64,000 nt of DNA from Mya arenaria (lineage: Eukaryota; Mollusca; Bivalvia; Myida; Myidae): the NCBI RefSeq assembly GCF_026914265.1, contig NC_069124.1, positions 29,937,423 through 30,001,422 of the forward strand, read 5' to 3'. The first letter of the stretch is position 1. Every line of letters begins with the position of its first letter. The position numbers were made by a program, and so were the translations under genes. Below the pieces are notes generated by a model. The model saw only the letters and a program-made list of their open reading frames with translations, was not told the DNA's origin and did no database searches. Of this stretch, positions 1-64,000 are shown in pieces.

Positions 1-585
1 AATAATTGCATCCTTGACACTAAAAAGAGTTCAGAAATAGCAATATTCCAGACAACACTTTATTGAGTGGCATTTGTCACTTTCCTATAACAGCATTTCT
101 TGCAATTAGCTTATGATACTGAAGCTAGCATAGATCTTAAGGAATAAAATTGTTTTGGGATTTATTTCATCATATTCCAATATAATTTTTTCTAGCCACT
201 TCATAGATACATATGTACATGTGAAAAAAGAATGGCAGCTTCCGGTCGCCATGGTTTTAATGATGAAAGTTTGAGAATGTTATTTATATGTTGTTTTTTC
301 CATATAAGATTTTAAATGGTATTGAATGTAAATTGCTGAAAATGAGTGTTAAAAAAGTGCTGTAATTTAGTTTAGTGGCCAAAGGTTGAGACGCTGATAA
401 AACCAACCATACCCAACCATACCGAGGGCCTAGCTCAAGACTGTTGTACCATCTTCTATTTCTATATTGAGATACAGCCGTCTTGCACCAAGTCCTTGAT
501 ACGTTAATTTTGAGTTTAAATTGGGCTTTTATATTTACTAACAAATTAATCTGATTCTGGAGACTTATTCAATATTGTTCTTATT

Positions 586-733
586 CTTGATATTAGAGAC
601 GCCTCAGTGATTCCATTCAGTCCATTGGTCAGTTATTTTTACTGTCCAATCATAACACTCTTGATATTAGACACGCCTCAGTGATTCCATTCAGTCAATT
701 GGTCAGTTATTTTTACTGTCCAGTCATAACATT
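586..733 (+). repeat. 74-bp tandem duplication
   Basis: CTTGATATTAGAGACGCCTC begins a 74-bp segment repeated once with a few changes. It contains GGTCAGTTATTTTTACTGTC. The flanks to 1800 hold nothing else I recognise. Confidence 0.75.
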
Positions 734-1811
734 TGGATTAAAATCTTAAAATTAAATAAAGTCTTTGGAGTTTATTGAATATACCCACTGACCTTGATTC
801 ATAAATATATAATTAATATTGCACAGTATATTAGTCGGTGACACTCTGGACACTCAAGGCTTTTCCATCAACTGTGTCCTTAATTATTATTTTATTATCA
901 GTTGATTAGTGTGCACAAATTTTTATTCTTACAGAGGTCATTAGGATCAGGTTAATTTGTCCAGTGTTCATGTATACTTGATGGATATTGTAAGCATGTA
1001 AAGGTCTCTTGCACTGAAACAATGTTAATATGAAATGTGTTTTAATGTAAATTAAACATTTGATAGGATTTTACAATTAATAAATGATGTAAAGTGTATT
1101 TAGTTGTTAATGTAGCTGTGGCTTGTGGCGACCTCTTTGAGGCCTCTCAAAATTGATAACAGTTCTGGTTTCTATTAAAGAAACATAATCAAGCTGTCCG
1201 ATTTCGTCACAATGGAGCTAAAAGAAATTGGTATTAACTATGAAGATGTGGTCAGGTTGCTGACAATTTGAGGCGAATTAGTTTAGTTTCCTTGCACAGT
1301 CTTTATAAGTAGTAATGTAACCTCAACACATCTTCATGTAACTTGTCATAGAGGTTCACAATGGGTAGGTGATGTGGTGTACCCATGTTTATTTTTTCAC
1401 GGTCACAAACTTTGGGCTACTCTCTTTTAGTGACAATTGCTACTGACGTGGTGGCTTTTTCTGAACTTGTTTACCAAATTTAATACTTGGCAAAATGTTG
1501 GCCACATGTAGCCGATGCGTTGCATACCCTGGTACAGCACCTGTGATGTGCTTTTGTCTGAAGCCACTGAAGGTCACAAACTAAGGTTAATATTCGTAAG
1601 GTTATTGTTGGAATGACTTCTTTGTATTTTTTACCGGCATGATGAGAAGTAGTGCAAGGCACACTTTCAGTTTCAAACATCTTTGTATTTTCGGTGACCA
1701 CCTTGTGTCAGTCACAAGATACACTAATGCACTTGGGAAATTATACCCAAGTAGTGTCTGCCCTTTGATCTGTATATACAGGCGTTCTGACCTTAAGGAT
1801 TAATCATGAAA

Positions 1812-2095
1812 AACTAGCGTATCCAGTTGGGGGAGGGGCGCACCCGGCGGCCAACCAAACCCCCTAAAATCGTCCAGCCAACTCTTTATTTTAGTATAAG
1901 AGAAAAAAGTAATAAAATACTCTCAAAATACACAGTTTAGGTCCAATTGTTAAAAAAATAAATGGCGGAGCACTCTCAAACCCCCCTCCCAACACTTTTA
2001 ACCAAATAGATTTCGGTTCTAAGGGCGGCGCGCAAGTTAAAAGATAACGCCCCTATATTTCGCCCCCTCTAACAACTCCTGGGTCCGCCCCTGCT
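1812..2095 (-). repeat. Dispersed repeat fragment, GC-rich
   Basis: On the minus strand it begins CAGGGGCGGACCCAGGAG and is rich in G/C runs. GGGGCGGACCCAGG is a common start of dispersed repeats in invertebrate genomes. Boundaries are approximate. Confidence 0.35.
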
Positions 2096-2374
2096 TCGGA
2101 CTGTTTTACAGTTGTAAATATTGATTTTATGCTCAGGCATTTGCATTTAAACAGTGTGAAATACCTTGAAATGAATATAAACGAACTCATTATGTTAGGG
2201 ATAGAGAATTGGGCGGTGTGACAAAAACCAGCTGTCAATGTCAACAGCGATGGATGTCAAATTCCCTACAACATGAGAGGGTGGTGTGGGGGGTGGGGGG
2301 CGCAGAAAATAACACGCGACCCCGTCCTTGTCCTGACTAACAAAGATAGACAAGTCTTTCTAGTCTGTTGTTAC

Positions 2375-2380
2375 TTTATT
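2375..2380 (-). terminator. Poly(A) signal of the EEP gene
   Basis: AATAAA on the minus strand (TTTATT on plus), about 120 bases after the stop codon of the EEP gene. Position and sequence fit a canonical polyadenylation signal. Confidence 0.5.
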
Positions 2381-2500
2381 TTGCATTTAGACATTTAACA
2401 AACCTTATATATACAAACATTTGTCACATAAGTCACATACAGTTCATGTAAATCTGTTGATAATCGATGCATCAATTACAATGTGTATTATTTCCATCGT

Positions 2501-2584
2501 CTACCGCCTATACAGTGTCAACCGGATCCCGAAATGGTCGGAGGCCGGAAACGTCTTTCCCGGGAGATTGTTGTCAAGCACTCT
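2501..2584 (-). CDS. EEP hydrolase exon 7 (SDHFG motif, stop)
   Basis: Acceptor TTTTTCAG|AGAGTG; phase 0; 27 codons plus TAG. It encodes NNLPGKTFPASDHFGIRLTL, the C-terminal Ser-Asp-His block that closes the EEP active site. This short exon was found by following the frame; its motif supports the whole gene model. Confidence 0.88.
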   Translation of the reverse strand, partial: RVLDNNLPGKTFPASDHFGIRLTLYRR

Positions 2585-5500
2585 CTGAAAAACTCGCACC
2601 CATAAATGACCTGCATCATGAATTTACCAGGCTGGGAGCATTTTTTCAAGATACTACTTATTATAACATAAAGGATGTCTTGATTGCATTGGTAAATTCC
2701 GTAATAGATGTATAATATCGGTATGCATGTGTTGTGGAAAGTACACACGAACTTAAACCATAGAGTATTAATACGGAGCTGGTACTATTTTTTTGGCCCA
2801 AGACCAGAGGGCATTAGGAACACCTCGGCCATTATCTAACAGAATTGACGGGAATGGCCGAGTTGTTACGATTGGAGAGGAGTTCTGTAAAGCGACAAGT
2901 GGTTGTTATATATTTAACGCACTTCAAACTATTTTAAACATCATGCTTTTCATGTAAAGGACAAGGCAATGAGATAATTTGAATTATTTGTATTTTGTAG
3001 GGTACTATAAAAGTCCCCTTAATTTTACAATATCTGGCAATAAGATAAGTGACACAAAAAATCAATTATTTTCGGTTAAGTTTAAATGCCTTGCCGATTA
3101 AGGAATAAACTAGTTTCCGAGTTGGTTTGGTGTTTTTTCCATAGTTTTTTTTTAGTACAGGTCAATCCCAGAACGAAGCTGTTCGTCCTACGAAAAGACA
3201 CTCCATTGGCGTATAACGCCATTTGACCAGAAATCCATCTTAGTTCACGTTGTTTACAAATATGAAGGCACAGGAATATAAATGATTTTGTTTTCTTTAT
3301 TCATATAGTATTACTTTTTGTCCTTGTGAAATGAGGAATTTCAGAGATTCATTTGGTTACATTCAGGGTCCGCCGCGCGTAGTGTTTACGACAAATTAGG
3401 GCTAAAATGCCCCGGCTATTACTTGAGTGAATGTTATAATAGTTTACTACAACTATTAAAATATTTTTTTTGGTAATCGAATATTCGAATATTCGTTCGA
3501 AAGAATTACAGAATATTCGAATATCAATTTTGCCATTCGTTTGCATCCCTAAATTAATAACTTAATTATGTGTTACTGACGGTAGCGGCGATGGCGGTGA
3601 GGTTCCTGACAAGCACGTGGTCTAGGAGGAGGTTCCGTCTGGCGCCAGACAATGGGTTGTAGCAGCACCACGTACACAGCCCCATGGTTTCAGTGAACAA
3701 ATCCGCGTACCGGTGCCGCAGTGCGTACCAGAAAGACTCTGGCCAAACAGATCAAACGTGATCAAGCTGCACTCTCACAGATTGGCCATTATTTTTAGTC
3801 ACAAAATCAGCTGATTTTGGCATCAGTGTTTTTCAAATCATGCATGTAGGATAACACACAATTGAACAGATCTCAATTATTTAGAAAACTGCCGAATTAT
3901 TCATTTTTGTTAAAGCTTTAGTAACGCTTTTAGGCATAAAACATCAATGTTCAAGCATAAATATTAAAAGCTACGATCTGATCTTTTAACAGCAGTCTTA
4001 AATCACCGGTTTGCCGACGTTTACGAACAATTTGGCTCATTTTAAGACAAAAAATAAAAACTTGTTAAAGCGTTCAATCTGTGAGAGTGCAGCTTTAAAT
4101 AATACTCAGATATAAACAGTTCCCTTATCAAATCAATTGCTACAGGATAGTTAAAATGATAAACGGTTTGCATGGATTGAAATCGAAATAAAATACTACA
4201 AGGAGGCATTTGTACATTCCTGGGGTGGTATTTGATATTCAACTTAAGTTAATGTTATGGTCATACATCATTGAATTCATTTACTCTATTGGTCAGTTAT
4301 TTCTAACAAGTAATCCGATTAGCTACACCATTCTCAGATCCAATTAAGATCAATATTGAATACCAGCCAATACAACGATCGGTGACATCAATCCAATTCA
4401 CCTTCAACTGCACCTTAATCCGATATACCTTGGATCTCTGGCTGTACGTGCGTGGCGGGTATGTAAGGCCCGGCGTTCAGGTCGCCCATAATGACGGCTT
4501 GGGGCGCCTCCTTCAGGACCTCCACCAGCTGTCGTAACTCAGCCAGGTTCTGCTCACGCCAACTTCCGAACTCGAGACCTGTGCATACACGCTTCAATCA
4601 ATATTATGTTAACAAATTTATAAAAAAAAATGGTTAAGGCTTCCTTTGGACTGAATAACGTTGTGTTATAGAGACCGGCTGGTCATCTCATAAATGTTGA
4701 TCAGACTGAAGGCTGTGGCAGATTCTATGTTCAAAAGTCGCGATACTTGCACCCGTTTCTAAGAAAATCGAGAAAGTCACTATTCAATCATCGCGATCCC
4801 TGTCATCTCATTTAAGCTGCACTCTCACAGATTTACCATTTTTACAACTTTTTAATTTTTTGTCTTGGAAAGAGCAAATTTTTGCGTAAATATCTGTAAA
4901 CCAATGATATAAGATTGCTGACAAAAAAGTCAGATCGTAGATTTTCATATTTCCGTTCGAAGATTAATGTTTTATGGCTTAAACCGTTACTAACGGTTTA
5001 AGAAAAATACATAAAACATCATTTTTGTACTTTAATATAAAAATCTGCTATCTGATTTTTTGTCAGCAGTCTTATATCACTGGTTTCTATGGATTTTCGC
5101 AAAAAATGGCTCGTTCCAAGACAAAAAATAAAAAAAGTTGTCAAAACGTTCAATCTGTGAGAGAGAAGCTTTAAAGGGAAACTATTTCGTTTGGCCGTCA
5201 ATAACGATGATTCTGCTTTCCATAAAGGGGATTAAGACAAACTGGAAATATTGTCATTTAAATGCCAACCCTGTATATAAAAGTGACATTTTTCAAAATC
5301 TCTTGTGTCGCAGAGGTCCAGGAATCAAAAACTCGTTTGGAAACAAATTCAGGTCAAATCTTTTTTTATTTAGAGGTCTCATCGTGTCTCTAAACACGCC
5401 TGTTGTCGGGATTCACTTGCTGTTTAAAGTACCCTACTCAATACTTATCCGTCGCCCCTTCCCATGTGGGCCAAAATATTCATACATGTAGTAGCATAAC

Positions 5501-8500
5501 TTGACTTAATAACTTGGAAGATGATCCCTGGCGTTGAAACTTGAAAAAAAAAACATGCATGTTGGTAGAAATTGATAACAACAATCTTTTGAAATAACTG
5601 TCAGTTAAAGCATTAAAGTAACATATTGGACTATTCTTTAAAGTGACACTCTTATTCAAAAATAACACATGTATAACAAACATCAATATTGACTGATAAA
5701 CTTAAAACTACTTACTAGATAATGCATTTATGGAAAATATAAATTACTGATAACAAGATTGTAAATAATAGCAGAAAGCGCAAAAATATTAAATGATTGG
5801 TGAATGCTAAAAGATTTACTGTGGTCTACTTTAGTCTCATAAGGTAGAAATACCGTGTGTTATGCTCATTTTCTTCAAATTAAACTCGGTATCCTTCATA
5901 AGAACCATTGTTTTTCGACATGTATTCATCCTTTTTGGAATATGAAAACAAAATTATAAATTGTGGTAAATCTTATTTGGGAGTAAGAGAGCTGCGCTGT
6001 GTAGTTCCAGCACCTACTGCAAAGACTTACCTGCGAAGTAAGGCGGGCCCAGGTCTGCTGTTGTGTGGGTACAGGCGATTGTACCTACTCCCTCGACCTG
6101 AAAAAGTGGTACATACATGTAAAACATATAGTACATGTAATGACAATCATTTTTAAAACAGTATGTCTGGCATCAATTTCTCGAAACTTCACTCTCACAG
6201 ATTGACCGTTTTGACAACTTTTTTCTTGTCTTAGAATGAGCAAATTTTAAGGTTAATTTCTGGAAACCATTTCTGATATAAAACTGCTGACAAAAGAACA
6301 AATCGCACTTTTCCATATTTCCATATTTACATTCAAAAATTGAATGTTACTAACGCTTTAATAAAAATGAAAGTTTCGGCATTTTCCCAAACAATTGAGA
6401 TCTGTTCTATTGTGAGTTGTCTTATATGACTGAATTGAAGGCATTGATACGAAAATCAGCTGATTCTGATGCAAAAACAAAAAACATGTCAAAACTGTCA
6501 ATTAAGTTAAGCTTTATTTTTTGTTTTTCCATAATCTACGTACTACGTACTACTTAAAGTGTTTTTAGACTTTAGATATGAATGATCTTTATGATAATCA
6601 CAATAAACCATTTTTCATACTTGTATATCAAAATCAAATTAAGTATGTCTCTTAAGTTTAAGAAGTTATGAAAGTGTTGGACCAGGGCCTATTTTCACTC
6701 AGACTCAACACTCAAATCTGCAAATCATTTTCATTTCACTGTTACAGCTACTAACATAACATTGATGGTGAATGTTTTTACTATATAACTATTTTGCCGT
6801 TATTTTTCACATATCTTTTGCACGAGGAAAGGAATGCCAGGATGATTTTCTTATCATTTTATAAATCTGAGTCAAGGCTAGGACTTAAAGGGACTGTACA
6901 CCAGATTGGCACCAAAAAAAGTTTTTTTTCTGTAACGAATCTCAGGACAATTATCTAATAGAATGTGTTACGCTTTGATATCATAATTGTAAACAAAAGT
7001 ACCAAAATGTAAAAAAAAATGTGTTGGAGACCGGGTTTGAACCCGTGTCGCCAAAATTACAGTCCAGCGTCGTATCCACTAAGCTACTACGGCTTACTCT
7101 AAATGGGTGACATAATTAAGCTATACACCTACCTTGGTAATATCACGTGATAACACCAACTAGCCAATCACGCATAAGGAGTGAATTCTACCTGGTAGAC
7201 ATACCCAGTAATCTTTTTTAATGGAAAAATACAAAATAACTGCTAAATTTAAATAATTTGTAAACTATGGTACTTCAGTTAGTAAGTTTCAATGCATTGT
7301 ACACATCGATGCCAAGTTTATGTCAATTTTCGCTATTTTATCATACGGAGCACAGCCCCTTTAAGATTGTTTGTAAACATGAACCCTACATCTCATTGTT
7401 CAAGTACAGGAACTTGCTATTATGAGAAAAGTTAAAGCGAACGAATCTATTGTCCGAGACAAAGTGAGACGTCACCTCCACAATGCGCAAGAATCGCCAC
7501 CCACCTCCGCCGTAATGTATCCCCGGGGAATAAATTGTGCGCCATCAAAGAATCTGTGCATGCGCACGTGCCGTAGCGGAAGTCTGCTTAGCAATAGAAG
7601 ACCCGGAACATTGAACCGGGAGCCAACATTCTCTACGCACCTATAACAAAATGTATGAATGCAAACTGTAAGGCGAGTTATAAAAAAAGTGTTTAAAAAT
7701 TGCACATGAACGATGATGGTTCAGGAGTATGGCGCTATGGTGAGATGAGCGTTACGTTGGGCATGCGGCCACTATATACGGGGGTTCCGTTCGTAACATG
7801 GGGCATGCGGCCAGTCGCTATGTGGGTTCCGTTCGTTACATGGGACATGCGGCCACTCACTATGGGGGTTTCGTTCGTAGCGTGAGAAATGCGGCCACTC
7901 ACTATTAGTGTTCCGTTCGTAACGTGGGACATGCGGCCACACACTTTTTTTGGGGGGGGGGGGGGGGCGGCGGTTCCGTTCGTAACATGGGACATGCGGC
8001 CACACATTTTGGGGGTTCCGTTCGTAACATTGGTCATGCGGCCACACCCTATGAGGGTTCCGTTAGTAGCGTGAGAAATGCAGCCACTCACTATTGGTGT
8101 TCCGTTCGTAACGTGTGACATGCGGCCAAACACTATGGGGGTTCCGTTCGTAACATGGGTCATGCGGCCACACGATGGGGGTCCCGTCGTAACATTGGAC
8201 ATGCGGCCACACACTGTTGTTATTCCGTTCGTAACATGGGTCATGCGGCCACTAAATATGGGGGTTCTGTTCGTAACGTGGGACATGCGGCCACTCACAA
8301 TGGGGATTCCGTTCGTAACGTGGGACATTCGGCCACTCACTATGGGGATTCCGTTCGTAACGTGGGACATGCGGCCACTCACAATGGGGATTCCGTTCGT
8401 AACGTGGGACATGCAGCCACTCACTATGGGGATTCCGTTCGTAACGTGGGACATGCGGCAACTCATAATGGGGATTCCGTTCGTTACGTGGGACATGCGG

Positions 8501-11500
8501 CCACTCACTATGGGGATTCCGTTCGTTACGTGGGACATGCGGTCACTCACAATGGGGATTCCGTTCGTAACGTGGGACATGCGGCCACTCGCTATAGGGG
8601 TTATGTTAATATGTTATATCTTCTAGCTTTAATACAAAATTGACGAAATTTAATCATCCAGTAAATGTGTATGATGCCTGCCATGTAAGCTACAATTCCT
8701 CAGTGGTGTTGGTGTTTGCCATAAGCATTCTCTGAAAATACTACCGTCGCCACTTCTCACTTCATAGAATTTCAATATTTCTCCAATTGTATACCATAAA
8801 ATTAGTGAGTTTAGCTATTATAAAGGGACTTTAGATATGTTTTAGATAGATATTTAGATCATTAGTGTACACGCACTACCAAGGGTGTTCAAATCAATTT
8901 GTTTTTATCAAAGAGTTTACAAGCTATGGGTCTTTTTTAAGAAGAGCAGTCCAGTGTCGCGTTTATATCTTATCAAAACAAAACAGAATGTTTTGATAAA
9001 TGTATTGTCAATCGAAACACCTCGGCTATTATCTAACAGAACTGACTCCATTCGGAGCTCCTCGGCCATTTTTATCAAAAACAACCTCGGATGTATTTGG
9101 ACGGTTTACATACTCAAAAAGAGGTACGTTTAAGTCCGCTGCATGTAGATCGCGTAGTAATTTTATCTAGCAGTTAAACTTTATGACTTTACTCTTGGAA
9201 ATATTAATAATGTTTGCAATAATATACTTCACTGACAATCAGTTTAAACTCAGGTCAATAAATACAATTCTAAAACACTACATTTCATAAATGATATAAT
9301 TCAAAATTTTACGAACTACTTGATATACCGGCATACATCCGAGGTTGTTTTCGATAAAATGGCCGAGGAGTTCCGAATGAACTGACTCGAAGCTTGCCGG
9401 AGATGACCGAGAGGTTACGATTGATGTATAATTGTTTATTACCTTGACATTAGATGTTCGATGCCGGACAGGGCGAGGCACGTTATGCATGGCTGTTCAA
9501 GCGTCTCAAACAGGTGGCACGTGTCCCGGGCACACGTCAACAGCGCCATCTCTCCATCCGCGTGCATGCAGTGAGCCATCAGACAGGGCATGAACTCCGT
9601 GGTAAAGCCGAGCGTCATACACGGAGCGTCCATGGCAGGCGTTGGCCCCAGCGTGCCAGCGGAGTTGTGGAGAGCGCTATACGTGAATAGGAAGTCTTCG
9701 CCGGCAGCATTAAGGATTCTCTCCATGTCATCGGAATACCAGACCTTGGATGGTTTTAAATATGCAACTTAAAGCTGCACTCTCACAGATTGAACGTTTT
9801 GATATTTTTTTTGTCTTAAAACGAGCCAATTTTTGCAAAAATCCATGGAAACTAGTTATATAAGACTGCTGGCAAAAAAAATAGATCGTAGATTTTTATA
9901 TTTAAGTTCAAACATTGATGTTTATGCATTTATCTTAAACCATAAAACAATAATTTTCGAACGGAAATATGAAAATCTGCGATCTGATCTTTTGTCGGCA
10001 ATCTTATATCATTGGTTTGCAGATATTTGCGCAAAAAATTGCTCCTTCCAAGAATTTTTTTTTTGTAAAAATGTTAAATCTGTGAGAGTGCAGCTTTAAG
10101 TCAATCTTATGGTCATACATCATTAACTTCATTTATTGAGTTGATCAGTTATTTATACCACGCACTCGGATTGGCTTAATTGTTCTTAGGTTCCGGCAAG
10201 ATCAATATTGAATACCACTCCTTAACAAAATGGAACGCAAAATCTACTTAGAATACAACCTACATTTACAGCCAATGAAATTGCAGAAAGGCAATCATTA
10301 AGTACTAGGCTTAATCATTAAGAATTTCAATTTTCGCGGGCGTGAAAGGTCCGCCCACTGCAGCCACTCCCTGCATCATATTTTGCGTTGACAATGTGTC
10401 AGCCAATGAGGTTGTATTTAAAGTCAGTTAGATGACCTGAATTAAAATCTTAATGATTAAGAAGGGCTCGTTTGCTAAGCTCACTCTGCCCATTCTTACT
10501 CATTTAAGATGTTAATTAAAGTCATCTAACTAAATTATATAAACTCAAATATTTGAATAGCCCTTCAAATCAGTCGAAGACCTCTTTAATTGAGTTAAGA
10601 GCTCTCTAAGTATGTGTTACTATCATGATTGTATATAACATTTGCTAGCAACAATTCATTTGGTAAAAATATCATTTGAAGTGAGCTCTTACTAATTCAA
10701 TCCTGGGGACAACAAATGATTTATGCATGGGTCCAATTCTAATAAATCCGTTCTTATCCACTTTTGCTTTGAAGAAAGCTAGTATTCTGTTAATGAGCTC
10801 TTTAATTCAATTATTATTTGAGATTGGAGATATCTCCAATTGAATAAGAAAGGTTTCTGGGTAAGAAAGCCCTACTATTCGATTGCAGAGCTCTTTAATT
10901 CAGTTCATTTGGAGATATCTTCAATTGAATTAGAAAGGTTTCTAATTTAGAGAGCCCTACAATTCGATTGAAGAGCCCTTTAATTCAGTTGATTTGGAGA
11001 TATCTTCAATTGAATTAGAAAGGTCTCTAATTTAGAGAGCCCTACAATTCGATTGAAGAGCTCTTTTATTCAGTTGATTTGGAGATATCTTCAATTGAAT
11101 TAGAAAGGTCTCTAATTTAGAGAGCCCTACAATTCGATTGAAGAGCTCTTTTATTCAGTTGATTTGGAGATATCTTCAATTGAATTAGAAAGGTCTCTAA
11201 TTTAGAGAGCCCTACAATTCGATTGAAGAGCTCTTTTATTCAGTTGATTTGGAGATATCTTCAATTGAATTGTAGAGCTCTCCAAATAATTTAAAGATGT
11301 CTCTTATTCAATTGATGCTATGATTAATTTGATTTGAGCCATCTTTAATTGAACTTCGAGTCGATTTTATTATTATTATTATTATTAAAAGCTCTTCAAA
11401 TATTTGAGTTGATGAAGATTTGTCGTTCCCTTTTAACAGAGAGGGAAAAGACACATAACATGTACATGTACAATCAATCAATGAACTCCTACCTCTTGTA

Positions 11501-11666
11501 GACAGACAACCTCCGCGTCCAGGGCCCGGATGGCCGCACCCACTTCCTGCCGCCTCTCCTCATAATGCCCCACCCGCGGGGTGAGTCCAGTGTTAAAAGT
11601 TACGATGTCCACCCGATCCGCACCACAGCACAAGCCGAGCAGGACGGGAAGGAGAAGAGAAACCAT
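2501..11666 (-). CDS. Secreted EEP-superfamily (DNase I-like fold) hydrolase, 7 exons, complete
   Basis: Coding exons are 11493-11666, 9443-9744, 7505-7640, 6031-6097, 4429-4578, 3581-3738 and 2501-2584. Intron phases are 0, 2, 0, 1, 1, 0 and every junction keeps frame, giving 356 aa. The first residues (MVSLLLPVLLGLCCGA) look like a signal peptide, so the protein is probably secreted. EEP landmarks appear in order: TFNTG (metal-binding Asn), CLQEVW (metal-binding Glu), GLLLLSR and FIPRGY, CTHTTA (His), GDLNAG (Asp/Asn), LLDHV, and C-terminal SDHFG (catalytic Asp-His). Members of this family cut phosphodiester bonds in DNA, RNA or phospholipids; the sequence does not fix the substrate. A Cys-rich stretch lies between the Glu motif and FIPRGY. 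The start has an in-frame TGA 21 bases upstream and a good context (A at -3, G at +4). Confident of superfamily and exon structure, not of subfamily. Confidence 0.9.
3465..3552. mobile_element. hAT-like MITE fragment
   Basis: AATCGAATATTCGAATATTC followed by an end ATTCGTTTGCATCCCT resembles one terminus of an AT-palindromic hAT MITE. The other end was not found. Confidence 0.4.
3581..3738 (-). CDS. EEP hydrolase exon 6 (LLDHV motif)
   Basis: Acceptor GCCAG|AGTC and donor ACC|GTCAGT; phase 1 in, 0 out. It encodes ESFWYALRHRYADLF and ends with RRNLLLDHVLVRNLTAIAAT. Reading past the donor hits an in-frame TAA after only four codons (VSNT), so keeping this intron would give a protein without the final SDH motif. 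The exon 7 match shows that splicing at GTCAGT is the productive form. Confidence 0.88.
3764..4098. mobile_element. MITE C copy 1 (TTAA type)
   Basis: 335 bp with inverted ends AAGCTGCACTCTCACAGATT and AATCTGTGAGAGTGCAGCTT. The family ends are TTAA plus AGCTGCACTCTCACAG, fitting a TTAA target duplication; the left TTAA is mutated here. It lies in intron 5 of the EEP gene. Confidence 0.75.
4429..4578 (-). CDS. EEP hydrolase exon 5 (GDLNAG motif)
   Basis: Acceptor CACAG|GTCTCG and donor CAAG|GTATAT; phase 1 in and out. It encodes SWREQNLAELRQLVEVL, a typical EEP helix, followed by AVIMGDLNAGPYIP with the conserved Asp and Asn. High GC relative to the flanks helps mark it as coding. Confidence 0.92.
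4812..5175. mobile_element. MITE C copy 2
   Basis: The left end TTAAGCTGCACTCTCACAG and the right end AATCTGTGAGAGAGAAGCTT are a slightly mutated pair. It lies in intron 4 of the EEP gene. Confidence 0.72.
6031..6097 (-). CDS. EEP hydrolase exon 4 (CTHTTA catalytic His)
   Basis: Short 67-nt exon with acceptor TTTCAG|GTCGAG and a consensus donor GCAG|GTAAGT; phase 0 in, 1 out. It encodes VEGVGTIACTHTTADLG. The His in this strand matches the conserved EEP active-site histidine. Confidence 0.9.
6186..6515. mobile_element. MITE C copy 3, degraded
   Basis: It begins CACTCTCACAGATTGACCG after a mutated end; the right end has decayed to TCAATTAAGTTAAGCTTTA. It lies in intron 3 of the EEP gene. Confidence 0.6.
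6885..7365 (-). repeat. SINE/MITE-like element with an internal tRNA-like region
   Basis: It is bounded by TTAAAGGGACTGTACACC and the inverse-like AGCACAGCCCCTTTAA. On the minus strand, 7026-7092 has an A-box (TAGCTTAGTGG) and a perfect B-box (GGGTTCAAACCC) at tRNA-like spacing. The acceptor stem does not pair, so it is not a functional tRNA. It lies in intron 3 of the EEP gene. Confidence 0.55.
7505..7640 (-). CDS. EEP hydrolase exon 3 (FIPRGY motif)
   Basis: Acceptor TATAG|GTGCG and donor GGAG|GTGGGT; phase 2 in, 0 out. It encodes PGLLLLSRLPL and then FDGAQFIPRGYITAE, a beta-strand pair typical of EEP proteins in which the enzyme core precedes the catalytic His strand. The exon lies just downstream, in transcript order, of the 42-bp minisatellite in intron 2. 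Confidence 0.9.
7744..8606 (+). repeat. 42-bp minisatellite (about 20 copies)
   Basis: The unit is about TTCCGTTCGTAACGTGGGAC followed by ATGCGGCCACTCACTATGGG, period 42. Since 42 is a multiple of 3 and the unit has no stops, several frames stay open on both strands; these are artefacts. A run of 18 G at about 7950-7968 interrupts one unit. The array lies in intron 2 of the EEP gene. Confidence 0.93.
9049..9379. mobile_element. MITE B copy 1, 9-bp TSD
   Basis: 331 bp with long inverted ends, CATTCGGAGCTCCTCGGCCA on the left and GGCCGAGGAGTTCCGAATG on the right, flanked by AACTGACTC on both sides. The interior has CTCGGATGTATTTGGACGGT near the left end. It lies in intron 2 of the EEP gene, inserted into an older related fragment starting at 9015. 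Confidence 0.82.
9443..9744 (-). CDS. EEP hydrolase exon 2 (Cys-rich insert)
   Basis: Acceptor CAAG|GTC and donor CAAG|GTAATA; phase 0 in, 2 out. It encodes VWYSDDMERIL and then about 100 residues with many Met and Cys (for example MPCLMAHCMHADGE and CARDTCHLFE). The Cys pairs suggest disulphides, which fits secretion. This insert is longer than the compact DNase I core and may be lineage-specific. Confidence 0.88.
9769..10099. mobile_element. MITE C copy 4
   Basis: 331 bp with TTAAAGCTGCACTCTCACAG at the left and CTGTGAGAGTGCAGCTTTAA at the right. Both ends carry TTAA. It lies in intron 1 of the EEP gene, just upstream of exon 2. Confidence 0.8.
10793..11285 (+). repeat. 85-bp tandem repeat (about 5-6 copies)
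   Basis: AGAGCCCTAC recurs at 10951, 11036, 11121 and 11206, an exact 85-bp spacing. The unit includes TTGGAGATATCTTCAATTGA and short palindromes (GAGCTC, CAATTG). Outer copies are more diverged. It lies in intron 1 of the EEP gene. Confidence 0.88.
11493..11666 (-). CDS. EEP hydrolase exon 1 (signal peptide, TFNTG and CLQE motifs)
   Basis: 58 codons. A hydrophobic signal peptide is followed by DIVTFNTGL, carrying the conserved metal-binding Asn, and ends in VVCLQE with the metal-binding Glu. The donor is GAG|GTAGGA and the phase is 0. The next exon completes the classic LQEVW motif. Confidence 0.9.
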
Positions 11667-12764
11667 GTTCGTACAAACAGCGCTTCACTTAGACAGTAGA
11701 CTAAGTTATGCCGTAATGTAACAGCGAAATTCACACGGAGAATACAATCATGACATTTGGGCAAAGATAAAGTTGCAAGACGCCTAGATACAATTTCTTT
11801 TTTACAGTGAGTTTGTTGTTGCTCTGTTTTTAAAAGGAGGAAATACCAGAGGTACCTCCTGTGATGGCATGTGTGTGAAAACATCACCATGACCTTATAC
11901 ACGATAAAATGTGTTTGCCATTTGGCTATTTGCAAATTGTTAAGTTGAGTTGAGTTGAGTGCACGTATTAAATCGGAGCTTATGCAACGTGATATTCAAA
12001 TTCAAACCAAGTATTGACATTTCATTTAAAAAATAATTCAATGACAAGCGAGCAAAGCGAGTGAGACAACTTTTGAATGGGACCGAAAGTTTGTGCATAC
12101 CACAACATTAACATATACATATTGCAACCGTGACAACTCGGCCATCTCCGGCAAGCTTAGAAATAGAAATTTCTGTTGGACAATGCATAGCCTACAGTTA
12201 AAACTTCACCCAGGGGTCTTGAAATAGAAGCAATATCAATTATAGGTCGAGTGGAATTTCGCTTTTTTTATTATTAGAGATGTGTTTACGCTGTAAATCT
12301 AAACATCTATATATTGTCTACATTTTTTTTTAGTAAGTTATAACTTATAGTCCCTGTCCCAATATTATCAGATTTTACTTGAACATTTAATATACGTGAC
12401 TAGCGCTCAGCGATTCCTAGATTCTGCATCGAAACACAATGTATATGTATTCTGTTTGATTGTTTTCTTAATGAATTCGATTCCCGTTTTATACTACTCT
12501 ATTACACGGTGCCTATCCATATCGGTACCCTCTTTGCGAAATCTACTGTTCTGTGGTATACTTCTTTTGCACATGATATAACTCCTTACATCAGTAGAAT
12601 GATTATTAACTGGATTGTTGTCCACCGATTTGCTTTCAGCAGAGAATGACCGGCGCATGTGGAAAAATGGTTCCGTTTCAGTAGATTTCGCAAAGGGGGT
12701 ACGATATGGATACGCACCGTGTATTAGTGGAATCCGCCGTAATTAAACTCGGTATCCGGAATAC

Positions 12765-13098
12765 CATTCGGAACTCCTCGGCCATTTTTTTCAAAAACAA
12801 CCTCGGATGTATATGGACGGTTTACATACTTAAAAAGTGGTACGTTTAAGTCCGCTGCAAATAGATCGCGTAGTAATCTTATTTAGTAGTTAAAATTTAT
12901 GACTTAACTCTTGGGAATCGTAATTATGTTTGCAATAATACACTTCACTGGCAATCAATTTAAACTGAGAGCAATGAATACAGCTCTTAAACACTACATT
13001 TAATTAATGCTTTTATTAAAAAATACGGACTACTTCAACAGATGTACCGGCATACATCCGAGGTTGTTTTTGAAAAAATGGCCGAGGAGCTCCGAATG
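12765..13098. mobile_element. MITE B copy 2, 9-bp TSD
   Basis: 334 bp with the same inverted ends as the other MITE B copies and a perfect duplication CCGGAATAC on both sides. It lies between the EEP and R9AP-like genes. Confidence 0.85.
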
Positions 13099-13947
13099 CC
13101 GGAATACCACCACAAATAACCCGGAACCCGGCTTCGCCACTAGAACATATACATAGAAGTGTTTATAGAATGCTCACTTTCTTAAAGCATTCCAAATGTC
13201 GTTGTTTTTTGCCAAGTGGTAAGACTTAAGGATACGCTGAAGGGATCACTGTATCTGTTTTCAAAGAAAAACTAGATAATTCAATCATCATATTTTGGTT
13301 TTCATTTTTTTAAGCATATGACTATAAAAACAAGATAAAATAAAAGAATGTAGAAACAAAGGTCGAAAGAGAAAACCAAAAACTCTCAGTATGTAGAAAA
13401 CTTTTCTTTCAAAATTTCATCAAAACAATGCAATATTTAACAAATCTAAACACAATCTAAGGCCTAAAAATACATTGAGTTCGGGTTACCCGACCCTACC
13501 TACGAAATAGGTGCCGACCGTACCGTTTTGAATTTTTAGTTTGAAAAAAAAAGGAAAAACTAACTAAAAAATCTTTTCAATATGTAGTTTAAACCCTTGA
13601 ATGCTTCATACGGAAAATAACTTTAACACCATTCTTCAATGATGAAAATGACATTCTTATATAAAGGCTAATATTTTTTTTTTAAAAGGCTATCTACCCT
13701 ACCTATTTTTGAAAAGGACGTAACCCTAACCAAACATTTTTTAGGCCTAACTAGGTTATTGTCTCATATACTACTTCGCGAAATGTCAGGCATAGAATCA
13801 TTGTAAAATGTCTACAGGTGAGTCTGCACAAAGCCCTTTTTCTGGATATTTTCAGTGCAAAAAAAAGGAAATAAACATATATTTGCCTCAAATTCATTCT
13901 CCTTTAAAGAATTTAACAAATCGAAAGACCCTCCTACATCTATTTAA

Positions 13948-14859
13948 TGCTACGTTTACACAATGTTCCCGGTGGCCACGGCAGCCCCGTTTCAGACCAT
14001 CGTGGAGAAAACGGGATAAACGTGAGACGGCGCGGGAGAACGAGATATGCAAACGTGACAGACCGTTATTGCCGGGCATGCCGGGCCAGAATTTTAAACT
14101 GTCAAAAAATTTGCCACGGCAGCCACGGTGAGGATGATACACGTATTAGGTCGTAGTAAAACGGGGTAAACGTAATGACACGTGACAGTACGTGACAGTA
14201 CGTGACAGTACGTAATAGTCCGTTACACAACTTAAAAATCGTCCGTAGGGGGGCGGGAATCATATGTAATCCCCGGCATCTGAAGTTCCTTTCCAGTTTT
14301 GTCACGTTGTGCTTCGTTTTGTCACGGTTTTCACGGCAAGCTAGGGTTAACGATAGCCGTTTCGTTACGTTTCATTTGCGGTGAAAACACAAAATCTTCT
14401 TCATCTTGTGAATTCATGTTTACTTGTAGAAGTATTCTGATACAGTGATACAGTGATTGCTGTTGTTCGGGGGATTTTATTTATACCGTGGACACAAACG
14501 TAACCCAAACTTCTGCGGTGTTCGCGTTCGATGCATAGGAAGCCTTGACAAAACGTGGGAAACGCATCAGACCTGGATGAAGACGTGAACAACGTGAGGG
14601 ATCCCATCAGAACGTATCGGACCGGGACGCAACGTACATGCATCCTTGGTAGACCGCGCCAGGACCTTAGTGGGCCATGGACGAACCACTTTTTCGCCCC
14701 TAAGGCTTGTCACGGTTACCTTGACAAAACGTGAGGAAACTTAGCACAACCTAACAAAACTTGTTTATGGAGACAAAAATGGCCAAAATCACACTGCGCA
14801 ATACGTTTCGGGCAAACGGGGCTGCCGTGGCCACCGGGAACTTAGTGTAAACGTAGCAT
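13948..14859. mobile_element. 0.9-kb non-autonomous DNA transposon with about 45-bp TIRs
   Basis: The left end TGCTACGTTTACACAATGTT continues into CCCGGTGGCCACGGCAGCCC; the right end is the inverse with a few mismatches. The interior has many direct and inverted copies of ACGTGACAG and ACGTTT motifs (GTGACAGTAC repeated at 14178-14210), which are candidate transposase-binding subterminal repeats. No transposase ORF is seen. It lies between the EEP and R9AP-like genes. Confidence 0.75.
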
Positions 14860-15651
14860 AACCCTGTACTATATTTCAACACAATTTTAAACTCTGAAGT
14901 ACACTCTGCAATAAGAACCAGGCTTTTTGCGTTGAAAACTTACTTTTTGCACAAACAACCGAACAAAACTGAAATTGCTATAAATAAACAACCCAACAAT
15001 GTGTGCTTATCATTCGGAATGTATTGGTGAAATTTTGTAAGATAATTAATAATAGTTGAAAACAATAAGCTTGTTTTTTTCACACAATTTCAATTTCAAT
15101 CTCACTTTGGCATATCGTTAAACACAAATAAAAACATATTTGAAAGGATACATACAGTGTGATTGTTTAATATTGTACCCAGCGAAACATGTATATTAAA
15201 ATATATGTTTTAGAAAATGTGTTTCGTATTCAAACCCATTCAGTTTGCATTGAGGCAATATATAGTAAAAGAAACACCTCTTCATTTCACTCTTTCGGTA
15301 TGTCTATGACATATTTGCATGCAATAGTTGTTATGAAATTGCATAAAATATTCAATTTCCTCCAAGGGCTATCTCTTACATGACAGACTTGGTTCGCGTC
15401 TGATGATGTCTGAAGGAAAATTCTCAAGAACAAGCAACAGGTCATAACCATCCTATTTCGTTGGTTAAGCAAAGAAAATGCCCGACACTTGCATATTTGA
15501 GCTCACCATTTCTCGCACAGAGTTGTGTCTCAGTATGTTCGTTCACTGTCACACCGGCATTTTAATAATCCGTGTGATATTCACAGTTTCTATTTGCAAC
15601 GGTCTGTACTTAAGTCGACTTCTGATTGGTTGGATGTTTCTATAAATGTTT

Positions 15652-15756
15652 TCAATCGAGCACACCCATCAGTATTCCCACAATGCCCCCAACAATCACA
15701 ACCATAATAATCACTATCACTATGGAGACACACCGAATCTTCCTGCCCTCGTTATC
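15652..15756 (-). CDS. RGS9BP: R9AP-like exon 7 (C-terminal transmembrane anchor, stop)
   Basis: Acceptor TTTGCAG|GATAAC; phase 0; 34 codons plus TGA. It encodes DNEGRKIRC and then about 23 strongly hydrophobic residues rich in Val, Ile, Gly and Met, ending GVLD. A basic flank followed by a single C-terminal span predicts a tail-anchored protein with its helices in the cytosol. R9AP has the same layout. A variant poly(A) signal ATTAAA lies at 15562-15567 on this strand, downstream of the stop. Confidence 0.88.
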   Translation of the reverse strand, partial: DNEGRKIRCVSIVIVIIMVVIVGGIVGILMGVLD

Positions 15757-18700
15757 CTGCAAATGGAAATGAAACGAAGAGAGTTTTAAAATCACTAATG
15801 CAAATATTATCAAACATCAAGAAGACAGAGCTCCTCTGAAGACATAATTTGTAAGATTTGAAACAAATACTGCAGATAAAATAGCTGTTTACACGACCGT
15901 AAAAAGCAATCAAAGACCGGAGGAAATAACTACTTAGGGAAGAGAACGCTCTTAAAAGACGATGTAATTGTTGCTGGTCGATATATTTTTTCTTCTATCT
16001 TTGAGGCCCATACACGGTGCAAAAGTTGGTTTGAAGCGCCAAAACATGAAATGTTGCAATTTTTTTTTATTAAGTTTGGCGTTCATTTTAGCATGCATTA
16101 TACAAAATACAAAAATCCTTTGAAACATGTTTCGGTGAAATAAAGAGTAGAGCAATTTTACGAAAGGTGATTTTTTTTCAGGTTTTTAATCAAAAACCAT
16201 TTGCATTTATGTGCAAGTCTCTGTACAAAATGATATTTTTTCTGTCAACATATTCAAGACTTCCGGGAAAACAATGTCATGTGGGGATTGCTTCTATTTT
16301 AAGAAATATATTTGCAGTTATTTATTTGCCTTCCCAACCCTCTTTTGCAATGTAAACGGCATTTAATCATGGGTTCGTTTCAAAGGTTTCATGATGTACA
16401 CCACTACCAGCAAACATTTTGTTTCAGCAATGAACAATTATCGTGACTGGTTTCTAATAAAATTACGGCGTTGAAAACATTGAAAGGCTGTAAACGCGAC
16501 AAGCGTGATTTTACTTTTGTACAATTCGGTTCAGTCAATAAAAATCGACTCCGAAAAAATATTTTGAGTGGCCGCAAACTGTTAACAATACGTGCTTTAA
16601 CCTAAGTATAGATAATGCAAATTGATGGAATTTTAATAGAATCAGCTAGTTTCATTACAGAAAGTGATAAACCTATATTTACTAGCCCAAGGATATATGG
16701 ACAATGCTTTCATGCTATTGTAAAGCTAATGTTTTCTCGGAACTTGGGACTTGGAAACATATTTACAAATAGTAATAATATATGAGCTATCAGGATATGT
16801 TTTTAATTTTATTATTATTTGCCAATGATATGTTGAACTTTGTGAAACCCCAGAAGATTTACACTAGTAATCTGATTACCCATACTCAGGCCCCAATTGC
16901 TCGACACCTCTCAAGTTCCTTATAAAAGGATTAAGGTAAGCTCACTATTTTTGTTTATCAATAATTTGCGTAATATTTACTTCTTCAAGAGTTTCTATAC
17001 TTTTAGAGAGGAACTATCCGTAAGATTATCACAATAAACCATTTTCCTGTTATCAAAATTCAATTTAAGTATGTGTATTGGCTAATTGAAATAAGCTACT
17101 TGAGACGGTAAGCTTAAGAAGTTTCGAGAAATTTGGGCAAGTATGGTAAAAAGTTTAAACGCACCGAACTAAAATTTAAGAAGGTATGAATGTTTACGAA
17201 GGTTTCATCTATTATTACATACGAATGTGAAGTATGGGGATTTACACAATCCGCACAGTTGGATAGGATGCATTTTATATTTTGCAAAGTTATATTTGGT
17301 GTTAGACAAACAACCTCAAACGCTTCTATTATCTGGTGAATTGGGTAGATACCCGTTACATATAAATATATACGTACGTAATTAAATTCTAGTTTAAACT
17401 AAAGAGAAGTGATAATATAGATATTCAATAGGTAATTGAAGATGCTATGTTAGATATTGATAATAACAAATCAAACTTGTTTAGTAATGTTAAGAACCTC
17501 CTCAAACGATATGTTTTTCTTTGTGTGACGATTCACATAAACGAACACCATTTCATTTCTATTTTTAAACAATGTCTTATAGACGAATACATTTGTATTT
17601 ACAACAATGGCAAAGAAATGTCAACGGAAATGGCAGTTTAACTGAGTATAAAGAACTTAATACCTCTTGAAGTTGAATCAGTATCGCGTCAAGAATTTCT
17701 TAGAATTTCTATAACAAAGGCCGACTAATAGTAGGTGGTTTGTGCGTCAACTAATGTCTCACGATTGTCGTGACAATTGTACATCATTCTTAATGGCAAA
17801 AGCCTTTTTGTGCTTCAGAGATATGTTCGCTTCATATGTGCTCATAAACTTATCATACGAAGAATTAATTGGTAAAAAATCGTATAAACCTTGGAAATAT
17901 TGTCGGAAGAAAATAGCGATTCATCGTCTCTATTAAGGTTCACTATACATATCCATTCTACCAACTAAGTAATTATGTTTGATCATTATTCAGTAATTAA
18001 GTAATAAGGTTATTAAGAAATTATTTTTAAGAGACTTTGCCTTTAATGATGTATGAGTGTCGGTCATCACAGATTTTTAATACACGTTTTTGTTAATAAC
18101 TCTCTCATTATCATGATTAAATACCTCAGATAGTTGTTCTGTATTAGTTGTACTTTCTGCAAAAGACTCCCCATTATCTAAAATGAAAAAAAAAAAAATC
18201 TTTTGTTGTCAATCAGAAAAAAACATATATATATATATATATATTAGGATTATTCGTAAATATCATTCTACTTAAGAATAAGACGTTAATATTAAAGTAC
18301 ATCAGGTGGTCGAACGTACTAATATTTTTAAGTCTCATGAAAAATAAGCATGTTGATACATAAATGGAAAAAAACACACAATAATAACACAGAAGTACTT
18401 ATGGAACTTGACATTCTACAATTAAAAACCGGCGTTCGCGTTCACTCCCTACGTTCAACATGTAGACAAGGAGTCAACTTGATTCCCAGCGAAGTGTATT
18501 TTTGCATAAATAATTATTATTCCAAAAAAAATCTTAAGGTTTAGCTGCTTAATTGAAATTACTACTCGAACTACTTACAACGTAGATGCACCGAATTTGG
18601 ATATTGTAAACCGTCCATATACACCGGATGCATTCGGAGCTCCTCGGCCATTTTTATCGAAAACAACATCGGATGTATTTAGACGGTTTACATACTCAAA

Positions 18701-21700
18701 AAGTAGTACGTTTAAGTCCGCTGCAAGTAGATCGCGTAGTAATTTTATTTAGCAGTTAAACTTTATGACTCACCTCTTGGGAATCTTAATTATGTTTGCA
18801 ATAATACACTTCACTGGCAATCAATTTAAACTAATATCAATAAATACCACTCTAAAACACTACATTCAATCACGGACCTATAAACTTATAAGTCCATGAG
18901 TCAATTAATGATTTTCGATAAAAATGGCCGAGTAGTTCCGAATGACACCGGATGTTGTTATCGATTGAAAATGGCAGAGGATTTCCGATTGTGTAGTCAT
19001 ATTAATGTGTAATGTACTGACCGACAGTAATGGTGAACTTTTCCGTCTCAATCTCCGGGTCTATTTCCCAGGACTGGATGGCGATACTCTGGTTCATCGA
19101 GTATATCAGCTCCCGCAGGTCGTCTATCTCCCTGAATACAACCGACATTTTCAGTCAATGGAATTGCAGATAGGCAATCATAAAGTACTGGGATTAAGAA
19201 ATGCAACTTCTGCGGGCCTTAATTGCCCGTCTTCTGTCGCTATTATGTTCAGTGTGTGTATACCACGTGATAAATTACGTCATATGTGCTACATCGGAAG
19301 TCCACATTTTGCTTAAAATGAAGACTTAAATCAAAGATAACTTTTCCTTTACTACACCATTTTTAATTAAACAAAGGGCAGTCCATGCCGCTTAAATAGC
19401 CCCGCCTTCCTTGTATTACCGAAGTTTGATAAGATGATTAGTTTCATCAAACATTTCGACAAACCTGTTTCCAAAATAGTGTTTTGAAGTTCTCCGTCAG
19501 ACGGCCGTATTGTGAAAAGGTTTGTCGAAGTGTTTTAAGAAACTAAAACCTCAATCAAACTCTGGTAAAAGACCGAAGGTGGGGTTCCGTAAGCGGCGTA
19601 ATCTGCTCTATGTTTCATTTAAAATGGTGAAGATAGTGAAGTTATCTTTGTTTAAAGACTTCAATTGAAGCAAAATATTGCCTTCCGACGTAGCATTTGT
19701 GACGCAAATTATCACGTGGTATACACACACTGATGTTGAGCTCTTCTTAATGATCGAAATAAAAAAGAATATGATTTGTGTACAGGTATCAAAATATTAA
19801 CTTTCAGTAGAAAATCAATTAATTTATACATATATTTACAACAGGTGCTAAGTAGCTTTAAAGAACATAAGGGCATTAACATGACGTAGTTTAAGTTGGC
19901 TGATTGTTTAGTAGTTGTTTATTGCTTTTTTACGGTGCAAACAGCCCGATGACGCTGAACATAGAATGGGTCTGGCATGGTCTGGCCTGACTACTGATTA
20001 CTCCGCATAAGTCCACCATAATTAGCAATTTCAATTTCAGACAGCCATCTCATCAGCGAGCGTGTCATATGTGAGATTGATTTTGCAAATTGTTTATTTT
20101 TAGTTGTAGTGAGGTATATTTTAATGTTTAACACAAATGGCTTGGCAGAAAATGTGACACTATGTTTACTATAATTTCCAAGATGACATTTCTATTTTAA
20201 AATTAGTCAATTAGGTATAACTGTCAATGTTAATTAAATTTGAACGCATAGTGGTGTGTATTTCTCATAAGGATCGTACAATTCAAAGTCGATCGAAGGG
20301 AGTGAACTCCTGCTTTAGTGTCGTACATAACCTGTACAGTTTTAGTTACATTTAACCTCAAATAATTAAAAAAAAACAACATAAAGCTTATGTGTGACTA
20401 AAATACTGGTAATATGACACCAAAACATATCCTTCAAACGACTGTGGTATGGAGTAACAATTAATACATTGTATTACTGTTGCCATGTACATTTATTGAC
20501 ACATTTAACCTAAACGTGCTTAAAAAACAACAACAGACTATTAGGTTAAATGTCACTAAAATACAGGTCATATGACACCAAAGCAGGAGTTCATTCCCTT
20601 CAAACATCTGTGGTATGGAGTAACAATTAATACATCGTATTAATGTCGCCATGTTCATTTAAAGAGACATTTAACCTAAAAGTATTTAAAGAGCAACAAC
20701 AGACTATTAGGTTAAATGTCACTAAAATACAGGTCATATGACACCAAACCAGGAGTTCATTCCCTTTAAACGACTGTGGTATGCAGTAACAAATTCATAC
20801 ATTGTATGCATGATGTCATGTACATTTATAGTGACATTTTACCTAAAAGTATTTAAAAAACAACAACAGACTTTTAGGTTAAATGTCACTAAAAACAGGT
20901 CATACGACACTGAAGCAACCCTTCAACGACTGTGGTATGTTGTAACAATAAGTACATTGTATACTAAATAAAACTTATAATGATGACATTATACGAGAAC
21001 TATTAAAGATCTGGCGGTCTCGTACCTCTGCAAGTTTTCATCTACGCCGGTGGAGAGGACGTCGCCGCTACCGAAACTTTTCACTGAGAGGATGTCTGTG
21101 CCAGGGAGTCGGTCCACCACGAGTTTGTCGTGCTGTTTCTTTGATAACGGGTTCTCTGACATCCCGGCGTGTATCAGAACATCTAGCTCTGAAACACCAC
21201 ACGATCAGCATTTTTTTTTTAAAAGTGGACAGCCGGCAACTCTACATGTAAATGTATTTGTAAGTATAAAATGGACGTAGAACGTTGACGTCACCTCCAT
21301 CACTAAGCTGTGTTCGTTTAACCGACTTTATACAATTTGACAAAAGATAATTATTCACATTTACCCCTTTAGTAAACCACTTATGTCTGTAAAGCCGCGT
21401 TTCGGGAAATGACGTCCACATGCATTGTACAGTCAAATTCTTGACCGGGGGGGGTGAACTCTTTCTGCACGGGTTGCCTTACACACCTCACTCGGCGGTG
21501 AAGTCTGATTGGGCGGTGAACTCCGTGAACGATGTCTGCACGAGTAGCGTGACGTACCTGACTGGACGGTGAACTCCGTCTGCACGAGTAGCGGGATGTA
21601 CCTGACTGGACGGTGAACTCTGCTTGCACGAGTAGCGGGATGTACCTGACTGGACGGTGAACTCTGCTTGCACGAGTTGCGGGATGTACCTGACTGGACG

Positions 21701-24700
21701 GTGAACTCTGCCTGCACGAGTAGCGGGAAGTACCTGACTGGACGGTGAACTCTGCCTGCACGAGAAGCGGGATGTACCTGACTGGACGGTGAACTCTGCT
21801 TGCACGGGTAGCGGGACGTACCTGACTGGACGATGAACTCTGCCTGCATGGGTAGCGGGACGTACCTGACTGGACGGTGAACTATGCATGCACGGGTAGC
21901 GGGACGTACCTGACTGTACGGTGAACTATGCCTGCACGAGTAGCGGGATGTACCTGACTGGACGGTGAACTCCGTCTGCACGAGAAGCCTGACGTACCCG
22001 ACTGGACGGTGAACTCCATCTGCACGAGTAGCGGGACGTACCCGACTGGACGGTGAACTCCGTCTTCACGAGTAGCGGGACGTACCTGACTTGACGGTGA
22101 ACTCCCCTGCACGAGAAGCGGGATGTACCTGACTGGACGGTGAACTCTGCCTGCACGAGTAGCGGGATGTACCTGACTGGACGGTAAACTCTGCCTGCAC
22201 AAGTAGCGGGATGTACCTGCCTGCACGAGTAGCGGGACGTACCTGGCTGGACGGTGAACTCTGCCTGCGCGAGTAGCGTGATGTACCTGAATGGACGGTG
22301 AACTCCGTCTGCGCGAGTAGCGGGATGTACCTGACTGGACGGTGAACTCTGCCTGCACGAGTAGCAGGACGTACCTGACTGGACGTTGAACTCTGCCTGC
22401 ACGAGTAGCGGGACGTACCTGACTGGACGGTGAACTCTGCCTGCACGAGAAGCGGGATGTACCTGACTGGACGGTGAACTCTGTCTACAAGAGTAAAGTG
22501 ACATACCTGACTGGACGGCGAACTCTGCCTGCATGCGTACCCTGACGTACATGACTGGACGGCGAACTCTGCCTGCACGAGTAGCCTGACGTACCTGACT
22601 GGACGGCGAACTCTGCCTGCACGAGTAGCGTGACATACCTGACTGGACGGCGAACTCTGCCTGCACGAGTAGCGTGACGTACCTGACTGGATGGTGAACT
22701 CTGCCTGCACGAGTAGCGTGACATACCTGACTGGATGGTGAACTCCGCCTGCACGAGTAAAGTGGTAAAGTACTGCTCTTCAAGGTACTCGAGACACGCA
22801 GAGAAGGCTCGGTACATCCTCTCAAGGTCCTCGTTTAGCCCGGACCGAGACCTACAATATACATGTCATACATGGAAACACGTGTACACTGAACACCTTT
22901 CATATAGTTCATAGATTTTCTTATGACATATTATTATTTATTGACCAATCAATAAACACAAATCAATTTCATTGGTCAACTGTCATTTTTGGATAAATAT
23001 CGATCAATCAATAAACACTAAAGACTTACTTGAACCAAACCAAAGAATTAAGCGGTTTTATACAATTGGCTGTTGGTTACTTTTAAACTGTAAGATTTAA
23101 ACATTTAAAAAAATAAATGTGGCATAATTCATAGAAAAAATAGTCTGTACCTTTTCAATACGGGAATAAGTTTAATTTGAGCTTGTTTCGCGTGGTCCCA
23201 CATACGTAAACGCGCCATCTTCAACTTCCGGCGAAGGAGGTCGCAGTCGGTGCGCGTGCCCAGCAGGGAGGCGAGGATGCAGTAGCGCGCCGTCTCCTCG
23301 TTGAGGTCCGTCAGTATCTGTTGTAGGTATCATGTGCATATTTAGCAATTATTAATCATTGGTTACAGGACAATGTGTTAATTAAATCAATTAAATTTAA
23401 AACGATACATTGATGCGAATTTTCAATAAGCAATGTATTTAATTTTATCACCATCATCAACTGAATAACAAAACAGTAGTATAAACAAAAGAAGCGATGC
23501 CGTCAGGAAAACCATCATTGTAAAAACTGGATGACAATTTCATCGCTCGCCTGTTTCACCACGTTTTCCAAGTTTTCAGATCGCTAAATTAATGTCCTGT
23601 AAATAATATAGTGAATTGACCGATTTGCACGCAAACTAACACTTATTTCTAGTGTTTTACGCCCTCAACACCATAATATGAGATGCAAAATCCACTTAAC
23701 GACTACACATTAAACAATATCAGGAAAAGAGTAACGTTTGTTAAAAGGAAAATACAATTGGTTTATCGTAACGACTATGCATTCCATAAGGACGCAATCC
23801 CGCGTAGAAGGGCAAATGAAATGTAAAAAACAAAAACATCAAGTAGATCCTGGCAGCAGGTTTTTTCGTATTGAAATGCCATTCAACTTCAAAACTTACA
23901 AATAGTCAGATCAAATTTTGAATTAAAAATGTGCACATTAGGTTAAAATTTAAAACCTTATGGATTCATCAAATATGGTCGCCAAAATACAAGATGGCCG
24001 CCATCACCGTTAGTATGTAAATAAACACTGGAAATGATCTCGGAAAATCTCGTACTGTATACGCGATAGTTCAAACGGTTTATGTAGACATATAAAGAAG
24101 TTTCCAATCCAAGGTTTATAGGTCCGTGAGGCGTAATATCAATACCTTTCTTGTATCAATTTCCGTGATTAAGTTGTCGGAAATACATTTTTCCGCCATA
24201 TTCACTTGATATGTAAGATCCAGTATATGAGTTTAATTTTTCAAAATATCTCTTTTATTTCAACCGTTTTTGTGAAGTCTAATAACGAAACGCAGGTTTG
24301 TTAAGGGATTACTGTTTGTTTGTTAGACTTGAGCTGCAAAGGAAAGACGGATAAATGTTGCTTCACATATTAAATGCAGTATCGAGTATATCAGCATTGA
24401 TCAGGATAAACGAGTTATTAAACATGTAATTTATCGCAGATTGAAATATATACGTATAATTTACCGCAGATTGAAATATATATATATGTGTGTATGCGTG
24501 TGTAAATTATATTGATATGTATATATATATAAATATATATATATATTATATATATTTGTCCACCCAGATATGTATTTCGGGAAATGTTATTATACAAATG
24601 CTATTGTCTCTTATGATTTATTCTACGATGTTTCGTAAAAACACTTTTATGGCATTAATAAATGCCCTATTTTCATTCAAAGCTAGTGTTACGTTTTCCC

Positions 24701-27700
24701 TTCATCCATACGAGTTCGACCCGGCCTGTGACTTAGTACCTTGACGTTGGACAATACATAAATATATATGTATGTATGTATGTGTATGAAAATTGAAATT
24801 TTGCTTAATCATGACGCTCTGGTTTCCATAACAATCGCACTTGAAAGGACATTTATTCCAGCTCTCCATACCTGTCAATTAGTTGTCTTATATTCTCAGA
24901 TACTTAACAACATCTTATAACAATATCGACTGAAGAAGTGGGAAATGTTTAAATCTTTGCCAACACGCATACAGCCTACTGATGCCCCGTTTATATGAAG
25001 AAATTAACCACCAGGGTGTGTGTGTGGGAGGGGGGGGGGGAGTCTGTGTAAACGCAAATTCCAACGGGGTTAAATAGACTCTTGGAGGCAAACGCAAACA
25101 TTTGCCGCCATTGGGTGCTACGAATTTTGGCATTGTTTTAGTGCATTTTTCCCAGATTAAAAAAATAGTTAAAGAGAATTCTAAATAACAAGTTGATTTT
25201 TTTCTATCAAAATTTTCTAAACAGTCATCATACTTACACTGTTATTTTCATTAAATATTTCAACTGAAAACTTAATCATATTCACCTGAAGAATGGGGAA
25301 GAAAAGGGAGGTAAGAAGACAAATAGTACTCACACATTAAATAGGCGATTTTTCACTTATAACTGTTGAAGAAAAAGCATATTTTTTACATAGTTTGTTT
25401 TTACTTTATAGAAATTGATCAAATTTGTAACTGATCATATTTCTAACTAAACGGTTTTTTATTTGTTAATTACACCATTAGATTTCATCCATTGCATGGC
25501 GATGTAGGCAGTTTCAATGGATGTCATGTTTAAACACATTCCGATACGATTTTTCATTCGATACAGATACTTGAAATCAGACACTAGGGAAACCAGAATA
25601 GGAGTTTTATAGCCATTTTGTTTCTATTGAACTATTATCTGACAAAATTGCGATAATTATTTTACCAAAAAAAAAAACACACGAAGAAGTATGTGTTTGA
25701 AAAAGGAATTTCTTACAATAATTATTTTTAATTTTTATTTTGAATACATATAATGGTAGGAACTCCTCGCATCTGAACGTCTGTTTTATCTCTAGACAAA
25801 CACAGTATGTGTATACCACGTGATTAATTACGTCATATATGTTACGTCGGAAGGCAACATTTTGCTTTTAATGAAGACTTAAATCAAAGATAACATTTCA
25901 TTTACAACACCATTTTAAATGAAACAAACGACATTCTATGCCGCGTAAAGAGCCCCGCATTTGTTTTATTTCCGAAATTTGATGAGGTCATTAGTTTAAT
26001 CAAACACTTCGACAAACCTGTTTCCAAAATAATGTTTTGACAGTGCTCCATCAGGCGGCCGTATTGTGAAATGGTTTGAAGAAGTTTTTAAGAAACTTAA
26101 CTCGCAATAAAATTTTGGTAAAAAAACGAAGGTGGGGCTTCGTAAGCGGCGTAGACTGCGCTATGTTTTATTTACAATGGTGAAGAAATAGTGAAATTAT
26201 CTTTGTTTGAAGCTGTGTGAAGTTAGCTAAACATACGACATTGGACATTGGACATTCAAAATCGAATGTTGTGCTGGCACGACATTGGACATTGGACATT
26301 CAAAATCGAATGTTGTGCTGGCACGACATTGGACATTGGACATTCAAACGTGAAAGTCGTGCTAGCACAACATTGGACATTGGACATTCAAAATCGAATG
26401 TTGTGCTGGCACGACATTGGACATTGGACATTCAAAATCGAATGTTGTGCTGGCACGACATTGGACATTGGACATTCAAAAGTTAAAGTCGTGCTAGCAC
26501 GACATTGGACATTGAACATTCAAAATCGAATGTTGTGCTGGCACGACATTGGACATTGGACATTCAAAAGTGAAAGTCGTGCTAGCACGACATTGGACAT
26601 TGGTAATTCAAAATCGAATGTTGTGCTGGCACGACATTGGACATTGGACATTCAAAAGTGAAAGTCGTGCTGGCACGACATTGGACATTCAAAATCGAAT
26701 GTTGTGCTGGCACGACATTGGACATTGGACATTCAAAATCGAATGTCGTGCTAGCACGACATTGGACATTGGACATTCAAAATCGAATGTTGTGCTGGCA
26801 CGACATTGGACATTGGACATTCAAAATCGAATGTTGTGCTGGCACGACATTGGACATTGGACATTCAAAAGTGAAAGTCGTGCTAGCACGACATTGGACA
26901 TTCAAAATCGAATGTTATGCTGGCACGACATTAGACATTGGACATTCAAAATCGAATGTTGTGCTGGCACGACATTGGACATTGGACATTCAAAAGTGAA
27001 AGTCGTGCTAGCACGACATTGGACATTGGACATTCAAAATCGAATGTTGTGCTGGCACGACATTGGGCATTGGACATTCAAAAGTGAAAGTCGTGCTAGC
27101 ACGACATTGGACATTGGACATTCAAAATCGAATGTTGTGCTGGCACGACATTGGACATTGGACATTCAAAAGTGAAAGTCGTGCTAGCACGACATTGGAC
27201 ATTGGACATTCAAAATCGAATGTTGTGCTGGCACGACATTGGACATTGGACATTCAAAAACGATTGTCGTGCCGGCACGACATTGGACATTGGACATTCA
27301 TAACCGAATGTTGTGCTGGCACGACATTGGACATTGGACATTCAAAAGAGAAAGTCGTGCTAGCACGACATTGGACATTGGACATTCAAAATCGAATGTT
27401 GTGTTGGCACGACATTGGACATTGGACATTCAAAATCGAATGTCGTGCTAGCACGACATTGGACATTGGACATTCAAAATCGAATGTTGTGCTGGCACGA
27501 CATTGGACATTGGACATTCAAAATCGAATGTTGTGCTGGCACGACATTGGACATTGGACATTCCAAAGTTCCTGGTTGTCATAGATATTCGCACAGTGAT
27601 TCAGATTATGTTAATAGTCAAATCGTTCTTTAAATAGTTCTGGATGCAGCAAAGTGAAGGCAATAAAAAAGAGTTCCATACGGGTACTTGTTTATCTTTG

Positions 27701-30700
27701 CCCGTTGGAAAGATAAGAATTTCACGCATGGACAAATGTTTGAATCTACTTTTCTGAGGTGGCAGAAATATATATATCCGAAATCTTGGACTGGTGATAA
27801 GGCTGCAATTCTAATTTGTCCATTCAAATTATTGTGTTAAATAACGACATTCAACTTGGCTTTTATTTTTTAAAATATGGTTTATAATAACGTATATCTG
27901 TCTATTCATAGTGACCAAATATTATTTAGGCATCCAATGGAAGTGGTAAATATTAAGAGAAAAAATATAATGAAACGACAACCAGTATACAAATAATAAT
28001 TGTTGGACAAAGGTCATTTTTACTCATTAATTATCTGTCAGGAGTACCCTTTAAAATAATACCAAAATTATATGGGATCCCCATGCATCAAAATGTAGCA
28101 TTATCGCCAATGGTTTATGCATTGACAAGTTTAGCTGTGTGTGTATGTTGCCTTAAGTCACATCCATGTCCGACAATATTATACATTTGAGGTACCTAAC
28201 ACATATTTAACAAAGAAACTTGTATTTGAAAGTCCGCAACATTGTTATTGAGAGTTGTATTAAAACAATCCTTTCGATTGATATACATACATATTTCCAT
28301 GTAAATGCAGACACATTCATTAATGTAATATAATTATTCTAAAGCTCTGTAGATAAACACATACTGAAGTGCACATTTGTTGGGTTTATATAATTATTTG
28401 CGCTTTGTTTCCTTTCAACCCTTTCAACCATTGTCAGTTCTGCCCAAGATGCCATTTCCAATGGCGCTGGTGTCACATTTTACATGTATAAATTGTATAT
28501 TCTGTAAAACCTATAAGAACTTATGTCGTATGTGATGAAGACGTCATTTTGAATTCTTTAATGTCGATGCGATTGATTATAAAACGCTTTGTGTAATTCT
28601 GTCGACTTATCAAAAAGGTTTATCGAACACAATTATTTCATATAAACTTTACCAAATGAAGACGACGTAGCATGTTCGACTAACTGAGTCGATAAAAAAA
28701 CAAGTCGACAGGCAGGAATAGGTTACTTTATCGACTCATTGACAATATTTTTTTGTGTTTACGTCAAACCAGATAAAAAAGATGTACGGACGATTACATT
28801 TATACTTGTAGGAATCATCAATGCATGTCTATATTTTCCATATGTCATTATATACTGTGGATATAATTATCTTCACTTCCTTTATAAATGGTACTAGATG
28901 TGTAGCAGTGATGTGTAAACAATTAAGCTTATTAAAAATATGCCATTTTGAAAGCATTATCACTGTTTGTCTACATATAATCCACGACCATTCATAAGTA
29001 TATTCATTTGAATCTTTCTCTGCATATGTGACATCATATATATCTGAATCATGCTTAAGTTTCAAATATTGCTATGGAATCGTCATGACAATGCTCTCTT
29101 GGTGTTAATAAATTTTATAATGGTTCATTGCTTTGTGATCTCTGACCCTTTTCAAATAATTTCAAGACAATATCTCAAATAAACAAAAAATCCGAATAAT
29201 GCATGCAATCAAAATTAATTTAAAGTCGGTAAAAAAAAAACATTCATTCATAAAACATGTCATACATTGATTTAAATGTGCTAACTGCTAGCACGACTTT
29301 CACTTTTGAATGTCCAATGTCCAATGTCGTGCTGGCACAACATTCGATTTTGAATGTCCAATGTCCAATGTCGTGCCAGCACAACATTCGATTTTGAATG
29401 TCCAATGTCCAATGTCGTGCTAGCTAGACTTTCACTTTGGAATGTCCAATGTCCAATGTCGTGCTGGCACAACATTCGATTTTGAATGTCCAATGTCCAA
29501 TGTCGTGCTAGCACGACTTTCACTTTTGAATGTCCAATGTCCAATGTCGTGCCAGCACGACTTTCACTTTTGAATGTCCAATGTCCAATGTCGTGCCGGC
29601 ACGACATTCGGTTTTGAATGTCCAATGTCCCATGTCGTGCTAGCACGACTTTCACTTTTGAATGTCCAAGGTCCAATGTCGTGCTAGCACGACTTTCACT
29701 TTTGAATGTCCAATGTCCAATGTCGTGCTAGCACGACTTTCGATTTTGAATGTCCAATGTCCAATGTCGTGCGAGCACGACTTTCACCTTTAAATGTCCA
29801 ATGTCCAATGTCGTGCCAGCACAACATTCGATTTTGAATGTCCAATGTCCAATGTCGTGCTAGCACAACATTCGATTTTGAATGTCCAATGTCCAATGTC
29901 GTGCTAGCACGACTTTCACTTTTGAATGTCCAATGTCCAATGTCGTGCCAGCACAACATTCGATTTTGAATGTCCAATGTCCAATGTCGTGCTAGCACGA
30001 CTTTACTTTTGAATGTCCAATGTCCAATGTCGTGCCAGCACAACATTCGATTTTGAATGTCCAATGTCCAATGTCGTGCTAGCACGACATTCGATTTTGA
30101 ATGTCCAATGTCCAATGTCGTGCCAGCACAACATTCGATTTTGAATGTCCAAGGTCCAATGTCGTGCCAGCACAACATTCGATTTTGAATGTCCAATGTC
30201 CAATGTCGTGCTAGCACGACATTCGATTTTGAATGTCCAATGTCCAATGTCGTGCCAGCACAACATTCGATTTTGAATGTCCAATGTCCAATGTCGTGCT
30301 AGCACGACTTTCACTTTTGGATGTCCAATGTCCAATGTCGTGCTAGCACGACATTCGATTTTGAATGTCCAATGTCCAATGTCGTGCCAGCACAACATTC
30401 GATTTTGAATGTCCAATGTCCAATGTCGTGCTAGCACGACTTTCACTTTTGAATGTCCAATGTCCAATGTCGTGCCAGCACAACATTCGATTTTGAATGT
30501 CCAATGTCCAATGTCGTGCTAGCACGACTTTCACTTTTGAATGTCCAATGTCCAATGTCGTGCCAGCACAACATTCGATTTTGAATGTCCAATGTCCAAT
30601 GTCGTGCTAGCACGACTTTCACTTTTGAATGTCCAATGTCCAATGTCGTGCTAGCACGACTTTCACTTTTGAATGTCCAATGTCCAATGTCGTGCCAGCA

Positions 30701-33700
30701 CAACATTCGATTTTGAATGTCCAATGTCCAATGTCGTGCTAGCACGACTTTCACTTTTGAATGTCCAATGTCCAATGTCGTGCTAGCACGACTTTCACTT
30801 TTGAATGTCCAATGTCCAATGTCGTGTGTTTAGCTAACTTCACACAGCTTTTGTTTGAAGTCTTTTTACAAATCAAAATATTGCCTTCCGACGTTACATT
30901 TATGACGCAATTATCACGTGGTATACACACACTGAAACACCTACCATGCCAAACAAGATTTCCAATCAAGAGGCCTTTTAGTGCATAACTTCATTATTTA
31001 CAGAAAATGTTCCCTGGCCTCTTAAATGGTAGGAACTTCCCTCAACTTCACCCCTGCCTTTTCTCTGGACAAAGACGTACAGCGCCAAACAAGAGGTACG
31101 GAACAGAAGCTTCTCAATGTATGATTTCAATGACTTAAATAGATACTGTGACTAAGCCATTCTCTTTATTATGGTATGAGCTTCCTCCACCTAAACGCCT
31201 GCTTTATATGAAGCGAAAACCTACAGCGCCAAACGATTTTCCACTTCTCTCTAATATGGTAGGACCTTCCCACATCTTAACGGCTGCTTTACCTCTAGAC
31301 AAAAGCCTACAGCACCAAACAAGAGGTCCGGAGCAGAAACCTTTCATTGTATGGCGTCAATACTGAAATACAGAGACTGTTCCCTTGCCTCTAATAAGGC
31401 AGGACCTTCCCACACTTTAACGGCTGCTTTATCTCTAGGCAATAACGAACAGCGCCAAATAAGAGGCATTTCAGTGTATAACTTCAATAGTTACAGAGAT
31501 TGTTCCCTTCTCTCTATTATGGAAGGAACTTCCCTCACCTTAACGGCTGCTTAACCTCTGGGCATAAAATTACAGCGCCAAACAAGTGTTCCACAGCAGA
31601 AACCTTTCAGTGTATGTCTTCAAAAGTTACCAAAATAATTCCCTTGCCTGTATAGCGGTAGGAAGGAACTGCCTCTAGTTTAACGGTTTCGTTGTCTTTC
31701 AGAACTCCACAAACCCCCAAAGCCAATAAATGTATTCAATATTGAGTTACCTTTAAACTTTTAAAACTCCTTATTACAGAACATCGCATCGTTCTGAAAA
31801 CCCAACACAAAGCGCGTTGGTTAGTGGTCACCAAGCTGGATAAGTGTTTTTTTTCCGGGTACTCCGGTTTCCTCCGCAACACTAGCCTGGAGTTACTTCC
31901 CCTAACACTACTGTATCGTTATTTGGTACTGTATGGAATAACAATAAGCAGGGAACCAGACTACCAAAACACCATTCGGAGCTCCTCGGCCTGTTTTCGA
32001 TAAAAATGGCCGAGGAGCTCCGAATGCCACAACACAAGATCACACTCTCGCGCAACACCGTGCCAAAGAGAGTGACTTAGTATAAATTTTCACAACTTCC
32101 TTTACAATTGTTGTAAAATATATAATATTTAAATTAACTTGTTGACAGTGGCACACCATTCCTTGTTTTTGAAAGAACTGAGCATAATCACGTAAACACA
32201 CAGGATAAGCCAGAGACCCAAAAAGGTGAGAACTAAAAATTATCACCTTGACCCCAACTGCATCAAAACCTGCGATGAATGACATCTAAAGTACATGGTC
32301 GCACAGATCTGGCATTTTTTAGGGTTTATTTTCTCTGTTCTTGACTATAAGTAAGTTGGTGTTACTTAAAATCAACACATTTAAAATGATCACAAAATAG
32401 GTGTATTAGGTGGTGTTTTTTTTTAATTTAAATGCATTATCGTGTCTAACTCATTTGACTTGAATGATCCAAACAAATAAGAAATGCACATAATTAAGGT
32501 ACAGATAAAAACATTTTAGCGATGCTTTGGCGCTTTTTTAACCTTGGCATTATTAACCACGTAGCTATTAATGATAATGAAAAAAAAGTATTTATATAGC
32601 CTAATATTTGTTCTACCCTTACCCACATCATATGAGCCGCATTGCGCGATTTTGGGCCTTCGGACATTATTATTACAAATGAAATAATCATTAATAAATG
32701 ATGCCAAAAATAATGATTTTTTCTATGTATATCAATTTCTTCCAATCTTCTTTCTTATGTTTGTCATTGGTGCATCATTTTTTGACAATTTATGACCATT
32801 GGTTTGCTCATGTTTCCATAGCAACCATGGATTTCGTCCCGACATATTTTGAATGCATTAATAGTCTGTGTTTAAAACGCCAATGACAATCGAGGATTTA
32901 CGCCATTTACCGTAGCTCCATAATTTTTATCATGTAGAGAAGATTGGACGGTTTTACCGATATCATAGTATCAAGATACCCGGCCGCGGCCAAATAGAAG
33001 CAGATGTATACATATATTCATTTGATTCAGTACGAGTTCAATTTGAAACTTTCTGCGTATTCAGCTTTTAATATTGCGTTTGGTAACTCGTCAATGCTAA
33101 GATGTAAAAATAGTTGCGTTTTCTATGATTATAAATGCGTAAGTACTTTAACACGCAGCTTATTCAAGCTACATTACCCGCAAAACTTATTTTGCCTACT
33201 CTTTTCGGCGCTGCTTTTAGCAGTTTTAGCAGGCTGTTCATGCAGAACGCAACTAAAACGCAGCTCCGTAGCTATAAGATCAAATTGGTAATGTAAATTA
33301 GGTCGCCGACCACCGCAGATCTAACAGCGCTCGGGTTGATACGCTCATGCGCGCATTAATTCGTCAAATGTGTAAAATGTTATGTTGATCTGCCGATGGA
33401 AGATTTCGATTTACGGTTTTAAAAGCCTGCAAGCCTAGCGGCATACATCCTAAAATAAATAATGAGGACATCCCAGTAAAGTTATGTACTGTGCAAACAT
33501 ACGAAGGTAACTGTATTAATCTAAATATCAACACTGTTGGTTTTTAAACGGAACGTACTATTGACTTTCTTGGTTGTGATTTTCCATGTTTTGTACAAAC
33601 ATCAATCACAAAGCTGCGACAATTAACCATCATTTAATGGCCACTCATTTAATGAAACTAACGCCTGGGCGGTCTAACTTTCGCATCAAAATACCACGTG

Positions 33701-35198
33701 ACTACGAAAAGGGCGGAGCAAGTGGGTCCATCGCCAAAATGACCCTAACATATACCTAGTAGTAAATATAGTACTCCCTTTATAACAAGACGAATGTTGA
33801 TGTTAGGCATCAAAGACGCGGCTGAATGGGTTTTATTGAATATTAATATATATATATCTATTGATGTTCATGAAACATTCTGATTAAGTTTCATGAATAT
33901 TAGAACAAACATAATGCCTTTAGTGTGTTCCAGATTGGACCTAGTCACCTAGTTTTTGACCAACGTGAAAAATATCGATACCAAATTGGCTCAATAAAGT
34001 CATGTGACAATATATACAATTGTTAACATTCCGAATAAACACGGACATAGCCGAACTATGACGGTTTAATCAACTTTCTAGATCGTAGTTACTCGGTCGT
34101 CTCCGGCAAGCTTAAATTATTTAGACTGGTACCTTGCATTATCACCGATAAAATTATTGGTATCGGTTCGATTCGGCCGAGATATCATTTCGGCCTGATC
34201 CTTTTCGGCCTACTTTTATTCATTAATGTTTGTTTTAAATCGTGTGAATTACGCTTTGAACTTTTATTTTATATCAGTTAAATTTAAATTGTGTTAATTT
34301 CGTTATTTCGACTTATATTTGTTAGTAAAATCGTGTGAATTAAGCTTTGTACTTCCATTTTATATCACTTAAATTTAAAATAGTCAATTAATGTCGTGTT
34401 AAGGCACTTATATTTGTTATCAAATGCATAATTTAAACTATTATTCACAATATGCCCATAAATTCACACATGCTTATTTACTACCACAGCGTTTATATAA
34501 ATCGTTTTTACAGAAAGTAAATTTCTAAAATAACGAACTCGTATGCCTCCAGGCCGCGTCTAATAATGTTGAATTTATGAGTGCAGTATATTTTTATAAA
34601 TGTGCAGGGCGCGTGGGTAGTTCAAGTGCTTTGAAGAAAACAGGACATTTCGTCCAATAGAGATATGGAAATTGTTAAACTGGCTGCTTATTGTCGATAC
34701 TCTGGTTGTATAATTACGTTTTGAAATATAGAAAATTATACTGAAGCCCAGAAAGTGTGTCGGCAAGGATTAATATCATTTGTGTTATTTACAGTGTTTA
34801 AGTACACACAGCTTCTCTGCATTATTGTTTAATATAAAAAAAATGTATTTGTATTGGTGACGGTTTTATTTTATCTATTTTTTTTATTTCCTCCTTCAAG
34901 CCATCATTTTTGTTTTGGAATGGGGTGGGGGCAAGTTTTTTTACAAAAAAAATGTGATAACGTGAAATGGCTTTAACTAGTATAAAGTGAGCTTGTTTTT
35001 TGAACTTTGTTTACGCAATATACAAAATACCTTTGCGCAATGATCCTTTTCAGAACAAGACAATCGGGCAGTATCGATGACGTCACCGACGTCTGTAAAT
35101 GACCTCAATCTTGGTTCGCTGACGGTTATCACATTGCACTGCTTCTTCTTCGACGGCGTGGCTTCCAACGAGGACATCTTTGACCCACAAATATTCAT
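15652..35198 (-). CDS. RGS9BP: RGS9-binding-protein-like (R9AP/R7BP family), 7 exons, complete
   Basis: Coding exons are 35031-35198, 23151-23317, 22727-22851, 21026-21188, 19022-19131, 18125-18177 and 15652-15756, with phases 0, 2, 1, 2, 1, 0, giving 296 aa. R7BP and R9AP bind the DEP/DHEX region of R7-class RGS proteins with Gbeta5 and hold these GTPase activators at membranes. Shared landmarks are DHCAKILTDLNEETARYC (compare the family pattern of D-C, N, A and Y at the same spacing), GLNEDLERMYRAFSACLEYLE (second helix), EIDDLRELIYSMNQS (third helix), and a C-terminal membrane span behind RKIR. The membrane tail resembles R9AP more than R7BP, which is lipid-anchored. The first ATG follows an in-frame TAG immediately; a second ATG at codon 8 has a better context. 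The length is close to the vertebrate family (about 235-260 aa) plus an N-terminal extension. Confidence 0.85.
17190..17950 (+). pseudogene. Decayed non-LTR retrotransposon fragment (3' of RT)
   Basis: At about 17215-17335 the plus strand reads TYECEVWGFTQSAQLDRMHF, then FCKVIFGVRQTTSNASIIW. This is the C-terminal thumb region typical of LINE reverse transcriptases (YG-CE-WG-F, FCK-LGV). Stops and frameshifts follow. It lies in intron 6 of the R9AP-like gene on the opposite strand. Confidence 0.65.
18125..18177 (-). CDS. RGS9BP: R9AP-like exon 6 (short spacer before membrane anchor)
   Basis: 53 nt; acceptor TTTTAG|ATAATG and donor TGAG|GTATTT; phase 1 in, 0 out. It encodes DNGESFAESTTNTEQLSE. 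I placed it because exons 5 and 7 cannot join in frame directly, and this is the segment found between them with suitable splice sites and both required phases. It is acidic and Ser/Thr-rich. Confidence 0.72.
18631..18944. mobile_element. MITE B copy 3, 9-bp TSD
   Basis: Inverted CATTCGGAGCTCC ends and shared interior, flanked by CACCGGATG on both sides. It lies in intron 5 of the R9AP-like gene. Confidence 0.8.
19022..19131 (-). CDS. RGS9BP: R9AP-like exon 5 (third helix)
   Basis: Acceptor TTCAG|GGAGAT and donor GTCG|GTCAGT; phase 2 in, 1 out. It encodes EIDDLRELIYSMNQSIAIQS and then WEIDPEIETEKFTITV. The vertebrate family has the same arrangement: a helix starting with an acidic residue and L-R/K-E-L/M, then a proline-containing strand before the tail. 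Confidence 0.85.
19250..19732. mobile_element. Intact MITE A, palindromic, 5-bp TSD
   Basis: 483 bp with terminal inverted repeats of 50 bp or more starting CAGTGTGTGTATACCACGTG, flanked by ATGTT on both sides (19245-19249, 19733-19737). Much of the interior is also palindromic (for example AAGACTTAAATCAAAGATAA and its inverse). It lies in intron 4 of the R9AP-like gene. Confidence 0.82.
20335..20960. repeat. About 165-bp tandem repeat (4 diverged copies)
   Basis: CATATGACACCAAA-type motifs recur at about 20415, 20573, 20740 and 20904. Each unit also has inverted ATTTAACCTAA and TTAGGTTAAATGTCACTA. A related single copy lies near 36180-36385. The array lies in intron 4 of the R9AP-like gene. 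Confidence 0.75.
21026..21188 (-). CDS. RGS9BP: R9AP-like exon 4 (linker)
   Basis: Acceptor TTTCAG|AGCTAG and donor AGAG|GTACGA; phase 1 in, 2 out. It encodes ELDVLIHAGMSENPLSKKQH, then a Ser/Gly/Asp-rich linker ending DENLQR. This low-conservation segment lies between helices 2 and 3 of the family. Confidence 0.85.
21429..22742 (-). repeat. 44-bp minisatellite derived from an exon end plus splice donor (about 30 copies)
   Basis: The spacing between units is exactly 44 bp at several places checked (21557, 21601, 21645). In the gene's sense direction each unit reads ACTCGTGCAGGCAGAGTTCA followed by CCGTCCAGTCAGGTACGTCA, with small variants. It consists of the last 32 nt of R9AP-like exon 3 followed by the first 12 nt of intron 3, so nearly every unit carries CAG|GTAC or CAG|GTATG. 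Because 44 is not a multiple of 3, the open frames across the array cycle through three peptide readings; they are not independent genes. The array fills most of intron 3. Confidence 0.93.
22727..22851 (-). CDS. RGS9BP: R9AP-like exon 3; its 3' end seeds a 44-bp minisatellite
   Basis: Acceptor TTGTAG|GTCTCG; phase 2 in, 1 out with the first donor (CAG|GTATGT). It encodes SRSGLNEDLERMYRAFSACL, then EYLEEQYFTTLLVQAEFTIQ. The last 32 nt of the exon plus the first 12 nt of the intron are the unit repeated about 30 times downstream. The exon end is therefore uncertain in principle: donor 4 at 22595 would also keep frame and add 44 residues. Confidence 0.82.
23151..23317 (-). CDS. RGS9BP: R9AP-like exon 2 (helix 1-2)
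   Basis: Acceptor CAACAG|ATACTG and donor AAAAG|GTACAG; phase 0 in, 2 out. It encodes ILTDLNEETARYCILASLLG, then CDLLRRKLKMARLRMWDHAK. This matches the family pattern of a helix, a short loop with a Cys/Ser residue, and a Lys/Arg-rich helix. GC content is far above the surrounding intron. Confidence 0.88.
26237..27570 (+). repeat. Left-arm 44-bp tandem array of the foldback element
   Basis: About 30 units of GACATTGGACATTGGACATT plus a variable 24-bp half. Two subtypes are interspersed: one reads AAAATCGAATGTTGTGCTGG, the other AAAAGTGAAAGTCGTGCTAG. The second contains the 10-bp palindrome GTGCTAGCAC. Some units lack one GGACATT copy. Open reading frames across the array are a by-product of the repeat. 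Confidence 0.93.
27580..29280. other. Loop of the foldback element
   Basis: AT-rich sequence between the two inverted arrays. It has short ORFs only (the longest noted is 78 codons at 28829-29065), and none resembles a transposase. I see nothing else in it. Confidence 0.5.
29290..30825 (-). repeat. Right-arm 44-bp tandem array (inverted relative to left arm)
   Basis: About 34 units of the same two subtypes as the left arm, in reverse orientation, ending in the inverted terminus at 30849. Unit order differs from the left arm, so the arms have diverged by expansion, contraction or conversion. Confidence 0.93.
30990..31720 (+). repeat. Degenerate 120-140-bp tandem repeat (about 6 copies)
   Basis: Units share GGTAGGAACTTCCC, TTAACGGCTGCTTTACCTCT and ACAGCGCCAAACAAGAGG. 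The spacing varies (31259, 31401, 31522). The array lies in intron 1 of the R9AP-like gene, just past the nested transposons. Confidence 0.7.
31973..32026. mobile_element. MITE B micro-derivative (54 bp, ends only)
   Basis: CATTCGGAGCTCCTCGGCC runs almost directly into GGCCGAGGAGCTCCGAATG with about 16 bp between. The 9-bp flanks CCAAAACAC and CCACAACAC differ by one base. It looks like an internally deleted copy reduced to a hairpin. Confidence 0.72.
35031..35198 (-). CDS. RGS9BP: R9AP-like exon 1
   Basis: 56 codons from ATG, with donor AAAG|GTATTT; phase 0. It encodes an N-terminal extension with SKMSSLEATPSKKKQCN and ends in EKDHCAK. Joined to exon 2 it gives CAKILTDLNEETARYC, which aligns with the conserved start of helix 1 in vertebrate R7BP/R9AP. 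That alignment is the reason for choosing this exon 11.7 kb away. TAG precedes the ATG in frame. Confidence 0.72.
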
Positions 35199-35270
35199 CT
35201 AACCTCTTTCTCAAACAAAATTCAAATTCCATTCTTAAAATATCGTTTGAACATGGTTCGCATAAAGGTA

Positions 35271-35278
35271 TGACGTCA
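35271..35278. promoter_or_regulatory. Full CRE palindrome upstream of the R9AP-like start
   Basis: TGACGTCA, 73 bases upstream of the exon 1 ATG. A second perfect copy lies at 35078-35085 inside exon 1. The octamer is the consensus CREB/ATF site. Promoter use is inferred only from position; no TATA box was seen. Confidence 0.35.
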
Positions 35279-37080
35279 TTCATTATCGATACTTCGTTAT
35301 ATCATCGTGAGATATAGGTTTAATCCTTTTATCTGAACTTGTGCTACTTAAGAAGTCACTTTTTGCTGTTCTTTAAGTTTTTTTTTTTAAATTATATCTG
35401 CTTCTCATGAAATCACAACAGTAAGTCTTCTAAAGTTCTTTGTAAGAGTTCTTTGATCTAGTGCATAGTTGGCGCACAAAAGCAGCTTCATCTCCAAAGG
35501 ACGCAAATCAATGTACACAAGTCTTATACGGAGCTTGGGAATCAACGGCGTTTCTGATGATTCTGAAAACCAAAGATTAAATCAATTCATTAGTTGATGC
35601 AATGTGCTATCTGACTTTCTTCAATTTATCTCAGAAAAATCAAGATGTGCGCTGCAATTAATTAGATGGGCGGGGCACATGTTTTACTCTCAGGAAATGG
35701 GATTACTTCAATAAGTACCATAAAATGACTTAGAAATAATGACTGTATAAGGCGCAAAAATGTATTCTTTGTTTCAGCTGACATCTCCCAACAATAGAGT
35801 TGGTAGCTAGGCATATCATTTTTGTTCTATTTTTTTAATTTTTTGTTGTTGAGAACCGAGATTGAATGCCAAACCGACCTATATCAGGGTATATAACTAT
35901 TGCAAAAGTCAGTTTATATATGAAACAGTCAAAGTTGAACATGTCCTCTCAATTCGTTGATTTAGGACATTTCTAAAATAAATCGGTATATCGATCAAAA
36001 CGCAAAAGAAAGTGTATGGTCGGGACGAAAAAGTAGGTTCGGTTGGGTTACTGAAAACGAAGAATGTTGCTTTTTGAGGCCTTACATTCGAGAAGAAAAG
36101 AATGTCGCTGTTGACGTCATTTTGATTCGTTAAAGATTAATCTCACTGTGGCATGATGGGAATGAACTCATGTTATTTCATTTAGTGGTATATGACCTGT
36201 AAAATTTGGTGACATGTGACCTAAAAGTATGTATTGTGTCGACAGCCTTTTGACATTCTGAAAATGGTATAATTCAGTTTTGTTCATGGTAGATGTTGTA
36301 AGCAGTGACGTATGTTAAACTGAAGAAAAAAAAATTGAATACTGTTAGGTCACATGTTACTAAAATATACAGGTGATATGACACGCAATAAATTGAAGGA
36401 GTTTATTATATTCACGCCACTGTCAAGTAACAGTCTCATTAATCAGAGGATTGATAATGATAAATCAATGGCATGCATAGCATCCTTACTCTGGTGTCAA
36501 GAAGAAGCTCAAGAAATAACTTGCACATATTCAACAATCTATTTCATCGTGACCAATCGCGACGAGATGAAGTGGTGGCAGTAACGTTTGTAGATGGTGG
36601 AATAACGCTGGTTTGAGGTGGGGGAAAACACGACCAGGGGCCATATAATAGAAGCATCTTAAGTTATTTTTTTTACCTTTTTCTTCAATTCATCAATTTC
36701 ATTAACTTTTGAATTTCAATGGAAGAAATGTATATTCTGCCATTAAGATTTTGACTCTAAAGTTTTTAAAAATGAAAACTCTATTTTAAAGAATTAGTTT
36801 ATTAAAGAAATATAACAATTCCAAATTTTACACTAAATTTAAAATGTGTTAAACAATTCTTTAGCTGCTTCTGTAATAATCGAGAGAAAAAAATCTTTTA
36901 TACAAGGATATGTGCAAGATGACCTATCATTGATTCCATGTACATGTATGTATTTGATTTCATCTATAATGTCGCCGTTTCCCCTATCATTTGGGAAAAC
37001 ACGACATTTTATACGGGAAATATGATCCAAAAGCTTTAAAAGTAAAAAACGAAACGCGAAAAACACGATTATAGGATGGC

Positions 37081-37142
37081 AAGTGTGTGTATACCACGTT
37101 ATTAATTACGTCATATTAAATGCTACATCGGAAGGCAGCATT
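37081..37142. mobile_element. Solo MITE A terminus
   Basis: AGTGTGTGTATACCACGTTA, then TTACGTCATATTAAATGCTA and CATCGGAAGGCAGCATTT, match one end of MITE A. No partner end is nearby, so this is a truncated copy. Confidence 0.6.
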
Positions 37143-37424
37143 TATATCTCATTCTTGCGGACAACAAACTTTGCAAATCTGCTTGATCTAGGTAGAAAAT
37201 TAATTATCTATGGTTGACGCAACTGGTGAATCCGTAGGTGTTGGTGCAAATCAAGTAATTATTTCTTAAAGGGCATATGTGATGAAACATGTGTCCATCT
37301 GTTAATGAACGCTATTTAAGGTTACAAAGGTAAATAAAATACAATGGACAAATGCACCAGGTCTGACAATACATTGACAGCCTCATTAGTTAACCAATAG
37401 CTGATATACGTCAGTGGGGTAAGG

Positions 37425-37650
37425 ACAGATCCGTTGTTCAGTGGTTACACACTTGACTGTCAATACAGGGGTCGCAGTTTCGAGATCCCGCCGCACCAAG
37501 AAAAAATATTAATCGTCTTCCGGTAGGGACGTTAAATGGGGTTTCCCCTGACAGAGCTAATCACTGGTGCACGTTAAAGAACCAGAGTAGCTCTAACTAG
37601 GTTTACATTCTATCTGTGCACTATGGTCCAAAAAAAACTTAACTTATCTG
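37425..37650 (+). repeat. tRNA-derived SINE
   Basis: A-box-like TGTTCAGTGGTTA at 37434 and B-box-like GTTTCGAGATC at about 37477 are followed by a body with GGGACGTTAAATGGGG and GTTAAAGAACC. That body resembles conserved SINE cores seen in molluscs. Both box sequences are degenerate. Confidence 0.5.
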
Positions 37651-37967
37651 AGCACTCGCCGAATAGGCAAGGCCCGAGTGCGTGTATAAATAAGCTTACA
37701 AGCCACCACCAGATGGACGACAGATGGACGAACGGACAGACACACGGACGCATGTGGGGATGTCACTTATCACCCATTAGCCCAGATTAATGTTATGTGT
37801 GACAATGATCAATAACAATGACAACACGATGATCTAGTAGCATTTTTATATTACAATTAATTGAGAAGCCCTGTGGGTGGCGTATGATTCCACATAAAAT
37901 AACGGACAAAGAGTTTTGGATCAAGAGTGCAATGTTGTGCATTCTGGCATAATTCTTACCAAAGGAA

Positions 37968-38035
37968 CGCCTCGATCGAAAACAACCTCGGATGTACATG
38001 CCGGTGCATTAGTACAAGTAGTTTGTATAATTATT
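37968..38035. mobile_element. MITE B terminal fragment
   Basis: CTCGATCGAAAACAACCTCG followed by GATGTACATGCCGGTGCA matches the subterminal part of MITE B. The outer end is missing. Related end fragments also occur near 2815-2880, 12125-12160, 34090-34115 and 44965-45030. Confidence 0.55.
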
Positions 38036-38399
38036 GATGATAATAGTAATTAATTGTAGTGCTTTGATGTGTAATTTGTACTTCTCTGTGAAGAGTAATA
38101 TTGCATAAATAATTAATTTTCCTTAAATTAGAGTCCTTAGAATTAACTGATAAATTGAAATTATTACGCGAGTCGATAATATGGACACGTATAATGTGTG
38201 CCTGCCAAACGCAATACACTCCTACGCACAGGGCACAAAAGGTAGAAAATTCAGCTCACTATGAGCTTATCAAATAATGCTCACACTGAGCCAATTTCTG
38301 ACCACTGTGCGCAAGAGTGAATAACAAAAGAAATTAAAAAGTAAACAAGCAACGTCATAAGGTGACGAAACCAGGGTTTCAATGATTGACAGAAGGACT

Positions 38400-39130
38400 T
38401 CAGCCTTCGTTTTGAGATTCAGTTTTAACTGTGTTTATTCCCTCTATTTTTAGTTACAACACCATTAATCTTGACCATAGGAGCCCATGGTAGTCCCCCA
38501 TTAACTCTTCCTACATACCAAGTTTGGTCACAATATGTCAACTGAAGAAGTGCAGTACCACACGGTTATCAATTCATGTATGAGTGACAGTGACCTTGAT
38601 CCTAGGGGCACAAACGTAATCCCATGAAAGGTCCATAAACTTTTACTCTATACCAAGTTTGGTCACAATATGTCAAACCTAACTAAAGTTATTCAATACC
38701 ACCCATTTTTCTATTCCAGATAACAGTGACATTGAGTCAATGTGCCTAATCTAAGTTCCTATGTCAATCAATTGCCGTAAATTGTTTTAGCATGAAATGG
38801 TGTTATGTAGCCTCACTGTAAGATGGTCGTCAATAGTTGTATGCAACATTATGTCAATTGAATGAAGGGTAGAGAACTTATTAGTAAAAATACCAACTTG
38901 CCCTAAAACATTAAACGGACAAAATGTTCCCTGTATTTAGGATAATATGGAATAATGTAACCTCGTTGTGTGAGTTGTCCAGAACAACTGTGTGAAGTAA
39001 TTAGTGAGTTAAAATTTATGGTATTGGAGTTAGCAGTGAAAATACCAACTGAACTGATCCTAAAACTTTAACCGGACGCAGACGCAAACGCCGACATCGA
39101 CGCCGGGGCGAGTAGTACTGCCTCCATATT
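38400..39130. repeat. Dispersed repeat with ACCAAGTTTGGTCACAATAT units
   Basis: ACCAAGTTTGGTCACAATAT occurs at about 38519 and 38650, each followed by GTCAA and a diverged continuation. No ORF or RNA gene is seen. Confidence 0.45.
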
Positions 39131-39746
39131 CTTCGAATAGTCGAGCTAAAAAGCCATATTTCATGGCGACACGTATACAAAATCTCTGAACGAAATCATT
39201 ATTTTCACATCTAAGGATTTATAACAATTGTGCAAATTATGTTTCCCTAGCCACACACAGTTTCATCATACCGTTTCTAGGCAACATACCTTCTATTTCT
39301 AAAGGGACTCATGGTTCATGGTTTGTACAATGCCCTTTTACGCATTCCTTATTACGAAGTAAAGTGTAGCAAATCATTGGGAGTGTTAAAACGTAGATAC
39401 TGACGGCTGAAACCCTTCAACAAATGTTGATGTATGCTCAGATATTGTCTCCAAAGTCCAATTTTTAAAAAGCGTTACTAACGCCACTCAAATAAATACT
39501 GTAACGTGATTGGTTAATTGAAATTATCACGTGATGCTAGCAATGTTTCAAGAAACTTCGTTTTAGTCTCATGATGGGCAAGTGGATAGGGTATCGGTTA
39601 GCTATTTTTTCTTGACTGTACCTATGTGGGTTAGCTCTCAACTAAAACCAGTTTTTCATATAATACTTCAATTGTATTTTTTTCTGCATTTCGGTTTCAA
39701 AGAGTAAAATACATAAAATAAATGTGTTTGGTGGCAAAACATGACC

Positions 39747-40160
39747 AGGCGCGTAGCTGCCTATACGCGAGTACGCGGCTGAATCTACATGATTCTAACA
39801 AAAAAATATAAACAACTCAGTCAAAGTTATACAGACATATGGACATTGAACATTTCATTATACTGTTCAATGGCAAAAAGGATAGAAAATTAGACTTTAG
39901 TTAGACTATCTAGATAAATGTTATTTACATTATCAGGGCTTTTTTGCTTTTTTAGAGGAAAGAATGTGTCAAGTAAAGGGTTTATTTATTTTCCTTACAC
40001 TGTTCGTTTTCCAGTTCTAAATAAAGCACCTCAGAAACGCCCAGAATTCACAAGATTACGCCATTGTTTTCATAAATTCAAGGGGGTTGGGGCATGCCCC
40101 AGGCCACACTAACACAATTATGAATCCACATAAATAAAGGGCTAGCTACGCCCCTGATGA
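39747..40160. repeat. Dispersed element with GCGTAGCT ends
   Basis: CAGGCGCGTAGCTGCCTA at the left and GGGCTAGCTACGCCCCTGA at the right are roughly inverse. The middle is AT-rich with a short ORF of no clear meaning. Confidence 0.4.
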
Positions 40161-40780
40161 CCGATTCCTTTTAAATGAAATGTTCAATCGTGTTGTTACA
40201 TGGAATTCCAAACATTCGAGGCCAACTTGATATTTTTTATTAATCAATGGACACAGATTATTGCCAAAGACTTTCAAACAAGTTAATCCACCCGCACATT
40301 TTATCAGGGCTTCCCGAAGTGGGCCGGATCCGTTGTTAATATAACAGCGACAAACACCGCGATATTTATAGAAAGAAAACCAGTATCAGTTTATAATGTC
40401 TTTAAAGTCAAACATCCGTTTCACCTTAGCAAATAGGAAAAATTATATGCGACAAAAATAACGAACAAAAGATCAAAGTGTATTTATGTTATGTCCTTAT
40501 AATAGACAGGATCGCGTGCATCGTTGCTTGGTTTTTAGTCTGTCCCCATGGTGACCATGCAGCTTAGTTTGCTTTTCATGAACTTCCTTTGTATCATGGT
40601 AAATCCATTGAAATAAAGTCTTAATTATGGGTATTATTATATACAAGTAGTTGGAACATATTATATTTAAAATAATGATAATAAGATTATGAACGCTTGA
40701 ACGAGCAAGCTCTTCAAGTACTTGCTGATTATATATAGCCAGGAAAACCAAGTTATGACGTCATGTTTTTTAGGTTGTAA

Positions 40781-41082
40781 TGCACCAGTCAATTGTAGCC
40801 ATGCACCCCTCCCCCAGGTCCGATGGTATACCGGGGAAAGTGGAGAAGATGGGCCGTGTTTTTATACCTTCCAGGTGGCCCAACAGTGCCGAGTGAATGC
40901 GGTAGTTTTGTTTTCGAGCCGAAAATAGCGGTGTCCCGGGGTGTTGGGGTATTTTGGCGGGGATTTTACCAGCAGTTAATCCCCGAAGGATGGGGATTTT
41001 ACCCGGGATTGGCTGGACCGAAAGTCAAAGTCCCCGCTATTCCCCGGACCTGGTGGGCCGTGGTTACAATTGACTGCTGCAT
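40781..41082. mobile_element. PIF/Harbinger-type MITE, copy 1
   Basis: TGCACCAGTCAATTGTAGCC at the left and the inverse GGTTACAATTGACTGCTGCA at the right, flanked by TAA on both sides. The interior is GC-rich (CCCCGG repeats). The 3-bp TWA duplication fits PIF/Harbinger. Confidence 0.75.
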
Positions 41083-42596
41083 AAAACTGCTACACTTTGC
41101 GACTGAGGTGGTACTTATTAGAATCCAGGTTTAAAGCATTGACTGTGTCGAAAACATATTTCTCCGAAATATTCTGAGGGCGTAAATTGTTGTTTGTAAT
41201 AAACAAGTTTAAATTGGTTTCACCAACTAAGTATTTGTTGTGACAGTTTCAAACAAATGGAAACTAGTTTTATCGTTTGTCTTACGAACACACCGAAATT
41301 GGTTATTTAAAGCTATCGAAACCCACTCCGGATGCGGTTTCGTCGGTTCGTTCTCATCCGAAATCTAGCTCACTTTGAAAAAAAAGCATGGCGGACAGTG
41401 ATTCAACACATGAGTTGAAACACCATTTAGTTAAAACAGGCAAACGACCATCTGCGGTATCATTGTTTTGAAGAAATTCAGAATTAGTTGCTAAATGCAG
41501 AAGATCCATCATGTTATTGAAACTGTACAAAATACCATGCATTTGTTACCTGAAGCAATCCTTTCGAAACAGGTTTCAAAAACACGGAAACCCTTGAAAC
41601 CCAAAACTGAAACTAGTCTGCAGATTAAAACAAAAAAAGATCATTTAATAACGAAAACAACCGCGAAATTTCAATTTAAGCATGAATTGGTTTTGTTAAT
41701 AGAGTTGTTTCGCGGCTTACGTAGGGTTATAACGGCATTTGAAGGGCGTTTCCCGCTAAACACTCGGAAAGTTAGCATTCATTTTTGGTCACTAACTATT
41801 TCGAGTAACTATTTTCCTTTGCACGCAGGCTATAAAACAGCACATACCTGAACAGGCGTCCTTTCGATTGCTGGGCACATGGAAGAACTAGAGCACAAAA
41901 ACCTTCCTGACTTGCACACAAAACTCACTTAATCCACAGCAAACCTAGTAACAGGTGTCATGCGAATCACCCCAGGCGAAAATAAACAAGCGCTACTAAT
42001 TAATTTCTCTGTAAAAATCTGATATGAAAATGAATGATTTTGTTTGCCAGTCGAATGCTATAGTTAGCGAGTGCTGCGATGTGACATTCTACAGGTAAGC
42101 GATGATATTGATTTATACGAGACCCGCAGAACTGAGATTTTTCCAGCGTGTCCTCTCAAATATAATAAAAGGCGATGACAGGGTAATCGTGCCAATAAAG
42201 AGCCAAGTAAAACTGCCGTCTTGCAAAGTCACGCATTCTATCTATTACCATGGGAAAGGTGACAATCTGGTAGAATATATTCACACGTTCTTTGAATATT
42301 TTCTTACTCCTCATATTACATTGATGAAATCAACACGTGAATGACGTTATTGACTAAAATAATGAAATAATATTTCTGTTATGTTTAATAGCAGCTGTGT
42401 ACAGTTACAATAAACATTACGTTTAATAGCAGCTGTTGACAGCTACAATTAACACTCTTGATTATTTTTTGGTGCATTTAGTTTTTTCCATTGCGCGCCC
42501 ATTAGCGCTTTGTGATTGAAATAATAATGTCCAATGAGATGGCAGTGTTTTTCTTTCAAATATCCCGTACACTTTAATATCTTGGTAAATCATGGC

Positions 42597-42741
42597 TGGT
42601 GTTCAATATTCAACTAATGTTAATCTTAAGGTCATACATCGTCGACCTTATTTACTCTATGGGTCAGTTATTAATAACAAGAAATCCGATTAGCTACATC
42701 ATTCTTAGATCCAATTAAAACCAATATTGAATACCAGCCCA
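42597..42741. repeat. About 145-bp dispersed palindromic repeat
   Basis: GTTCAATATTCAACTAATGT at one side and CCAATATTGAATACCAGCC at the other are inverted. Related copies lie at about 4228-4366 and 10098-10222. The inside has GGTCAGTTATT and AATCCGATTAGCTACA. Confidence 0.5.
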
Positions 42742-43589
42742 GCAGTTTAACAAAGGCTGACCAGTAGACAAAATCTAATTTCAAACACTTAGCTGGTTAA
42801 TGGCTTATGGGTATGTATTTACAAAATAAAATGTGTATGCGATATGCGTGGCAGTAGACCATTCGTTTTGGTTAATACAATACTAATAAAATTGAAGCCT
42901 TATTGGTAAAGGACACCTTTTCAGACCAGAAATGGATTTTTTCTGGAATACACGTGAAATACTGAAAACTATCAAAAAGGAGTTCACAATGAGAAAGTTA
43001 GGCCCCTGATCTTAAAATCAATATGATTAAATGTTTAATGTATGGTTATTTCAAGAATTATTTCACTTGCAAAACATAATAAATGGCAGTGCACTAATGT
43101 ATCGTGTACTAATCGCCAACTTAAAATCGTAAATATTTAAAAATATAAATAAAAAACATATTTTTTCCAACAAAAAAAATAATTCAATAAATTTGTAACA
43201 TATTGCTCTGTTTAAATGAGTATTTTGAGTTCGAATATGTTCCACTTTATTGTAAAACAATCCCGATAATCGCCCGCTGGAAGAAATATGACGCAAACTG
43301 ATTCAATAAAATTGCTCATTTTCAGAGAAAATTATTAGTTTTCCTGCTGTGAAGCTGAATTCAAACAAAAACCATCAATTGATGAAAAGCAGTCATAATT
43401 TAATTGATTGGGTTTAATAGGAAGGCATAATAATTGGTAAGTGGTGGGGGAAGAGGTCTCTTACTATTACATTAAGTAAATATACCTCTAAAGATGGGCT
43501 TGCAAGTGCACATACTACTTATGTAAAAAGTTTTTTGCCAACCATCAGTTTCAATAAAAAAAACTAGGTTGTTGTATAAGGACGGTTTA

Positions 43590-43909
43590 TGCACCAGTCA
43601 ATTGTAACCACGGCCATTCCAGGTCCAGGGAACAGCGGGGACTTTGACTTTCGGTCCAGCCAACCCCGGTAAAATCCCTACCCTGCGGGGACAAACTGCT
43701 GGTAAAAAACCCTGCCAAAAGCCCCCGCACCCCAAGGGCATCCTAGGTTAAGCCCATTCCCCGCTATTTTTGGCACGAAAACAAAACCACCGCAGTCACT
43801 CGGCACTACGGGGCCAAATGGAAGGTAAAAGCACAGCCCATTTCCCCCGCTATCCCCGGTACACCCCCGGACCTGGGTGGGGGGGGCGTGGTTTCAATTG
43901 ACTGGTGCA
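43590..43909. mobile_element. PIF/Harbinger-type MITE, copy 2 (opposite orientation)
   Basis: 320 bp with TGCACCAGTCAATTGTAACC ends in inverted orientation, flanked by TTA on both sides. Its interior matches copy 1 on the other strand. Confidence 0.78.
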
Positions 43910-44699
43910 TTACACTTTCAGAATTCTTAACACTTAACTATGCTGCAAGTAGATCGCATGTGTATTGTCAATGTCGTTATTCACTCGTTAAGCCTAGCCG
44001 AAAGAGCATTTATGAACCGAAAAATAAAGCCACTGGACACAAAGTACAATCTGTTTACATACTTTTGACATTTGATTCCGTGTGTTTGAATCCGTGTTAC
44101 GATGATTAAACAATTCTTCAAATCCCCACAGGAATTCGACTCAGTGATTGGTCGGAAATGATATTTTAAATTCATTTTTAACCAAATACTGACAACAGTT
44201 AGCGATTTCGGACAAACACATGGCCACTAAAACAATCCTTAAAGAAAGGAGCGTCTCTATATTTAAGAAGATAGTCGATGTTGACAGTGTTTAAATTACG
44301 TGCAATAATACTTAAAGATGCACTATTAATCCCAAATAAGATTTACCATATTTAATACAATTGTTTAAATTTACCAAAAGGAATTAATAAATGTCGAAAA
44401 CAATGGTTCTTATGAAGCGTTTAATTTGAAAGAAAGGTGCAGAAAACACGGTATTTCTACCTTATGAGACGGAAGTAGATCACAGTAAATATTTTAGCAT
44501 TCACCAATCATTTAATATTTTTGCGTTTTCAGCTATTAAATACACGGCTATTAACTTGTTATCAGTAATTAATATTTTCCATAAATACATGATTTAGTAA
44601 GTAATTGAAGGTTAATCACTCAAAATTTATGTTTGTTTAACATGTGTATGTATTGATTTTGAATAAGAGTGTCACTTTAACAAAACTTTTAATGAAGCC

Positions 44700-45060
44700 C
44701 TTTTATTTCTTTATTTTTTTTCCAAACCCCCAAATTTCACAACCATAATCAAAAACTGGTGATACAAATGCGTCAAATAATTGACATATCGTACTTGGTT
44801 TTAGAGGCTTGTTATTGTTTCCTTCTTTTTAATTTGAACGAAGGACATTAAGAGCATTTAAGCCTATCCCCGCTAGTGTTGATTGATTCTGTATAAAACT
44901 TCTGCTATAATTAAAAACAGTCCCAAGGTAATTGAAGTTGTCAGAAGACCAAACACTCAATCGTAACAGCTCGGCCATCTCCGGCAAGATTCGAGATAGT
45001 TGGATAATGGCCGAGGTGTTCCGATTGACCAAAAAAACTGTGTCAACTTCCTGTGCAATA
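44700..45060 (-). pseudogene. Decayed LINE reverse-transcriptase fragment
   Basis: On the minus strand it reads FNYLGTVFNYSRSFIQNQ, then LFDAFVSPVFDYGCEIWGF after a frameshift. These are the LG-VF and GCEIWG blocks that follow the catalytic YADD in non-LTR elements. A MITE B fragment interrupts it at about 44965-45030. Confidence 0.75.
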
Positions 45061-46178
45061 TCCTTCGGGAAATAGTTGAGGCGGCGACACATGATTTTAA
45101 ATATTTGCGGGACGGGGGGGGGGGGGGGGTTGGGGGGGGGGGGGGGGGGTGTCATCCAAAAGAAAGAAAATAACAACTTCTAGTTTTTACCGATTTTTAC
45201 ACTGCTTTAGACATAGATTATAAACTTGGTTGATTTTATTATTATTATTTATTTTTTTGCGGGGTGGTGGGGGGGGGGGGGGCGCTAGTGGCCATTTATT
45301 GCCCTTTCACAGACATTCCGTAATTAGCTGGCATGAAGTAAAATCTTACTGATTTAAGAGTGGGTGGAGATCATCTAACTGACTTTAAAAACTCACATCT
45401 ACGCAAACCCCGTCCACTCTTAATAATTAAGATGTCATCGAATCATTACAGAAATAGCCCGGAAATGAATAGTGGGACGGACTGGTCCCACGATAAATTG
45501 CAAAAAAACAAGGGCCACAACTCACCAAAAAATTCACCAAGCCGGATCGTGTTGATAATGTGCGAATAAGTGAAACTTCCCCAGTAGTTTAATTGCTGAA
45601 GATTTCACTCTTCAGATAGCATGCTGATTGCAAACCATGATTCATTGCAGTCCCAGATTTAATTATGGTCTATATATACCCCAAGAAGTTTTTCTTAAGA
45701 CATTTTTTTTCTTGATTTCAGTTATGTATTTTAAAATAATTCAGTCATAGTTTTCACTTTTTTTGTGAGATTAGTAGCCTACGCACGGCAGTCAACCTTA
45801 GGAGCCACAACATTTTAATATATATGCGTTGAAAATGCTACAGCGTGTCTTCCGTTGTAGTGCCAATTAGTTGAAAATGGATGTAAACGGTGAGCCTTAT
45901 CAGGCTCTGTTTTCCTTATCAGGTGTATACGAGTTTATTAAAACAACTGGAGGAATGTAGTTACACGTCGGATTCGCCATGAGATTCCGAGTTCTTAACA
46001 GAAATTAAAATCTGGTCGTCTAGAACTTGCTAGAGCTGGATTGTAGTGGAAAGTGTTATCGTTCCATTTGGTTAAGCAATTCTCTGAAATTGGTTCACCA
46101 TCGTTTGCGTACATTTTCAACTCATTCAACCACAGTCGAACCCCATTGGCTCAAACTCGCAGGGACCAGCGAAAATAC

Positions 46179-46514
46179 CATTCGGAGCTCCTCGGCCATT
46201 TTATCGAAAACAACCTCGCATGTATGCAGGTACATCAGTTGAAGTAGTTCGTAATTTTTTGAATTATATCATTAATTAAATGTAGTGTTTTAGAGTTGTA
46301 TTTATTGATCTAAGTTTAAATTGATTGCCATTGAATTGTATTATTGCAAACATATTTAAGAATCCCAAGAGTAATGTCACAAAGTTTAACTGCTAAATAA
46401 AATTACTACGCGATCTACTTGCAGCTGATTTAAACGTACCACTTTTTGAGTATGTAAACCGTCCAAATACATCCGAGGTTGTTTTTGAAAAAAATGGCCG
46501 AGGAGTTCCGAATG
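46179..46514. mobile_element. MITE B copy 4, 9-bp TSD
   Basis: 336 bp with the inverted CATTCGGAGCTCC ends and a perfect duplication CGAAAATAC on both sides. It lies next to the decayed LINE region. Confidence 0.85.
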
Positions 46515-46699
46515 CGAAAATACCTCGGAGTTTCGAAAAATTCGAGCCAAGCGGGAATTTTTACCTTCAGTATTAATAAATTGGTTTTTACCATCCAGTT
46601 CGAGCCAGCGAGAATTTCGAGCCAAGCCAAGCGAGTTCGGGCAGACGAGGTTCGACTGTACAACTGAAGACGCTTTGAGGCTCCACATACTAATTTAGT

Positions 46700-49100
46700 T
46701 GCTGTGTCTCCTATGATTGCGCGTCGTAATTTACTTCGTTTGGTTTGGATGTGGTATAGCCATATTTTTTGCAGAACACCATTTCATAATGCTTGTTATA
46801 TAGGTGTGGAATTTATCTTCAATTTCTTTGAGTGTCTCAAAGGCATTAATATTGGAATCATCTGTATATAAATATATTGAAGCATTTTGTAAATAAATAG
46901 AGGGTAGTTGCATGTTAAGTTTGCAGTATATTTCACCGGATGAGCACCAAAAGTAATATATCACGATTGTCTTTGCCATGACTGAACTATTTATTGTTGG
47001 TGTTCACGAGGTGATTAGCACTGAATTTCTGACCCCAAAACTTTTCTTTTCTTTTTATTTCATGATGATTTTTTAAAAAAAAAGTTGAAAACGAGGCGAA
47101 ATTGCATTTTCTTCCCAGCATTGAATGTGTAACTTTCCATTTACCATGTTTGCCTTTACAGAACACAAGTGCAAACAACATGCTTCATACTTAATGTATT
47201 ACTATTCTTGCTATTCTATACCAGAAAATAATGCATTCTTTGTAATGGCAATGATCAACACACCTAAATAACGTTTTATTTGAACTCATTTTGCAGTAGA
47301 AATCTATCTAACAATTGAAAATGGTCCACAATGGACAAATGAGGCTCTGGTGGCTATATTCTTCTGAGGATGCCACTCATTTAGTAATCGTCTTTTGTTA
47401 TCGTTCCGTTGGTTTTAGCAATTACCTGCAAGAACCATTCTCACCGTTTACGTCCATTTTCAACTCATTCAACTACAACAGAAGACGCTTTGAGGCACCG
47501 CATGCTAATTAAGTTGCTGTGTTTTCTATGATTGCACGCCGTAATTAACTTCGTTTGGTTTGGATGTACAGCCATATTATTTGAAGAACACCATTTCATG
47601 ATGTTCGAAATACAGGTATGGGTTTTATCTTCACATTCTTTGATAGTCTCGCAAAAAGATAGATATTGGAATCGCCTGCATATAATATATTAATTTATAA
47701 AATAATTTTGCAAATTCATAGAGGATAATTGTCTGTTTTAGTTTGCAGTATATTTCACCGAGTGAGCACCAAAAGTAATATTTCACGAGTGACTTTGCCA
47801 TGAGCGAAATATTTATTGTTGGTGTTTTAGAGGTGATCTACACTGATTTTCAGAAACAAACAATTTTTCTTTTTATTTCATGACTATGATTTTTCAAAAT
47901 CAAAGATTGATTAATATATAATAGGAAAACGAGGCAAAATTTCAAACAAATGATGGCACACCGAATTAAAATTAAATTACATCATTGCATTTTCTTCCCA
48001 GCATTGTATGTATAAATTTCGTTTACTATAATTCCCATTACAGAACACAAATTCGAACAACATGCATTATACTTAAGTTTGTATTATTATACTTGCCATT
48101 TGCTACCAGAAAATAATACTGTAATTCCCATGATCAACACACTTAAATAACGTTTTATTTGAACTCATTTTGCAGTAGAAATCTATCTAACAATTGCAGA
48201 TGGTCCACAATGGACAAATGAGGCTCTGGTGGCTATATTCTTCTGAGGATGCCACTCATTTAGTAATCGTCTTTTGTTATCGTTCCGTTGGTTTTATCAG
48301 TTTCCTGAAAGAACCATTCTCACCGTTTACGTCCATTTTCAACTCATTCAACTACAACAGAAGACGCTTTGAGGCACCGCATGCTAATTAAGTTGCTGTG
48401 TTTTCTATGATTGCACGCGGTAATTAACTTCGTTTGGTTTGGATGTACAGCCATATTATTTGTAGAACACAATTTCATGATGTTCGAAATTTAGGTGTGG
48501 AATTTATCTTCAATTCCTTTGAGTATCTTAAAAGCATAGATATTGGAATCGCCTGCATATAAATATGTTTTAGAATTTTGCAGATAAATAGAGGATAGTT
48601 GTCTGCTTTTGTTTAAGATATGCAATAGTTTTCACTAAGTGAGCACCAAAAGTAATATTTCACAAGCGGCTTTGCCAAGAGTGAAATATACACTTTTGGT
48701 GCTCACGAGGTAGTTAGCACTGAATTTCTGAAACAATATTTCTTTCATTTCATGCTTATAAATTAACGTAAAACAAAATTGATTGATACATAAGAAGAAA
48801 ACCACGCAAAATGTAAACCCAATGATGTCCGACCGGATAAAAATTAAATGACGTCATTACATTTTCTTGCCGGTATTGTATGCAATCATGTTACCATTTT
48901 TACAATGAAACAGGTCAAATCTAAGAGAACAGTGAAATTATACATCGATGAACTCACTCTTTCAATCGATGAGTATATCAATATATAATCCACTTTTGTT
49001 TTCAATAAACCACAGGAAAGCATGAAATAAATGCTTATAATCATTGATATACAAAACAAATAACTGAGGACTAATAATGGAGCCCTGAAGTACTCCACTT
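46700..49100 (-). pseudogene. Decayed LINE RT core, internally tandem-duplicated
   Basis: The minus strand reads SGVLQGSIISPQLFVLYIND at about 49095-49035 (the GVPQGS-LGPLLF-YIND block) and IYLYTDDSNINAF with KWCSAKN near 46880-46770 (a YADD-like box). Between them an 879-bp segment is repeated (matching sequence starts at 47321 and 48200). Frameshifts and stops are common, so it is dead. The fragment at 44.7-45.06 kb may be the next part of the same element. Confidence 0.75.
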
Positions 49101-49185
49101 TTACTAGTCAATTTTAAAGATTGTATATTTCCAACTTTTATGAATTGTTGTCAATTTGAAAAGCATGAGCTCAATAATTACATCC

Positions 49186-49560
49186 CTTGTTTAGAGAGCC
49201 GATAAACTCACGATAACCATTTTTTATGTAAAAGGGGCATAACTCTTAGAGTCACTGATAAATTGACAAAGTCATTTCCCCCTCAAACACTGTCACCAAG
49301 ATTCATCAGAATTGGATCAATAAAAATACTTAAGTAATTATCTGTACAAGAAAATAAACCCATTTTTTTATGAAAAAAGGAACATAACTCTTAATTTATT
49401 AAGATTTTTCACAATGATCTAACTGGACCAAGACATTTTGTCCATAAACATGATTACCAAATTTCATTTGGACTGAATAATAAATACTTAAATTATTGCT
49501 GCACAACGCTTTGCTGGCACCCATACAACCACCAAAGCCAAGAGTTATACATATTGTCGC
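49186..49560 (+). repeat. Dispersed repeat, two about 147-bp units
   Basis: GGGGCATAACTCTTAGAG at 49233 recurs as GGAACATAACTCTTAA at about 49380, with shared CACCAAGATTCATCAGAATT-like sequence. No coding potential is seen. Confidence 0.5.
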
Positions 49561-51411
49561 CCTTTTTGAACAAAATAAAAACAGTAAAAACAAACACGTT
49601 TTATTTTATATTTATTAAATAAAATGTACAACAGGCAACTGTCAAACGATGCTTTAAAGCTTTTTGGTATAAAAATATAAACAAGCACTTTTATTTCAAC
49701 AGTTAATTTGAAAGCACTGTATGAAAATGTGTAACAAATGCGTAGCAATACCACACGGAAGACTGTTCGTGTATGCAAACTAATTAGTACAATATTAAGG
49801 CGGTAGGAATTTATTTTTTTCCTTTCTATAAAGATGAGTAATTAAAGAAATGATTATTACCGAGGTATTGATGAAATTTATACATGTAATTCAATGCGTT
49901 CACAAGAAATACATGTAATTCAATGCTGTCTAACATCTTTGAATATGATTTGTCATATGATTTATATCTTGCATTCATGAAATATGTAATCACATAGATT
50001 CTATCAGCAGAAACTGGCCTCTATTTAACACTAGCTTTCATCTAGCCTATAATATATACATAGATAATATCATAAACAGAACAGAACATATTTATTACAT
50101 CAAAAAAAGACATTATAACCCTGATTTACATTGAACGTTTTCAGCTATTAAACATGCGGTGACAATCTTGTTATCAGTAATTATTTTTTTCCATAAATGC
50201 ATTATTTAGTAAGAAACTAAAGGTTTATCACTCAAAATTTATTTTTGTTATACATGTGTATGTATTGATTCCGAACAAAAGCGGCACTTTTATTTCGCAT
50301 TTACATTTAATGCGATAAAGAATAATATGTTTGTTTTAAAATTCATCCCCACATCCCAAAAAAAAAAATAGTGTAGGAGGTTTTTCTTATTTGGCAAACT
50401 GTTTCTTGAGATTTCTTCTGATACAAAAAACTATACATTATATGCTTAAGAACACCTATACAATCAGTGTAAGCATCACTGGTATTGTTTAAAGCCAAAA
50501 ACAATCAAACAAATAAATTAAAATAAAAAAAATAATAACGCTAAACAATATGACTCAAGGCAATACAGAGGTAAAGGGTCGAGACAAAACAATATGGTAG
50601 GTCGGGAACCCTGAAACATACTTCTTCTCTTTTATACTTATTAGGCAATATCAATTTGTTTCTATGCTTAGGGTCCGCAGATGGTAGGTTTAGGGGTTCT
50701 CGATCAAAAAGATAAAAACATGTTTTATAGCCTAGTTTCGCCTTCTTCTGATCAAAAATCGTGCTATAATATTCCATTTCGTTTTACTATAATTCTCACT
50801 ACAGAACACACATGCAAACAACAAGATCCATACTTTGTTCTATTATACTTGGCATTTGGTTTTAGAAATAATGCATTCTGTGTAATTACCATGATCAACA
50901 CACTTAAATATTTTATTTGAACTCATTTTGCAGTTGAAATTTATCTAACAATAGAAAATTGGTCCACCATGGACAAAGGAGGCTCTGATGGATATATTCT
51001 ACTGAAATTGTCACTCATTTAGTAAACATTTTTTACAGTGAGGGTTCCTTTTTTTCAGGATATCTAGATAGATTTTTGAACTCTGGGTTAACACTAAACA
51101 TAACAATAACAATTTGGTACGGCCTTACTTCTCCTAGGTTACCCCTACCACAATCGTGACAGGGCTGCACTGAATTTCAACATGTTCACATAAATGAGAT
51201 AAGGCACTATGAGCATCTATTGTAAAGGCAATCAAAAATAGTCTGACAACGAACATATACACAAAATCAGCACACAATAAAGAATACAAAATATTGCACT
51301 AACTCCTTGAAAAGTTGAACAGAACACATATTGCATAGCCATGAATAAGTATTTCGTGTGATAACACTTAACTACAATACAAATTTTATTTTTTGTTCAA
51401 GATGGCAGTCT

Positions 51412-51662
51412 GTGTATCTGTGTGTCTGTAAGTCTGTCATGGTCTGTGTATCCTGTGTGTCCGTCTGTCTGTGTATCCCGTGTGTCCGTCTGTGCATCTG
51501 TCCATCTGTGTATCCTGTGTGTTTGTCTGTGCACCATCCATCTGTGTATCCTGTATGTTCATCTGTGCATCCATCCGTCTGTGTATCCGTTCGTCTGTGC
51601 ATTCTGCGTGTCCATATGTGTATCCCGTGTGTGCAGCCTGTGAGTCCATAGGTCTGTGTATC
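51412..51662 (+). repeat. Degenerate TGTGTATCCGTCTG minisatellite
   Basis: 250 bp of imperfect GTGTATCC and GTCTGTGT units, open in several frames on both strands. It is low-complexity DNA, not a gene. Confidence 0.85.
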
Positions 51663-51828
51663 CAATGAGACCTAAGTCTGCGTATGCAACGTTTCCACAC
51701 TACTGGCTGACAAGGCAACAGTGTTCAGCAAGCCATTCTGGAATTAAATTTTTTTTCAACTTGATCAAAACTAAAACATTTGTTCAATAGTGAATATATT
51801 ACACAAGAAGTAAACTTGCTATATAGAG

Positions 51829-52727
51829 TTAGTGCACATTTTTGCCATAAATTCAATAGTTTATATATAGAGAATATCAAATGTGGTGCGCTTACCAAAT
51901 ATCAAATTTGTGCACATTTGCCATTAATTCAATTGTTTATATATTACACATGTAGTACACTTGCCATATATCAAATTTGTGCACATTTGCCATAAATTCA
52001 ACAGTGTATATATATCACATGTAGTACACTTGCCATATATCAAATTTGTGCACATTTGCCATAAATTCAACAGTGTATATATATCACATGTAGTACACTT
52101 GCCATATATCAAATTTGTGCACATTTGCCATAAATTCAATAGTGTATATATTATACATGTAGTACACTTGCCATATATCAAATTTGTGCACATTTGCCAT
52201 AAATTCAATAGTTTATATATTATACATGTAGTACACTTGTCATATATCAAATTTGTGCACATTTGCCATAAATTCAATAGTGTATATATTATACATGTAG
52301 TACACTTGCCATATATCAAATTTGTGCACATTTGCCATAAATTCAATAGTTTATATATTATACATGTAGTACACTTGCCATATATCAAATTTGTGCACAT
52401 TTGCCATAAATTCAATAGTGTATATATTATACATGTAGTACACTTGCCATATATCAAATTTGTGCACATTTGCCATAAATTCAATAGTTTATATATTATA
52501 CATGTAGTTCACTTGTCATATATCAAATTTGAGCACATTTGCCATAAATTCAACAGTGTATATATATCACATGTAGTACACTTGCCATATATCAAATTTG
52601 TGCACATTTGCCATAAATTCAACAGTGTATATATATCACATGTAGTACACTTGCCATATATCAAATTTGTGCACATTTGCCATAAATTCAATAGTGTATA
52701 TATTATACATGTTGTACACTTGCCTAT
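51829..52727 (-). repeat. 69-bp tandem array (about 13 copies) abutting the multi-SIM stop codon
   Basis: The unit on plus includes CACTTGCCATATATCAAATT, TGTGCACATTTGCCATAAAT and TATATATTATACATGTAGTA; the period is 69. Because 69 is a multiple of 3, long frames stay open on both strands. The array starts 6 bp after the stop of the multi-SIM gene, so it would form much of its 3' UTR. The first AATAAA on the minus strand after the array is at about 51385-51390. Confidence 0.92.
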
Positions 52728-52732
52728 TGTTT

Positions 52733-52818
52733 TTAAGTGTCATCACTGAGGTTAATGACAGTTGGGGGGAGAAATCCATTCCTCTGCAGCAGCTTTAATT
52801 TCTCTGCGGACAATCCCC
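52733..52818 (-). CDS. Multi-SIM protein, last exon with C-terminal SIM
   Basis: Acceptor TACCAG|GGGGAT; phase 1 in; 27 codons plus TAA. It encodes GLSAEKLKLLQRNGFLPPTV and ends INLSDDT. The terminal VINL followed by Ser-Asp-Asp is a textbook SUMO-interacting pattern. The frame agreement with the previous exon and this motif support the model. Confidence 0.82.
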
Positions 52819-55800
52819 CTGGTAATGAAACGAAATACGTTTACATTATCACATTCAATTTCGCTCTAGGAAAAAAAATCCATACAATTTGTCTCCATGT
52901 CAATGGATGATGTTGAATTTTCTATGATAAATCCTTTACAAGGGTTTTAGCCAGGTTTTAATAAAGACAGGGTGCTGCAGAAGGGGGAAAGGGTGTTAAG
53001 AGTGAAAAGGGCACATTAAATCAGGCTGTGAAGAACTTGCAAATAATGAATTTTCTAGAAAATGTTAGGAATTGTGTTTAATTAAGCAATATCAGGTTTC
53101 ACATGTCAAATATGTAAAAAATTAATGTACATGTAATCATAAAGTACCGGTAACTATAAATAAAAGAAGAAGAATTATTTGACAGTCTTATACAATTTAA
53201 TGAACACACTTTATTGCTACATTTGCTTTATGTAAAGCAGGTTAATGTTTAAAAAAATGTCTTAAATGATCAAAACAAAATAAAGCATATAATTTGTGTA
53301 CAGATAAAAAAATATGAGCAATAATTTGGCGTCTTTTTTAACTGGGAAATTTGAGGTCACATAGATATTGATAAAAAAAAAATCCAATCATATAGGGGTT
53401 AAATTTTGTTATCTGTTCACAAAGCATATGCTTTTTTTTTGTTTTCATCATTTATGTCAAATGTGTTAAACATAATAATGCATTAAAATTGAAAAATATT
53501 ATTTGCATCAACCTTCATAGTGACCCTTTAAGTTTCACCACACAACTTTTCATTCTTTACTGAGAATATTAATTCATGCAATAATTTGGTACTTTTTGTC
53601 TTATGATTGAGATCGTACCTGCAGAGCCCTCACTGGCCAGGCCTCGAGCCATCAACACAGACGACCACTGCTTCAGCGGAGCCATCAGCTGGTTTACCTC
53701 ATCTGCAAAAACAACAACCTCATCAGCCACACATAAATGCCAAGGATTAACAAATTCAATATCCATAACTTTGAATGGATTTTGGTGTAGCTTACATATC
53801 TATGGCTTGATTCCTTCATAATCCATCATTGAATTATGTTGACTTCATGTATACAGACAAATAAATTATTAACACTCGCAAACTTTCAACTCAATTATGT
53901 ATATTTTTTACATTAATTTTAACTTATTCCATTTAGTATCAAAACAAATTGATCAAATGTGGTGAACATAAAAGCTCAAAAGATTCATACACATTTTTTT
54001 TGTTTTGTATGTAAGTTAATGACAAATACATGTACAAATACACAACAACATTTGGCCCAAATTTTTTGAAGCATTTTAAGTCCTTTATAACAAGATTAAG
54101 CTAAGGTTAAGCTCAATAGTTTTGTTTCGGTATAATTTGTGTAGTATTTACAATCTTAAGAATCTTAAGGAAATCATCTTAAGTAGCTTGTTAACAAATT
54201 GTGAGAAATTAAGGCTTGGTGGCTTACAACATGCGTAGTAAATATAAATTTTTATATATCATAAGATAGATACTACAATTGAGCTCTATGACATTGTGGT
54301 TAGTCTCTGGTTAAAGCTGCACTCTCACAGATTGAACGTTTTGACAACTTTTTTTTTTTTTTTTTTTTTTTGGAACGAGCCAATTTTTGCGAAAAATCCA
54401 TGGAAACCACAAATATAATTTTTTTATGTTTTATGAATTTTTCTTAAACTGTTAGTAACGGTTTAAGGCATACAACATTAATTTCCGAACGGAAATATGA
54501 AAATCTACTATCTGAAATTTTGTCAGCAGTCTTTTATCATTGGTTTGCAGATATTTACGCAAAAATGTGCTCTTTCCAAGACAAAAAATAAAAACGTAAA
54601 AATGGTATATCTGTGAGAGTGCAGCTTTAATAATCAGTTGGTTACAGAGTGTATGTAGTGTACCTATTGGAGGCAACACTGTCCTCTCCATTGTTGTGTG
54701 TTTTCTCCCTTGTATATCAATAGTTAAAATATTTTTATCATCTTTCCAACTACCAAGTTCATTGTTTGAACATTGATTCCCAGCTTTGCTATCAGAAAAT
54801 TCAAGTAGTGTCTCTTTAACTATTCCACTGGGGCTGTTTCAATACAGGTCTCAATATTAGTCATCAATTGAAATTATCTTAGCTTAATATTTTCATTACT
54901 TTCCTACACATTTGTGTTCTTTGAGCATAAGCCAGTATTCACTGTAAATAAATGAACACAAAGTCGAAGAAACAAGTTGCCAGAAATATTTGGACAATTG
55001 AATGAAATATGCATGGACTGAAATGACAGCTGATTTGTCATTGGATGCATATGAGGCAGGTCATCTACTGGTCATACCTAATCTTCATGTCAAGTTTGAT
55101 GACCATAGGTCCGGGAATTGTTGAGTTATCACTCGGACAAGCTTTGGTCTTCCAACAGACCGACCGACATGTGCAAAGCAATTATATAACCCCTCTGCTT
55201 CGAAGGGGGGCATAATTAAACTAGATGTTCACTGAAAACTGATACTTCAACTCATGCATTTAGTGACATATAAATTTCTACTGTCTACTATATAAGAAAA
55301 TAAAATATGGACAATCAGAAAACCTTTTTTCAGGTTACAGTCACACTGACCTTGACCTTTGACCCACTGACCTCAAAATCAATAGGGTTCATCTGCTGGT
55401 CATGACCAATAAGCCTACCTAGTATGAGGTCCCTGGGTCAAAGCGTTCTCAAGTTATTGATCGGAAACCGTTTTTCATGTTAAGGTCACACTGACCTTGA
55501 CCTTTGACCCACTGACCTCAAAATCAATAGGGTTCATCTGCTGGTCATGACCAATACACCTACCAAGTATGAGGTTCCTGGGTCAAAGCGTTCTCAAGTT
55601 ATTGATCGGAAACCGTTTTTCATGTAAAGGTCACACTGACCTTGACCTTTGACCCACTGACCTCAAAATCAATAGGGTTCATCTGCTGGTGATGACCAAT
55701 ACACATACCAAGTATGAGGTTCCTGGGTCAAAGCGTTCTCAAGTTATTGATCGGAAACCGTTTTTCATGTAAAGGTCACACTGACCTTGACCTTTGACCC

Positions 55801-55924
55801 ACTGACCTCAAAATCAATAGGGTTCATCTGCTGGTGATGACCAATACACATACCAAGTATGAGGTCCCTCGGTCAAAGCGTTCTCAAGTTATTGATCGGA
55901 AACCATTTGGTATTCCGACCGACC

Positions 55925-55963
<39 letters not shown>

Positions 55964-58900
55964 CGACCGACATGTGCAAAACAATATACCCCACTTTTTT
56001 CAAAAGGGGGCATAATAATGTAAAACCCAAAGTGTTGCCATTTGTGGCATTTAAAATTATTTAAAATCATTACACTTAAAATCCTTTTAAGTAACACCCC
56101 CTCAAGTTTTAAGGTTCAAAAGAACTTACTGAACACATTCCGAAGTTCATCATCACTGGCACTGTTCGCTCTCTTAATGATGTCCTCAATTTTCATCTTC
56201 GCCTTGGACAACTTCTCTCTTCTATCTTTTGCTATTTCAGGTTTTCCATCGATAATTTCCAGTCTCAAGTTATTTAGATGTTGTTCACTTTCCGGGTTTT
56301 CATCATTACCATGGACTCTACAAATGAGAACATCATCATTGTCTGTTTCCGCATCATTGGGTTCAGCTTCCCTGTGAGTGCATGTTTCGTCTTCCATGTC
56401 TGATGTTATCTTTGATGCAGTAAACATTGCAACATTTTCTTTTCCAACATTTTCAACAAAACACACCTCTTCAACATCATTAGAATCATCATCAGAATTA
56501 ATATCAATGACATCATAATCATCATCATCATCACAATCATTGTATTTTGCACTTGTTCCAATAACTTCAATGCTCTCAACTTTATTTTTAGTATTCATTT
56601 TAGTTGTGTCACCAATCTCATTACTTTTACTCCTGTCCAGTGGTTTTAAACTAGTATCATCATCTGTACTATAACTATTATTTTCTGTTGGATCATCACT
56701 TGCTGTGTTTCTATTCTGAACTGTTTTATCCGAATCAGACAAATCTTCTTCATCACTATCAATTATTTCAAACAGAGTTCTGTTAGTAGTTTTAAGTCTG
56801 TCTCTAAAAGATTTCTTTCTGCTAGGTTGTTTTACTTCTGAATCTGTCTCAACAGCAGGAGTCTTAACATTGCATAATTCTTTGCTGGGTACTTCAAAAA
56901 TGTTTTCCAATTTGGCTTCATCTTCTTCGATTTTTTCAGGACTGCAGAGCTGGTCACTTTGTTTGCATGCACTTGCCTGTGTTTCTGCTGTGTTCAAACT
57001 TTCATTTAATTCCATGTCAATCTGTTCTTCAAAATCATGTGCTGTCATGGCAAGGCTTGTTACACTTTCAACCCTTAGATTCTCTAGCGCATCTTCCATA
57101 TTTTCGTCAATGTCTTCCTTTACAGTTTGAGGTATTTCTACTGGTTGCATTCCAAGACTTTCATCAAGAAGAACAATTTCTTCATCAGACATTTCCTCAG
57201 GTCTTTGAGCTGTTTTCTTATTTCCAATGCATTCTGCGCTTTGAACAATACTACCACTATCATTCGAAGGTTTCTCAACTTCTGGCACAACTGCAAGAAC
57301 AGGACTCATTGCACTCTCTTCATCAACAAGTTCATTATTTTCAACATTAACAAGGTTCTCATCAGCACAAGTTCGTACATCTAAAACTTTTAAGCTCAGA
57401 CTATTATCATCTTGGTCATCAAACTGATGATTGTCGATTTCCATTTCAACACCTTCATTCTCTTCTTCCTCCCTATTAGCACATTGTGTAACACTTTGAT
57501 TAGAGTCACCATCAGTCACTTCTCTTCCATATGATTGTATGTGTGCCAGTTCTGATTCTAGATCTTTAAGTCTATCATTAGGAAGGCCATCAACATATGG
57601 CAATGTGTTTGAATCATTCAAATTCACTGGTAAACATTCATCTTCTTCATCTGAACACAGGTTGATAACTTCAGGTTTGTTGACACTTTCAATATAGTTA
57701 AAAACATTCCGGTCCTGTCCTTTTTCAGTTTTCACCATGCTTCCTGACCCCTGTTTTTCTCCCTGGCTGGTTTTCTTTTCACCACTTGTTTTCTTTTTCT
57801 TCTTTTTATTCCAAGGTGCAATACAACCTTCATCACAATACAGATTGTCACAAACATAGTGAAACCATGTAAGTGCATCCTCCTCTCTGATTACAATTAA
57901 AGACTTAGGGATGGTTTTGATGACCTGTCTTTTAGTGAGTGCTTGAAGAACATCATGTCGGAACTCCTCTTCTATTTCAGTATCCACTATCTTCAAGTGT
58001 TTGCTTTTGAGAATACGAATTTTCTGAACTTTTTTAATTTTGTCTGGTTCAGTTATTCTGAAGCACCTACGTAAGATCTCAAGCATGACAAAAAACTTGC
58101 CTTTGGGTGATACAAGTCTAAGCACAACTTTCTGATGAAACCGGACCCACATTAGCTGATGGTTGGGTGTAATCTGTCTAACTTCACCATGAGCTGCTAG
58201 CACCTCATCAGAGCTTACACTGCCTGCTGGCATCTTTTCTTCCACACTGCCTGCTGGATTCTTTTCTTCCACACTGCCTGCTGGATTCTTTTCTTCCAAA
58301 GCTGTTTCTTTTGAAGAACCCGGTGTTTGGTCTTCTTTAGGAGATGCAATAGGAATATGGACAGGATCGTTTGTTTCGTTGTCTTTTTGTTCAGGCCATG
58401 TATTTGGAACATCACTTATTTCAGAACCTTTCTGCATTGTTTCTTTCTTAATCTTAACAGGAGATTCAGACAGTTTCTCATGAACTTCACTTTTAGAAGC
58501 AATGTCACTGGCAGATACGTTATCAGTATCTTTTGTGTTTTTATCCTCATCGAGCTGTATATTCTCACTCTCATCTTCACCAGTTTTCTTTTGACCATCT
58601 GTACTAAGATCCTTGACTTTATCAGCACTTTTTACTGGACTTGTTGGCACATCAGTATCTGATTTACTAAGGAGTGGACTCGAATTGTGATCTTTACTAA
58701 GGAGTGGACTCGACTTGTGATATTTACTAAGGAGTGGACTCGACTTGTGATCCTTACTAAGGAGTGGACTCAACTTGTGATCCTTACTAAGGAGTGGACT
58801 CGACTTGTGATCCTTACTAAGGAGTGGACTCGACTTGTGATCCTTACTAAGGAGTGGACTTGACTTGTGATATTTACTAAGGAGTGGACTCGGTATGTGA

Positions 58901-61900
58901 TAGGTCTTTACTGGGCTTGGTGTTCTTACATATGGATGCTGTATTCTTGCTCTTTTAATAGCCGCAGTTTTCAATTTCATTCTTGTCTCTAGTTTTCTTC
59001 CTTTCACCTTTGTGTACACTTCTTTATTTGCAGCATGAGCTAAATCTGTTTCTTTAACACTCTGATCTGAATTTGTTTCTTTAACACTGTCACTCAGTTT
59101 TCCCTTGGTGGTATTGGATTTATCAGTCGCTCCACTTCCTCCTTGTAATACTTTATTAAGAATGACCTTCAGGGTGTAACAATCTGTTAAAGAACTTCTT
59201 AACACATCTTCATTGATATTATCGATATAAGTTTTCAGTTCCTCAGGAGTGTGATTTTTCCAATGAATGTCATCTATCAAGCTCCTGATTGGGTTTTCTG
59301 GGTTCAATGTGGGAGGTTCAAGGTCTTGGTTTTCTGTCGCTAGGGGCTCCAATTTTGGGGATAGATTGTCAGACTGCGGTGTTACATTTCTGTTTGCACC
59401 TCTACCTCGACCTGTGACATAGCAACATTATAGTTATGAGCTGCCCACACAATCTGATGCACATGTACTTCCAGTTGAAAAACACGAATTAACATTCTTG
59501 CTTTCAGCTAATTAAAACTATTTTGTGTATTTTTTGGTGATTGAAAAGGGGATTGATATTAACAAGAATTGATCATTGCCATGGCAACCAGAGCAGAGTT
59601 AATTATGTTAAGATTGTATAAAATTTATCTTCAAACATAATACTTTCCTTATAAAATGTTTAACATGAACTTAAAGTTTTTTAATTAAATATCAATTCCA
59701 CCTTCTATCATTTGAATCCCAAATCAATATACCCACCTCTGCCCCTGCCCCTCAGTTGACCACGTCCACTCTGGCCCCTTCCCCTGGGTTGACTTCCTCC
59801 ACTCTTGCCCCTCCCCCTCTTGGGGGCTGAGAAATTCACAGCCCACACCCGACCTGCAACATAAATAGTTCTTTTAGTACAAGTATAGTAAAACATGCAC
59901 CATTTTTATAAAATATAAATCTTAGAGCAGTCACAGACTGCCATATCCCCTACAGAATTAATAACAGTATTGATTTTGCCTAATGACAACAAAGAGCAAT
60001 AATTAAAAAGTTTAATGCAGCCGGAGTTATGGTTGCTGGGCACTGCACTTCTCCTCTATAAGAACTATCTGTACATGAAGTTTGAAGTGAATACCTCAAA
60101 AACTTTTCGAGTTACGCTCCGGACAAAAAATAAGTATGAAAATCAACATAGGGCAATAACTCAAAACATATTGCAGCCAGAGTTATGGTTCCTGTGCACC
60201 GCACTTCTCCTCAATCAATACATCTATGAAATTTAAGGTCATATCTAAGGACTTATCAAGTAATGCTCCGGACAAGATTACCAACACGCACACATGGAAC
60301 ATGCACTAACACACACGCCTTTACTAAATCCCCTTGCTACAAAATAAACATACTGTCAATATAAAACATGTGTACTAAGTTTCATGCAAAAATCTTTCTT
60401 TTTTATTTAATTATGACCAAGGTTAAAGTTTATAAGACGCCACCACTGTAAAACATGTGCACTAAATTTCATGCCAAATCCTCAAATGCTTTTTTAATGA
60501 TGGTCAAGGTCAAGTTTTTACCAGCCACCAAATGCTAATGACAACACCCTTTGACAATAACTCCATTTTTTTTCTTTGAAAAACTGACAAGCTTCAAATA
60601 AGAGCTTCCCCCTGATCCTGACCTTTGCCCCTTCTGGTCCGTTGACCTCTAGCACGCTTGGGGGAGGGCAGACTGGTCCTGTCACACATAGTTTTCCTCT
60701 TTCCCCTGGGGCTGGGCTGCACCTCCTCTTCCTCCCCGCTTCCCTACAAATATACAATCATGTTCATCATAAACAAAGATCAAAACTTATATCATAATTG
60801 TTAAAAGCTGCACTCTCACAGATTGAACGTTTTGACAACTTTTTTTTTTGTCTTGGAACGAGCCATTTTTTTGCGAAAATCAATGGAAACCAGTCATATA
60901 AGACTGCTAACAAAAAATTAGATAGCAAATTTTTTATATTTAAGCTCAAAAATTGATGTTTTATGCATTTTTCTTTAACAGTTACAAATGGTTTAAGTCA
61001 TAAAACATTAATTTTGAACAGAAATATGAAAATCTACAATCTGATTTTTTGTCAGCACTCTCATATTGGTTTGTAGATATTTACGCAAAAATTTGCTCTT
61101 TCCAAGATAAAAAATAAAAAAGTTGTAAAAATGGTTTATCTATGAGAGTGCAGCTTTAACACACAGGGCCTTGTTTAAATAAACATTACAAGGCTTTCCA
61201 GTTTTGATGTTAAACTGTGTTTCAATAAAAAAATATTGTAAGAGCATTTATCGTACAGTTTCTGCCCATTAATTGACATGTTTCCTATGCAGCATTAGGT
61301 TTATGACTAAGATATCTTATTAAAATGAGCCTCTGAACTTTAAAACAAATATTTAAGAGAATCATTATACCTTTGGTACATTAGATTTGAACAGTCAAGC
61401 TTACGGTTCGATGTAAATGTTGTCACATACTAGTGTTGGGAATCGGTTGCAATTTTACTATCGATGATTGGTTCCACTCAAGTAACCGATTATCGATAGT
61501 ACAATCGGTTTTTAAAATACTAGATAGTACCTGAGTTGTAGTTTTATTCATGTACAGTATTAAACTCTTAATTATTATATGCATATACCTTATGTCTATG
61601 ACTGAAGTTATTAAGCGTTGTTGTATAAAAAATAGTCCATTTTCTTGCTCATTGTGGCTTTCATCAGCCATTTTGTTAAAGATAACATCTGAACACTAAA
61701 CTAAATTTTTTTTTTTTTCTTTTTTTTTTTTTTTCGATAATCGATTATAACTAAATACTATCGATTGTCCCCGATTTCAGGCCCAACCAATCGATTTTCG
61801 ATTATAATCGATCATCGGAACATCACTATCACATACGATATATATAATATACACATACAGAACAAAATTTGACAGTTTTTTATATCTCTGTTTGAATTAT

Positions 61901-64000
61901 TTAAAGTTATAAATCTGGCTTAAGTAAAAAACTTATGTGAAATTGTAAAAAAGCTGTAACCTGGTTAAATGGCTGATCAGCTGGTTGCCCATGTGATTTC
62001 TCCCTGGGAGACATCAGTCTGGGAGTGCTTACAGGTGATAAAACTGGAGGTGAACACTCTGGAGTCACTGATGTCTGCACACTGCCGCCAGGACCAGCTA
62101 CAGTGGTTCCAGGGTTTGTACTGTAGGGAATGGGACCTGTCTGCCTAGGTGAGGGCAACAATAATGGTAAAGTAGGTTTATATACTTCACTCGAAGACGT
62201 GCTCATAGGTAAGATGGGGTTTACAGGCTGATCTGAAACAGTACATGGTGAATTGGTGCCCGAATTTCTTCCCGATGAGCTTAAATCCAGCGGAGTTGGA
62301 CACTCTTGCATTCTGGGAGTAGCGGGCACATAGTCAGAATAATCAACATCCGGGAAGAGATCCTGGGTGCAGAAGAATGGATCTAGCTGCAACTCATCCA
62401 TCATCCTGTTCTTGTGCTCATCAAGCATCACGGCACCACTGATAATTTCTACAGAGCTGTCATTCGCTCCACTGTCCATAGGCGTGTTCACCTGGACAGG
62501 ACTTGGCTCACTTAAAACTACATCAGTAGCCATACTCATACAAACAGTTTCCTTATCTCTTCCAACTTGTTCACCGCACTCTGAAGGCGTACTGGTATGC
62601 CGTGATTTTCCGCCAGTCTCTGAAGCTGTACTGGTGTGCCGTGATTTTCCACCATTCTCTGAAGCTGTACTGTTGTGCCGTGATTTTCCACCACTCTCTG
62701 AAGTTGTACTGGTGTGCCGTGATTTTCCACCACTCTCTGAAGCTGTACTAGTGTGCCATGATTTTCCACCACTCTCTGAAGGTGTACTGGATGGCTGCGG
62801 ATTTCCATCACTCGCTGAAGCTATACTTGGATGACGCGACTTTCCACCACTCTCTGAAGCTATACTTGGATGCCGCGATTTTCCATCACTCTCTGAAGCT
62901 ATACTTGGATGCCGCGACTTTCCACCACTCTCTGAAGCTATACTTGGATGCCGCGACATTCCACAACTACTGTCAGAGTCTATTCCACTGTGGTGTTTAA
63001 TCCTAGTCATGGTTTCAAAACTCAATAAATCTTTAACTTTATATTCATACATTGCTTCTGTTTCTTCGGAAGGTTGCATTACAGACATTTCTTGCAAATC
63101 CTCAGTTTCTGGACCAGTGGTTCGGACAGGTAGAGATGTTGTGTAGACAGGGGGAGATGGCGTAGGGCTTGCCGTAGTTGATGGGCTTGTGGTAATTGTA
63201 GGTGAGTGAGTCCCAAGAATGTCTATGATACTGAGGCTTGGATTCCTCGCCGTAGGTGTGTCCTGTTCATTGTCCGGATGGCTGTACCATCGACCCATCA
63301 TCTCTCTGTCGCTCACTGCCTCTGGTATGACAAATGTTTCTCGGATCCGGTCTGATTCACTGGTAGAGACAGGCACAGCACCATGTACAGTCTGGTTCTC
63401 AAGTCTCTCCCTCGCAACCTTTTCCTCATGTCTCCTCTTCAAGTTATTAATATAGCGCACAAGTACAGCTTTGTGAGTAGGATTTAAGTTGTGAAAATTC
63501 AAATCAGTATCTTTAAATGCTTGTTGCAATCTACTCAAAGCATGGCGCAAAACATTTTGTTTGAAAACATCTTGCGGTTGCAAAAGCACTGGACCTACAT
63601 TTCCAGAGATGGGATTATTACTGACATTGCTCTGAGGAGGAGCAGGCTGTCTGATGACATGGGAGTCTGCCATTTGTTGGTGGGCACGTGGAGGAGGAGC
63701 TTGTGAACGGGGCTGTGGAGTGTATACTGGTTGTGCCCCCATCTGCCTCGGTACACTGCTTGACTGGTCAACAGTCCCATACAACATGCCAGGAAATCTT
63801 GGCTGGCCTGCAGCTGACTGGGGACCAGCAAACTGACCCCCAGGTGGCTGTAGTTGGACAAATGTTCCTGCCTGGGACATCTGCTCATACAATCTTGCAC
63901 TTCTATCTGGCTGAGAAGGCATCCGCTGGGTGTGGACTTGATCTTGAGTGGGGAATTGGGGCCTGAACTGTCTGGACTGGCCTGCCTTGGTGAATTGTGG
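52733..64000 (-). CDS. Large multi-SIM nuclear-type protein, 5' end outside window
   Basis: Exons are 61961 to beyond 64000, 60623-60743, 59737-59853, 56130-59411, 53619-53702 and 52733-52818. Phases are 0, 1, 1, 1, 1 and all junctions keep frame, giving at least 1909 aa. In order it has a Gln/Pro-rich start, a predicted helical block (LRHALSRLQQAFKDTD), 13-aa SRHPSIA repeats, an RG-rich stretch, 10-aa SPLLSK repeats, a conserved-looking folded block at residues 385-515 of the large exon, a poly-Lys signal, and acidic regions with SUMO-interacting-motif-like VINLCSDEED, IVLLDES, FEIIDSDEED and DVIDINSDDD. The C-terminus is PPTVINLSDDT. These features suggest a nuclear scaffold that binds SUMO-modified partners. 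I do not recognise the family. Confidence 0.85.
53619..53702 (-). CDS. Multi-SIM protein, penultimate exon
   Basis: Acceptor TTTGCAG|ATGAGG and donor GCAG|GTACGA; phase 1 in and out; 84 nt. It encodes NEVNQLMAPLKQWSSVLMAR, then GLASEGSA. The composition suggests a short helix. Confidence 0.8.
54311..54630. mobile_element. MITE C copy 5
   Basis: 320 bp with complete TTAA-AGCTGCACTCTCACAG ends in inverted orientation. A poly-T run at about 54350-54371 lies near the left end. It lies in an intron of the multi-SIM gene. Confidence 0.8.
55320..55905 (+). repeat. 145-bp tandem repeat (4 copies) with nuclear-receptor half-sites
   Basis: CGGAAACCGTTTTTCATGT recurs at 55462, 55607 and 55752 (and CGGAAACC at 55897), exactly 145 bp apart. 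Units 2-4 contain AGGTCACACTGACCT (55483-55497, 55628-55642, 55773-55787), a perfect inverted half-site pair with 3-bp spacing, directly followed by TGACCTTTGACCC, which is a DR1 on the other strand. Unit 1 has a mutated first half-site. The array lies in the intron between exons 53619-53702 and 56130-59411 of the multi-SIM gene. Confidence 0.88.
55918..55972 (+). repeat. (CAGA)n microsatellite and element tail
   Basis: About 10 CAGA units between two GACCGACCGACAT-like sequences, followed by GTGCAAAACAATATACCCC and AAGGGGGCATAAT. A similar tail without the microsatellite lies at 55157-55216, so this is the conserved end of a dispersed element. Confidence 0.8.
56130..59411 (-). CDS. Multi-SIM protein, 3.3-kb central exon
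   Basis: Acceptor TCACAG|GTCGAG and a consensus donor TTCA|GTAAGT; phase 1 in and out; 1093 full codons. Using residue 1 = 59352, SPLLSK repeats lie at 155-230, three NPAGSVEEK repeats at about 355-379, a folded block rich in hydrophobic and basic residues at 385-515, and poly-Lys at 516-521. SIM-like motifs lie at 561-572, 725-731, 861-871 and 947-956. Reading past the donor meets a stop within four codons, so the apparent end VFSKFF is not the real C-terminus. Confidence 0.9.
58660..58905 (-). repeat. 30-bp in-frame coding repeat (SPLLSK-DHKS, 8 copies)
   Basis: Eight SPLLSK blocks spaced by DHKS or YHKS, at the DNA level CTTACTAAGGAGTGGACTCG units every 30 bp on the plus strand. Near-identity of the units indicates recent expansion. 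The Ser-Pro pairs are possible proline-directed kinase sites. Confidence 0.9.
59737..59853 (-). CDS. Multi-SIM protein, RG-rich exon
   Basis: Acceptor TTGCAG|GTCGGG and donor AGAG|GTGGGT; phase 1 in and out; 117 nt. It encodes RVWAVNFSAPKRGRGKSGGS and then PRGRGQSGRGQLRGRGR. RG repeats of this kind are typical arginine-methylation and RNA-binding segments. Confidence 0.8.
60010..60290 (+). repeat. Dispersed repeat, two about 156-bp units
   Basis: GCAGCCGGAGTTATGGTTGC at about 60018 recurs as GCAGCCAGAGTTATGGTTCC at about 60174; each is followed by GCACTTCTCCTC and a GCTCCGGACAA end. It lies in the intron between 59853 and 60623. No RNA or protein signal was recognised. Confidence 0.6.
60623..60743 (-). 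CDS. Multi-SIM protein, basic linker exon
   Basis: Acceptor TTGTAG|GGAAGC and donor AAAG|GTCAGG; phase 0 in, 1 out; 121 nt. It encodes GSGEEEEVQPSPRGKRKTMC, then SPKRARGQRTRRGK. The PKRAR and RTRRGK runs look like nuclear localisation signals. Confidence 0.75.
60802..61159. mobile_element. MITE C copy 6
   Basis: 358 bp with inverted TTAA/AGCTGCACTCTCACAG ends (one base changed at the right: CTATGAGAGTGCAGC). It lies in the intron upstream of exon 60623-60743 of the multi-SIM gene. Confidence 0.78.
61431..61828. mobile_element. hAT-type MITE, 8-bp TSD
   Basis: It starts TAGTGTTGGGAATCGG and ends GATCATCGGAACATCACTA, with an interior of ATCGATTATAATCGA-type palindromes. The 8-bp duplication TCACATAC is perfect (61423-61430, 61829-61836), as expected for hAT elements. 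It lies in an intron of the multi-SIM gene. Confidence 0.82.
61961..64000 (-). CDS. Multi-SIM protein, N-terminal exon (open at window edge)
   Basis: 680 codons open to the last base; the frame upstream of the ATG at 63922 stays open (QDQVHTQRMPSQP), so that Met is probably internal. Donor CAG|GTTACA, phase 0. Content: Gln/Pro-rich N-part, helix block with LNPTHKAVLVRYINNLKRRH, Pro/Thr-rich linker, about 10 copies of the 13-aa SESGGKSRHPSIA repeat (genomic 62570-62960, 39-bp unit), then more disordered Ser/Pro sequence. Confidence 0.85.
62570..62960 (-). repeat. 39-bp in-frame coding repeat (SRHPSIASESGGK, about 10 copies)
   Basis: 13-residue units. A Pro-Ser-Ile-Ala subtype (SRHPSIASES) is near the N-side and a Thr-Ser-Thr subtype (SRHTSTASES) further on. 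Each has Arg three residues before Ser, a basophilic-kinase-like pattern. Confidence 0.9.

Follow-up and report, generated by a model that had tools for sequence, protein, structure and literature searches.

A minisatellite of 28 donor-bearing units at an exon–intron boundary of an R9AP-like gene in the soft-shell clam Mya arenaria

Which splice donor is used when an exon end is followed by a row of near-identical copies of itself, and how does such a row arise? These questions are raised by a minisatellite in the R9AP/RGS9BP-like (RGS9-anchor-like membrane protein) gene of Mya arenaria, the soft-shell clam, which lies on the minus strand of the window (the whole stretch of 64,000 nt that was analysed, to which all positions refer). 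The locus is quite likely a long molluscan minisatellite of the kind called 'mirage' in amphioxus, which originated from the end of exon 3, is spliced out from the first donor and is most likely tolerated.

The host gene and the structure of the array

The coding model of the gene (15652..35177, minus strand) has seven exons. Tblastn searches with P0001 and P0002, together with splice joins, placed exon 1 at 35177-35031, exon 2 at 23317-23151, exon 4 at 21188-21026, exon 5 at 19131-19022, exon 6 at 18177-18125 and exon 7, within which the stop TGA was checked, at 15756-15652, all on the minus strand. Exon 3 (22851-22727, minus strand; 125 nt) was delimited by splice joins and aligned relatives; it has the acceptor ttgtag and the donor CAG|gtatgt, unit 1 of the array takes up its last 32-38 nt, and the array-bearing intron 3 ends at the exon 4 acceptor. 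With GT donors and AG acceptors, the seven exons were joined into one open frame of 289 aa that shows 73% identity to the Dreissena protein P0002. Homology matches were named RGS9-binding protein B-like in Mercenaria (62%) and Ruditapes (59%), and RGS9 binding protein in Mactra (51%).

Proteins of the R9AP/RGS9BP type are characterized by syntaxin-like helices and a C-terminal membrane anchor. A Pfam search of three R9AP-like proteins gave no name above the cut-off, and the matches of the syntaxin profile were weak (E 0.013 and 0.057); the hydrophobic C-terminal end was kept among the aligned relatives and was helical in a low-confidence model. For P0003, the Mercenaria relative, AlphaFold gave a model with a mean pLDDT of 54.5, and this model was therefore used only to place the exon 3/4 junction, which by alignment falls at about residue 143, after a helix ending at 141 and into the low-confidence residues 142-190.

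The original prediction held that the end of exon 3 plus the start of the following intron is tandemly repeated, and both TRF and the reading of individual units confirmed this. TRF reported 44-nt arrays at 21525-22227 and 22217-22759, and unit reading resolved 28 donor-bearing units, mostly of 44 nt, at 21546..22758 (minus strand); the predicted count of about 30 is lowered to 28. Unit 1 consists of the exon 3 end and the first 12 intron nt. The exon-3 ends of the units run from 22727 (unit 1) down to 21558 (unit 28) on the minus strand, with 25 of the 27 unit-to-unit steps being 44 nt, one 26 nt (unit 13) and one 43 nt (unit 16). All 28 units carry GTA at the donor and 25 carry CAG|GTA, the sites being CAG|GTACAT (11), CAG|GTACGT (10), CAG|GTATGT (3), CGG|GTACGT (2), CAG|GTACTT (1) and CAT|GTACGT (1). 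The far (3′) edge has decayed; remnants of about two more units, one GAG|GTGTGT site among them, were read in the 3′ flank at 21450..21545 (minus strand). At the other edge, the 44 nt preceding unit 1 matched the unit at 8 of 44 positions, compared with a shuffled mean of 10.9, and this lack of similarity indicated a sharp array edge inside exon 3, give or take a few bases. Unit 6 ends with CACTTT, the same six bases that precede unit 1 in exon 3, and the first duplicated piece may therefore have been 38 exon plus 6 intron nt; the unit spans the boundary as predicted, but its composition need not be exactly 32 + 12 nt.

Chance is no serious rival for a 28-unit array. An assembly artefact or a pseudogene would be suggested by the odd structure and by nothing further, and is extremely unlikely, as the published Mya assembly was built from PacBio long reads (passages of PMC10663159), the units differ from each other in sequence, and the exons join through GT/AG sites into a single frame for a conserved protein.

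Origin of the array from the exon 3 end

The end of exon 3 encodes TLLxQxxF, and in the alignment this motif occupied the same place in six of the eight non-Mya relatives (Mercenaria, Ruditapes, Mactra, P0007, P0008, and P0009). Because the motif is shared so widely, the exon end appears to be the source of the array rather than its product, and amplification of the exon end, as originally predicted, is well supported by the aligned sequences. An opposite history, in which an intronic minisatellite overwrote the exon 3 end and left unit 1 as array-derived coding sequence, could account for the last 14 residues of exon 3, where Mya and Dreissena have one residue (F) in common against 73% identity overall. 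However, Dreissena seems to be the outlier here, since six relatives have TLLxQxxF and P0005 has TLLLYVNF, and the Dreissena and Mya proteins align at the exon 3 end without a gap. Further, a genome search with a 543-nt array piece (22217-22759) found no match elsewhere, all three reported matches lying in the array, which is a lower bound at the sensitivity of that search. Overwriting of the exon is thus highly improbable, and appears already largely refuted by the alignment of relatives.

As read from the sequence, a short segment over the exon 3 end and the intron 3 start was duplicated in tandem and grew to about 30 units. With all copies placed downstream of it, the original exon end kept its donor, that of unit 1, in place.

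Donor choice and its consequences

The pre-mRNA would present 28 donors in a row, 27 of them with a good match to U1. The calculated U1 pairing was -6.9 to -8.0 kcal/mol for these 27 array donors vs. -4.9 to -5.8 kcal/mol for the five other donors of the gene. On a human donor matrix, the 12 GTACAT/GTACTT sites scored lower than two of these five donors, and the CAT site lower than one of them. The predicted row of plausible donors is supported for 27 of 28 by U1 pairing, while the matrix is less favourable for 12 of 28.

Intron 2 is 299 nt long, and intron 3 would be 1538 nt with donor 1 and 369 nt with donor 28. As both introns are longer than 250 nt whichever donor is taken, exon definition predicts the use of donor 1, although the 250-nt switch rule comes from transfected cells and human splicing data and not from molluscs, and intron 2 lies near the threshold. 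According to passages of PMC9225289, the upstream one of two identical donors was preferred in minigenes with 365-nt flanking introns, whereas the classical rule for competing donors prefers the site closest to the downstream acceptor; the latter would pick the far end of the array, contrary to donor 1. Under the published exon-centred rule, exon 3 would be recognised across the exon, the donor nearest its upstream acceptor (donor 1) would be used, and the remaining units would leave as intron. Splicing therefore probably takes place at donor 1. In the deposited Mya protein MAR_023168, which reads ...TLLVQAEFTIQS|ELDV..., donor 1 is spliced to exon 4, and passages of PMC10663159 describe an annotation by MAKER with RNA-seq of six tissues. 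Downstream, MAR_023168 departs from its relatives, reading past the exon 4 end and omitting exons 5-7, and its donor-1 join could reflect the choice of the gene finder.

These opposed predictions, donor 1 by the exon-centred rule and a far-end donor by the intron-centred one, make the array a ready-made test of splice-site choice among near-identical sites. The minigenes in passages of PMC9225289 compare two identical donors, while this natural gene has 28 near-identical donors, for the most part spaced by 44 nt, and many of the units can be distinguished in sequence reads by small base differences.

In joins computed with the exon model, only donors 1 and 4 out of 28 gave a full-length protein. 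The unit 4 donor, CAG|GTACGT at 22589..22597 (minus strand), is the sole further one from which the frame stays open to the normal end, and a slip to it would insert 44 residues into an apparent linker. As originally suggested, the donors may compete, and copy number could alter the protein. When exon 3 is read on into the array, the first in-frame stop is a TAG at 22485..22487 (minus strand), and donors 7-28 each lead to a 226-residue protein ending there. The computation thus bore out the earlier frame claims, a stop at 22487-22485 and an in-frame donor 4 (22595) adding 44 residues. Ignoring earlier stops, nine of the 28 readings regain the normal end in frame, while two of 28 are truly full length. 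For the other 26 donors, an early stop falls 205-1253 nt upstream of the last junction, a position suited to nonsense-mediated decay, and a slip to any donor but 1 or 4 would leave transcripts open to it.

Such stops, together with the strong U1 pairing of the array donors, would also fit a regulated poison extension, in which donors 2, 3, and 5-28 give decay-bound transcripts that adjust how much protein is made, copy number acting as the dial. However, stops arise in random frames anyway, and over 26 of the 28 units (units 13 and 16 were omitted for indels) the donor core, -3 to +3, was not significantly more conserved than the remaining non-CpG columns (permutation 0.10; for GTA alone, 0.08). 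The most variable column of the unit was even donor position +5, a CpG (11/26). These permutation values do not support selection on the donors, and a regulated extension is unlikely; the array is most likely tolerated and carries no demonstrated benefit.

Related repeats in other genomes and in Mya

Passages of PMC3087553 describe the amphioxus 'mirage' minisatellites (Adh3 and the globins BflGb6 and BflGb9) as tandem repeats over an exon-intron boundary, either boundary being able to duplicate and the authentic one being kept. Many of their units carry AG/GT signals, with regular splicing reportedly undisturbed; BflGb6 has 3 and 6 units in two haplotypes, and the Adh3 units are quoted as 10-72 bp (same passages). 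Length polymorphism or somatic instability, as well as the escape of array edges from homogenisation, also count among the marks of the mirage kind. Similarly, the Mya units span the boundary (32-38 nt of exon plus 12-6 nt of intron) and contain splice signals (GTA in 28/28, AG|GT in 25/28), and the authentic boundary stays coding at one array edge, as seen from the aligned relatives and the deposited protein. In contrast to the amphioxus cases, the Mya array belongs to a mollusc and has one 44-nt unit with 28 donors in a row. A situation of this kind was already known from amphioxus (passages of PMC3087553). In the literature passages, repeats of this kind were found under the name 'mirage' only for amphioxus, and by this comparison the Mya locus is a new, unusually long molluscan case of exon-boundary minisatellites, a little-known type of repeat.

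Further, passages of PMC10809524 describe UBC polyubiquitin as tandem coding monomers, each with an AGGT splice motif, with introns that are multiples of the unit. By this human precedent, the Mya units could be dual-specific, acting both as donor and as acceptor, with stepwise removal or stochastic splicing of the array. The AGGT core is found in 25 of 28 Mya units, and the pyrimidine content before it (0.44-0.50 in the six of 28 units checked) is the same as at the acceptors of exons 2, 3, and 5 of the gene (0.44-0.50). However, past unit 1 the Mya array is all intron, and in the model intron 3 has its acceptor (21189) outside the array, so that this intron is not bounded by the array at both ends, unlike in UBC. 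Introns of 22 or 44 nt are also unlikely on general grounds, and dual-specific splicing is very improbable here; removal of the array from donor 1 remains the preferred reading.

Tandem donors of the GYNGYN type lie a few nucleotides apart, two at once. They are competing neighbouring donors (PMC1779574), as those of the Mya array may be. In human duplicated genes, variable internal tandem repeats sit at exon-intron boundaries, as the Mya minisatellite does, and may change introns, but the passages of PMC2812944 concern intron formation in recent duplicates and contain no donor ladder such as that of Mya. In the potato RdRp gene, an intron was gained by tandem duplication across an intron-exon boundary, where one duplication over the first intron and second exon produced the new intron (PMC4974935), compared with many units in Mya.

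Genome-wide, the donor pattern gave 3562 matches vs. 2073 for the reversed pattern, and 758 vs. 290 at periods of 42-45. An anagram motif with the spacing of the 3562-match search was commoner, with 6153 matches (its reverse, 5384), and the claim that donor-bearing arrays are enriched was therefore dropped. Sixteen further Mya arrays with donor motifs were recorded, of which three start where an exon ends, as homology supports to some degree (weakly in one case), and a further three start at a putative exon; a Pfam search with the exon sequences of L034 (24 aa alone), L036, L037, and L038 gave no match. Donor-edge minisatellites might form a class in working Mya genes (R9AP-like, hormone-receptor-domain, kelch, acid-phosphatase-like, and others), serving as intronic U1 sinks and, via rare slips, yielding decay-bound or lengthened mRNA in a dose that depends on copy number. 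We consider this doubtful; if true, the allele length of such a minisatellite would be a heritable expression dial. The further Mya arrays also suggest a set of natural tests of donor choice like the one at the R9AP-like locus.

The R9AP-like gene and its exon-derived donor array

Searches were run on the genome assembly (1.216 Gb, 18 contigs), with the window on contig C3 (NC_069124.1). The deposited Mya arenaria protein MAR_023168 is encoded in the window (100% over the 152 queried residues), with coding exons on the minus strand by tblastn. The coding sequence was modelled as seven exons; every one of the six introns has a GT donor and an AG acceptor, and the 289-residue product is 73% identical to a Dreissena polymorpha protein. 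Named relatives, from Mercenaria and Ruditapes, carry the title 'regulator of G-protein signaling 9-binding protein B-like'. As far as the genome search with the Mercenaria protein shows, the gene is single copy, all five reported matches falling inside the window. The deposited MAR_023168 model differs at 15652-21026, where the end of exon 4 is read through and exons 5-7 are missing; the parts absent include the hydrophobic C-terminal end that is conserved in Dreissena and other relatives.

The original prediction put about 30 donor-bearing copies in a row, each made of exactly the last 32 nt of exon 3 and the first 12 nt of the intron. The count was 28 units (21546..22758), with the exon 3 end (22727) inside unit 1, and the 32 + 12 composition held by strict identity, but a 38 + 6 unit is also possible because unit 6 retains the exon's CACTTT. 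Donor-to-donor steps (n = 27) were 44 nt in 25 cases, 26 nt in one and 43 nt in one, and the array's 5′ edge, within exon 3 (22851-22727), was sharp to within a few bases. Every one of the 28 units has GTA directly after the cut, and 25 preserve AG|GT.

The exon 3 end encodes TLLVQAEF, at whose place the alignment has TLLLQTNF in Mercenaria, TLLLQLNF in Ruditapes, TLLLQMDF in Mactra, TLLIQIQF in three further relatives (P0007, P0008 and P0009), TLLLYVNF in another (P0005) and SMYIEHDF in Dreissena, the nearest relative by overall identity and the strongest departure here. Since TLLxQxxF occurs in 6/8 non-Mya rows, this coding sequence is older than the array, in support of the predicted exon-derived amplification. 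Amphioxus 'mirages' are described as minisatellite-like duplications of exon-intron boundaries, with AG/GT in many units, regular splicing and unstable length (PMC3087553), and the Mya array is of the same kind, a repeated exon-intron boundary with splice signals. No mollusc case was found among the matches listed from open-licence literature, which is weak evidence of absence. The array is real and exon-derived, of a kind known but seldom described; its worth is that of a natural experiment, not of a demonstrated device.

Donor strength, predicted products and donor choice

U1 pairing of the array donors was -8.0 kcal/mol for GTATGT, -7.6 for GTACGT and -7.1 for GTACAT and GTACTT, falling to -6.9 for CGG|GTACGT and -1.0 for CAT|GTACGT; the gene's five other donors gave -4.9 to -5.8. 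Beyond the array, the span of the gene holds 1101 other GT sites on this strand, and 9 of them pair at least as strongly as GTACAT. A human donor matrix was less favourable: of the five other donors in the gene, two outscored the 12 GTACAT/GTACTT sites. The most variable column of the unit is +5, within a CpG and altered in 11 of the 26 compared units; donors 1-6 each have G there.

Products were computed for every donor from the seven-exon model. Donor 1 yields 289 aa, and donor 4, as predicted, keeps frame and adds 44 residues (333 aa). Donors 2, 3, 5 and 6 lead to a stop within exon 4, 205-320 nt upstream of the last junction, and donors 7-28 to one inside exon 3 after 226 residues, 348-1253 nt upstream of that junction; therefore, 2/28 donors are productive.

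Human data and minigenes, as reported in PMC9225289, associate introns above about 250 nt with pairing across the exon and a favoured upstream donor, and short introns with a favoured downstream one. Intron 2 measures 299 nt, and the length of intron 3 ranges from 369 to 1538 nt depending on the donor. Both exceed 250 nt, so exon 3 would be recognised across the exon and donor 1 is predicted as the site most likely used. The deposited protein, from an annotation built with RNA-seq, fits this prediction, though the fit falls short of direct proof.

Repeats elsewhere in the gene and genome

Sixteen other arrays were sampled, 8 from a donor-triplet pattern listing and 8 of the 10 listed for periods 42-45, the remaining two being the R9AP-like gene's own array and L041, already in the sample. 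Among these 16, which were the first listed in contig order, not random, and whose proportions have no control rate, an exon end with some homology opened the array in three. At L034 (about 56 units of 32 nt), the array exon and the next exon, joined by donor 1, gave a Kelch_3 match above the Pfam cut-off; the best kelch profile reached E 2.4e-10, yet fell below its own cut-off. L039 (about 25 units of 47 nt) gave a hormone receptor domain match (E 1e-4) under the curated cut-off, and L038 (25-nt units) a weak match (E 0.04-0.11), with prostatic acid phosphatases as 4/4 PDB matches. Three more (L036, L037 and L044) showed an acceptor-like site and open frame only, and no exon ending at the array was seen in the other ten (L035, L040-L043, L045-L049), of which L042 and L043 are near-copies of one another. 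In the genome pattern search, an anagram motif was more frequent in arrays than the donor motif, so these cases may simply reflect the dense minisatellites of this genome, as in the window's TRF list.

In L039 (4350-5600, reverse complement analysed), the repeated piece is the hormone-receptor-domain exon end plus donor; the 7-mer ATGAATG stands at the exonic unit start and in the intron just beyond the last donor, as expected if slippage between two copies had seeded the array. In L037, a 56-nt array (2880-7147) has 48 perfect CAG|GTAAGT sites. It follows a short exon, putatively for a membrane helix, that ends in a weaker donor of its own (ATAT|GTAAGT). The 44-nt arrays of L041 and L049, in unrelated places, have a similar donor-bearing stretch (GTACGTGTAC..GTGATCTACT), which suggests a dispersed repeat family.

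Intron 1 of the R9AP-like gene holds two 44-nt tandem arrays, at 26235-27567 and 29286-30826. They are inverted copies of each other, about 93% alike across 1.3 kb, and their short flanks also match; the pair is a foldback-like element with arms of tandem repeats. A stretch with TATACCACGTGATAATT lies near its right edge (30850-30940) and recurs ahead of exon 5, within intron 4 (19240-19740), and from these two places it is probably a dispersed repeat.
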